Assembly (NCBI GenBank): GCA_023105745.1
Contig: JALGQZ010000013.1
Coordinates: 625,001-689,000 of the forward strand
Direction of reading: 5' to 3'
DNA length: 64,000 bases
Source of the DNA: Austropuccinia psidii
Taxonomy: Eukaryota > Basidiomycota > Pucciniomycetes > Pucciniales > Sphaerophragmiaceae
Position 1 is the first letter of the stretch; each line of letters opens with the position of its first letter. Below the pieces are notes generated by a model. That model was not told where the DNA came from. It worked only from the letters and a program-made list of their open reading frames with translations, and did not search any database. Below are positions 1 through 64,000 of this stretch, in pieces. The position numbers and the translations under genes are program-made.

Positions 1-1859
1 ATAAGGTGCTATAGAAAGAAAAAACAATCAGAATAATTATGAAACTTTGAAAACCCTAATACATGAAGAAAAAATCTAAGTTTTGAATTTTTTCTTTTTG
101 AAATAGATGTATAAGCATAGTTTTCTTATTATCTTTGAAGCTTACCTCTGATATTAAATAAATGTGAATATCAAAGTCATAAACATGCTCAAATGATTCA
201 TTTCTTTGATTTATTGATTTAATTAAAGATAAAGGATCTTTTATACCACCTCTTAAATAAGCAATTAGTAGTAGTATTTCCATAAATTAAAATTATTATA
301 CAAAGTGATAGAAGGTAGTAATATATTTTTAAAACCTGTATTTGTTTCATTATTATCTTTAAATGAGAGGTAGAATTATTTAAGCTAAGAGTATAGCTTT
401 CAAGTAAAATTATCATAGTAAATATTATTCTTATGAATATCACAATTGAAAGGGGAGGAGCTTTCATATAATATACAGTGAGCGTATCCTATCAAACTGA
501 AAAACAATAGAAATATTAGACATTGTTTAATATTCCAGTGGCTTGGAATAACCTGAAATATTACCAGAAATTAATCCTTGGGTTCAACCTAATTCAGAGG
601 AAGGGTCAAAGCTAAGTCTAATACAGCTCAAATATTATTTTCAAGTTCAACACCTGCTGTAAGGTGTAGCCACTTCGCTCATGGTGATTGATGATCAAAG
701 TTGAGGTATTAAATGATACTTTTAATTGAAAAAAATGATCTATGATTAGGCTTAAAGTGATAATGAAAAACCTATATTTCTTGAGCTGGGCTCCTTAAGG
801 CTCAAGCTACAAGGATTAATTAAACCTGATCATTTTCTAAGCATATGAGGTCAGCAGATTGAAGCTATAGATATAGATTTAAATAAATGGTTTGATCATC
901 ACATAAGCATAATAAAACCTTAGAACATAACTTATTCTAATAAAAAAAACTCTATAAACATATATTAAAGTAATCTTCTTCAATTGGAAAAGGTTTGCTT
1001 GTTGAGGTATGCTTCCGTTCCCTCTATTTTTCCCTTAGATGCTACAAAAAAAATATTATAAGTTAATATTCAGCATCCTTCATCCTTTGGAATTAGCAAT
1101 AAAATATCTCAAAGAGTAAAGCCAACTAATAAGTCACATTAATGTTTATTTTAATTTCTCAATATTTATCTGAATTTTGTAAAACTCCCCTAAAACTCTC
1201 AAATACAAGTTGTGGAAAAAATAATAAGAAGTACCTTGAGGTGAAAATCAGTGGTGAGTATGTTTTGAATTTTGTGATTGGCCAATAACCATTTATTTGG
1301 AGGTTTTTTAGATTCCCCTCTAAGTATACTGAAAAACCCCCTCTTAATTAAATAATAAATGAATTATTCAATTTTTTGGCTATTTTAATTAGGGATATTG
1401 ATTCATAGCTCCCCATAAGTCTATCAACAAAAAATAACTATGATAAAAATGGTAATATTGAATCTTGTGTTTTTAATGAATGAAGTTTTCTTTAATTCTT
1501 CTCATCGAGAATTAAATTATTTTTATTTATTCTTGGGATATTTGGTTTTATAATTGATGTATTTTCTAAAGTCACTCTTAATACTGTGATTATTTTATTA
1601 ATTATCTCAAATTCAAGGTTCATGGAGTAATACTATTAAGGAAAAGCTAGAAATTTAAGGGTAAGATGAGCTCATAAATTAATTTAGAGTTGATATGAGG
1701 GTCATATAATTGGTCATGATTAATTTATATTATCATTTCTATCCCACCAGATTAAACTGGAGCCTTTCCACTAAAGCTATGGAATACCACATAACCCTCT
1801 ACATTAAATTCTGATTCCAGAATTAAATATGAAATTTCATTTGAATTCTTAGACTCCTC

Positions 1860-1942
<83 letters not shown>

Positions 1943-2049
1943 GTTTATTATTTTTATCATTTTATTAATCTATGGATTTACTTTTTATGTTTTTATTATT
2001 TTGAGATCTTTATTTTTAGTATGATTATTATTTTTTCTTCTTTCTATAG
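1..2049. other. AT-rich intergenic DNA, no gene seen
   Basis: I find no convincing coding exon, RNA gene or intact mobile element here on either strand. The longest open frames (about 75-82 codons, minus strand, first 470 bases) are hydrophobic or lysine-rich strings typical of AT-rich noncoding DNA. The segment may hold the decayed 3' end of the old Ty3 relic whose coding part begins near 2050, but I could not define its LTR. Confidence 0.6.
1860..1942. repeat. (TTA)n microsatellite
   Basis: An uninterrupted TTA/TAT trinucleotide tract of about 83 bases, roughly 27 units, bounded by CTCT on the left and TGTTTATT on the right. It is the longest perfect short tandem repeat I noticed and is probably length-polymorphic. 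Confidence 0.95.
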
Positions 2050-2538
2050 TTTTCTTTCTATTATTAATTCAAATAGCCTTCTGAGAGCTCATCTTGACAA
2101 AATTCACCCTCACATTCTTCATTCTCTTCTAAGTCTTAGTACGATTCTTTTGTTTTAAATATTGAATAAAATCCTTTTATCTTACTTTCTGAAAGTATTT
2201 TAAATCAATTTTTTCAATCTGATTCTCCAAGATCATTTGTAACCTACCTTATCTGTCTTATAACCCTGTATTTCCCATTAAGACTTTTTTTAAGTTCTAA
2301 TTCCCCTTGATACTTTAGCTTTATACAAAAAACAAGCGCAACTTACCCTGTTTTCAGTGGCTCTCTAGTGTGATGTGATACCCTCTTGTTCCAATAATTT
2401 ATTTAATTTTCTATTTCCTTTTTTCCTAATTTTTACTTTTCAAAAAATTGAGTAGCTCTCAATTTTAATAATTATTTTTTAATTATATATTATTAAACTC
2501 CATTTCTACGTAAATTTTTGATTCTATTTCCATTGATA
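2050..2538 (-). pseudogene. Tail of decayed Ty3/Gypsy integrase (distal half of a split relic)
   Basis: Read on the minus strand, this segment gives broken frames that match the C-terminal region of Ty3 integrases: an INYWNKR-like motif, then REPLKTG, a LVFCIKL-like string, and NGKYRVIRQI, which corresponds to the usual NGPYRVI box. Stops and frame changes are frequent, so it is dead. It is the continuation of the relic at 12252-14560. When the Gypsy-1 insertion and one copy of its ATACT duplication are removed, a PFELKFG motif on the right flank continues in frame into VLSMEIESK on this side, as expected for one interrupted integrase. Family assignment rests on motif recognition; exact ends are uncertain. 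Confidence 0.7.
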
Positions 2539-3478
2539 ATACTTGTCAGCCTGTGACTCAAAACCAGAGCACAAGCATGACAGCTAAAATACCATAAACC
2601 AATGGTATAGCCAAAATACCACCAAAACATGGAACTGGGCCAAATTAGCTCAAAAGGTATCAGAAGAAAGAGGAAAACTCACCTTTTTCTGAAAATATAA
2701 GTCCCATCACCATAGGACAAGAAATAACAAAGTTATTCCTGCTCAAAGTTATTGCTGAGCATAAACCTTAATTTTCACCTCTCATCTAAAATCTAGAAGG
2801 AGAGGCTTAACCCCATCAAATGGGTATTCAAAATGAAGCTCTAAGCCAGGGCTATCTAATGGTGCTAGCCAAACTGAGCTAGCACCAGTATTACTTGAGT
2901 TATGGTCAAATTCAGACCAAATAAGGGTGAACAAAACATTCACCTCTCATCTAACTTTTACAGTTTTAGTGTGAGATACCTAAAGTGGGTTTTTTTTGGA
3001 AAGAGCACAATCAGGGCTATCTGATGGTGCCATCCATTTCCTCATAGCTCAACTACAACAGAAGTTATTGGCCAAACAAGCTTAATACAGCTTTTGCCCA
3101 GACCACGCCAATGTACAAAAATACTTGTACATGGGATAACTTTGTCATATTTAATGATAGCCATGTCAAGTTGGGTACCATTGTGTAGAGCTCATACAGA
3201 GCTATTCAATGAACCAACTTTGAGCTTGATATCTCAAAAACTGACAGAGGTATGACCATTTTAAGGTCAAAATCCCACCTGCTGTCAGATACAGCCTTAC
3301 CATGGGATAATATCCCATAACCATGAATATGAGGTGTCAAATAGACAAAGAAGCATGTTTTTACTTCAATACCTCATATGTCAGTCAATACTGGGGTCCC
3401 ATACAGTTTCTGTACAGCATTCTACGCGTCATACACGTCAGAATCAGGCTGTGAGGTCCCCAGATGAAAATTTTCACC

Positions 3479-3536
3479 CTGTATTGGTGAAATCCGCCCA
3501 GATGTGGTTTCAAAACCACATCTGAGCCCAATACAG
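3479..3536 (+). other. Nested perfect inverted repeats in LTR
   Basis: An outer pair CTGTATTGG (3479-3487) and CCAATACAG (3528-3536) encloses an inner hairpin AGATGTGGTT (3500-3509), TCAA loop, AACCACATCT (3514-3523). The same structure is conserved in the 3' LTR. Its position about 100-160 bp before the TATA-like box suggests a regulatory or RNA-structure role; that role is inference. Confidence 0.8.
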
Positions 3537-3637
3537 AGTATACAGGCTGTTTGCAAACCACAAGCCTGTCATAGAGAGTGAAAAATCTTCACTTCCTCTA
3601 TGTGGAAAGGTCTAGCAGCCTTTCCACCTCAATTTCA

Positions 3638-3647
3638 GGATAAAAGG
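3638..3647 (+). promoter_or_regulatory. TATA-like box of Gypsy-1 LTR
   Basis: The string GGATAAAAGG lies about 340 bases before the LTR end, at a position suited to a U3/R promoter. No start-site data are available; alternatives in this AT-rich LTR cannot be excluded. The downstream 400 bases lack ATG, as expected for a retroviral-type leader. Confidence 0.5.
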
Positions 3648-3982
3648 AGGGCTTTTCACAGCCAAAAACCTTTCCTCATCCTGCTCTTGAATAACCTACG
3701 TAGTAAACTGTCAAAAACAGTTTTACTCTTGGTTAATAATCAGGTATAATTATAAACTTAATTATTGTAGTCTTTGTTATTGTAACCCAACAGATAAAAC
3801 TGCACCCAGGGCTTTCAGCAGCGCTCACCACCACTATATTTCCATAGTAAAGCCCTTAAAATCCCAATTCAATCATCTTTTATCAACCTTTTATCTTTAA
3901 AAATCTATTTTTTACCGTGTCACAGTCATAGTTTTAGTTGTAAATAGCCTTATTACCTCTTCAACATAGACTCAGCCTGACA

Positions 3983-4926
3983 TTTTGGGGGCCTGGCTGT
4001 GTTTTAAATCTTTTTTTGGACCTTATAAGTAAGTCTTTTCTCTCTTTATGACTTATTAACCAGTGTTTTATCTTTTTTTAGGCGTAATTTCTCTATTTAA
4101 AAATATATTTTATATATATTTATCTTTCTTTATATATATACTCATATTATAAGAGTATTTTTCACGTGGCTAATACCCACTGAATATAACTATTTTTGGC
4201 GTGTTTTGTATATAAAAACACATAAGCCATCAATAAGTCCTGTATTCTTGACTGAATAAGGACACCTCTGACTGAAAAACCATCAGTTGAGGCGTGGATT
4301 AAGTGTATTGTTAACTCAATAACACTTATACAAAAACCACTTGTACAGAATACACTTGAAAACCACAAGTGTATCTGTGGGATACTGGCACACAAACAGT
4401 GTGACAGGGTACCAAAAGCTGTAATTCTGACGTGGAATTGTTGATTCAATTACACTGTCACTATACAGGGCACATTGTAGTAACATACAAGCCCAGAGGC
4501 CAATCTTAGACGTGCAAAACCAGCATTTTTAAGAAGTCTTAACTGACATAAGTCCTCCCTTTTCTGCCTTGATTTCAGTGGAAGAAAATTACATCCCACT
4601 TGAGACCCAGTCACAGGCCAACACACCAGTGACACCCTCAGAACCAGAGGGCAGCAAGGGCAAAGGAAAGAGGCACAGTGAAGGTCTCATCACAGCCAAG
4701 AAGTGGACACTAATAGCCACTCAGAGAAGTAGAAAACCACAAAACTCTGCATCCATACAAGGTAAACCAACCTTAACCACTTGTACAGGAAAGATTACAA
4801 TTATTAACCCAGTTGTAACTTCCACAGGCAAACTGCCCAAGTCAGCAGACAGTAAATTTGTACAAGGCACAGTAAAAGGTAAATACCCTAGGAACATAAA
4901 GTTTTTGACTGCTTGCAAACACTGAT
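3983..4926 (+). other. Almost ATG-free leader of Gypsy-1 with splice-like signals
   Basis: Between the LTR and base 4926 I find only one ATG on the sense strand, at 4048, opening a three-codon reading frame. That ATG lies between a perfect GTAAGT donor (4029) and a TTTTTTTAG acceptor (ending 4081), so a 53-nt intron could remove it. A second strong acceptor (CTGAC branch motif at 4543, pyrimidine tract, CAG ending 4578) precedes an open frame. A third candidate intron, 4879-4946, has GTAAAT at its start, a CTGAT branch motif near 4922 and CTCAG at its end. The next ATG, at 4927, opens the Gag-Pol frame and lies inside that third intron. No transcript data support these introns; they are read from sequence signals alone. 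Confidence 0.6.
3986..3997 (+). other. Candidate tRNA primer binding site
   Basis: Three bases after the 5' LTR comes TGGGGGCCTGGC, a GC-rich stretch starting with TGG as expected for pairing with a tRNA ending in CCA. I could not assign the tRNA species. Confidence 0.55.
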
Positions 4927-5647
4927 ATGTCCCCTGTATACCTCAGAGACCTTGGCTTCCAAAGGAACCAGCCAGAGGATAGAGGAGGATTGTCCAGAAC
5001 CAGAAGACCTGAAAGAGGACACCCTGGACACAGTGGTGGATGGCAAAACAATGAGGGAGATAATATCAACCTTGCCATTCACACTCCAATTCAACAGAAA
5101 CCTCAAACCAGAGGACTGGAAGGATATAGATCAAGTTCTTCAGATCCACCAACTCCTCAAAGATTTATTTCAATGGAGAATGGACAACAAGAGGTTCAAC
5201 CTAGCAACTCACTGGGCAGAACTGGGATCAAGTTGCCAGAAGATCTGTCTCAAAGAGATAGACTTCAAAGACCTTATGGTAATCACCAAGGGTTGGAATC
5301 CTACCAGGCAGCACAGACTCCTGGAGGCAAGGGCACAGAGGATAAGGGAAAATCAAGCCACTATCCTAGCTATAGAAGAACAGTTGACCCAGACAGGGCC
5401 TACTCAGATTCCTTCAGGTTCACAAGGAGCAGGCCAAATCAACTCTCCAGTGGCTTCACACCATTCAGAAACCAGCAGATCAGTGGCCAAGAGTCACCAT
5501 TCTTCACAATTCCAGGAAGTTTCCAGGAGAAGACAAGGAAACAAGGGCAAGAACAAAACCTCCTTCAACCAGAGGAGGAAAGAGTCAGACCCCATGATCC
5601 AGAAGCTGTTGGATTTGGTAAAGGAAGTACACAAGAACCAGAAGTAG
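4579..5647 (+). CDS. Gypsy-1 Gag-region protein from a spliced frame (putative)
   Basis: Two open blocks join cleanly if a 68-nt intron (4879-4946) is removed: exon 4579-4878 and exon 4947-5647, phase preserved across the junction (about 336 residues in total). The upstream exon has no ATG and is preceded by a good splice acceptor, so its true start is unknown. If only the downstream block is translated, the first suitable start in this frame is ATG 5051, giving 198 residues. That ATG overlaps by ATGA the stop of a tiny four-codon reading frame starting at 5040, a layout that could permit reinitiation. The product is hydrophilic, with a KDLMVITKGWNPTR segment and a basic, Q/S-rich C-terminus. 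I recall similar predicted proteins in A. psidii, not a named domain. It overlaps the 4927-5805 frame for about 700 bases. Confidence 0.5.
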
Positions 5648-5805
5648 TTGTAAACCACTCTAGAATCAGTAGTCCTAGTAATAGAAACATTACCCCCACT
5701 CAGACTGAAAATAACATTGTCACATCTGAGAGTAACATCAACAGTGATACACTGTGGTTACAAGTGTCCCAATATGCTGAACAATCTGCAAAGCAATTTG
5801 CATAA
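4927..5805 (+). CDS. Gypsy-1 N-terminal Gag frame, ended by in-frame TAA
   Basis: The first ATG after the nearly ATG-free leader opens this 292-codon frame. It is in the same phase as the 1651-codon Gag-Pol frame, from which it is separated by a single TAA (5803-5805) and seven further codons. The protein is rich in Q, R, S, P and N with no recognisable domain until a short helical segment near the end (LWLQVSQYAEQSAKQFA) that continues across the stop into the coiled-coil start of the next frame. This suggests that the two were one Gag-Pol polyprotein. From memory, related copies in A. psidii read through here. Whether TAA is a recent nonsense mutation or is suppressed cannot be told from one copy. 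Confidence 0.65.
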   Translation: MSPVYLRDLGFQRNQPEDRGGLSRTRRPERGHPGHSGGWQNNEGDNINLAIHTPIQQKPQTRGLEGYRSSSSDPPTPQRFISMENGQQEVQPSNSLGRTGIKLPEDLSQRDRLQRPYGNHQGLESYQAAQTPGGKGTEDKGKSSHYPSYRRTVDPDRAYSDSFRFTRSRPNQLSSGFTPFRNQQISGQESPFFTIPGSFQEKTRKQGQEQNLLQPEEERVRPHDPEAVGFGKGSTQEPEVVVNHSRISSPSNRNITPTQTENNIVTSESNINSDTLWLQVSQYAEQSAKQFA

Positions 5806-5826
5806 ATTAAAGCTAGCCAAGAGAGG

Positions 5827-8800
5827 ATGAGACAAACTCAAGCCTCCTTGGAACAAATAGTTAAGAATCTTCAAGAAGGATATGCTCAACTGAGCAAAGC
5901 CTCTGAAGAATCCAACAAAAGACTGAACCAAGTCTTTGAAGAACAACACCACAGCACAAGGGACAGGGAGTGTCTGGATCAAGACATTAACAAATTGTTT
6001 CATGCCTATCATAGCTTGAAGCCCCAACCACAAGGCCAAGCTATGGAGAATCCATATCAACCAGATGACATCAAACCAGATGCCATGTTGTTGAATAAGG
6101 CAAGATCTCCATCACAATACCAGGATGGAGATGGCATGTCTTATTCAGAGAAGGAAGCCTTGAAACAGCTTCCTGAAGCCTCAAACTGGCCCAAATTCTC
6201 TGGATCAGGAGAATATGATCATATGGAACTCATAGATTATATTGATGGACTCTTCATTGATGTACCCAGCATACCAGACTACTGGATTATTGCTAGACTG
6301 AATACTGCATTTAAAGGTCATGCAAGTATATGGTACACAGAAATGAAAGAAATCCATGGCAGAAGAAACTGGCCATGGTGGAAGAGTCAAATAATCCAAA
6401 AGTACAGTAATGGAACTTGGATATGGAAAAAAACCATGTCATTTGAAAATGACAAATACTCTGTGGACAAAGATCCATATGAGTGGTGTCTCAGACAGTC
6501 TAAAAGACTTAAAGCCATTGATCCTCAGATGAACATCCAGATGAGGAATCACAAACTTCTGACACAACTGTCAGGAGAATTAGAGCATGCAGTGAAATGC
6601 AGATGCAACCAAAATTGCACTCTAGATGACATAGCCAATACCTTACAAGACATAAGGAAAAGGACTAATATAGGGAAATTCACTCCATATAGAAGCAGTA
6701 GTTTCAAAGAGAAACAACCTTTCAGGGTGGAGCTTAAAGACAAACCCAGAGAAAGAGTGGCAGAAGTGGCAAAGAAGAAGAATTCTTGTCACAATTGTGG
6801 TTCAACAGACCACTATGCCAACAACTGTCCAAAAGCAAAGAAAAAAGTCTATGCTATAGAAAAAGTCCCTGAAGAAGAACCTCCAACAGAGGATTCTGAA
6901 TCAGACTCTATGGGAGATGCCATCAGAGAACCATCTGATGATGATCAAGACCCAAGAGAGGAATTTCTAGTGGAATACCAAGAGGAAACCCCACTGGAAA
7001 TCCAGGATATACAGTTAGAAGCAGGCATGCCACAGGACACTGCCAACAAGAACTTGTGCAAACACACACAAGATGCACAGACATTCCTGGTTACACCAAC
7101 CAAAGGAATGGCATATATACATGGAACAGCCACAAAAATGACTGTATGTATTGACAATGCTCAGCACCCACTGATCATTGACAGTGGAGCACATTGCTCC
7201 ATAGTGGCCAGAAATTATCTGGATAACCATTTCCCTAACTGGGAAAAACAGCTCTTGCCCACTAAGGCAAAGAACTTCAAAAGTGCGTCAGGGAAGATGA
7301 CTGCCATTGGGACAATTATCAAAGAGATAATTATACCCCACAGGAAGGGTAATATCAGACTCAACCCAGAGTTTGTAGTGCTTGAAAATGCCCACATCCA
7401 AGGGTTTTTACTGGGAACAGATTACCAGAGGATGTATGGCATAGATATTTACAACAGTAAAAACAGGCACATTACCATTGGTACCAACAAGGAAAAGAAA
7501 TTTTCACTTGATATATACCACATATCTTCACAGGATCCACTAGAAGAGCTCTTGAAGGAATTCAAGGAGGGACAGTTTAGCACTACCCTCACCAGTAAAC
7601 AAAAACTAAGTTTACTGAAGATGCTGAGGAAAAACAGACCAGCATTTGCCATTGGTGAAGAACCACTAGGCAAGATTAAAGGCCATGATATAGAACTATA
7701 TCTGGATGTGGAAAGACCCTATCCACCCATGCTGAGGAGACCTCCTTATCCAGCAAGTCTGGAAACCAGGAAAGAAATTGAAAAACACATCAATGAACTC
7801 CTGGACATGGATGTCATCAGGAAGATTGGACATAATGAAATAGTGGAAATCACCACTCCTGTCCTGATCACCTGGCATGATGGCAAGTCTAGATTGTGTG
7901 GAGACTTCAGAGCCCTGAATAACTACACAAAAGCAGACAGGTACCCTATACCAAGGATACCTCATGCCTTGGATAAACTGGCCAAAGCCAAATACATAAC
8001 CAAGATGGATTGTATGAAAGGCTTCCACCAAAATGGAGTTAAACCAAACTCCATGAAGTTGCTCAGAATAATATGCCATATGGGCATATATGAGTACACC
8101 AGGATGCCATTTGGCATCAAGAATGCACCAGCCCACTTCCAAAGGATGATGGACACCATATTTCAAGAAGAAATAATGGAAGGCTGGATGGTAGTATATA
8201 TTGATGATATCATTATATACTCAGAGACATGGGAAGACCATGTACAATACATAGACAGAGTTCTAAGTAAATGTACACCCATCAATCTGAAAATTTCACT
8301 TAGAAAGTGTAACTTTGGCCAACAAGAGCTACTAGCTCTAGGACACAAAGTCTCAGGCCTTAGTCTGGCAATTGACCAGAACAAAGTAGCAGCAGTACTG
8401 CAAAAGCCAGTACCAAAGAACATCAAAGAGATGCAATCTTTCCTTGGATTTGCTAGCTACTATAGAAACCACATCAAAAGCTTTGCCCACATAACTAGTA
8501 GTTTATACAAGTTATGCTCAAAGGATGTAGTTTTTGAAATAACCACGGAAAGGAGGGATGCATATGAGAGGATCAAATATGAACTCACAAATGCACCTGT
8601 GCTCATCTTGCCTGACTTTGAACTACCATTCAAGTTATATATAGATGCAGCATGCAGCCAAGGCTTGGGAGCAGCCCTTCACCAAAGACAAATTGTGGAT
8701 GGTGAACCAAGAGAAGGTGTAATATGTTACATCTCCAGGCAGCTGAAAGATTCAGGAGCCAGGTATGGGGCCACCCAGACAGAATGTCTATTTCTAGTCT

Positions 8801-10782
8801 GGGCTCTAGAAAAACTCCATTATTATTTGGAGGGTGCAGTCTTTGAAGTCTACACAGACTGCACAGCCTTGAAGTCTTTACTAAACATGAAGACTACTAA
8901 TAGACACATGCTGAGATGGCAAATAGCCATCCAGGAGTATAGAGGGAACATGACCATCATATACAAAGAAGGTAAAAGCCATACCAATGCAGATGGCCTT
9001 AGCAGATGGCCACTGGACAATGTCAAAAGCAATCCAGCTTATGACCCTGAAGTTGCTGCAAAAATTCCTATCCATTTTATGGAAATAAATAGGAAGAAGA
9101 ACTTCAGATTCTCTGAATGGGCACCAGGGATTGGTACCCTTGACAGTGGAAACACTGATTCAGAAGGGACAGAAACCCCCATACTGGGAATAAGTTCCTC
9201 AGAACTGCACAATGAATTTTTCAATGCAGTACTGAAATCATATGCTAAACACAAACAGTGTAGCATACTACTCCAACTCCTTCAACAAAAATACAGGATC
9301 CCAGAACTGGAAACCCAGCTGGAGGAACCCTGGTTGAGGGCCTATAAGGACAATAAATTCTTCCTTATAGATGGCCTGATTTATCACAGAGAAAAGCACA
9401 CCAGTGCACTCACAGTGATAGACAGAGACCACATCTCTTTAATCCTGCAGGAATGCCATGACTGCCCCTACATGGGACACATGAGTGAGGACAGGACTAA
9501 AGAGAGGGTAGAAAGCACAGCTTGGTGGCCCAAGTGGGAGCAAGAGTTGAGTGAATACATCAACACTTGTGAAAGATGCCAAAAGGCAAATAGAAAGCAT
9601 GGGAAGAAATATGGGTTGCTTCAACACATAGAAAAACCCAAACACCCATGGGAAACCATCAACATGGACTGGGTCACAGGACTTGTCCCAGGAGGCAAAG
9701 AAAACTACAATGCCTGCTTAATCATAGTTGATATGTTCAGCAAGAGCATGAGATGTCTACCATGCCATAAAGAGGACACAGCCATGGAAACTGCTCTGTC
9801 ATTTTGGAATAACATCATATCCACCTGTGGAGTCCCTAAGATCATAATTAGTGACAGGGACCCAAAATTCACATCTGAATTTTGGACCAATTTATATGAC
9901 ATGCTTGGCACCAAGCTTGCTTTTTCCACAGCTTACCATCCACAAACAGATGGCCTAGCTGAGAGGATGATCCAAACAATGGAGGACATCCTCAGGAGGT
10001 TCTGTGCCTATGGCATGGAATACAAGGACCATGAGGGATACACCCATGATTGGGTCGCCCTCTTACCAGCAGTCCAACTGGCTTATAATACAAGCCAGCA
10101 CTCTACCACAGGAAAAACACCTGCACTGGTAGAGAAAGGGTGGAATCCCCTGTTACCTGTGGATCACTTGAAGAAAAATCTTCTGACCATCCACCCCACA
10201 TCCAAAGACTTCCATGATATGTGGAAGAAAGCCTGTGATACTGCTGCTAAATGCATAGCTGAGGCCAAAGAGTATAACAAGCAGAGGTGGGACAAATCAC
10301 ATATGGAACCTGACTTCAAGGAAGGGGACCAGGTGTTAGTGTCTACACTGAACTTTAACAATCTCAAAAGGCCCAAGAAGATGAGAGACTCATTTGTAGG
10401 GCCCTTCACTATCATTAAGTTGATAGGGAAGAATGCAGTAGAGGTCAAGCTCACTGAGGAGTTTTCTAGGAAACACCCAGTCTTTCCAGTAAGCCTGGTC
10501 AAACCATACTTCCAAACAGAGGAGGATAAATTCCCCTCCAGGAAGAAAAACATCACTCCACCAGAAATAGTGGAAGTAGAAGACTCTCCTGGACCTGTGA
10601 GTAAAATCATCAGGGCCAGAAAAATCAGACTTAATGGGAAGGATCAGAGACAATATCTAGTCAGATTCAAGAACCAGACAGCTGACAAAGACAAATGGTT
10701 GGCAGAGGATGCCATACCAGATGGGAACCTTCATTTAAGGAGATTCAGAGCCTCTAGGAGGACTGAACAGTCTCATCAATGA
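5827..10782 (+). CDS. Gypsy-1 Gag-Pol polyprotein (CCHC, PR, RT, RNase H, IN)
   Basis: 1651 codons, ATG start. An N-terminal coiled coil (about residues 1-45) is followed by a capsid-like Gag region (about 110-300). The CCHC zinc knuckle C-x2-C-x4-H-x4-C is at residues 321-334. The aspartic protease DSG lies at 452-454. Reverse transcriptase carries YIDD at 791-794. RNase H follows, with catalytic D940 and the NADGLSR motif. Integrase has an HHCC finger and D1281, D1343, E1379, with exactly 35 residues between the last two (DD35E). The C-terminus (about 1595-1640) contains QYLVRFKN and DKWLAED strings resembling a divergent chromodomain, which would place the element among chromoviruses. It would make cDNA from element RNA in a virus-like particle and integrate it. 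All key catalytic residues are intact. Antisense open frames under it are shadows. Confidence 0.96.
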
Positions 10783-10795
10783 TGAGCCTTTTTTT

Positions 10796-10807
10796 AGAGG
10801 GAGGGTA
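10796..10807 (+). other. Polypurine tract of Gypsy-1
   Basis: AGAGGGAGGGTA immediately before the 3' LTR start TGTCAG, the expected plus-strand primer. It begins 13 bases after the pol stop codon and follows a short run of T. Confidence 0.9.
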
Positions 10808-12246
10808 TGTCAGCCTGTGACTCAAAACCAGAGCACAAGCATGACAGCTAAAATACCATAAACCAATGGTATAGCCAAAATACCACCAAAACATGGAGCT
10901 GAGCCAAATTAGCTCAAAAGTTATCAAAAGAAAGAGGAAAACTCACCTCTTTCTGAAAATATAAGTCCCATCACCATAGGACAAGAAATAACAAAGTTAT
11001 TCCTGCTCAAAGTTATTGCTGAGCATAAACCTTAATTTTCACCTCTCATCTAAAATCTAGAAGGAGAGGCTTAACCCCATCAAATGGGTATTCAAAATGA
11101 AGCTCTAAGCCAGGGCTATCTAATGGTGCTAGCCAAACTGAGCTAGCACCAGTATTACTTGAGTTATGGTCAAATTCAGACCAAATAAGGGTGAACAAAA
11201 CATTCACCTCTCATCTAACTTTTACAGTTTTAGTGTGAGATACCTAAAGTGGGTTTTTTTTGGAAAGAGCACAATCAGGGCTATCTGATGGTGCCATCCA
11301 TTTCCTCATAGCTCAACTACAACAGAAGTTATTGGCCAAACAAGCTTAATACAGCTTTTGCCCAGACCACGCCAATGTACAAAAATACTTGTACATGGGA
11401 TAACTTTGTCATATTTAATGATAGCCATGTCAAGTTGGGTACCATTGTGTAGAGCTCATACAGAGCTATTCAATGAACCAACTTTGAGCTTGATATCTCA
11501 AAAACTGACAGAGTTATGACCATTTTAAGGTTAAAATCCCACCTGCTGTCAGATACAGCCTTACCATGGGATAATATCCCATAACCATGAATATGAGGTG
11601 TCAAATAGACAAAGAAGCATGTTTTTACTTCAATACCTCATATGTCAGTCAATACTGGGGTCCCATACAGTTTCTGTACAGCATTCTACGCGTCATACAC
11701 GTCAGAATCAGGCTGTGAGGTCCCCAGATGAAAATTTTCACCCTGTATTGGTGAAATCCGCCCAGATGTGGTTTCAAAACCACATCTGAGCCCAATACAG
11801 AGTATACAGGCTGTTTGCAAACCACAAGCCTGTCATAGAGAGTGAAAAATCTTCACTTCCTCTATGTGGAAAGGTCTAGCAGCCTTTCCACCTCAATTTC
11901 AGGATAAAAGGAGGGCTTTTCACAGCCAAAAACCTTTCCTCATCCTGCTCTTGAATAACCTACGTAGTAAACTGTCAAAAACAGTTTTACTCTTGGCTAA
12001 TAATCAGGTATAATTATAAACTTAATTATTGTAGTCTTTGTTATTGTAACCCAACAGATAAAACTGCACCCAGGGCTTTCAGCAGCGCTCACCACCACTA
12101 TATTTCCATAGTAAAGCCCTTAAAATCCCAATTCAATCATCTTTTATCAACCTTTTATGTTTAAAAATCTATTTTTTACCGTGTCACAGTCATAGTTTTA
12201 GTTGTAAATAGCCTTATTACCTCTTCAACATAGACTCAGCCTGACA
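10808..12246 (+). repeat. 3' LTR of Gypsy-1
   Basis: 1439 bp, same ends as the 5' LTR. Of about nine differences from the 5' copy, five lie in the first 130 bases. One change (near 12157) creates an ATG absent from the 5' copy. The LTR is followed by the target duplication ATACT. Confidence 0.97.
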
Positions 12247-12251
12247 ATACT

Positions 12252-14560
12252 GTTTAAAGACCAAATTTCAGCTCAAAGGGTGAAGAAGCAGCATTTATAT
12301 TTTGTTAAAACTTTATCATCCAATGTGAATAAAGGAAGTCATCATTTCCATTTGGACGAATTTTATCTCTACAGTTTGACTAAGGCATCCCTCAGATGTT
12401 TAATTCCTATTCATAAAATTACTTCATAATCAAGGGAATAGGGAGTTTTGAGCAACACATTTGAAACCTTTCGCTGTACCAATTCTTATAGTTGTCTTAC
12501 AAACTAAATTCTATCATCTGCTGTGAAACCTGTTGAAGCTCTATTACCCAAAATAGATACATATTTAGAACATTCCAAAATTAATCTTTTGGTAAGACTT
12601 ACTAGTAAAACTGTCACTTTCCATGCTGAGAAAAAATTCCTGTTGGATACTAAATACTTCCATCTTTCTTCTTTAACATTTCCTAAATCAATTATAGCTC
12701 TTTCAAATTATTTCAAGTTTAATGAGAGTTTTCCCTTTTTTTTGATAATGAATTCTATTTAAAAAGTTTTTCATGATCTTACCCATTTGTTTAGCTACTA
12801 TTTTGATTAATTCCCACAATAATTTTCCTTTTACTCTTCTAAAGGTTGCACTTTTTTCTTCTGTGTCCCATTTACTCAGGTAATTAAGGATTTGTAAATT
12901 TTCTTGGTTATTTTGACTTCATAATACTATTTGGGATTCTGGTTCATCCCTTTCAATTAAGTTTTACTTCATCCAAAACAAAATTTTGTGATCTTCTTTT
13001 AATTTTCCTGAGATCCTCATATTTACTACAAAGGGTTCTTCTCAATTTCTTAAAATATTCATCTATTATTTTCCAAGAAGCTTCCTTCTTTCCTAGTAAT
13101 CATCTTACTTACAAGCTTATAATCTTATCATGCTTCACTCCAAGTTCTGGGTATGGCTTTATAATCCCTTCTTCATCAAAATCAAATATTTCTTTTTCTT
13201 CATCTTCTACTTACTGAGGTCTTTTTGAGAGTCTTTCCGGCATTGTGAACATCTTTCCTGGCTTGTGTAGCAAATTCAAAGTAAATGGTTGAATAAAAGA
13301 AACCCATCTGGAAATTGGGGAATGTTGAAAAAAAAGTGAGACCATCATTAAAATTAAGGATCTTTGAATTGAATTGTAGCTCAAAATTCTTTCCCCAGAG
13401 CACTCTTTGATGCTTACTGAGCATCTTGGTCACCACAAATAGATTTATATTTTTTCTGTAAGTAATTTGATTCCAATTTTCAGGATGTGATCGACTAATA
13501 AATAACTGGTATATCCTTTCTATCTTTATCTCCTTGAGTAAGTAATGCTCCTGCAGCTATACACTGTAAATATAATTCCAATTTGACCTCCACTTCTCCT
13601 TTTCCATATTGAAGATTTCTGAATTTTATTTCTTCCCTTGAATTTCTCCTCAAAATGGAATTATTCATCAAGTTGAACACCAAATTCATATTATAGATCA
13701 TCTCTAGCTAATCTTCTCAGTGCTTATGAGATCCAAGAGATATTTTGAATGAATATTCTAAATTATACACAGAGGTCCAAAAATCTTCTTAATTCCTTTT
13801 ATGAGTGGCTTTGGCCAGTTCTGTGTTTCATTCCCCTTCTGTTTTTAAATTTTCCAATAATTTAAAGAATCTAAATGTTCTACTATATCTAGCTCTAACA
13901 CAAAGAGTGTAAATTTTATACCTGATATAGTAATTCCTGCATCTTCAATTATAAATGAGATTTTCTCTAATTCAACTGCATATTACCAAATAGATATTCT
14001 TATTAAATAATTTCTTTTCGGAGTGTCATTATTTTAGGTTTATCCTGGAGCTTTTATTCCACCATCCTCAATAAAATCTTCTATAATCTCTGTTACGTAT
14101 TCTCAAAGTATATAAGTAATTTGAGCTTGATCAACTGCTACAGAACTTCTTTATCCTTGTAGTGATATTATTAGCTGTATTCTTCCAATTTGTTATCAAA
14201 ATTTAATGAGAGGTCTTGCATAAATATCAAATTTTCTATCATCATCTGCTCTCATTCTATGACCAAGTACATAGCAAGATTGTCCCAAAAAGTAAATTAT
14301 GGCTTCCTAAATATGTGATGGTAGTCCCACCTCTTTAATTTTAACCCTATTAAGTCCTTGAAAATCATGGAAATTTCTAAATTTTTTCCATTTGACTTTT
14401 CAGCACAAAATACTGAGCCTGTGTAGGTAGAAGTGAACTACTCATACAGAACTGTTCTAATATTTCCCTAAATAATTCAAAAAAATCTGGTAAAATTGAG
14501 TTTTGTATTGGTATTGGTATTGGCTTCTTTTTTCAAGCTGTATATGGTATTACTTGTATT
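12252..14560 (-). pseudogene. Decayed Ty3/Gypsy pol (RT, RNase H, integrase), proximal half
   Basis: Read on the minus strand, fragments in changing frames follow the order of a Ty3 pol. An IPIPI-type segment before RT is near 14510. An RT catalytic region FIEDGGIKAPG (14037-14082) is degenerate at the second aspartate. ISGIKF and LDIVEH strings follow near 13880-13940, then a WPKP box. RNase H strings AAGALLTQ and DIPVIY lie at about 13500-13575, then WGKNFEL. HKPGKMFTMPERLSKRPQ at about 13210-13260 matches the end of RNase H. The end of the integrase core, with DALVKL, is near 12380-12400. Multiple stops and frameshifts show long decay. Its integrase is interrupted by Gypsy-1 and resumes at 2538. 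Gag and LTRs were not identified. Confidence 0.8.
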
Positions 14561-17500
14561 TTTTAGGGCTTCCCATGGGAATGTTTGAGTAAAGCTATTT
14601 CCTCTGCAATTAATTAGATTGAGTTTTATCTTGACAAAATTACACTAATAAGCATACCCTTTATCTTATGAAAACCATGCAGGTGGTCTAAATTTTATGA
14701 ATTAATTTTTTTGTTTTACTTTTGATGTGAAAATAAATCTGGGTAGGCTTGGTGATATTAGCTTAAAATAAGTATCTCTTCATAGTGGGGTATTTATGAA
14801 AGGATACTTTATGATGTGTGGAATAGGCTCATTCACTGAGTTAACTTTCTTTGATACTAAAATATTTTTTTGCAAGATGTTTTGATAAATTATTTTGAAA
14901 TTTAACTAACATGAAATCCTTCATTAATTATTTTTTAGACTGATCCTTTTTTAATTTTTGGATAATTTCTTTTAATGATAATGATGATTTTTTTTAATTT
15001 GTTTTCTAGCTACTTATTTTCACATTAATATGATATTATTACCTTTTTCCTTTTATTTTTTTTAACATTTTGTAAATTAAATCAAAGTTTAATTCGATTA
15101 TATTCTTCTGTCAATTTAATCAATGTTGAAGGTTTAGGTCATACAGGACCCTAAAACTCAGGTTTCTGGAACAGTTATATGTGAGGTATAACTAATCCTT
15201 CCTTTCTACATCATACAAGGAAAATCAGAACCCTTTTCACTTCTTCAAAAGGGAGAAGCTCATTTTTATTCTGGGGATCTCCTGGTATTCAATCTCACTT
15301 TTTCCAAGGGTAATGTAATAATCTCTTATTAATTCCCATTTTGAGTTTAAAGTGAGGTTGAATTTTTTTCCATATAATTAAGACATTTGATAAACTATTT
15401 GGTTTTGTTATTATGTATCATTTTCCTGGATATTAATATTAATTATTTAATGTTTTTTACATTGAAACTTTCAGTCATTCAATATTCAATTGATTATTCT
15501 TGAAAATATTAATAGCATTTTTATGAGGATGCTACTTGAATTATTTTAAAGATTTACCTCTCCAATTCTTTCAACTATATTGATTTCATTCAAGATCATT
15601 ACTCAATTCTGGGATTAATAAACTATATGATCACAACCCTCAGGTGTGCCACTTTAGAAGTTGCAATTCACACAATTTTCTTTCATGGACCTATGAAAAA
15701 CACTTCCAAGATTCCAAATTGAAATAAAAAGCTATGAATAATTTATTGAATATGCCTTCAATTTTTGAGAATCAATTCCATACTGATGATTTTGACATCA
15801 TACATTCTGGCTCCAAAGTAAATTTGGGAAATTAATCCATAAATGTTTTTCATTTTTTAATCTATTATTATAGTTTTCATTTCTTTGAGGTTTCCAGCTT
15901 TATTTTTTTATTTTGTCTTTATAAATAATGTTCTTTTTTTTGGAACTGAGGGGTAAGACCCCTCTCCTTGTTAATTTCTGTGATTCATTTTGCTTTTTGA
16001 ATATTTTTGAAAGTTGAATAATCTTTTATTTTCCAATCACATCCACACTTGGAATGAAATTTGATTTTTTTGATGGACTGACACTATATAGTAGGAGTCG
16101 CCAAGGCTATATCTCTGATCAGCTCAGAGTAATTTCCCCTAATAAGAATATTTCTGATCTTATATTCTCAGTGTATATGTCTTTTTTGATACATACAGAC
16201 CATTTTTGCAAGCTCCGCCCAGATCTTGAAAACCATTCAACTCTTATTTTCTTTGAATGAGGAATATATATTATCACTATCATTTATATTTATATTTATA
16301 TTTTTTCTTCTTTCTTTTTATATTTTCATTTGTTGAATGATATAGATAAATTATTTCTTTGGAATAATATTTCAATGTTTCTAGTTTAAGTTGATGATAC
16401 ACCTTCAGATTAGAATATTATATAATTTTATGCTGAATTCAATAGTTCTTTTATGAAATAAATGTGACATTATTTTTTAGTGCATTAGTAAGATATATCC
16501 ATGTTTCATATTATGTTATATGATTATTGAGCTATATATATGATGAAAATATACATCTATAAGATGATGATAGATAAAATAATTCAATATTATATAGAGG
16601 GTTCCAGTTCAGGAATACAGCGTGGTATTATATGCCTTTTCTTCAAGGTTCAAGTCCATTTTGGTAAAATGATAGTATTAATAGATGATAATAAGTTGGA
16701 TAAAATAATATATAGCAAAGAAAAAGAAGGAGAAAACAAATTTAATAACTAAAAAAATAAGCAATAAGAGACTTATTTTGAAATATTACCCCTAAGCTTA
16801 ACAGTATTAAGTTATTTCATAATTAAGCTCTACACAAAACTTAACCTAGGGGTATATATTGGGTCAAAGTAATGTGAAAAAAAATTCCAAAAATATCATG
16901 GATTTAGAAAACAAAGGATCAATTTCTTTCCCAAAAAACTCACTTTAAACATATCCCTATGGAAGGTATCACCAATATGAATATTCATCTGTAATAATGT
17001 AAATTTACACCATGACTTAACACTTATTCTTAAAATTACCCTTAATTTATAATACCATAATCACCCATATGAAGAAAATTATTATACATTAATGAGGGAA
17101 GGCTCTTATAAACATGCATATTCAATCTCAGCCATACATTAAGACATAATTAAAATACAAATCCATAGTACCAAATAATGAATAATTCAATTTAACTCAA
17201 AGAAACCAACTGAGCATCTTATTGTTAGTAATTGAATTTGATTCAAAGTGCATATTCAGAATTACCAATTGAAATCATGGCTAAATCTCATTGGTCAGAA
17301 ATACAAATAATCTTATGGCTCAATATGATATCTCAGAAAACACCACAACAAAAATAACTCACCGGCTAAAATGAATCAAACTTGTAAAAATTGGAAGTCC
17401 CTTATTTTTGGAAGGCTCTATGGAGGCCCCAAAGGGTATAAATAGAGGTTCTCTCTCTAATTTCCCCTCATGCTTCTGATTAAGATATAATTCCTGAGAA

Positions 17501-19455
17501 TCAAACAATCACTTCTCTAGCAGGATATTCTATTGTTATATTTGAAATATTGGTAGCCATGCTTGGTCTCTTACAAAAGTCCTATATTATGAGCTATTAA
17601 TGAGAGATATTGATAATATTAATGAAAGGCTTTAATATTTATTGAATAGTCCTACCATTATAGTATTTCTGAATGAGTGTTTGAATATATTATCAATGGT
17701 GCTGTTGGTAAAATTCCTTAGAATCCTTTATTGTAGAAAAAAAAACCTTATGTTATTATATTACCCTTATCCCTAAGCTCAAATTCTTATGGATATATTA
17801 TTATATCTATATTTATACTTATATTATCTTATTAATATTATATATGAATATTACTATTATAATATTATATTATAATAGCTATTGGAAACGTTCATAGGTC
17901 TATTAAAAATCCCATATATGCTTTAAATTGCTCAAGAAAATGTATTTATATTAATAAAACTATTTAATTATCTCAATTAAAACACCATTGAAATTCTATT
18001 ATCCATAAATTTTAAGCTTATATTCTTTATATTATTAAATCCTACCCTTATCAATTAGTGAAACTCTTTGAGGGAAATACTGATAGGCACTGCTGAATAT
18101 TCTTCTCTAGTTGAATTTTCTCATAATACGTGATATTTATTTCATTAACTGATTGAGAGTATATTATCAGTATATCTAAAGGGTAATCTCATATAACTTA
18201 GCACCCTTGGATATGGGATAGTTCAGGAATTAAAAATGGTTTACTCTTATTTTACCCTCAAGGTACTTCCCAATTACTTACCCCAAAAGAATAGGATTTT
18301 CTGCAACAGTAGACCTATAGGCTCCCAAACTCCTGAGTTCCCATAAAAACGTTTTTATTAAAAATTAATAAAGTAATTTGTGGTCTTTCTGCGGACCCCA
18401 TAAGTCTAAATAAGCATAGTAAATAATATAAAGACAACAATAAGTAATCAAAGAAGACACTTATAGAATTTATGAAGCTTTATAAGTCTAAATAAATTGA
18501 AATATCAATACAAATACAAGATTTTTATCTTCTGAAACACTGTATAAACATGGGTTAAATTTTTTCTCTTGTTCTTTGGATTTTATTTGTATGAGTCAGG
18601 ATTTTTTGGTTTTTTGAAGCCCTACTAATGATTTGTTCTTCTACTTGCTGAATTTCATTTATTACAGCTTGAGTTTTCTTATTTGAAAGCTCAATGGTTG
18701 GTTGACTGGTATTCAATTTATTGATGTGATTACCAATAATTGAATGCTCCTCCACAATATTTCCTTGGTGATCCAACCATTCTTCTTCAGCTGTAAGTCC
18801 AACTTCTATTTCTTTTCTTGCAATTTTTTCACATTTTGTATCAATTTATTGGTCTGAATCTTTGAGATTGGCCTCAAAACGGTCCAATTCCTATTTATCC
18901 AAAATTAGTTTAATTTGAGCTGAAAAGAAATTGAAAGCAAATCAATCATGAAGAAAGTATACAACACAGGATTATGAAGAGAAAATTAGGTTTTGTAAAG
19001 AAGATCCCTGTATTATATGGGTAGTTTTAGTGAAAATATGGATTGACTTTTGAAAAAAATATCAAGTGTTAAATTAAATTTTTTAAAAAAGACATGATTT
19101 AAAAAAGAAAAACCCATAGGTTTTGAAAAAAAAGGTGGAAAATCAAAGTTTTTTGTAAAAAACGGGATTTTATTAATGCATTAGATGGTTTATGGGTTAT
19201 GAGTAAAAATGAAGCCCACACCAAAAATGTGGACCCATATTGTCATGGTTTGGTAAATTTTCTGCTGTACAATAATTTCTTGTGGATCAAACTCTCAAAA
19301 ATCAACCAGGCTCTCCCACTTTAAATCCTACATATTAAATTAATTTGTCAGCTACACCCTTGTTCTCACAAGAGAGAGTTTGCTTGCTAATACATCATTT
19401 GGTTAGCTCAATAGAAATATGAGAACTGAAATGTGGGACCAATCCAGATTTCATC
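14561..19455. other. AT-rich relic DNA, no gene seen
   Basis: No coding exon I can support. The first kilobase probably holds the protease and Gag part of the decayed Ty3 element (minus strand), but it is too eroded to read. A consensus TATA box sits at 17437. A lysine/glutamine-rich 73-codon minus frame at 18555-18776 looks like degenerate repeat DNA. A motif GAGGGGTAAGACC near 15947-15960 recurs near 30341, so the two spots may belong to one repeat family. Confidence 0.5.
17437..17445 (+). promoter_or_regulatory. Orphan consensus TATA box
   Basis: TATAAATAG preceded by CCCCAAAGGG and followed by a pyrimidine-rich stretch and CAATCACTTC. It looks like an LTR or Pol II core promoter, but no open frame follows within 1 kb, so it is probably a remnant of a lost LTR. 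Confidence 0.4.
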
Positions 19456-19910
19456 AATTGCCATGATCTCCAAGATTTTACACTAAATGAATATTTTCCT
19501 TTGGAGGATACCAGTAATCTGTTCTTCAATATGAGCTCTATGGATGAGAAAAATGTTCTTATGATATATTACTCAAAATTGGAACAAAAAATTCAAGCTA
19601 TGTTTGAGAAAAAAGCAACAACAAATTTCATATTGATAATTTTTTCCCAGGAAGATTATATAATTGAGAAATAAACCACCTCATTTTATGTGTTATATCC
19701 CTCATTCTTGAAGAATATTATTACTTTGGAAAAAAAACTCAAGAGGTACTTGGCTGAACCTCCTGAGCCCAAGGATACTGACATCTTCCTTTTCTGGAAG
19801 TTTTGAGGTAATATTTTTCCAGAGATTTCTCTGGTGGAATGAAAATTTCTTGCTATCCTCAAAATTATTGAAACACAAAGATAAATTTCACCTAAGAATG
19901 TTCAAAAAAG
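19456..19910 (+). pseudogene. Possible hAT transposase C-terminal remnant
   Basis: Broken plus-strand frames read LAEPPEPKDTDIFLFWK, a stop, then IFPEISLVE, a stop, KFLAIL and ETQR. This order resembles the hAT dimerisation region, in which a tryptophan-lysine pair is followed by FP-x-L and a YLAIP..SER motif. Key residues of the SER motif are lost and stops intervene. The resemblance is moderate and could be coincidental; no terminal inverted repeats or 8-bp target duplication were found. Confidence 0.3.
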
Positions 19911-22900
19911 AACTTTCATGAAAGCTTGAGCACATCAATTTGTCCCACTATACTATATAAATAAAATGATATCAAAGTGGGCCACTTGAAACTTGTTTGT
20001 ATTTTTCAACTTAAATCTTTATATTTTAGTATTTTGAATTACTTTACTTTTCATTTTGATTATTTTGTTAATTTTTGAAATATCTTATTGGGATATCTTT
20101 GGGCATATACAGTTCAGAAAGTGCACATGCCCTCTGTGAAATATTTGCTGTTTTGTGAAGAAAAGTTGCAGCTCTTTCCCAAATAGGAAATAACAGGAAA
20201 GCTAGTTGATATTAGGATTGGGAACCCCAATTAGTATCATGATATCTTAATATTTATTTAATATAATCTAGTTGTATTATATTACCATATGATGTTTATT
20301 CTATTTAATTTTAATACAATTAATATATTATTTTGTTGTTATTTATTTTTTTTAGGGGTGGAAGCCAGTTTATTCTTTTATAAATTTTGATAACAAATGA
20401 GAAAATTGAAGATCCAAGAAAACCTCAATTTAGAATCTGGTTACCCTTCCTTGGGAAATTGGGTTATGTATGTTTTTGGTTTTTCTTTGGGTTTTATTTG
20501 TTTTTTTGTTTTTTTTTGGGTCTCGTGTGTGTGTTCCATGGATTTAATCATTGAATAAATGATACACAAGCTTCTATTACTATTTGTAAGCATCAAGAGC
20601 TATATTGATCATATAAATATGTCTATTAATATAATAAAATATTAAAATTAATAACCAATTATAATAATTATTGAATTTTATCAATGTATGTAGTATTTAT
20701 ATACTTGAATAATAATTTCTGTTTTTTAAAGGCACTCATAAGTTTGAAATTTGTATTTTTTCCTATAATAGTAACTAAATGATAATATCAGTAATAACAT
20801 TATGTCAAAAAAAGTTATCTAGTAATATTATGTTATTAAGTATTATAGAAAGAAGGTGAGAAACCTACTAAAAACATCAAAAAATATTTTTGATACTTTT
20901 AAGATTTAAATACTTTAGATAAAAAAGAATAATTAGCTATATTATAAAACATTTCTATAAGATGATAATCTGATTTTTTCAAATGAAGAAGGAATAAGAA
21001 AAGGTATAGAATTTTCAAATTTTATACCTCAATTTTCATGATTAATCAGTAGAAATGTTGATATGAATTCTTTCAGTAAATATTCAATAATAAATTCTCA
21101 TAATACTTTGAATTCATGGGAGAAAACAATGAATAATAGGCCTTTTTGTGATAAAAATCTTCCCCTAGTAAAAATTATGGTACTTGTAGATTTAGAAGGG
21201 TATATTCTCCAGGATAGATAAAATTTACCAGTGTTTCTTTGTAACACCTCATAATTGAGTCCACCCTTTATCTAAAGCTGTAGAAATCTCTTTGGTGTAA
21301 TGATATAATATCGTTTTCATCTCCGTATCACTCATTTTTATGATTATTAGATTTTGATAAACCAGTACTGACTCATTAAAATAGAAAACAGGTCTTTTAT
21401 TCAAGGATAGTACAAAAATAAGGCTCTTAAAGCCACTTTAGCTACCATAGCTTTAAATTCATAACTCATCTGATATTTTATAATAAGCTCTTGATATTTT
21501 CTTATTGTATATCATATTAATTTCAAGTAAATAATCAAAAGCCATATATGTTTTATTTTCTTTCAAAAGCTAAATTATCTCAAAAATTTCTACTCAAAAT
21601 TCCTAAAATGAATTAAAATATTTATTTAAAATTTTATTCAAAAAATCCCTCTCATTATTACTTTGTAAAATATTAGAGCCAGATTTTGAAGCATATATCC
21701 ATTTTTGATCACCTCAAGAATAAAATTCTCAATTGGATAACTAGAAATAGCAGATCTTGATAAATTCTGGGGTCATACATTTTAGAATGGCAGAATATAA
21801 TAGAAATTTCATTTTTAGGATTTATTAGCTTACCTCATACCAGCTCACTATATGAACAATAAAGGCTACATCATTACAATTAAAATTCTGTAGTTATCAA
21901 AAACATTCACATACTTAAAAGGTAAAAATATCCAGGTATCCAAGAATAAGTCTTACGTATATCTCAGGGAATTGGACAAAATGATGAATTGAATTCTGAA
22001 TAAAACTATTGGACTAATCCCAATCCTTCACTTATGGAAATTCTTATGATTAAAGAATATGTATTTTTTCTAATGTTTTTAGTATTCATATTTTTCAATG
22101 ATGTTCTTATATTCATTAATCATGAGACTTCATAGATGATTTAGTCACTATTGTAGAGTATATCCCAATTGAGGTTTGAGAAATTCCAAGAAATTATATG
22201 TTTTTTACCTGAGAAATTTAAGTAATATTTGATTTATTTTTCAGTACCAATCTATAATATTTCTGATTACTGATAAATATTCTATTATTGGTTATGTTTT
22301 TTTGGGTACCTTGTTTGCATATAGGGATATACCTCAAAGGCTCACATTAGCTTTCCAAATATTGATTTCAGAAATATTCCATAAAAGCAAAATATCTGTT
22401 GAATTTGATCCCAAGCTCAATATTTTATTTTAATAAATTCCTTTTGATAAAAAAAACTCTTTTACCTCAATATTAAATTTATTATTTTCCTTTGATCATT
22501 GGTATTAGTGGGTCAATATTGATAAGCTTCTTCAAATTAAAAATCCTTTGTTTTCTTAATTTTAATAAGTGAAAAATCATTTCACAAAAGCTTTATTGAA
22601 TTGTTTGAAAGATACTATAATTAGACAGATTATCATCTTGATACCAATATTCTTTATTATAATACTCATATTTAATATTTGAATCATTAATTCTATTATG
22701 ATGAAGATAATTTTTATAATTATTATAGTGTAGTTATTCTTAATAATATCATTGATTCTATTATGATAAGAATAATTTTGATAATTATTATGGTGAAATT
22801 ATCATTATTCATATCGTTATATATCAATTGATAAATATAAATATGTAATTGGTAATTCAACATTTTACCTTATTTGGATATTTCAACATTCTTAAAATAT

Positions 22901-24019
22901 CTACAGGCTATAGGGAACTAGTAAAGACATAATAATTAGTACTTAGTTTCAATCTTATAGTAAGGTCATTCCATAATTTCATTTCTGTAATATTATACTC
23001 TTAAAGCATATTTTTACTCAAGGGAAAATTCTCCAATATTTAATTGGTTGAAACCTATGCCTTTCTTTGTATTTCCTAAGTTGTTCTGTCCTTCTACTTT
23101 CTTGTTAAGTCCTCTTCCCCCCCTATCTTGTTAATTATTCTTCCCCTGACACTAAGACCATTATATTTTCCTTTTTAAAGCTTGCTTCCTTTTTAAAAAT
23201 AGTTCTTTAAAATAATAATGACATATTTCTATCTCAAAATAATTTCAATTTAACTACAAGTCTCTCCCAATAAGCTTATGAGATAGGTATAGAATTAATT
23301 CCATTTTAATAGAATTTTTTTCAGTCAAGTGTCTCTAGAAATTGAATTCGCCTATTTCCTCTTTAGTCCCATTGGGAATGAAGGTTTTGAATAATTCAAT
23401 AATTTTTAGCATACTATGGAATTGATTGTAATAGTTCTTAAGATACATGCACAAGAAATGGAATTACTAATCAAGAGTGTCCGAGTAAGTCATATGGACA
23501 GGTGATTATACATATTTTATAATGAAATTCAAAATAAACTATAAATAGATACAATTAAAATGAAATAACCATTATTTGCGGTTGAAAACAGATTTATATA
23601 AAATAATTTCAAATAATCGATCAAGTTTCGTATGAATTCAATCACAAATTACGGAAAGAGTGACACCCAAATTTCAGAAATCATATAGGATGAATATATT
23701 TTGTTGATTATTCATCCACAATGTATCTGAATAAAATAATCAACAATTAAGGGAAAATAAAGGAATTCAAAAAAGTGATTTATGATAATTTCTCTCCTGA
23801 TTATTAAGTAGAGGAATACTTGAATGTTTCTTAGAATAGGAAAAAGTTAACTACCTTATTTAAAAAAAGTGAAAACACCTTTGAAGCTTAGCTCACAGTT
23901 GTGATGTGTGATAAAATATCTGGGCGGAAATCAAATCATCAGGGTATTCATAGTGAAATTGTATATGCAGAAAACCACTGGAAGGAGTATATAATTTTAT
24001 TTTTAATCAATTTTCCATA
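19911..24019. other. AT-rich DNA with LTR-end-like motif
   Basis: No gene supported. Near 22325-22346, read on the minus strand, TGTGAGCCTTTGAGGTATAT matches the 5' end of the 2-kb solo-LTR family defined at 31868-35991, so a decayed copy may extend leftward from 22346. I could not find its other end or a matching TTAGC duplication. Confidence 0.4.
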
Positions 24020-25368
24020 TAATCTCCCAGTGATTTTTAGTCCCTTGGAACTCTGTAGGACCATAAATTAAGGACCTGATCAGAATTCATGTTTATTATA
24101 AAAAGATGTTTCCAGGAAGAAGCCTGAACCAAATTCGCTAGCTCAAAAGGGTGGAATTCAGAAAGCTTTATATTGTGGAGTATTAGCTCACTCATAACAC
24201 AGATCTTTTTAGGTATGATGACAGGGAGTGAAGTAGCACTATTTCTCATTATTTTTTCCCAACAGCCTCTTCTTGGTTTTGTTGGACTCATCCAGGAAAT
24301 TTTTGTTTTTAATACCGGGAATCTAATCCAACAGGCCACAGGATACGTACTAGGTTGGTTTTTTGTAAGATATATATGTTCAGGATGTATGAAAATCTAA
24401 TATCTTGGGCTTTGTGAGATTTTTATTCACGTTTGGACGATTAACATCTTGAGGACAATTTTGGTCGCCAACCTACTGGTGAAGTTTTGGATGAGTTGTC
24501 CCAAGACCATGTTCCACTAAGATCTGGTGAGTGAGAAGTTGAGTCATTGGCTTAGGATTTTGACGTGATTTCACTTTTTTCTCGGATGGGGGGTTTGTTC
24601 AGATGGCATAAGATAAGAAAGTGAACCGCATATAGGAGAAAGAGCAGGAACAAAGGAAATTAAGCTTTGTGAGGCGCCCTTTTCTGGAAAGGGAAAAAGG
24701 GGACAAGACTGAGCAGCCCCAGACGTTGTCAAGAGCATAAGGCGTTCCTTAGTTCGGAGAGTAGCGGAATATAGCTTGGGCGAAATTACGTTGGCGGTAA
24801 TCCTTGGTAACGGTGGATAAAAGATCTTTTTCAATACTGTTCGAAAGTCTAGCGAGATGTAGGGCCATAACCTGTGGAGTTGGATCAGCAATGGATGTTT
24901 GACTAGCTCATGATTCTTAAGGTTTAAATAAATTTAAACATCACCTGGACCTATGATTCTTGATTGAGTGAGGCATTGAGTGAGATGTCGTCACCAGAGA
25001 TGCCCATGGTCTCTTGTTTGGATTAGAGTCCAGGACTGCCAAGTTCCAACAGCCATATCGATTGCATCCCACATCATGGAACAAGCCACTTTTCAAATTA
25101 GGCTCAGATTTTAGTTTTGGACTGCCTTAAAGGAAAATGTTTGGGTAGGATTCTTCCCGTCGTGAGGCTTAAAAACTCCCCTCTAGCACCATTCTAGGAC
25201 CATCAATCATCTACCAGCCCCACCGACAATTTGGGATCAGAGGTTTTGAATAAATATCATCAATTGCTTATCATATTCTACCATCTTTTACATCTCTTTT
25301 GTTTTTCTTTTTCCGACTACTGAATTCCTATCAATATATCCAATATTATTTATATGCTCTGAGTTGAT
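24020..25368. promoter_or_regulatory. GC-richer upstream region of the YaaH-family gene
   Basis: Base composition changes sharply here from AT-rich relic DNA to a more balanced, unique-looking sequence that leads into the transporter gene. Open frames of about 100 codons exist on both strands (24037-24339 and 24571-24891 minus, 24173-24400 plus). None shows a domain, and I could not join them into a gene. The last 120 bases have the character of a core promoter: TTGAATAAATATC near 25246, then a pyrimidine-rich stretch (25290-25315) where transcription could start. It probably holds the promoter and 5' untranslated region. Confidence 0.45.
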
Positions 25369-26928
25369 ATGTCTGCCACCGAAAAACTCAACCCCTCAAG
25401 TATAATCCGCCCAAGTTCGTAAAATCTTGAAGTTTTTAACAAGCTGGGGGTGATTCGGACTTTTGCTAATGGCCGTTGTCCTATTAATGATTTATATTTT
25501 TTTCCCTTGTAAACTTGAACAGGAGCTTCAGCGTATTTGACAAATGCCACAAACTCTGCTGCGCAGTCTTCTGTCTACCCTACCAACAACCTTTCTCAAG
25601 GAAAAAAGGTGTGTCAACTTTCCCTTGTCTCAATCGAACCACCGATGAACATTAACGTGCTGGTCTTCGACACTAGTATGCTAATCCTGGGCCACTCGGA
25701 CTAGCTTCTTTTGCTGCTACGACCTTTTTGTTGTCACTTTTCAACGTTCAAGCCCAAGGAGTTACTACTCCCAACCTGATTGTTGGTATGGCTTTGGCAT
25801 ACGGTTAGTTTTATTCCCAAGACTTGCCAAGGGGATCACATCAAAAAAGCAGATTCTGACTCAGCTCTCTTCTTTTTTTGCTCATTCAGGTGGACTCATT
25901 CAGCTGTAAGCAAGTCAATTACATGCTTATAAGAAATATTTAGGAGTAATGGTTTTTTTTTATTAGCCTCGCTGGTATGTGGGAGTTTGCAAGTGGAAAC
26001 ACGTAAATATATATTTTTCAGATAATTGTGATCGAATAATTTTTTTGCTGCTTTAACTTATCTCTGTTTTCTCAAGCTTTGGTGCCACAGCCTTTTCATC
26101 ATATGGTAAGCGGTTATTTAAAGAGGAGGTTCCTCAATAGCGTCTTCAATTATTTCCTCTAGAAAGCTTAATGTCCATAAAAAACAATCAGGAGCATTTT
26201 GGATTTCATTTGGTTTTATTTTTATTCCTGGAACCGGAATACTACAAGCCTACTCTGCCGCGGGAAAGAATGGACAATTAGAAAATGCTCTGGCGTTATA
26301 TTTATTTACATGGGTGTGTGACCGATCCTTATAATGCTTAGCACTGTCGTTGTTTGGTATTTCGCTCACTTGGAATTTCTTGTTTGTGGCTTTAGTTCTT
26401 ATTTACGGTAAGGTTCTTGTATCAGGCTTCTGTCCAATTGAAATGATAGAACTGACAATCGAGTCCTTAGTTTATCATGTTTTTAGCCACGCTAAGGTCA
26501 TCGCTCGGCTTGATGGTACTTTTCTTTTTCTTGGATGTGACATTTTTACTACTTGCGGTAAGTCGCAATCAATTCCCAAATTGTTAAATCACCTTCTGAT
26601 TGGTGTTTTTTTCTGATAGATCGGATCTTTGATGCCTCACGCCTCAAGCATTACTAAAGCGGGAGGAATATTTGGTGAGTGGCATTGGCTACAATCACTG
26701 ACTCATCAATAAACTAACATTACTTGCCTTTTTGGGGGGACTGAAGGACTTATAACAGCTATGTAGGTTTCGTTTCGTATTTGACAAAAAAACCTTCAGC
26801 TTACTCTTTTTCCTCACAGGATTGCCTGGTACCTTGCTGCTTGCGGTTTGCTCAAAGCTGAAAATAGCAAAATCCGACTCCCCAACCCTTCATTACGAAG
26901 CTCTCTACCTTCAGAATTTATGGCTTGA
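25369..26928 (+). CDS. GPR1/FUN34/YaaH (Ady2/Ato-type) acetate transporter, 12 exons
   Basis: Membrane protein likely moving acetate and possibly ammonium. Exons: 25369-25399, 25523-25608, 25677-25803, 25890-25905, 25967-26002, 26077-26105, 26192-26313, 26396-26407, 26471-26557, 26620-26674, 26747-26762, 26820-26928. All introns are GT-AG, 57-123 nt, and phases agree throughout, giving 241 residues, at the short end for the family. The signature ANPGPLGL starts the first membrane segment. Then come FLLSLFNVQA, GGLIQLLAGMWEFASGNTFG, SYGAFWISFGFIFIPG, LFTWFLFTFIMFLATLRSS, FFFLDVTFLLLAIGS, KAGGIFGLITA and IAWYLAACGLL: six hydrophobic segments. The 12-nt exon 8 encodes FLFT, exactly filling the fifth segment. 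Exon 1 is the least certain because the family's N-terminus varies and its donor is GTATAA. No stop or frameshift, so the gene looks functional. Confidence 0.92.
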
Positions 26929-28949
26929 AAAACACCAAAGCCTTTTTTTAGCATTTGAAGCCTACTTTCGCAAGTACAGTTTGCAATACGTACAGTTTTT
27001 TCTGTATCAAGTTTGACTCTTGCACTTTCTTTTTGAAAACCTTCGGCCTCAGTAACCAAGGAACTGGAGTTTTCGTTTATACTGCTCAATTCACGATTAT
27101 TTTTATTTCTTTACATTTAAATTGAAAAGCAAAAGGGGGCCACCTTTTCAAAGAATCATGATTCCATTTACAGACCCTTTATGCAGCCTTAGAGCCCGAT
27201 CTTATCATCAAAATAAAGGAACTAGTTTGGCGAATTTGATTTTAGTTCAGTTAAAATATAAGGGTAAATTCTATCAAAATGTTTTTTTTATTTAAAGAAA
27301 CAAAACAGTACACTCATTTTTGCATTTGAAAGAAGGTACATAGCTGATGTTTTTATATTTGGGAACTCCAGCTATAGGAAAAAATAATTGAACTTGAAAG
27401 CATGAGCATTTATAAAACTTCGGATGCTTGTACCGCTTAAACTAAAGATCTACCGGCTCTAATTGAGCGTGATGATATGAAGGCATGAGATATGGTATCA
27501 TGCTGTAATTAAGTGCAACGATGTTTTTGGGGGGCAAGTTGCGCAGCAGGTATTTCACCACCCAGCACTCTCGAGTAAGTATAATATGGTATGCAGGTGG
27601 GGTGGTTTTGTAACAGAACAGAATTTATCTCATTTCCTTGTGCTATATTATGTTTTCCCATTTGATTAAGGGCATATGGCAGAGTGTGGTGAACCAGACT
27701 AGGCTCCCAAGGTTTTAGGTTTGATCATTTCATTGCCGTCTTGGAAAGTTAGAGATACCTTTGGATCCTTTTTTAACTCCGGCTAGATAAGCTATTTCCC
27801 TCAATAAATTAGTTTCGATGATAGTTCAATATTGTTTGTATGATGATTTGGGTTTGAAGAATCACCCTAACCATCTGATCTTCTTTGGGCATGGGCGTAT
27901 TCTGTTTTTGAATGTTATGAAGGCTTTATGATCTGATTTTGGGGAGAAGACCAAGTATGGTTTCTATTTTGTGTTTGAGTTTAGCTTCATGTCTCACCAA
28001 TTATGCTCCATATTCTATCCTCTTCACATATCTCTTTTGCAAGTTTGGGGCTTGTGACAATTGAAAGAAAGTTAATATTGTCCATTTGTCCAATGCGCGA
28101 GACAGTCTATAAGCCTTTGAGGCAGATAATAACAGTCTAAGGTCAATTTACACAGTATGAATTTAATCGATGTAACAACCTTAAGAAACGCAAACATCAG
28201 AGAATTTATTCACATATAAATACTTGAATAATGATAGGAAATTTTTCAAATGAGAATTCTGAGAACTCTGTTGGAGAAATAAACTAGAAAGTCAAGTTTG
28301 TCAATAACTGACTACACAACAAGAATGAAAAGAGTAGGATAAAACACCTAAATGGTGGGAAGAAAAAGATTTAAATAGTACAAAGATAGGGCTATATTAA
28401 CAAGGCTACAAGATAAACAATAGCTACAAAGGATAAGAGTTTGTGAATTAGTCTTGCATTAGTTCAGTCAAAAAAGGCACTACTACACTTTAGTTAGCCA
28501 CAGAAACTTTGAATAATAAAAGTAGATATAAAAGAGAGACAATGGTAAAATATAGATGAGGTAAGGAAACAATATGAAAATGAAGCAAAGGAAGAGAGAA
28601 AATTTAAAAGATCTAAGAAATAAAAATGATGATAAAAAGTAAGGAAAATGATAAAGCAGATGATTCATACAAAATGATCAGGAGAGTGATTTGTTGTCAT
28701 TAGATTACATGGGTCTGTATTTAGTGGGTTTTTTTAATATTTGGGTATATGACAATATTGCTTATCAGGACGCATGAGTATGTCAACTGTTAGGTTCCAA
28801 GTTTTAGGAGAGATTAGTCAGTATGAAAATTAACAGCATTCCTTCTCTCTACTAGAGAAAAATTTCTGGAGAGCTGAGAGCTCTCCTGAGAACAATGTGA
28901 TTGATGGGTTGAGTGAGAAATTTTCCCAAAATTTTATTGGTTGTAGTGT
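26929..28949. other. Intergenic region downstream of the transporter gene
   Basis: No gene supported. The first 150 bases are probably 3' untranslated sequence. Composition is less AT-rich to about 28.1 kb, then returns to AT-rich. The open frame at 28483-28668 (minus) is a run of F, L and Y with no domain. Confidence 0.5.
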
Positions 28950-30010
28950 AAATTTATTGTACTTGTTTGGATTTGTTCCTTGATTAAATAAGTTTTAATA
29001 TCAATTTGTCTTATTTTCTTTCTGTTGAGTTTGCAATTTCCTTTAAAAAAATTTGATTCAGTTTTGATTGTCTTCATGCACAGGAGTTGAATTTTAAATC
29101 TTAGGAAGATTAAATTTGCAGCACGATTGCGTAAGTCACATGATCTCAGTGGTAAGATCACACAAAAAATTTTATTCAGCTTCTTCTATTTTTAGAGACC
29201 TTATCGAATGTTTCTTGTTCATCCATAGGACAAGGATTCCACTGAAAGTAGCTCAATATTCTATGACCAACCTTTGTATACTGAAAGAAGCGCCACAGTC
29301 ATCATTACTGTAATCCATAAGTACAAACCTGAGTCCCTTTGAATAGGTAATCCCAAGATCTTGTGTGTCCGTGAAATAAATTAGGAAATTTAGAAATAAA
29401 CTCTATTATTTAATAATTGATTTTCCAAGGAACTAGAATACTTATCATATAAAAGGACAGGTCGGTTCTTGTTACCATGTTGGGTGATTCATACATTCAA
29501 CTTCACTGAAATGTTTGACACAACAGGCCTTAAATGAATTAATCTAGTTCAAATTCATACATGCCATGTGCTAATTGGGTTTTAGCAAGTTTGAAACATA
29601 CTTGTATTCAATCCTTTCATACAATCACAAAAGTTATTTCTTAAATTTTGGCTTCTCAAGAGATATGCATTCTTCTGCATGTATGATCTTGATTCCCAAA
29701 ATTAAATCTTTCTGAAAAATTCCCTTTATGTTGAATTATTTGTAAATTTTGTCTTGAAATTCTCAAATGTGTTTGAAAATATAGCTAAATCAGCCACATG
29801 GAGTTGAAACAGAACAGGGTGACTTCCTTTGTGGTAGAAGACACATGGCATGAATCCCATTTTCACATTCCACTGTCACAGTTTCTTTTACCGGGCCAAT
29901 TGGGCTTGTATAAAACAATAAACCCCCTTTTTCAGCCTCAATAAGTACTTTTTCACATCAAATTTTGGTCTTTAAGGCAAACTGAGGTAAGCTATTTCAG
30001 CCAGAGGAGT
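28950..30010 (-). pseudogene. Decayed Ty1/Copia RT and RNase H
   Basis: Minus-strand fragments in changing frames follow the Copia order. A KKGVYCF string corresponds to the K-LYGLKQ box (about 29920). MGFMPC and FYHKG follow, then the catalytic region LHVADLAIFSNTFENF (29757-29802) in place of HVDD. LILGIKIIHAEECISL and PKFKK come next. The RNase H part includes SGILVLW, SLKIEEAE, LTQSCCKFNLPKI and STPVHEDNQN (about 29066-29090), matching the W-LSS-TEAEY-A and PTP-x-x-DNQ-AI motifs. Stops interrupt each block and the second catalytic aspartate region is altered, so it is dead. No LTRs, integrase or target duplication were identified. Confidence 0.75.
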
Positions 30011-31867
30011 GTTTTGAGAGGTATGCTCACTGTCAAGTTGATGGAGTAAGGTTGAGTTTGAATTATAGATATAAAAAGATAATGAATAGATTATATTATA
30101 AGTATCACACATTAGAAGTTAGTTTTCAATAATTAGAATAATTTGGGATTTCATATCAAAAGGGTATTGATCATAAGTCTTCTGAAAGCCCTGGCTTTAC
30201 TAGAATATATTTTTTTGATTCTAATAATTAGTAGACTCACTTTTATTAAAATAACAAAAAAAAGCTCTAAGAATTACCCCTATAAAAGCCAGAATTTCCA
30301 TGTAATAATCTTCCTGATTGGGTGTTGATTTTTTTTTCGAGGGGTAAGACCTCTTTTTATATTATAACAGGATTTAAAGAGGTGAAGTCCCTCTAATAAT
30401 ATTGGAAGTGAAGTCTTTCACTATAGGTGGTTGTATTTTGGCTCACCTAGTTCAATTAAAGAGCTCTCAAAGCCTAGATGTGGCATTTGTACCAAATCTT
30501 CCCATTTTTAATAATAAAGGGTGAATAATGTACTCCATGTATACTATGGGGTTATTTTAGCAAACTGATAATATCAACAAGCTTAAAGATCTTTTAGGGG
30601 CCTCTTATTTTTGATTTTATTATGACTCAAAGGTTAAAAGGAATTTTTTTGGGTTTGAGACCTCATAATTCAATTATGCGGGAAATGATTCCACATTACA
30701 GCCCTTTAAGGGCTTATTTGGGAGTTTAAACTTACAGAATTAATGAATTTATCATCTATAAAACTACAAAGCTCAAAATAATCTCAGAGTTCATCCCTGA
30801 ATAATTTATACAGCATTAGTATACTAATTGCCAGCCTTACTCAAGGTATGTCAAAGCTAATTGGAATTTTCATAAGATAGGGTTTTCCTGTTTTTAAGAG
30901 AAGAACCCTGATAGCTTTTTACCAGAATTTCATAAAGTAATTCAAGTATTATCTTTGGATATCCCTACCATATACATTCTAGAAGCTCTTTTGTTTTATC
31001 AGTCTTTGACTAAAAGTGTGGCAAGGTAAATCAGAGGTGGAAAATTCCATGTCTCTTATTTACTTTTTTCAATAGGTTCATTATTGTGAATTTTTTTTCT
31101 TTTGATTCTAAAGTATTAAAATCAGTACCACAAGATAACCTTCTTTTATCTCTTCCAAAAAATATCTGGCATTTTGGCATCCTATTCACAGCTATATATT
31201 CTTTTACAAGGGGTAGAAATTGAGGTTTATGCTCATAAAGATATTCACAGTATTCAAAATCTGATATTTTCTATAATATGGATTTCTTAATGACATTTTC
31301 TTAAAGAGGGTATTCTTTTCTTCCAGATGGTCTCCTGTACAGGTTTTGGTGGATTTTACTTTATTAGAACTTTTGCTATCTTATCAAAGGTAAATGATGT
31401 GTTTTTTCACTATTTTAGTTTAATTACCATAATTAATGGTATTTTTGATTTCATTCTTGTGCCATGTCTTCGAGCCATAAGCTGCATGAGGAAAATTAAG
31501 TGACTTGGATTCTAGAAAATTAAACTTTTTTTTGAGGGGAAATGAGGTAAAATGCTTGAGAATAGGTTTCAAAAAGATCAATTGCCATTGATTCTGTGAA
31601 TACGTAGCTCTACAATCAAGACTTTTATTTGGTAAGATTTCCAGGATTATTCCCCTTCCATTTTGAATACCCAAGTGGCTCCCACAGGTTTTTATGATGT
31701 ATCAAGCTCCAAAACATCTCATACTTGGTGATTATTGATTGATGGGAGTTTTATTGGGTGTTGCAAGGCTCCATAGATCTTCCTTGGCCAACCTTAGATA
31801 GCCATAGAAGTTTTGAAGTACAGTAGATTAAAAAATTAAGTGAGCCTAAGCCCTTCTTAACTAGGGA
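30011..31867. other. AT-rich DNA, probably Copia relic remains
   Basis: No supportable gene. The minus frame at 31420-31674 has a protein-like composition and lies upstream of the Copia relic on the same strand, where integrase or Gag would be expected, but I do not recognise a motif. The GAGGGGTAAGACC motif near 30341 also occurs near 15950. Confidence 0.4.
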
Positions 31868-34800
31868 TGTAAGGTTTGACTATGAAACAATAAGTAAAAA
31901 TTACTAATATTTGACTTATTGTACTCTGAATGTCCTTATTAATAGAATGAATAAGATAAAAATAATTATAATAATAGAGAATTATTATAATTATGGCATA
32001 AAAATAATTATATTATTAAATAAATATAATAATATAATTTATATTATGAAAAAATAATACAATAAATAAATATATTAATATTTGATAATTAATATATTTA
32101 AAAGCTCTTTCTTATTGTTACAAACAAATAATAAAGGCGTAAAAAACTGTTTTTATTAATAAAAACCAATTAATAAACAAAATATTACTAATATTAAAGT
32201 TATATATTAATATAAATACTATCTATATTAATGGAAGAATTATTAATAATAAGTAAAAATTACCTACTTTTGATGCTTAATTTAATCATTTTGGAATAAT
32301 TTATGCCAAATAATGTAAATAAAACTTATTTAAATTATATTTACAAATAAAAATAGAAGAAATTACAAATTTTCTTGATTTTATGTGGAAAGAAGATTTT
32401 TACGAGATTTATAACAAAACAAGAGTACAATTGAAGTAATCAGGTAAAAAAATGATAATCATGATAAATATAGCTTTTTGGTATTTGATAATATAAGAGA
32501 CTTATATATAAAGAATGAAATATTTTACCTTTTGATTTAATTGTTTAATCGTTTTGATGCGTCTGGGGGAAAATAAAGTAAAAAGAGCTCTATTTATAGT
32601 AAATACTTACCTTCTAGAGTCCATTAGGCTTCTAGTAGACGTGTACTGATGGTATCCACTGGAAATGATCAGTATTTTAATGTTTAGTTATGATTACATC
32701 ATGATCAAACCATCTTATCTCATTATCATATCATGATTCAGAGTTGTGAGCCTGTGAGGTATGTATAACATACCCATAAGGCCACAAATAACTTTATACA
32801 CAGTTAAATTTGTCTTCAACAGACTTTTTAATTGAATTTAAAATAAAAAATAACAAAAAATAAGTATAACTTTTTTTGGATAAACAAAGTTATAAATATT
32901 ATGTCATTTTTGGATTCTACACCAAAAATAACCTTGGGTACATCCATAAGGTGTTATACCCAAAAACACTTATTTCTTATATTATTAGAAGATTTAAGAA
33001 TCTCACAGTACTAATGTAGCTTTTTTAAATTTTCTTTAAAATTGTTAAATTTAAGCTTAAATAAGCTTAAATTTAAAGTTGCGTAAGGTTTATGCAAACT
33101 TACCAAAATTTTAGTTAAAATTGAGGTGTGGTGTATATTTACTGAATTGGCTAAGGATTTGCCATACAGAATGTAAATCCTGCGTGAGCTCAATTTAAAA
33201 GGGTTTAAAGCCATGGTATGGCTTTAAATAAATAAAAGGACAAAATCCACACAAAAAGGTGGGACAAAGGAAGAAGACCAAATAGAGCTGGGGTACCCAA
33301 CTTTTTGGATCTGAAAGGATTAAATTAAGGTTGTCCACCTGTATTGGAGGATTTTCAACCTTCTTTAAACTTTAAGATTAGACTTTGATCCAACATTAAA
33401 GTTTAAACTGGTTTTATCCCAATTTAGACAGGAATTTCAAGCTGCCAAAGGGTAAATCCCAATATGCAGGCTTGAATTCAAGGTTTTAAGAACTGTCAAA
33501 GCTTAATTAAGCTTAAAAAGCTTAAATAAGCTTAAAACTTTAAGGTTACAAGTATTAAAACCTTATCAAAACTTAAGGTTTGGTATGTATTGCTATTTTA
33601 CATGGAGAAATAGTAATAACTTCAAAAATTCATTAAAAATCCAATTCTTAATGGATTTGCTTGAAAATTTCACACAGCTTACACTTTAATATTATCTACA
33701 TATAAATTAAATTTTAAGTATCTTTTATAAATAAATTCCCTGGGTAATTAGCCTGGAAATTTACTCTTTTAATTAAAGCCCAAAGAAAATTATAATTTCT
33801 TTAGAAATTAATTAAAAATTGAGTTTAAGAGATTTCTACTTGAAGCTCTATTTTTAAGTTGTTCATGTGATGAACTTTAATATAAATAAGTTTATTTATA
33901 TTAAAAACTTAAAATAATTAGTTTAAATGAGGATTAAAGTTACATGGAGTTAAGAACAACACTGATAACTTTAAATTTGAATTAAAAATAAGTTACCTTA
34001 AGTTAAGAGCTTTATTTTTAAGCATGGTTTTTCAGTTTTGACCTTAGAACGCCCTCTATATTCATTATGAATCATGAGAGCTGCTCTGAAGACATAAAAA
34101 GAGTCTTTTCATCACTGTTTTTGTCCATCAATTCATTAATCAATCCAATCATATTAGAAATTTAAACAGGTAAAGTTTTATTAAAATATAAAATCTTATT
34201 ATTAAATTAATTCTTAAGTTATTTTATTCTTTATTAATTAAAATTAAAGAATTGAAATCATAGAATTTAGATTATTGTTGTAATCACCAATAATACATTT
34301 TATTATATAAAATTATCATCTTAAATATCTTTTAAAAATCCACAAATTCCTCTTAAAAGCTCTTTAATCGTAATTTTTATTATAAAAAGGTGTTTTATCT
34401 TTCAAAATATTGATTTTTGGTGTGTTTTTAACTTATAATTATTATTTAATATAATAACTGTTGTTGTTTGACTTGTTGTATTAAATAAATATTATAAGTA
34501 AGTTTTCTCTAAAGTTCTATATCTTTCTTATCTAGTATTAGTTTTTTTATATAGAGTTTTATTCTATAAGAATTATTTCTGCACATTGTGTGTTTTAATT
34601 CTTTTATAAATAATATTTATATTATTTATAAGTGGTTAATATTCATATTTTCCCCATGTAATTGTCTCATTAAGAGCTTTACACTTCTTATTGTTATAAC
34701 TGTCAGTGACTATAACAATAATAGAATAATTATAATTTATCATAATTATTATTTTTATAATAATAATTAAATTTATTATTTTATATATAATTATTTTCAA

Positions 34801-35991
34801 TAATTATATTTTAATTTGTGGTTATAATATTTTGTTATATTATATATTTCTACTGAGGACAGTCATAGTACTCTTGATATTGCTACTATTATCAAGAGTT
34901 TCATAGACAAACCTTACAAGAGTTATCACTATAACTCTAAGTTTGATGACATCATAGGCTTGGCAGAAGCCTAAAATTTTCGGATTTAATTATTATTAAT
35001 CATAATCTAATAGTATTCACCAGCTTTATTACTTTTATAACTGTTAAACTTAAAATAAGATTACAGTGATTGATCATAAATGAGCAATTTTAAGCTTAAA
35101 CTTTCATCATTAATACCTTTTGAGTTATACATGCTACAGCTATTCTGAGGGTGAATTCTGATAGCTTGGCATGTCTTTGTCAAAATTTCAAAAGCATTTT
35201 ATTAAATCATCAAAACTCTATTTTTGATTATTTTTCTTGTAACTCATCTTTTCTGTTGAAATTTAATATTTTAAACTTAAAACCTTGATTTCCAGGGGTT
35301 ATAACTTGAATATTATGATAAAAATTACATCATTATTCACGTATGAACTATTAGAATCTTAATATCTACCTTTTTTAAGTTTGGACCACTTTCACAAGAA
35401 AGTGGTCAACAGCTCTAGTGATTTTTTTCAATAAACCCTTACAAGTTATAACATTGTTTATAACTTGTAAAATGAAGCTCATATCCGTGCTCTTACAGGA
35501 ATTATGTGGTGACTTTCTTTTTGGCTTGACTCTCTATCTTGTATCTTTCAAGAGATATTAGCTAAAAACCATGAATATATGCATTGACCAAAAAAGTGCA
35601 TATATTCAGCTTAATTCCTTAAGTATTGACTTTAGAGAATTGTAATATAATTGTTTTATGTGTAGGGGTTTATGGGGAATTCAATGGTAAAATTTTTTTT
35701 ACATGTTGTTTCATTGGTTTCTGAGTTAAATAAGATTTCATGTCTTTTTTAGGGTATCATTACTTATTCTTCAATAATTATTGGCTTTTCAGATATGCCA
35801 TAAAAATGACATATGTATATTTTACCATGATTAATCTAATGGTTTGATTCATTTCAAATTTTTACTCATTATATTCTGAGTTAATTCAGATTTTGTACCT
35901 ATTTATGGTATTTTCACTAGTTTTAAGAGAATTATTATAGAATTTTTCTTGTGACCTTTTTGGATATGTGGTCATATCTCAAAGGCTCACA
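31868..35991 (-). mobile_element. Solo LTR of an approximately 2-kb LTR family, split by another copy
   Basis: On the minus strand the element starts TGTGAGCCTTTGAG (ending at plus-strand 35991) and ends at 31868 with CCTTACA. The 5-bp duplication AGGGA flanks it (31863-31867 and 35992-35996). It is interrupted by the plus-strand copy 32745-34918; removing that copy and one AGAGT leaves 1945 bp, close to the size of the other copies. TG..CA ends, 5-bp duplication and absence of coding sequence indicate a solo LTR produced by recombination between LTRs. Sequence has drifted from the other copies, so it is the older of the pair. Confidence 0.8.
32745..34918 (+). mobile_element. Solo LTR (2174 bp) nested in an opposite copy of its own family
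   Basis: Begins TGTGAGCCTGTGAGGTAT and ends ACCTTACA, with the exact duplication AGAGT on both sides (32740-32744 and 34919-34923). It aligns patchily along its length with the minus-strand copy at 42095-54134: the ATACCC/AAGGCCACAA block near its start, TTTGGATTCTACAC, GGTACCCAACTT, GGTTTTTCAGTTTTG, and CAGTCATAGTACT with TTTCATAGACAAA at its end. A CATAAAAAGAG box near 34091 may be its TATA box. There is no coding frame. The matching internal region of this family is not in the window. Confidence 0.85.
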
Positions 35992-35996
35992 AGGGA

Positions 35997-38900
35997 AGTA
36001 TGTTAATAATTTCAAAATCACATTTCACAAGCTTTGAGGGGAGATTAAAACTAAAATTATTCTGAAAGCATAATTTGACTTTTATTATTGAGATTCTTTA
36101 TCTTAAAAATGAAATTGGTGGGGTTGATCTATGTGAAGCTTTCAGATATTAGCCTATATCCAAACAAGCTCACAGAAACATATAACCAATAATGAATAAA
36201 TTAAACCTAAAATAAATCATGAATAAGGTTATGTATATTAATATATTCTCATTCCACAAATAATAATTTTAAAGAATACAATAATACAATCTTAGCTAAG
36301 ATTGATTAATACAAATTAATGAATCTAATAAGTTTTCTTTACTTAAATTCATCCTTTAATTTGAGGGTATGAGAAAGTTCACATAATTTCATTCAGGAAC
36401 AAATTTTATCTATATGTAAGACCTATGGAATAATATTCTCATAACTGATACCTTCTGAGATACCTGGGTATATGCATTTTTTACCATTTTCTATTTTGAA
36501 ATGGGGTTTTAATTAGTCATATTGTTCTTCTCATTATTTAAATTTAATTTTATTTTCAGTATATCTATTTGCGGTAAAAAAACCATAATTATCAGATTTG
36601 TTTTACATGATACCAGTTCATTCCTAGAGTTGTGATCCCAAACATAATAAAAATTTAATATTTGTAATTATTCTGATTGCCTTTTCATTTTATAGATGAT
36701 TAAAGATTTATATAAGCTTCAGATATTTATTAATATATTATATAAACTATTAACTTCTTCATATTTTTCAAAGAAATCTCAAAATAACTTTTCTTAATTC
36801 ATTTCCGAAGCTTGAAAATGCAAATTCTGACAGAAATGATCTACTAGAAGAAGATAAATGAAAAGTATTTTTTGAATTATGTGATGAAGTCCTATTAAAT
36901 TGATTTTATGTACATATTCAGATTCTCGTGTAAGATCTAAGATTTCTTGTAAATTTGAATCTATTGTAGGAAAAGCTATTTTAATATATGGTATGAGAGA
37001 ACTTATTTGGAAACTATTCACAATCACAATAAAAGTTGAAAATTATCATAATTTTAATTAAAGATTTCACAATTATAAATTTGAGCTTAAATAATATAAA
37101 AAAAGAATTATTTCAGAGATTTCATTAATGTGGTGCTATAAATGTAGCTTGAATTAATTGGTTCAATATGATGAAACAAATAGTTATTAAGAATTAATCC
37201 ATAATGGAGCTTGAGAAATTTTATTCATTCTGGGACAGAGAGTCTTTGATCTTTTTAGTAGTATCATTATGGTCACTAAGAAGGTTTCATTTCTCTCATG
37301 AAGGCATTCTCTTCAGAATATTTTCCAAAGAGCTTTAAATATTATTAAATTATTAAATCTAATGTTTATGAAGTTCTTTATCTAATCAAATGTTCATTAA
37401 TATTTGTTTAGAATAAGTAAAAATATCTCAATTAATCTTTTTCCCTTTATTTTTATTATATAAGCTATATTAGGAAAAATATTTTTCTCTCTGTAGCTCA
37501 TTAATATGTGAAGGCTTTAGTTTTTTGATATTTTGAAGGTTTCTATAATATATTACTTGTCTTTCATATTTATATTCTGCTCTTAAAAGCCTTAAAATTT
37601 TAGATGAGAAGTGAAAAGAAGAGTCTTCTATAGCTCATACTTAACCAAAATAAAAAGTTATTGTAGCTTTTCCAATTCTTATCCAATATTAATCAAAGTG
37701 ATATGGTATTAAATGAGGGGCTCCTCTATTGAAAGCCTTTTTCATGAAGCTTATGTGCTTGTTATCAGGGCTCAGGCTTAGTGACAGTACTGATAGTATT
37801 TAAATTTAATTATAGTTCGCTGTCTGGATTCACAGTTGAAAGTTCCTTTAATCTCTTGTTTAAAACCTCCATGATATTTTTTCATTGAAAATTAAAATTG
37901 AATTAGTTCATAAAAGCTGGATTGATTCATTCAATTAGATTTTTGATAGGCCTAAGCACAAAAAAAAGTAATAAAATGAATTTTTTCTCATTTGTTAAGC
38001 CAATAAAAGAAGTAGAAAGAAAAATAATACAGGAAGTTTAATCCCATGAAGCCACCCATAAATAAGAAATTTAATTAATGAAAAAATATTGTGAATTACT
38101 TCAAATTATCAAGATATTTTTGAGTTATCACATACATTCAGGAAAACACATCCTATCATGGAATATGTAAGTGAAAAATATCCCATATAAATCTGTAGGT
38201 GCCATGGAATAGATAATAAGATATTTCAGCTGCATAAAGATATGCATGGTTAAATTCGAGCATCCCCCAGAAGATATAAGTAACTATAATTAATTTTTCA
38301 TAAAAGCTATCATTATTTTCTGAAGTTATAAAACATTTTCTCAAATTTTTAAACAACAACTCCAAAAAGCATATTCCATTTTTAACAGCTGTTAAGTTTC
38401 AATAATGATAATAATTTCAAGAAATGGAGGCTCTAAGTTATCCATCTAATTTTAAAACATATCCACATTTTTCCAATTTATGTAACACACAGGTTCAGGC
38501 TTTATATTTCTCGAAGAACCTATCCCACACTTTATTTCCACCAAAAAATCTATTTGAAATATAACTCATAATAATTAATACTAGATATATTAGAAGAAGC
38601 GACTCAATAAATTACATAGAGTTTTCAATCATAAACTTTCCACCCCATACACACTTAAGTTTTTATCAAATTTAGGCTTTATCTAAACGAATCTGGTAGT
38701 AAATAAAGGTAAATATTTTCTATAAATCTTCCTCTAAGAAGTTCCTTCTGTAATAAATTATGAAAAAATTCACTATTAGAAGTGAGTGTTGAAAGCTGTT
38801 TTTTTGAATAAATTTAGAAGATTCATTTTAATCTTCAAAAATAATTACCGCAAATATAAGGTTCTCTAAAACATCTCGTTTGTAATTAAGCTATAATTAT

Positions 38901-41900
38901 TAACTTGATATATCCTGAGTTCTTGGGATGGAATTGAATATCCAATTCCTGAAGAGAAAAATACTAGGCTATCATTGAAGTTTTTGCTCACTTTTGCATA
39001 TATCAAGGGACAAATTGTTTTATTGAGCTTATATAGAAAGCTTTTGAGGAAGAAGAGGTAAGTATTGATTTTAAAATAATATAAGATAGACATTAGAGAG
39101 AAACCTTTCTTACAGCTCTGGAGTGAAACTAAAAAATACTCTTGCTTAATATGAAAAATCACATATAGATGGAATATAAGAGCTATTTGATATGAAAAAT
39201 ATGTTTAATACCCAACCTTGATTTATCTGAGAAGATCCATACTTGTCACCTTTTTATTAAAATCAATTCAAACACTCTCCATGAATTTAGTAAGTTCACA
39301 TATTTTGGAATATATTACTTACATTACTAAGGGAAGTGGATATCACGAAATGACTACAAATACCAACCCTTTCAAAGTCGTAACACCTTCAGACTAGTTA
39401 TTTGGAGGATTATTTATAAAAGGAGGCTGTGTACACTTTCCAGAGCTTCCAAATGAAAAAAACTGTTCCTAATATCGAAATGTCCATTGATGCTTGTAAT
39501 TTTACAGGAAATATGATAATTATTGATGAGAGAATTCTTCTGGTAATAGTAACTACTATCTATCCCCTGTTCAAATTAATGATACAGAATATTAGCTTTA
39601 TTACTTTCACATTCAAAAAATTGATGGTTTCTTCCACCCTCATTCAAACAAGGAAGCCTTAGTCAGATTTGAAAGAAGATAAATTAAAAATCCTTTCTTG
39701 AAACCACTATTGAGTCACTATTCATCTACCTCACTCAATAATATTTCACATATTTCAACAATCTAGAGGAATGAATTAAAAGATAGAAAAGGTTATCAAG
39801 ATAATACTGATTTATTTTCTTATGTAAGACAAAGCTCTATAGAAGTATAACTGAAGACTGAGAGTAAATAATTATGATATGGATAGCAAAGAATTTTTCC
39901 CTATTAGTTCTCAGAGGTTTACTGAAACTATAAGGAGTGGGAATAATGGATTTCACTGAAGAAGATAGCAAATTTGACTCTAACAGTACCTATCTTTGGA
40001 GGAATATTTCCTACCTGAGATAATTAGAAAATCTTCTTGAATTTTAAACCAGAATACTTTCAAAAATACGGAATAGACTTCAATATAATTGATATACGGT
40101 TTTGATTTCTCAGAAATTAGGTAATAATATGTAAGGAATCTTTCTTTATCCTGAGAAATAATTTAGTAATCTATGAAAACAGAAAAAAAAGGCATAAATA
40201 AGATATTTCATGAGAAAAATGGAACATCTGATTCCAAAAATGAAAAAATTGATATAAAAATTGAATTTTCCTATCTCATTAAGCTCCATTTGGTTGAAAG
40301 CCAAACTCTTTCTCAATATTTATTCCAAAAATTAAGCTCAAGGTATTGATACTTTATTAGAAATTAGAAGAAGTTATAGAAAATAAATTGAAAAAAACTA
40401 AAGTCTGGTTGGAGAAAAATAGTAAAAAGAGTCAATGAGTAATAAACCACATAACTAATTAGCTTTATTTGGGCTCTTTAGTAGGATGATTATTTTGTCT
40501 AGAATTTCTAACTGTATTTCTTCATTTAAAATCAATGATCATTATAGTGGTTTTGGAATATTTTATAATAAATAGTCTCTCCTAAGCCTCAATACTAGAA
40601 CAATGATATTCTTAACATCATAATTTTTGACCACCTAGACAAAAAAAGCCAATGAACTTAGAAACAGAAATTTACACTCTCTGATAATCTATCAACTTCA
40701 AATTTCTCGGTGACTGGAAATCAGGAGCTCAAAAAATTGCAACATACCATCACATTTTCAACTAAAAAGAACACTTCTCCCAACTTGAAACTATTAACTC
40801 ATTGAATTTCTCCACTGAAGACTCATCCAGTTGATTACTTTACAAAGTAGATGGTACTTTTGGTGTATTGTGAAACAACAAGACGCGCTCTATCAGGAAA
40901 TTCTTTTTTGATCTGAAATTAAACTTCAATACAGTTAGACTTCTTGGTCCATTCAAATGATAACTCATTATCACTTTAATAGAAGAAATTCAATCTTATA
41001 ATAAGATAAGACATCCATTTTTAGTGGGAAGTTGGAAAACAAACTTATGGGTCTATATCTTTGTTTTCCATTGCTATCAATTACCAAAAAACTGAAAAAC
41101 TCGGGAGAGATACCCTAGGAAACTGAGGGAATGCACCTCCTAAAATCCTTTGTCTACTAGATACTGATTTAGGCTTTAGGAAAGGAAAAATAAAAAAAAG
41201 TTACCTTTCCTCCAGTAAATTTTAAATCTTATAATATAAATAAAAATCTTGATTTGATAAAAATTTTAATATTCTTTTTTACTCATTACTGATGTCTTCT
41301 TATTCAATTTAAAGTACTTCCTCAAAATATTAGCTCAAAAAAATTTTTTTAAGCTTTAAAATATGTAAAAAAAATAAATCTTATTCTAATAATAAATTTT
41401 CTATAAACAAGAATTAAATTTAAATCATAAATTTTAAGAAATTTATGAAATTAATTTATGATTTTTTTGGTTTAGTTTTCTTGAAATCAAAATTCACTCA
41501 ACTTAAAGATACTCAAAGATTGGAAAAAAAAATTCTCTCCAAATCAAAATACAAAAGAAAATTTAATTTCTTAGAAAGATGATAAATTCTTTTTAAAAAT
41601 TCTTAATTAAATCTTGAGAAGAAATAATCTTATATATATTTATTTTCTTGAAGATCTCAATAATTCTTATTTTATTTGAAATACATTGAAAACTCCCTCA
41701 ACACACAAAAACATCCCCCACAAAGGATAAAAAGGTTTCATCTCTTTCAATCTTTTTGAAATTTTTACCCTTCTCAAAAAACAAAGAATTTGGAAGCTTG
41801 GTCCCTCATCCAAAGAAGGGAAAAAATATTGGATTTGAAAATGATAATACATAATATCAAAGATTTTTACTCAGGGAATTTAAAGTGGTAGTTTTATGTC

Positions 41901-42089
41901 CTTTCAACTTAAATTAGTACATTATTAATTTTTTTAAGGAATTCTAAAGGTATAAGGACTTAGTTTTCATTTTTATAGATTATACCAAGAAAGCCAAGAG
42001 ATTATATAAAGAAATCTGGTCATATTGCTCCATAAGTGGTGTATGAACTCAACTTTAAATAACATGTGAATTACTCACAGGCTCCTAAT
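35997..42089. other. AT-rich DNA, no gene recognised
   Basis: About 6 kb with short, lysine/isoleucine-rich open frames on both strands and no recognisable domain. The plus strand around 40680-41090 has a more protein-like composition but is broken by stops and I do not recognise it. Probably eroded transposon DNA. Confidence 0.45.
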
Positions 42090-43916
42090 AATTCTGTGAG
42101 ATTTGTCTATGAAACTGCTGATAATATTACTATTAATCAACAGTACTATGACTGTTCTTATGAAATATAATAACAAAATGTTATTATAACCACAATTAAA
42201 TAATTAAAGAATTATTTCTTTCATTTGTTAAACACTACTAGTGATTTTAACAGTGAGCAAGTAATTTTCTACAAGAATCAATTACAAGAAGATTTTAATA
42301 ATAAATCTTCTTTTATTAAAATAATAAAATTATTTTAATATATAATTATCTTTTTCAAGAATAATTATAATGGTGATTCTTGAAGAAAACTAATTTTAGA
42401 GAAAAACTTTAAGAATTAAAAATAAATCACTCACTAATATTCCAAAGAACTTATTGAAAGATAAGATAGAGAGATTTGATGTAGAATTGTGGATTTTAAG
42501 GATCAAAATGATTTATAGCAGGATTACAACAATATATAGTTGGATTCTATGATTTCAAATCTTTCTGATTGATTCCGAAAGATTTAAAACACTTAAGAAT
42601 ATCTATAACTAATACTTACTTGTTGGTAATAATGATTTAAATGATAATAAGATGATAATGTGGAAAAAACAGCAACAGGAGGCCTCTTTTAAGTCAACAA
42701 CAGCTCACAGAGGCGTGCCATGGAGCAAACTGAAAAACCAGTGAGTGAGAAAACAATAAACCCTTTTGTATTATTGATTGCATCATCTGTTGTCACGTAA
42801 GAGTATCATAATTACTTAATTAATGCTTTTACATGACTACCAACCCCAATATGGTTAAGAATAAAAGGAGTAACATCTGTAAATCTTCTTTTATTCTAAA
42901 ATAATCATTGATTTCTCAAATTTATCCATGTTATTGGAAATTTCATCACAGGTTGTAGTTACTGTGAATTTTTGAAGATTCAGTGTTTCACGTAGAATAG
43001 CCAAAAATGGGCTGTAAGTAAAACTTTTTATTTTACTAGTAAAACCATGATTTTTTTTGGTTGTACCATATATAATACAGTTCTACATTAGTCCTGAACG
43101 TTTAAGAAAGATTCATTAAGAATTGTATTTTTAATGAATTTTTTAAGTTTTTACCTCATTTCTATGTAGAATTGCAAATATCAGTGTTTAACTGGTTGCT
43201 CTGAGGTAAATCAATGGATACAAGTCCGAAAAGGGTTTTAAGAACTCTTTTGGGGTTTATAAATGGAAAATCATTCAGAATTGACATGGTTACAGGAGTC
43301 TAAGTAGCTCTTTACCTCCTTGGCACGTCAAAATAGCAGGTTATTTGCTATTTTCTTAAGATTTACAGTAGTTGTAACATGGTAACCAAGTTCCCAAAAG
43401 TTTTTAGTTTACCAATTAGGCCAAGATCAGCCATGGATCCAAGCTTTGGAGCTGTCCACGCCTTTGAGGCCTCAGAAGTTGGGTACCCTGGCTCTCTTTG
43501 ATGTCTTTTGTCCCCCTTGCCTATTTTTCACGTCAAAATAGAAAATTAAGCTTCAAGTGAGATATCCACTATGGGTGTACCAAAATTCCATGTAAGAATA
43601 CCATGATATTAAGTGCTCAAAACATGCATAACACTATTCTTAGTGTATATGTAACATGGGATTCCTCACATTCCCATTATTTTGGTGTGAAATCAAGCAA
43701 AACAAGAATTTTCATGGATCTTTTATGTGGTATTGAAGTATTTTCCATATTACCACCTCAAAGAGTTAATTTGAGCTTATTCACTCCATGGAGCTACCCT
43801 AAGTGAATTTTTGTGTAGAATCCAAATCTGGTCTTAAATCCATGGATTGACTTACTCAATAAAAAGTTATTCATCTTTTCTGAAATCAAAAATGATGAAT
43901 TTTGGATATATGCATG

Positions 43917-44657
43917 TGTCACAGGGGCTCTTCGAAGTGAAGAGGGCCTGGCACTCAGTAAACTGGGACTCACTTATGGAGGGCTCAAAGATATGGTAAG
44001 AAGGAGTACACTGAAGAGTGTTAAAGATAAATTGCTAAAAGAATAAATATAAGAAAAGCAGCAACAAGAGTAAGAGTAAGAAATAGAAGAGCCAACCACA
44101 AACAAGTCCAAGTCCACTGTTTCAACCTGTCAGAATGGAAAGAGAAGGGTTAATAAAGATATGGCCACCCAACTCATACTGTACAGGCGAAGAGAGAAAA
44201 GGCAAAGACTCACTTAAAATTAAATAATTATAATACCCAATTATAAGGATAAGAATAATTATAAAATAATAAATAACTAAATTAATTAACTGGGGAAAAG
44301 TCCCCAGGGGGGAGAAAGAGGGGCTGGTATATGTGAGAATCACCAGCCCTGATCCAGAGGAAGAATTTTCATGAGAGTAATTGATGATTGAATTGAGTCT
44401 GGCCAATACAGGTCCTGTACAAGAGGTGTGGTGTATTTGAGTGATCATACAGTTCCATATTGGTGTATTGAAACTGTATTGGGTGAATCCAACCTGTACA
44501 GGTATTGACAGGCTGTATTGATGTACCAAGCTGTATGCATGTTTCAGAATGAAGATTGCTGAAACTGAATGCTGATGCAGATACTGGATTTGCTGGTTTG
44601 GGGTGTTTGAGTGGGTGTATGAATGAATACCCTTACCCCTGATGGATGGTTGTTACA
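43917..44657 (-). repeat. 3' LTR of Gypsy-2
   Basis: 741 bp. Compared with the 5' LTR it lacks 19 bp (at about 44417) between two CCTGTACA direct repeats, a typical slippage deletion, and has about four substitutions. Its outer end has the hairpin CTCTTC-GAAGT-GAAGAG. Confidence 0.96.
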
Positions 44658-44670
44658 GTATCCCCCTCTT
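44658..44670 (-). other. Polypurine tract of Gypsy-2
   Basis: On the minus strand AAGAGGGGGATAC directly precedes the 3' LTR start TGTAACA, the expected plus-strand primer. Confidence 0.85.
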
Positions 44671-45226
44671 GAAACTGGTGGGCTCCTGAACACCATAATA
44701 CCCTGCCACTGTTGAGTGGCATCTCAATATCCCCACATTTTTTCAAAAAATTTCTTTTTTAATTTTCTTTCCCTCTTGACCATTATCCTGAAAATCCTTC
44801 ATTACTTCTTCTCTCTCAAATTCAATTGATTCCCCCCCTTTTTCCACGTTTGAGTAAGTATTCCACTTCGAAGTATGCATTTCTTTTCTTCTGATTCAAT
44901 CAACCATGCCCTTGAGATGTGGCCTTGGGATATATCCCAGAATAAGGACCACTGAGCTCTTGTGCTCAAAAAATGATGCCCAATGAGTATATGAAGTGTA
45001 CTCATTGGGCAAGGCTTAATCCATTGCAAAATTGAAAATATTTCCTCCAAGGGGTCTTGTCCCCATTACCCATGGAAATTGCCTCAACAGCCCTCCAAAA
45101 TGTTTTGGGCTGTGGCCTTTACCCTGATGATTCTTGATATATCTTGATTTTTTATGGCCTTTTGGCCTTTTTGGGTGTTTTGGTGAATTTGGCCATAATT
45201 GGCCTTTTGGATGTTTTGGGGTCCTA

Positions 45227-45261
45227 CGGTCTGCGGGCCGTATACCGCGGTCCGTGGGCCG
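45227..45261 (+). promoter_or_regulatory. Cluster of seven CGG/CCG triplets
   Basis: CGG at 45227 and 45234, CCG at 45238 and 45245, CGG at 45248, CCG at 45252 and 45259, all in 35 bases of an otherwise AT-rich window. Zn(II)2Cys6 proteins typically bind CGG half-sites in pairs, and the gene downstream encodes a Zn(II)2Cys6-like protein, so self-regulation is a plausible inference. GC-rich composition alone could also produce the cluster. Confidence 0.5.
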
Positions 45262-45339
45262 TGGGGGTCAATGGAGGCCCCCAGGACCAAAATGGAGCCC
45301 CTGGGCCCAAATTTGCTGGGGGCCCAGAAATGGCCCAAG

Positions 45340-45347
45340 CATAAAAG
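45340..45347 (+). promoter_or_regulatory. TATA-like box of the antisense gene
   Basis: CATAAAAG lies about 80 bp after the CGG/CCG cluster and 195 bp before the first in-frame ATG (45542). Placement fits a Pol II core promoter on the plus strand. Confidence 0.5.
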
Positions 45348-45541
45348 TTCACCATACATGGCCTGGATCCATTAATGGGGTCCAGGACCATCAACATCCT
45401 GGCCTCCCCAAAGTTTCAGGGGAGGCCCTGGGTGATGAGTTCGGCCCCAAAGGGGTATGAACCTTCACCATAGAGGCTTTGAGGGGGGGCATAATTGAGT
45501 TATGGCCCCATTTCCTTGAGGTCAAATTCTTTTATCTTGAT

Positions 45542-46836
45542 ATGGAGTGGATTGATTCTGACGTCTTGAATCTTCTGCTTGCATATTCTTCAGTTATGAG
45601 TTCCAAACTGACTGAACTCACTGAATCTTCTCCTTCTGCACCGCCACCGTCTGTTCTTCATGGTTCTGGCGTCTTCAGTCAATTGTCCTCCCTTTCCATG
45701 GCGTCTTCTGGCCATTTTGATCCCTCCCAAACATATGATGGGTTCAGAGCAGTTGAAGTTCTTGATCCTGCCTGTACTGAGTGTTTGGCCAAGGGAAAGG
45801 ATTGCTTTCAACATTACAATCCTCGATCATCAAAATGCCATTTTTGTTTTGTTGGGAAGAAGCCATGCCGCCGTACCGGATCGACTTTGTCCCAGGTCAA
45901 GAGACACTTATGGAGCAGGAAAGATGGGCCTTATGGGCAGGAATTCCCCATTCTTGAGGAGCCTACCCCTGATGCCACTTCTGCATTTTCTCAATGTGAG
46001 TGATTTGCATATTTTGATTGAATTGGTGCTGATATCTTGATGTAGTGACTGGTTCCAGGCAGAGGGATGTGGCCAGATGGACTAATGTTGGAGGGTCCAT
46101 TCCAATTGGTGGTAGGCCCATCCACTACAGCTCAGAAATTCCAATTTCAAGGACCAATGCTGATGGAGTGGTGAAAGTAGTGAAGAAGCTAAGAAGAATT
46201 GTTGATTCCCCATCAGATCCAGATGCTGAAGGAAGTGATGAGTTGGATGGTGAAGAAGTTCAAGTTATTCCTCATTCCATTGGCCATCCATCCAGCAATT
46301 CCTCTTCTCAACCTCTTGCCAACACCAGATTCCAAAGTCAAGTCATTCCCAGTACTCCAAGAACCTTCCAACCAATGCTTGCCTCCATTTCTACAACCCT
46401 TCCTCCTCCTTCACCAACTACTTCCCACACCACCAGGCCTGCCTTGAATCCAGAAGTAAGACCATCCCCAGTTCAACAGCCCAGGAACTCACCCATAAAC
46501 ACCTCCCGTCAACTCCAACCTGTGGTCAGTTCCAGCAGAAGAAGAGATGGATTGTCCCCTCTGCCGTTTCCTGCCGCTCAAGTTTTTCAAAGAAGAGAAC
46601 GTTGGCCTATCCGGGTTACCAGAGAAGATCCCAACATGGTTAGTGAAAGTCAAGATGCTGTGGCAAGATTGTTCAGGAGGGTTGATAGGAATAGCAGAGA
46701 GGTGATTATGTATGCCAATGACAGGACTATCCCAGGTACTGCTTCTGAAGAGATGGCTGCAAAATTTGCCTGGTATGAAGATGAGTTGATAAATGATTTC
46801 CAGAGAACTTTTGATGATTTGGGTAGAGATAACTAG
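45542..46836 (+). CDS. Zn(II)2Cys6-like DNA-binding protein carried antisense in Gypsy-2
   Basis: Two exons, 45542-45995 and 46046-46836, joined over a 50-nt intron with GTGAGT donor, CTGAT branch motif near 46029 and TAG acceptor; phase is kept and no stop intervenes (414 residues). Other in-frame starts are ATG 45596 and ATG 45698 (362 residues); the last has a good context. Cysteines 78, 81, 88, 99, 102 and 109 form C-x2-C-x6-C-x10-C-x2-C-x6-C, the exact Zn(II)2Cys6 spacing, with lysines in the loops and a proline in the linker. A Ser/Pro-rich middle and an acidic, helical C-terminus (ending DDLGRDN) follow, as in many fungal transcription factors. No fungal-specific TF domain was recognised. 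It lies opposite to and convergent with pol. It is intact while gag-pol is broken. I recall close A. psidii homologues of unknown function. Confidence 0.82.
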
Positions 46837-47103
46837 TTTCCTTTTCCTTGTTTGTGTTTGGTTTGCCTTCTATCCCCACTCTTATAAATACTAAAAAATG
46901 AAAAAAAATAATAATGGAACCTCCCAATACATGATTTGGGAGGGGATGCTGCTGCTTTAAGAAATAAAAGAAAGAAAATTATACAAGTAAATAAAGAAAG
47001 AAAAATAAAGAATAAGAGAAAATGAGAGGAAAGAAGAAATAAAGAAAAATCCTGATGGTTGGTCCTTCTTGTAGTGAGTTGCTTGATTCTGGCCAAAAAT
47101 TGT

Positions 47104-47138
47104 TTTCATAACTTCCACTCCCCACCAAGCACCATAAA
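47104..47138 (-). repeat. 35-bp direct repeat, distal copy (polypurine on minus strand)
   Basis: Matches 47442-47476 with two mismatches. On the element's sense strand it reads GGTGCTTGGTGGGGAG followed by GGAAGTTATGAAA, thus a purine-rich block like a polypurine tract. It lies 338 bp downstream of the copy that abuts the pol stop. Confidence 0.85.
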
Positions 47139-47441
47139 ATTGAAAAGATTGCCATAAATGACTTCTGAGATGAATTGCCATAAATGACTTGAAGTAATGA
47201 ATGTCTTGAATTATGATGCTTGGCATAAATTGAAATGATAAATGAAAAGAAAGAAAAGAAAACAAAGAAAGGAATATTTGGCCATATCTTGATAAGGTCC
47301 AAATTGGGGGGTATTGGTGTTGTATGCTTCCTGAACCTGTCCAAAGAATTGACAAGTGCTCACAAAGTGGCCAAGGTGATGCTTACAACAACATATGGGT
47401 ATAATACCCCCTTAAAGGTGCATGCCAGGAGAGGAACTTAC

Positions 47442-47476
47442 TTTCATAACTTCTTCTCCCCACCAAGCACCATAAA
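47442..47476 (-). repeat. 35-bp direct repeat, copy adjoining the pol stop
   Basis: Begins at the base after the pol stop codon (TGA, 47479-47477). The purine-rich stretch could be an ancestral polypurine tract or a second priming site. Duplication of it may mark where the accessory segment joined the element; that is inference. Confidence 0.8.
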
Positions 47477-50400
47477 TCAAACTCTTGAGGTATTTGGACC
47501 AGGCTTGTCTGGATACAATGAGTGGAAGTCCTTGACAAGATCTGGTGAGTTGGTAAGGTTTGAAGCTAGTTTCCAAGTGGTTCTTTCTGGGTCTTCACTG
47601 AATCCTTTACACTCTACAAGATACCATAATTTACCTCTTTTGAGTTTTGAGTCCAGAACCTGAGCCACTTCCCATTCTTCTTGCTGCTCCACTAAAACTG
47701 GTGGTGGCGGCAATTGATGACGATTTGGGATAGTTGAATTCTTGACTGGTTCTAATAAGGACACATGGAATACAGGGTGAACTTTCTTCCATTGCTGAGG
47801 CAACTTGAGGTGATATGCATGACTGCCAATCTTCTTCAGAACTTCAAAAGGTCCCAACCATCTTTCTGATAATTTCTTGGTGGGTCTTGTTGTCTTGATG
47901 TTCTTGGAAGCTAGCCATACTTTGTACCCAGGTTGGAAATCAGGTGGAATTGCTCTATTTCTATCTGCATACTTCTTGAATCTCCTTATTGCTGACTCTA
48001 ATTCTTCTTTGACAACTTTCTGTACTGATTGGAGTTTTGTTGATAACTTCCCAGCAGGTGAGTCTTGAGAAATATGGATTGAGTCAAAGCTGGGATTTCT
48101 TCCATAAATGGTGAAAAAAGGTGATTGCTTGGTTGATTAATGTTCTGCATTATTATAGGCAAATTCAGCCAGAGGGAGCCAGGTGTACCAGTCATCTTGA
48201 TGATAGCTGACATACATCCAAAGGTACTGTTCTAGTATCTGATTTACCCTCTCTGTCTGTCCATCTATTTCAGGATGAAAGGCAGTTGAAAGATCTCTTG
48301 ATATCTTGAGCTGCTGACACAATTGAGTCCAAAATGATGAAACAAATAAGGATCCTCTATCACTGACAATACTGACTGGAAGTCCATGCTTGGAAAATAC
48401 ATGACTAATGAAGATTTGAGCTAAATCCAGAGCAGTGATTGTGCCATAAGTTGGAATGAAGATTGCCATTTTTGAGAATCTGTCCACAACTACTAAGATT
48501 GAATCAAAGTTGTTTGACAGTGGCAATTGAGTGATGAAGTCCATTGATAATGAATTCCAAGGACCAGACAGAATTGAAAGAGGCTTGAGTAATCCAAACT
48601 TCTTGTGATGAATGTTCTTGTTTCTTGAACATTGCTGACATGAGGACACATAGTCCTTAATGAATTGATTCATGCCAGCCCAATAAAAATCCCTCTTGGT
48701 GAGCTTGAGGGTCTTCTCCTGGCCAGGATGGCCAGCCAATGGTGAGTCATGACACTTTTGAAGAATATTGAGTTGAAGTTCTTCATTGCTTGGGATTACC
48801 ACTCTATCTTTGAATAATAATAACTTGGCTTGAGGTTCAAGAGAATAATCTGGAACTGATTCACCTCTGGCTAGTTGCTTGAGTATTTCTTTATAGTCTT
48901 TGTCTTGCCATACTTCTTTTTGAATCTTGTCCACTAAATCTGAGAAAATTTCCACTTTGATTGAGAAGAATCTTGACTCTTGAATTCCATCTTGCGTAAG
49001 TACTTGATGAAAATTTTGAGGATTCTTGCTGATGAAGTACACCCCCCTCTCTGGGTACACGTCGTCCCGACGTGACAAGGCATCTGGTAAAGTGGCCAGC
49101 CTGCCTGGGCGGTAAGTGATAGTGAAATGAAATTCTGAGAGAAATTCAGCCCAACGGGCCTGACGACGAGTAAGAACTTTGGAAGACATGAAATACTGCA
49201 AGGAAGAGTGGTCTGTCAAGACCTCAAAAGGATTGGAAAGAGAAAGAAGAAATTCCCTCCAGCGCTTGAGAGCCCAAACTATGCCAAGGAGTTCCTTGTC
49301 ATGAATTTCATAGTTGAGTTCAGCTGGTGAGAGCTTGTGACTATCAAACGCAATGGGATGCTTTCCAGAGTCATTCACCTGACTCAGTACGGTGCCCAAT
49401 GCATAATCAGAAGCATCAGTCTCTACAATAGTAGGTAGAGATGGATTGAAATGGGATAAGATAGGAGCAGAGGTGAAAGCTTCTTTGAGTGCTTGAAACT
49501 GACTAAGAGCTTCCTCATTGAAGATGAAAGGAGAATCTTTTTTGAGAAGGGAAGTGAGAGAAGTGATTTTTTTGGAATAATTTTTAATGAAACGCCGATA
49601 AAAATTGGCAAAGCCAAGAAAGGATTGAAGAGCCTTGATGTTTTTGGGCTGAGGCCAATTGAGGATTTGCTGAACTTTTTAAGAATCCATCTTGAGGCCA
49701 TCACTTGAAACAACATAGCCCAAGTATTCCACACTTGAGGCATGGAATACACACTTGGAGGCTTTGGCAAACAGATTATTGTCCCTCAGTCTTTGGAGGA
49801 CAGAGGCCACATGTTTGACATGTTCCTCCTCAGAACTGGAAAAGACCATAATATCATCTAGATAAACCACAACAAACACATCCAAAAAATCTGCAAAGAT
49901 ATCATTTACTAGATTTTGGAAAGAAGCAGGAGCATTGGTCAAACCAAATGGCATGACCAAATACTCATAACTACCATATTTGGTTCTAAAGGCAGTTAAG
50001 TGCTCATCCCCCTCTTTGATTCTCAGAAGGTTATATGCACCACGCAAATCTATCTTGGAGAAGATAGTGGAACCGTTGAATACGGTAAGAAGCTGGTTCA
50101 TAGGAGGAACAGGGTATCTGTTCTTCCTAGTGACAGCATTGAGTTTGTGGTAGTCAACACACAAACGAAGACCTCCATCCTTTTTCTTGACAAAAAGGAC
50201 AGGTGCTCCTGTTGAAGAGGAGCTTGGTCTAATGAAACCTTTCTCTACATTCTCTGAAATGTAGGCCCGCAGTGTTTCTGACTCTTGATTTGATAATGAG
50301 TAGATAACACCAATTGGAGGTAGAAGACCCTCCAATTCAATATGGTGATCACAGGCGCGGTGTGGAGGAAGTTTCTCTGCTTTCACCTTGGAGAATACAT

Positions 50401-51161
50401 CCAAATATTGGTGATAAGCAGGAGGAACAACCTTCAACACAGTTTTGATTTCTTCTGGCTCTTCCTCCTCATCCCACTGCTCCTCCAGGGATGCATGAAA
50501 AGATAAGGGAGGAAGGTCCATATCCCCTTGAAAGAGATGAAGTGAAGATATGGCTACATCTTCTCCAACATCCTTCATCTCTTGATTGAAGTAATGACTG
50601 AGAGGGAATAATGGAAGGGATATGGACAGAAGAAGGAAGGGAAGGTGTCTTAAGTTCACCGACCAGAGCAACACTGTTGACAGCAGTGGCTAAGTCATTA
50701 CTATCAGAAGGAATAATACCACTAGAATCCTTATGATTAGAATCATAGGTGATCAATCCATTTTTCCAATCAATAATGGGATTAAAATGGTAAAGGAAAT
50801 CATAGCCCAATATCAGGTCTTCTCCCTTGGGTGAATCTATGATAAAGAAGTCCCATTCAAAGCTTGGGAAGGAAGGCAAGTCAACTACCCACTTGGTATA
50901 ATGGGTGATGAACAAGGCAGGGGATTCATTAGAATCCAAAATGAAAAGAGGAATCTTTTCAGAGAGCTCTGACAGAGTCAATGAGTACTTGAGAACAAAA
51001 TTCTTTGCAATAAAAGAGTTTGTAGCACCAGAATCAATGAGAATACTATAAAAAATATCAGAGACAGAAGAAAAAATAAGAAATTTTAAAGATTTCTTGA
51101 CACTAGTATTCAGAGTGCACAAGTGTGCTCTTGAAGGAAATAAGTGAGAACCATTGAACAC
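47477..51161 (-). pseudogene. Gypsy-2 pol: protease, RT, RNase H, integrase, chromodomain (broken)
   Basis: Protease LIDSGATNSF near 51020-51050. RT spans about 50650-49680 with YLDD at 49853-49864. RNase H has TDHSSLQ and LPDALSRRD. The integrase HHCC finger ends SCQQCSRNK, and the core has MDFITQLP, SDRGSLF and TERVNQ. A C-terminal chromodomain, WYLVECKGF, is near 47600. Lesions: a frame change between protease and RT (around 50620-50650), TAA at 49679-49681 after KMDS, and TAA at 48137-48139 after NNAEH. In the chromodomain the usual WKGF is CKGF and TWEP is TWKL, so ligand binding is doubtful. From memory of intact copies, both stops replace serine codons. Catalytic residues themselves look conserved, so decay is recent. 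Confidence 0.93.
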
Positions 51162-51175
51162 ATCATGATTCCCAC

Positions 51176-52537
51176 TCAGGCTTTTCCCTGCTTGCTAGGG
51201 AAGCCTCTTGATGATGACCCAGGCTTGTTCTGAGGTCTCTTGAAGCATTTTTCAATTGGGTGCTTTCCACCACAATAAGTACACAACCCCTCTTTAATCC
51301 TCCTCTCCTTTTCAGAACCAATTAATTTATTGTCCTTATTGAGGAGAGCAGCATGGGGCTTGTCCTTTGAAGCTTGAAATTACTTTCCCTTCTTGTTCTT
51401 CTTCTTGTGAGACCTATTTGAAGATGAGTTTTGAGGAGGCCTAGATTGATTGGATCCAATGACTGGAGGCTTCTTCTCTTTATTTCCACCCTTTTCTTTT
51501 TTCCTCTCATGATATCTTGTGTCTAATTCTAAAGTGACATCCATAAGTTCTTGAAGAGTATCAAACGTTCCAGGGTGAGAAGCCAACTGATCCAATAATC
51601 TTGATGCCAATCCTCTTCTGTAAGCATGGATATAAGCTCTTTCCCCCCAATCTCCAATTCTTGACATTAAGCTTCTGAAATCTGCAATGTACAAGGAAAC
51701 ATGACCACTCTCCTTCATCCTCAAGTTGTCCAACTCTTGTTCAGCTTTCCTGACTTCATTGGGGTCACCAAACAGAGTGAATAATTGAGATTCAAATAAT
51801 GGCCAATTATTGAGGAGGTAGGAAGGGTCTTCATTGGAAATATTTGAGAGATAGGGTTCAATCCACTTTCCAGCTCTACCAGTGAGAAAAGAAGTTGAGT
51901 AAAGAACTTTCTTCCTGTCAGAGAAGAAATTTGCTGGATCATTATGGAAGATTAATTGACAGGATTGGATAAATCCTCTCAATTTATGAGCTTGAGTACC
52001 ATCAAAAGAATCAGGTGCCTTCATGGATGGGGTCTTGAAAGCAGGGGCTTTTGAATTGTCCCTGGGAGCAACTGCTTGAGTGAGTTGCCCCATGAATTGA
52101 GTCATCTGCTCCATCATCTTGAGGAGACTTGGATCAGTTTGAGAGACAAGAGGTTGACTAGAAAGGGCTAGATTAGAACCCTGAGGCACCTCTGGAGCAT
52201 TTGCCAAGGCATCTGCCACTTCAGTTTCCCCAGAATCTTCCTCTTCCACAGACTCTTCCCCCTCTTCATCTTCAACTTCCCCTTGTCTTGCTCTTTCACC
52301 TTCAGACATGCCAGGGTAGCCACCCAAAAGTCCAGAGAAAGATCTTGATCTTCTATATTTCATTCCACCTCTTCTTGAGGGTGCTGCTCCTTCCATTGGT
52401 GGTCCTCTGTCCAAATTTGCACACAGTTGATGAACTGATGGTGTGCGGTCAAGAGGAGCCCTTGCTGTAGGAGTGAAAACAGCTTGAATTCTTTGGGATC
52501 TAGTATTTTTGGCTGGGGGACTATGCTGAACTGGTAT
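51176..52537 (-). pseudogene. Gypsy-2 gag (start lost, internal stop)
   Basis: Capsid-type Gag: a PVQHSPPA N-terminus, an acidic E/D-rich stretch, then the retrotransposon Gag core with FDGTQAHKLRGFIQSC, ADFRSLMSRIGDW and LELDTRYHERK, a basic tail, and a CCHC zinc knuckle CTYCGGKHPIEKC. At the position where intact relatives (from memory) begin with Met, this copy has ATA (52535-52537); the frame is open upstream but without ATG. A TAA at 51380-51382 cuts off the zinc knuckle, which continues in the same frame to TGA at 51176. The truncated protein would lack the nucleocapsid part. Confidence 0.92.
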
Positions 52538-52639
52538 TTTGAATAAAATGAAATAAAACTTGATGATACTTTGAATAAAATAAGGCTTGACCAAAACAAT
52601 CAAATGAGAATCTTGATGAACTTGAGAAATCAATCAATA

Positions 52640-52990
52640 GTCTTGAAGTGAATCAATATGAATAGATCTTGAAGAGTGAAGATGACAAAGTCAAGTTCTT
52701 ATGAACAATCAATTTCAATCAATAAGTCAAATCAAGTCAATCAAAATCAAATCAATTAAGTCTTGAGGGTTTCAATCAATATCTTCAAAAATCAATTCAA
52801 TTTTCTTGAGGAATCAAATTCAAATCAATAAATCAAATCAAATCTTGAGGATAAATCAGCTATCTTGAGGAATCAAATCAAGTCAATCAATCAAATCAAT
52901 CAAAGTCAAATCAAAGTCTTGAGGTGAAATCAATGTCTTGAGGAATCAATCAATAAGTTTGAGAAATTTCAAAACCCAAATCACTGAATA
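52640..52990 (-). repeat. Degenerate TTGATT / CCTCAAGA repeats in Gypsy-2 leader
   Basis: On the plus strand the leader is built of many variants of AATCAAATCAAGTC and TCTTGAGG. In about 350 bases I see no ATG on the element's sense (minus) strand, although ATGs do occur nearer the LTR (53.15-53.22 kb). The low-complexity, ATG-free tract directly before gag may ease ribosome scanning. Confidence 0.75.
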
Positions 52991-53284
52991 CCCCAAATCA
53001 ATAAAAATCCCTGAATGATGAATCAATTAACCCAAATAATTCCACTCAAATAACCTGATAAAACCTGAATTCAGACAAAAAGAGAAATGAGAGTGATGAA
53101 GAATAAAATGGAATGGTCAGCAGAATTTTGAAATGAGAGAAAGAATCAATTTTCATTTTGAATGAGATGAAAATTGATGAGAGAGAAAAAATCATAGAAA
53201 ATCATAAAAAGGTCATAATTGAAGAATGAGAGAAATGAATAAAATGAATAAAAGAAAGAATCAAATATGAGTTAATTAATTTAA

Positions 53285-54044
53285 TGTCACAGGGGCTCTT
53301 CGAAGTGAAGAGGGCCTGGCACTCAGTAAACTGGGACTCACTTATGGAGGGCTCAAAGATATGGTAAGAAGGAGTACACTGAAGAGTGTTAAAGATAAAT
53401 TGCTAAAAGAATAAATATAAGAAAAGAAGCAACAAGAGTAAGAGTAAGAAATAGAAGATCCAACCACAAACAAGTCCAAGTCCACTGTTTCAACCTGTCA
53501 GAATGGAAAGAGAAGGGTTAATAAGGATATGGCCACCCAACTCATACTGTACAGGCGAAGAGAGAAAAGGCAAAGACTCACTTAAAATTAAATAATTATA
53601 ATACCCAATTATAAGGATAAGAATAATTATAAAATAATAAATAACTAAATTAATTAACTGGGGAAAAGTCCCCAGGGGGGAGAAAGAGGGGCTGGTATAT
53701 GTGACAATCACCAGCCCTGATCCAGAGGAAGAATTTTCATGAGAGTAATTGATGATTGAATTGAGTCTGGCCAATACAGGTCCTGTACAGCTGTACAGAA
53801 CCTGTACAAGAGGTGTGGTGTATTTGAGTGATCATACAGTTCCATATTGGTGTATTGAAACTGTATTGGGTGAATCCAACCTGTACAGGTATTGACAGGC
53901 TGTATTGATGTACCAAGCTGTATGCATGTTTCAGAATGAAGATTGCTGAAACTGAATGCTGATGCAGATACTGGATTTGCTGGTTTGGGGTGTTTGAGTG
54001 GGTGTATGAATGAATACCCTTACCCCTGATGGATGGTTGTTACA
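53285..54044 (-). repeat. 5' LTR of Gypsy-2
   Basis: 760 bp. It contains a dense series of CTGTAC, CTGTAT and AATACAG variants at about 53771-53925, including CTGTACAGCTGTACAG. This copy keeps the 19 bp missing from the 3' LTR. Confidence 0.96.
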
Positions 54045-54139
54045 GCATGACTTATGAGTTATGAATAATTCAAAATTTATTTTTAAGATAATTGTGGCCT
54101 ATTTGGGTATGTAAAATATACCTCAAGTATCACAAATTC

Positions 54140-56577
54140 TCTCATCTCTTTTCAAATAGATAATAATTAACTGGTATATTTTGAGGTGTTTATTTTGAAA
54201 AATATATAGAGATTTAATGTTTTCAATAATAATAATTAAAATTCTAATAAAATCTATATAATAATATAGGAATAATATATTTTAATAAAAACATTTTCTA
54301 TCAAAAAAAAAAATTAATACAAATAAATTAATACTTTATAATATAATATTAATTTAACAATAATATTAGAAAAAAATATTTTTATTAAGAAAAATAATTT
54401 AATTAAATTATATTATTTTAACTTTTATAATATTTATAATGAGTATAATTTAAAAAAAAAAGGAAATAAACTAATATAATCTTAAAATTAATAATTTTGT
54501 AAATTTTTATTCTTTTAATAAAATAATATAAAACTAAATAAAATTAATATAATATTTCATTAATTAAATTATTTTAATCTTTTTTTTTTTTTTTTTGATT
54601 TATTAAAGTTTTAAGATAATTTCTTTCAAATTTGATAATAGAAATTTTTTATTTTTTTTAATAAATTTTGTTTTTTTTTGTGATAAAAACTTGAAAAAAA
54701 AAAAAAAAAAAAAAAAAAGGAATATAAAATAGTACATTTGATAACATTAAGTTTTCAAAATAAGTTAAGATATTTATTTTATTAGATGTGTAATGGATTT
54801 AATTTTTAAAAATTGGGTCACATATTTAATATTTAATATTGGGAAGGTAATAAAATATAAAGGACTTTAAGATGTTTCCAAATAAATTATTAAAATTCTT
54901 TATAAACAAATGATTAAGTTAGTTTAATAATTTCAAAAAAAAAAAAAAAAAGTTTATAATTAACACAATATTATTAATAGGTTCCCACAAGTACATGATT
55001 AAAATGGAATGAATAGGAAAGAAAATTCATTTTAAAAACTTCAAGTAATTTTGGGGCTATTTATGGTTCCCATATTCCCATTATATCAAAATTCCAAGAT
55101 GAATGAAAGACTTAGGTGAACCAAAAAAGTGTTACACTAATTTTTTCTTTACTTTGTGGTTGATGAGGTATGGAATTTTTTTTTTAATTTGAGTGTTTTT
55201 TTTGAGTTTATCCAAAAATCTTAATATATCTGTTTTTTTTTATATTTAGTTTTTTGGGGGGCCTTTCTGGGTCCCTAAATGATAGTTTTTTTTTTTCTAA
55301 ATCTTAACTTTGAAGTTATTTTATCAAAAACAAATTATACCAAGATTCCAAATGAATTATAAATTGATTTGTGAGTCTTCTGATCCTTTTGATGTATGGA
55401 TTTTATTACCTATCTTATTACCAAAAAAACCAAATGAAGTCAAATTAAACTTTATAAATTCTTTTAAAAATTAATTTTTCTCTGGCCAAATTTGATTCTG
55501 TATTATATTTAATGATTAATACTACATAATGATGGTGGACCACATTTTTAAAACTCAAAAATATATTCCAAAAACCTTTAAGACTACAATTTTATAAGCC
55601 TAATATTGCACAAAAATCACCATGAGAAAATTGGCTACACCTTACAACAGGTGTTGAATTTAGAAAAATAGGTTAAAAACAGATTATTCTGAGCTTGAGC
55701 ATGTACTTTGAACTAAGTTAAAACCAGAAATTCATTGTTTTGTGATATTCCAAATCATTCTCAGCAACTAAAATTTTATTTAACTTTTCATTTCCTTTAT
55801 CCTTTTCTTATTTCATTAAGTTTAAGATATTTTATTATTATTTTTCTTATTCTACATAAAATTTGATATTTATAAAGTATAATTTCATATTCTTTATAAT
55901 ATTAATTTTACTTAAATTTAAATCTAAGATTTAAGCTCAGATATATATTTTTAATATAGAAAATAGTTTATATTTTTCTTTTTAATTCCCTTAGATATAA
56001 AAAAACTATGTTTATATTTAATTAAAGATTTTTATTAACCTTTATAAATATATTATTATAAAATAAATTTTATCAAATTTTATAAATTAAAATTAATTTC
56101 TTATAAAAAAATAATACTATTTTATATAAAATTTCAAAAAAAATAAAAATAAAAATAATTAATTTCTAATTATATATATATTTCTTTTTCTTTTTTTAAA
56201 AAAAAAAAAAAAAATGAGGATTGATTTCAATTTTTACTAAATTTAAAATTAGGATTTATTAATGATATAATTTTTATTATTATTATTATTACTTCTTTTA
56301 TCATAATCATCTTTTTTTTTTTTTTTTTTTCTTAATTTTGAATTTTAATTTTAATTTATTATAATTTCATTTTTTTTTTTTTTTAATTATAATTATTTAA
56401 AATTATTTAAAAATTTTGAATTTTTTTTTTTTTTTTTTTTTCTTTTTTTTTTTTTGAATTTTAAAACTTTGTTTTTTTCTTAAATTTAAAATTATTTTAA
56501 TTTAATTTAATTTAATATTTTTTTTTTTTTTTTTTATAATAACTTTAAAAGAAAAAAAAAAAAATTTAAGTAAAAGG

Positions 56578-56610
<33 letters not shown>

Positions 56611-58152
56611 AATAACCTATTAATTTAATATTTTGAAAAAAAAAAATTAATTAAATTAAATTGAATTAATTTTATAAAAAAATAGTTTTTTTTAAAAAAA
56701 AAATAGTATTTTAATTATTAAAATTATTAAAAATTAAAATTAATAATAAAAAACTATAATAATTTTTTTTTTTTTACTTTAATAGGATATTAAATATTTT
56801 TATAATTCTTAAGACAAAAAAAAAAAAATTAAATAAATAAAAATAAAAATTATTAAAAAAGACTTCTTTTAAAAAAAATGTTTTTTTTTGAATAAATGAT
56901 AAATTTAATGAAGTGAATATTTAACCTCTCTTTTTTATAAATTTTTTGGTTCAATATAATTATTCATTTCAAAATTTATTTTAAATTTCTTTTCTTTATA
57001 TTCTGAGTAAAATAAAAAATTATTTTGATGAATTATCTTCATATTTTTTGATATATTTTACTTAAATTTAATTTAAATGAATAATTTAAAACTACTTTTT
57101 TGTCAAAGCTCAAAGTTTTTTTTAGAGTACAATAAGACATTAAGGTTCCTATTTAATAAATATTATCAAGTTTTTTTAGATTCAATTTAATAATTCAAAT
57201 GAAAGAGTTTATTGTAAAATCAATTTTATTATAGAAAATCTTTCCCAAAAATTAAATTTTCTTGAAAAATAAAATAAAAATAAACTAAAACTAATTATTT
57301 TTTAGTTATGTTAAAGAGTACATAAAAGGATATTTATAAAAAAAAAAAAGAAATCAAGATTTGAATATTTCAGTTAAATATTAAGATTTTCAAGAATATC
57401 AATTAAAAATTAAATTCTTTTTAATTTAATCTTAAACACAAAGATTATTATTTTTTTTAAATATCAAAATAATTTATTTTATTAGAAATATTTTAAATGA
57501 TATTATGAGATCTTTTGTTGAAATATAAATACTTATAAATATAAATTTAACTAGAAAAAAAAACTCTTTTTTTTTATATTTTAAGTAATTTTTAATAGTT
57601 ATACTGAATTTCTTTAGGAAATAATTTCAAATATTTTTTAAATTCAAAAGGATTTTTTTTCATAATTCATATTTTAATTATTTTAATATTCCTTTTAAAT
57701 AATATCTATTTATTCTCTCCAAAGAATTTGACTCAAATTTTTACTTTAAGTTTCTTATTAATTATTAATACAAAAGATTTATGTAAACAGATTTTCCTAT
57801 ATTATATTTTTCAGTTATATAAATAATATTAATACACAATTTAATTAACTTAAGCCTATTAATAGCATTTAATATAAATATCATTAATTTCTTTTTCTTA
57901 TTATAAGTAGCTGAAATTAACTTTTAATCTTTCAAAAAAAAAAAATTCTGAAAAATAAATTCTGAGAAAAAAAATAAATATAAAATTGTAACACTTCTAT
58001 CTTTTAAATCAAATTACATCAATATAAATAAGATAAATTCTTGCATTTATTAAAAAAAATAATATTAATTTAGTTTTTTTTTTTCTTATATTAAGGAAAA
58101 ATTCAAACTTTTTTTAAGATTTATATAATTTAAATAAATTTCTTTCATTCTA

Positions 58153-58184
<32 letters not shown>

Positions 58185-59699
58185 AGATTTATTAAATAGA
58201 AATTTTTAAATTAATTTCTTAATTAATTTTTATTCAAATGAGTTTCTTTCTTTTTTTTTTAATATATTTAAGTTAAGAGTATTATTTTTTGAAGATAATT
58301 ATTAAATTAATTATAAGATTTCTCAATTTTTTTTTTAATTAAAGAAAATATTTGAATTTCAATTCATCCTAATATTTAATTATAAGCTTAAAATACAAAA
58401 AAAAAAATTATATAATATGAAAGAAAATAATTGAAGGAAGAATTATTTGTTAAACCAATTTAAATGAATAATATTTAGCTGATAAGATTTCATCAAAAAG
58501 TGTGATATTAAACCTATGGATAAATTTAAATAAGCTCCCCTCAAATTTCAAATGAAAAATTGGTTTGTTTGTTTTTTTGACAGATAATATCTAATATTTA
58601 GCTAAAACAAAAAAAAGAGCTAAGGAATACTCATTTATTGGCTTTCTAAGCCTTATTTTCTTTTTTAAAATTTAAAATCTAAAAAAAATAAAAAATAATT
58701 TCAATTAACTCAAATATATTTTGGTTTATTTGATTCTTGAATAATTTTTTTTCACAAAAAAAAAAACAATAAATTAAACTTTTTAATTTATTTTAATATG
58801 AAAAAAAAAAGATTTATATAAATAAATAATTTGAAAGAAAATCTTTTTCATTAGTAAAAAAAAAAATATTTGAGAAATGGATATCATCTTTATTTTTATG
58901 ATTCAAAGTTATTCTAAGATTTAAAAATATTCAAAATCTTAAAATTTATTTAGGAGGAAATTTAGATTAAAATAAAATAAAAAATTCTTAAAATTAGAAA
59001 TGAAAAAAAAAAAAAACATAAAATCTTATTTTAATTTTTAAAAAATATTTTATATATAAGTTATTAAATCTATTAATAGGAATTTCTTAGATTAAATTCC
59101 TTGAAAGATTTCTCAAGAATATAATATTTTTTAATAAAGCTCTTTTAAAAAAATACTTTATGTTTAATTTTTAAATTAATTTTATTTTTCATTAGAGGGA
59201 ATAATTGAAAGATATATTTAAAATTTCCATAAATAATTTTAAAATGTAGAGTTTTAATAATAAATTGATGTTGAAAATCTTTTAAATTTTAAAAGAAAGG
59301 CTTTAATTATTAAAAATTTATCTTATTTAAGTAAATTTATTTTAAAAAATGAATAAATCTTTAATTCTTATAAAACTTTTTAATCATTTTCTCATAATTG
59401 GAATCAAAAAGTTATTTTTAATCTTCATTCAGAATTTAAAAAATAAAATTAAAAAATTCAAATAAAATTTTTTATTAAAAATTTACTATTAATTTAAAAA
59501 TTTATATTTTTTAAAATTAAATAATTGATTGAATCGAATTGAATTTATTTTAATTTAGAAATCTCATTTAAAAATCTTGATTCTCCCACCTAGTCCTAAC
59601 GATTAATAAAATTTCAAAAATTAAAATTATGAATTAAATTAAATTAAATTATTTTTATTTTTATTTTTATTTTCATTTTTAAAATTTTAAAAAAAAATA
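54140..59699. other. Extremely AT-rich, homopolymer-laden intergenic region
   Basis: About 5.5 kb made almost entirely of A and T, with many A or T runs of 10-28 bases (for example poly-A near 54692-54718 and poly-T near 56400-56450). No open frame, repeat family or relic element was recognised. It abuts the PP2C gene on one side and the split solo LTR on the other. It differs in texture from the TE-derived DNA elsewhere in the window. Confidence 0.75.
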
Positions 59700-62015
59700 A
59701 TGAAAGATTTAATTCTTAAATTAAATTTTTTTAAAAAAAATTCATCCAAATTTTTATTAAAAACTTATCATAATCGATCATTATCAATTAAAATTTCATC
59801 TTCAAATTCAAATCCACCAAAAAATAGGGCTTTAGTTGATTTAGCTTTAATCACTACTGGTTTCATATCAATAGGTGCTACTATCATTTGGATTAAATCA
59901 AATCAATCTCAAAAATTTAATGATCCTCTAAATCTCAATTTAAATCAATCTAATCAACAAAATCAATTCGAAATTCCTTTATCCAGTCAGTAAGTTCATA
60001 AAAATCTTGTTTGTTTGTTTTCTTAAAATATTAAATTAAATTAATCTTAAATCTTAATATCTTATTTTTAGTACTGGTTCTCCTACTACCAAAAAAGTTT
60101 TAACAATGTTATCAATAGATCAAGTCGATAAATTATTAAAAAAATATCAAACTACTTTCTTAATAGATAGATCTCATAATCCAATCAATCGTAAGTGATG
60201 GTGACTTTAATCAATCTTAATCTAATCTAATCTAATCTATTTTATTTTATTTTATTTTATTCAATTCTATTCTTTTTAGGTTATGATACTAATCATTTAG
60301 CTTCTAACGCTCCAATCGAAGATGATTCAATTTGTACTATCCTCACTCGTGATCAATCTTCAAATCAAAATATTCAAAATATTCAAAATATTCAAAATAC
60401 TCAAAACATTCAAAATACTCAAAATGATATGCTCTTCTTTGGAGTCTTTGATGGTCATGCTGGTTGGCAAACTTCTAAACTCCTAGTCGATCAATTGGTT
60501 CCTGCAGTAAATAGAGAATTACATGCTCTCTTTCGTAGTGATCCTTTTTATGTCACAGCTTATTTAACTAAACAATTAAATCATTCTTCTAATATTATCA
60601 AAAAAACTTCAGATCAATCTATTCCCACTAAAATTCAAATCTCAAAAAATCTTTGGACAAAAATTTGGGATTTAGTCACTTGGAATCAAACTTCAAATCA
60701 AATCATCATCAAAAATTTAGATTATGATGATCAAATGATCAAATTAGCCATTCAAAACGCTTTTATCAAATTAGATGATTATATCATTGGTCGTCCACTT
60801 CAATTATTACAAAATCATCAATCTAAAAACTCAAATCTATCAAATCCTCATTCAAATGAAATCACCCCTCAACAAACTGCCTCTTTACAAACCCTTTTAC
60901 CTGCCCTAAGTGGTTCTTGCGCTTTATTAGCTTACATTGATACCCTACAATCAAAGTAAGCTTCTTCAATTAAAAAAAAAAAAAAAAAAAAAACAACTTA
61001 AAACTTAAAATCAACCCTTCTTCTTCTTCTTCTTCTTAAACTATTACTTGCATTTTTTTATTTATTAACCTTTTTCTTTCAAGAGTTCATGTAGCTTGTA
61101 CAGGTGATTCAAGAGCTGTAATGGGTCTTTGGGACCCAAAAGCAAATAATGGATCCGGTCAATGGAAAGCTCAATTACTTAGTGAAGATCAAGAAGGAAT
61201 GAATCCAAAAGAAGTTGAAAGGTTAATCATTCTAATCTTAAACTTTTCTTTTAACTTTTCAATCTAATCAAATCTACTTAAATTCTTTTAGAATTAAAAC
61301 TGAACATCCTCCTGCTGAACAAGAAAACCTCATTCGCCGAGGTAGAGTCTTAGGCGGCTTACAACCGACTAGAGCTTTTGGTGATGCTCGTTACAAGGTA
61401 ATTAAAACTTGAAAAAATTCTTAATACTTTAATAATCATTAAAACTTTTCAATTCATTAGTGGCCTCTCGGAATTCAAGAAAAACTTTATGAAGCTTTTT
61501 ATCCTACAAGTAAACCTAGGCGTGACCCTCCAGATTATCTTACTCCTCCTTATGTTACAGCTAAACCTGAAGTCACATCCACCTTACTTCCAAATCGTTC
61601 AGTTACTGATAAACCTGCCTTTATAGTCTTAGCCACAGATGGCTTATGGGATAGGTTAGAAACTGCTCAAGTCGTTGGTTTGGTGGGTACCATGATCGAA
61701 TTAACAGCTCAAAATCCAGGTCAACCCCCCCAACCAAAAGTTTTAGATAATAATCAAGTCGCTGGACCTAATAAAGTTCAAGTCTTAAATTTACCTGGTA
61801 GCTCTAATTCTACAGTTCATGATCCTACAAATACTCATATCCCTAATCAACAAACAAATCAGCAATCATTTATCTTTGAAGATAATAATTTCGCAACTCA
61901 TTTGATCAGGAACGCTTTAGGTGGTGCAAGTAGGGAAAAAGTTGGCGCATTACTTAGTATTCCTGCCCCTCATTCAAGGAGATATCGTGATGATATCACT
62001 GTCACTGTTATGTAA
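59700..62015 (+). CDS. PTC5: Mitochondrial PP2C protein phosphatase, Ptc5 / PDH-phosphatase type
   Basis: Mg/Mn-dependent serine/threonine phosphatase; this subfamily dephosphorylates and activates mitochondrial pyruvate dehydrogenase. Exons: 59700-59989, 60072-60190, 60280-60955, 61084-61221, 61292-61397, 61461-62015; GT-AG introns of 63-128 nt; phases agree; 627 residues. The basic N-terminus looks like a mitochondrial targeting sequence and is followed by one membrane segment (about residues 46-66). PP2C motifs: RYDTNHLASNAPIEDD, DGHAGWQTS (D194), SGSCALLAY, GDSRAV (D370), GGLQPTRAFGDARYKW, LATDGLWD (D503), and RDDITVTV (D620-621). DGH-GW-TS and GGLQP-RAFGD-RYKW point to Ptc5/PDP rather than Ptc1-4. 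A (NIQ/NTQ)n low-complexity run lies just before the first catalytic motif. Intron 3 has a CTT microsatellite. Codons are strongly AT-biased, as is its surroundings. Confidence 0.93.
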
Positions 62016-63162
62016 ACATTTTTTTTTTTTCAAAAAAATGACATCATTAAATAGTTTGATTTTTGACAATCTTATACAATCATTCATTCATAGATTTATC
62101 GATCCCAATCGAAATAGTTCCACCAAGACAAATCAGCCTACCAATGAACCTAATGAAGGCATCACACAACTCAAACCTGAATTGGTTGGAATCTCAAAAC
62201 TTTAGGTTTAAAATCTTGCAAAAACAAACTTTGTAATATTTTCTAATATAAAAAATAACTTGATTTTTAAAGTAATTCAAAACTTAAGCTTATGCGTGAG
62301 TGATTTATAAATATCCTGAGATAACAAACTCAAACCTGAAACTTAATGGTAGCCTTACATGTTTGGTTCAACAGTGAAGAACATGATTAAATATAGGCTT
62401 AAAGCTCTGTAAATACTCTATTGATTATTTTTGGTTAAAATCTCTTCAAACTTAATTTTCAATTATTTTATTTAGACTTTTTAAATCTTTTTTTACCTAA
62501 TTTTGAATAAAGCAAATGAAGCACATGGCTAAATGCAGGCCAATTGATTGCTAAATTAACATGGGCACCCTGGCCATGCCCTACACCTGACTTTGATTGG
62601 GCAATTCTAGTTGCTAGATTGATGCCAGAATAACCTAATCTTCAATTATTATGATGTTTTTAAAGTAGTCTGGTACCCATCATGAAAATTTGCATATATA
62701 TATTGAAAAGGACATAATAGCCCAAAGGGGCAATTCATCATAAATGCCCCACCCCCCTTCAAAAAAAAACAAATTAAATGTGAAAAACAACCATTCAATT
62801 AATTGTTTATATTTCTTTTAATAGGAATCTTCAAATCATCAAAAAAGGCAATAAATGAATAAAAAAATTAAAAATTTATCAAATAATAATAAGGGAATTT
62901 TTTGAAATTCAATATAATCCTTTTATTTTTTAGTACAAATATATATATACATATATATAGTAAGCCTTTTAACTAAATATTTTTTTTTTATAATAATATT
63001 GATCTATCTATTTATCTATATATTATTATTATTATTTTGCTAAAAAATTAACCAAACAAACCCCCCCCAAAAAAAACAACCTCCAAGTTTTCCCTAACTC
63101 CCCCCCCCCCAAAAAAAAAAAAAAAGAAATTGAAAATGAAAGTTAAAGTGAAATTGAAATTG

Positions 63163-63193
<31 letters not shown>

Positions 63194-63764
63194 AAAGGGG
63201 TTGAGGAGTTGGAAAGAATGTAAAAAAGATTTTTTTTAAAAAAAGTTCAATTTAATTAAATTTTGAAAAAAAAAAAAAAAAAGAAAAAAAATTCCTAAGA
63301 GGAAAATGACTATTATTAAAATTCTATTTAATGGAAAAAAAAAAAACCTTTGGAAAAACCTTTAGTTATTAAAAAAGAAGAAGAAAATTACTTAAATTTT
63401 TGAGAAAATTGAAATAGAAGAAAAGAGATAAATTAGATCCAAGTCAATTTCATCACAATGGAGTTATTGTAGTGGATCAATTTAAATTATCTTAATGTTC
63501 TGAGTACTAATTATTAAAATTAAAAACTTAATTAGAATTACTTTTAAGGATGATTCTATTTAAAAAATATGCAACACTAATTAAAAGCTTTGACTATGAC
63601 TGTGACATATAAAAAATAGTATGATGATAAAATAAAATAAAAGGGATCTGTTATTAAGTAATAGAGATGATGAGACTATTAGAAGAACTGGTTTTAATGA
63701 TTTTGAATTTGATTATTATAATATTAACTAAAATAATTCAAATCATAATTATAACTTAAATATT
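62016..63764. other. Intergenic region downstream of the PP2C gene
   Basis: The first stretch is probably 3' untranslated sequence, including a 56-codon open frame (62038-62205) without a domain. Poly-C and poly-A runs occur at 63060-63125. No gene or RNA was recognised. Confidence 0.55.
63129..63197 (+). repeat. (GTGAAA)n hexanucleotide repeat
   Basis: Six to seven perfect GTGAAA units preceded by variant units (ATTGAA, GTTAAA), forming a purine-rich microsatellite after runs of C and A. Confidence 0.85.
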
Positions 63765-64000
63765 TATAAGATGTTTCTATGAAACTTTTGATAATATTAT
63801 TATTAATCAAAATTACTATGACTGTTCTTATAAAATATAATAATAAAAATTATTATAACAAAAATTAAATAATTAAAGAATTAATTATTTCTTTTAATTT
63901 TTATACACTACTAGTGATTATAACAATAAGTAATAATTTTCTATTAGAATCAATTAAAAGAAGAATTTAATAATAAAAACTTTTTTTTATTAAAATAATA
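63765..64000 (-). mobile_element. Partial copy of the 2-kb LTR family at the window edge
   Basis: Read leftward, this is the 3' end of the same LTR family. TATAAGATGTTTCTATGAAAC parallels TGTGAGATTTGTCTATGAAAC at 42095, and the next 230 bases follow 42116-42350 closely (TACTATGACTGTTCTTAT, ACACTACTAGTGATT, AAGAATCAATTA). The terminal dinucleotide is altered and the copy runs off the window, so completeness is unknown. Confidence 0.75.

What the first reader, a model, noticed from the sequence alone, without database searches (positions are those of the whole stretch)
45542..46836. Retrotransposon-borne antisense gene with a Zn(II)2Cys6-type cysteine cluster
Gypsy-2 carries an intact two-exon gene on the opposite strand between pol and the 3' LTR. 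Six cysteines have the exact C-x2-C-x6-C-x10-C-x2-C-x6-C spacing of fungal binuclear-zinc transcription factors, and the protein otherwise has the Ser/Pro-rich and acidic make-up of a regulator. The surrounding gag-pol has at least four lesions while this frame is clean across a spliced junction, which suggests selection at the level of the element family or recent mobilisation. Antisense frames exist in some plant Gypsy elements, but I know of no described Zn(II)2Cys6 gene inside an LTR retrotransposon.
Basis: partly seen in the sequence, partly recalled or inferred. Interest (0 to 1): 0.88.

Follow-up and report, generated by a model that had tools for sequence, protein, structure and literature searches.

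The report
Jumping gene's opposite-strand six-cysteine gene
In what is most likely the myrtle rust fungus, a young retrotransposon carries on its opposite strand an extra gene, predicted to be spliced from two pieces, whose protein has just six cysteines in a zinc-cluster-like pattern and would likely act in the nucleus to regulate the retrotransposon itself.

Summary
On the + strand at 45542-46836, between pol and the 3' LTR of a minus-strand Ty3/Gypsy chromodomain element, lie two open exons with a 50-nt GT..AG intron, together coding 414 aa. The only six cysteines are spaced C-x2-C-x6-C-x10-C-x2-C-x6-C. The insertion is young (4 differences in 742 aligned LTR bases, 5-bp target duplication). 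Hundreds of related proteins are in the database; all 149 listed are Austropuccinia psidii. In eight copy groups Cys is the commonest residue in 47 of 48 cells.

Membership of the Zn2Cys6 (Zn_clus) family is not supported: no Pfam match, and a profile comparison gives 0.8% against 93-99% for true members. The clean frame of so young an insertion is no evidence of selection. Antisense genes at this place are a known class, with a fungal precedent (brtn of Boty).

Best reading: an element-owned nuclear regulator with an independently arisen zinc cluster (function inferred). The window's densest CGG/CCG cluster lies about 280 nt upstream of its start codon, a candidate target. Expression, splicing and DNA binding are untested.

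The parts
43912..43916 (.). target site duplication GCATG, left
   Evidence: GCATG stands directly outside both LTR ends (sequence printed)
43917..44657 (-). 3' LTR (element on minus strand)
   Evidence: self-blast; LTR alignment
44660..44671 (-). purine-rich tract (minus strand) next to the 3' LTR, polypurine-tract-like
   Evidence: read from sequence
44658..45541 (+). leader between the 3' LTR and the antisense start codon; presumed promoter and 5' UTR (inferred)
   Evidence: position; the exon 1 frame is open back to 45461 only
45227..45262 (+). CGG/CCG cluster: two 15-nt repeats 21 nt apart; candidate target site (inferred)
   Evidence: densest CGG/CCG cluster in the 64 kb; 1 of 1000 shuffles of the leader reaches 7 in 40 nt; repeat D5
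45341..45347 (+). ATAAAAG, TATA-like (recalled motif, untested)
   Evidence: read from sequence
45542..45995 (+). antisense gene, exon 1 (the start codon could also be residue 19, where coverage by the first 120 deposited models jumps from 13 to 94 rows)
45773..45868 (+). codons of the six-cysteine array, residues 78-109
45996..46045 (+). intron, 50 nt, GT..AG
   Evidence: same junction by a strict pattern in 65 of the 112 deposited models that span it
46046..46836 (+). antisense gene, exon 2 with stop codon
46618..46833 (+). C-terminal region, residues 343-414, least variable between copy groups
   Evidence: 10 of 72 sites variable
51380..52633 (-). gag (Ty3 capsid), ends in an in-frame TAA
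   Evidence: Pfam Ty3_capsid
50469..51194 (-). protease segment, in another frame than gag and RT
   Evidence: Pfam RVP_2; frames
49679..50689 (-). reverse transcriptase, ends in an in-frame TAA
   Evidence: Pfam RVT_1
48137..49678 (-). RNase H and integrase, ends in an in-frame TAA
   Evidence: Pfam RT_RNaseH, Integrase_H2C2, rve
47477..48136 (-). integrase tail with SH3_Tf2-1 and chromodomain
53285..54044 (-). 5' LTR
54045..54049 (.). target site duplication GCATG, right

Best explanation
The retrotransposon carries, on the strand opposite to gag-pol and between pol and its 3' LTR, a gene of two open exons whose predicted 414-residue product has only six cysteines, in a zinc-cluster-like array, and would likely be a nuclear, zinc-binding regulator of the element's own family. 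Shown by sequence: position, strand, exons, intron signals, cysteine array, and hundreds of related proteins in the database. Inferred: an antisense promoter in the 0.9-kb leader makes an mRNA that is spliced; being antisense explains how an intron survives in an element that copies itself through RNA, since sense genomic RNA carries only the intron's complement. Inferred: the six cysteines bind two zinc ions and, with nearby basic residues, contact DNA. Inferred, and the most testable step: the target includes the CGG/CCG repeat cluster at 45227-45262 upstream of the gene itself, so the protein would control its own promoter and could keep that stretch open and unmethylated, in the manner of transposon-encoded anti-silencing proteins (VANC). 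The zinc cluster would have arisen independently of the GAL4-type family.
For: Gene structure and exact array. 627 related proteins at E<=1e-3 for the window protein and 895 for a profile of a divergent group (120 listed each), so the gene spread with a large family. In eight copy groups (145 of 149 rows) Cys is the commonest residue in 47 of 48 cells, in some only just (11 of 22, 4 of 7, 5 of 9). Between groups the C-terminal 72 residues vary at 10 sites against 41 of 81 in the middle, whereas private changes are near-even (Fisher p 2.4e-4): constraint on protein regions while the lineages were active. Densest CGG/CCG cluster of the whole window in its own leader; CGG pairs are typical Zn2Cys6 targets (PMC5559640, passage seen). 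Basic stretches KKLR, RRR and RRER, 47 acidic and 47 basic residues.
Against: No Pfam match for the protein; Zn_clus not among the matches of 80 relatives. Profile comparison with five Zn2Cys6 sequences 0.77% probability, with the halves paired out of register. Over 149 relatives the Cys columns are lost somewhat more than mutation predicts (127 observed, 92.5 expected, ratio 1.37 against 1.14 for all 335 sites used; permutation fraction 0.73); only 33 of 109 covering rows keep all six; one group has F at Cys 88 (5 of 9). Between groups the array region (11 of 32 sites) is not less variable than the middle (p 0.51) and is more variable than the C-terminal region (p 0.03). Both LTRs have no CGG or CCG, so control of the LTR promoter through such sites is unsupported. 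Two of the four models that span the CGG cluster lack seven codons there. No RNA, structure or binding data.
Confidence: 0.45

Rival explanations
1. An accessory protein of the retrotransposition cycle (for instance nuclear import of the pre-integration complex or nucleic-acid chaperoning) that binds zinc but is no promoter-specific regulator.
For: The review of such antisense ORFs proposes roles like those of retroviral accessory proteins (PMC7264820, section 7); the protein has basic stretches, and its most constrained region lies outside the cysteine array.
Against: No Pfam link to gag or integrase; a separate, intron-bearing antisense unit suggests separate timing (inference).
Confidence: 0.2
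2. The antisense transcript, not the protein, does the work: it pairs with genomic RNA and regulates the element through double-stranded RNA.
For: Position fits; PMC7264820 (section 8 passages) names this option for antisense ORFs.
Against: The 120 relatives listed keep 56-93% identity to the window protein; between-group variation is uneven along the protein.
Confidence: 0.15
3. A true Zn2Cys6 transcription factor captured from the host genome.
For: Exact cysteine spacing, CGG cluster next to it.
Against: Searches find no relation by sequence; no relatives outside A. psidii among the 36 proteins of 382-1214 aa.
Confidence: 0.12
4. A passenger frame without present function, carried along by the element.
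For: Most relatives that cover the array have lost one or more cysteines (76 of 109 covering rows) at no less than the mutational rate; a young insertion needs no selection to stay open.
Against: Between-group pattern; the pair of open frames is not reached in 1000 shuffles.
Confidence: 0.08

Closest known systems
Antisense additional ORFs between pol and 3' LTR (aORF-3R) of plant Gypsy elements: Grande gene23, RIRE2, Retand (PMC7264820: passages and sections 5 and 7; PMC11963269: abstract and passages)
   Same: same strand, same place, spread over a copy family; Grande's product is reported nuclear, and Retand's antisense TRP28 protein is predicted to bind DNA
   Different: the words zinc and intron do not occur in the main text of either paper, so no cysteine array or intron is described there in those words; no sequence relation tested
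brtn of Boty-like elements, Botrytis cinerea (Zhao 2011; paper not held, known only through passages in PMC7264820, PMC8365987, PMC4227169, PMC5987419)
   Same: antisense gene in a fungal Gypsy element whose gag-pol also has a chromodomain
   Different: BRTN letters were not available; no protein from outside Austropuccinia was found in the length range searched
Fungal Zn2Cys6 transcription factors (GAL4, PPR1, HAP1)
   Same: cysteine spacing; CGG triplets nearby
   Different: no profile similarity, no Pfam match
VANC anti-silencing proteins of VANDAL DNA transposons (PMC5735166, abstract and passages seen)
   Same: proposed way of working: a transposon-encoded protein acting on a short motif repeated in its own element
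   Different: DNA transposon, plant; function shown there, not here

Membership tests
Fungal Zn2Cys6 (Zn_clus, PF00172) | C-x2-C-x6-C-x5..12-C-x2-C-x6..8-C (pattern recalled) | tested here: met
Fungal Zn2Cys6 (Zn_clus, PF00172) | match to the curated Pfam model | tested here: not met
   0 families for the protein; the 59-residue array has only DUF6791 at E 0.17; Zn_clus not among the 14 weak families of 80 relatives (80 chosen of the 144 then in hand)
Fungal Zn2Cys6 (Zn_clus, PF00172) | profile similarity to known members | tested here: not met
   0.77% against 93-99% for five members each held out in turn; controls with Cys kept and the rest permuted reach 3.84%, mean 0.29%
Fungal Zn2Cys6 (Zn_clus, PF00172) | basic residues between Cys 2 and Cys 3 | tested here: inconclusive
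   LAKGKD against GAL4 RLKKLK; two Lys only
Fungal Zn2Cys6 (Zn_clus, PF00172) | binds two zinc ions and DNA | not testable with these tools
   no assay; structure prediction switched off
aORF-3R (antisense ORF between pol and 3' LTR) | position and orientation | tested here: met
aORF-3R (antisense ORF between pol and 3' LTR) | present in many copies of the family | tested here: inconclusive
   627 and 895 related proteins, but their place inside elements was not seen, as the genome search did not complete
aORF-3R (antisense ORF between pol and 3' LTR) | own antisense transcript | not testable with these tools
   no RNA data held
brtn homologue | sequence similarity to BRTN | tested here: inconclusive
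   36 of 36 hits of 382-1214 aa are A. psidii; BRTN letters not held, shorter relatives not all listed
Ty3/Gypsy chromovirus | order PR-RT-RH-INT with chromodomain, flanked by LTRs and a short target duplication | tested here: met

The most novel reading that the evidence does not exclude
An LTR retrotransposon has evolved its own sequence-specific regulator: an antisense, intron-bearing gene coding a binuclear zinc-cluster protein that arose independently of the GAL4 family, binds CGG repeats planted in its own leader, shields them from methylation and so keeps its element family transcribed in one of the largest fungal genomes.
Probability: 0.2. Interest if true: 0.85.

Novelty: new variant of a known kind. 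Interest (0 to 1): 0.55.

Why it matters
Antisense genes in LTR retrotransposons have been described since the 1990s, and the 2020 review I read in part (PMC7264820) gives their functions as unknown. This one makes concrete, cheap predictions: a zinc-binding array, a named candidate DNA target and a splice junction. If it is a self-acting regulator it would help explain how Gypsy elements overran a genome of about 1 Gb in a fungus that methylates its transposons, and it would be a case of convergent evolution of a zinc cluster in a selfish element.

Tried and rejected
Chance motif: rejected (once in the window, 0 in 60 shuffles). Antisense shadow of a sense-strand gene: the longest minus-strand open stretch overlapping the gene is 126 codons (not scanned for domains). 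Zn_clus homology: all negative. 'Clean frame means selection': rejected by the expected number of changes. Alternative zinc ligand His 91: Asn is the commonest residue there in one copy group, so six-cysteine binding is preferred. Relatives in viral contigs: 80 stretches matched a pattern, none encodes a relative. CGG sites in the LTRs: none.

Full report
What is there. The gene lies on the + strand at 45542-46836. Exon 1 (45542-45995) and exon 2 (46046-46836) are joined by a 50-nt intron with GT..AG ends. Read without splicing, the first frame stops inside the intron. The joined frame codes 414 residues with exactly six cysteines, all in the array C-x2-C-x6-C-x10-C-x2-C-x6-C. The array occurs once in the six-frame window and not at all in 60 dinucleotide shuffles. 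The open frames alone are less striking: 4 of 1000 shuffles of the region have a stretch of 267 codons or more, none with a second of 180 or more.

The host element. It lies on the minus strand, with LTRs at 43917-44657 and 53285-54044, four substitutions in 742 aligned bases and one 19-nt gap, and the duplicated target GCATG on both sides. Pieces of its minus strand match Ty3 capsid, protease, RT, RNase H, integrase, SH3_Tf2-1 and chromodomain models: a Ty3/Gypsy chromovirus. Gag-pol is broken by three in-frame TAA stops (gag, RT/RNase H, integrase), and the protease piece stands in another frame. The antisense gene sits between pol and the 3' LTR.

What the clean frame means. From the LTR difference about 3.4 substitutions and 0.13 nonsense changes are expected in the gene since insertion (indels not modelled). 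An intact frame is thus no sign of selection. About 13.9 substitutions are expected in gag-pol; three stops and a frame change look like more than that, so the copy may have been defective already and moved in trans (inference).

Relatives. The window protein has 627 relatives at E<=1e-3, a profile of nine divergent ones 895 (there only the 7998 candidates sharing most words were scored); 120 are listed in each case. A third search, shifted to proteins of 382-1214 aa and scoring residues 40-414, gave 36 hits, 36 of them A. psidii. The 149 distinct relatives listed in the three calls are all named Austropuccinia psidii MF-1, so the window most likely comes from that rust. Relatives in other species cannot be excluded, because the first two lists were cut. 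Of 149 models 112 span the junction and 65 of those show the same splice by a strict pattern; of the 47 others 40 were printed, many differing by a substitution near the junction and some by another model. The models are depositors' predictions; I did not see whether RNA supports them.

Constraint. Results point both ways. Before the counts 1523 residues in stretches under 50% like the majority were masked, and columns with fewer than 60 rows were left out. Over the 149 relatives the six Cys columns are lost at least as often as codon mutability predicts (127 observed, 92.5 expected, ratio 1.37; all 335 usable sites 1.14), and 33 of the 109 rows that cover all six keep them, the window's own included (150 rows). 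Many copies are evidently dead. Sorted into groups (12 clusters of 149 rows; 8 with five or more members, 145 rows), the commonest residue is Cys in 47 of 48 cells, in some only just; the exception is Cys 88, F in 5 of 9. Sites that differ between the commonest residues of groups are uneven: 10 of 72 in residues 343-414 and 41 of 81 in 226-306, while private changes run at 0.046-0.061 per residue in nine of ten regions and 0.079 in 110-119 (these differ among regions, p 0.008). The contrast of the two regions has Fisher p 2.4e-4, that of all regions p 0.043. The array region (11 of 32) does not differ from the middle (p 0.51) and is more variable than the C-terminal region (p 0.03). So selection is indicated for the C-terminal region, and for the array only by the recurrence of its cysteines in the groups.

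Is it a Zn2Cys6 protein? By spacing yes, by descent not on this evidence. Pfam gives no family for the protein up to E 10, and Zn_clus is not among the weak matches of 80 relatives. The PDB gives no relevant match for the alignment (two weak ones, E 0.47 and 1.1) and none for the array alone. Profile comparison of 33 intact arrays with GAL4, LAC9, PPR1, HAP1 and Cep3 scores 0.77% probability, where each true member against the others scores 93-99%; arrays with the Cys kept and the rest permuted average 0.29% and reach 3.84%. It may work like a zinc cluster without being of that family.

A candidate target. The densest CGG/CCG cluster of the 64 kb is at 45227-45262, about 280 nt before the start codon: seven triplets within 40 nt, reached in 1 of 1000 shuffles of the leader; seven of the leader's ten CpG lie there. 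It includes two 15-nt repeats 21 nt apart, 87% alike. Most well-studied Zn2Cys6 proteins bind pairs of CGG (PMC5559640, passage seen). Both LTRs have no CGG or CCG. Twelve of the 149 relatives have models that match the leader; four span the cluster: P0151 and P0149 retain related sequence there, P0036 and P0120 lack seven codons, so the repeat probably varies in number. That the protein binds here is inference; a CpG cluster could survive for other reasons.

Literature. Ten paper searches were made. Antisense ORFs at this place are a known class in plants and in Boty of Botrytis (PMC7264820: passages and sections 5 and 7; PMC8365987, PMC4227169, PMC5987419: passages). Zhao 2011 on brtn is not held. 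Retand antisense proteins are predicted to bind DNA (PMC11963269, abstract and passages). Transposon-encoded VANC proteins bind a short motif and strip methylation from their own elements (PMC5735166, abstract and passages). Passages of the A. psidii genome papers report over 90% transposons, mostly Gypsy (PMC8063080), and methylation-linked CpG loss (also PMC12774611); the words antisense and zinc have no occurrence in either main text. A rust transposon paper (PMC12210899, passages) has no occurrence of antisense. In these searches I found no report of a Zn2Cys6-like gene in an LTR retrotransposon; most papers of subscription journals are not in the library.

Verdict. An antisense accessory gene with many relatives and an unusual cysteine array: a new variant of a known kind. 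A self-acting nuclear regulator is the most likely function, at 0.45.

Noticed in passing
relatives of the gene (P0003-P0151): The decay spectrum is odd: outside CpG, G>T and C>A changes (28-30 per 1000 opportunities) are as frequent as transitions at C and G (22-33), other changes 10-18; at the six Cys codons the loss is to Phe 77 times and Tyr 6 times in 109 rows.
   Followed up: partly
54000-60000: GC content falls to 11-19%, with only short tandem arrays found (units of 1-51 nt).
   Followed up: partly
2544-12246: A second LTR element on the + strand: LTRs 99.4% identical over 1439 bases, an open 1658-aa pol frame with RT, RNase H, integrase and SH3_Tf2-1 but no chromodomain match.
   Followed up: partly
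61461-62012: Part of a protein phosphatase 2C frame (E 1.2e-7).
   Followed up: no
44977-45011: A perfect 13-nt inverted repeat with a 9-nt loop in the leader of the antisense gene.
   Followed up: no
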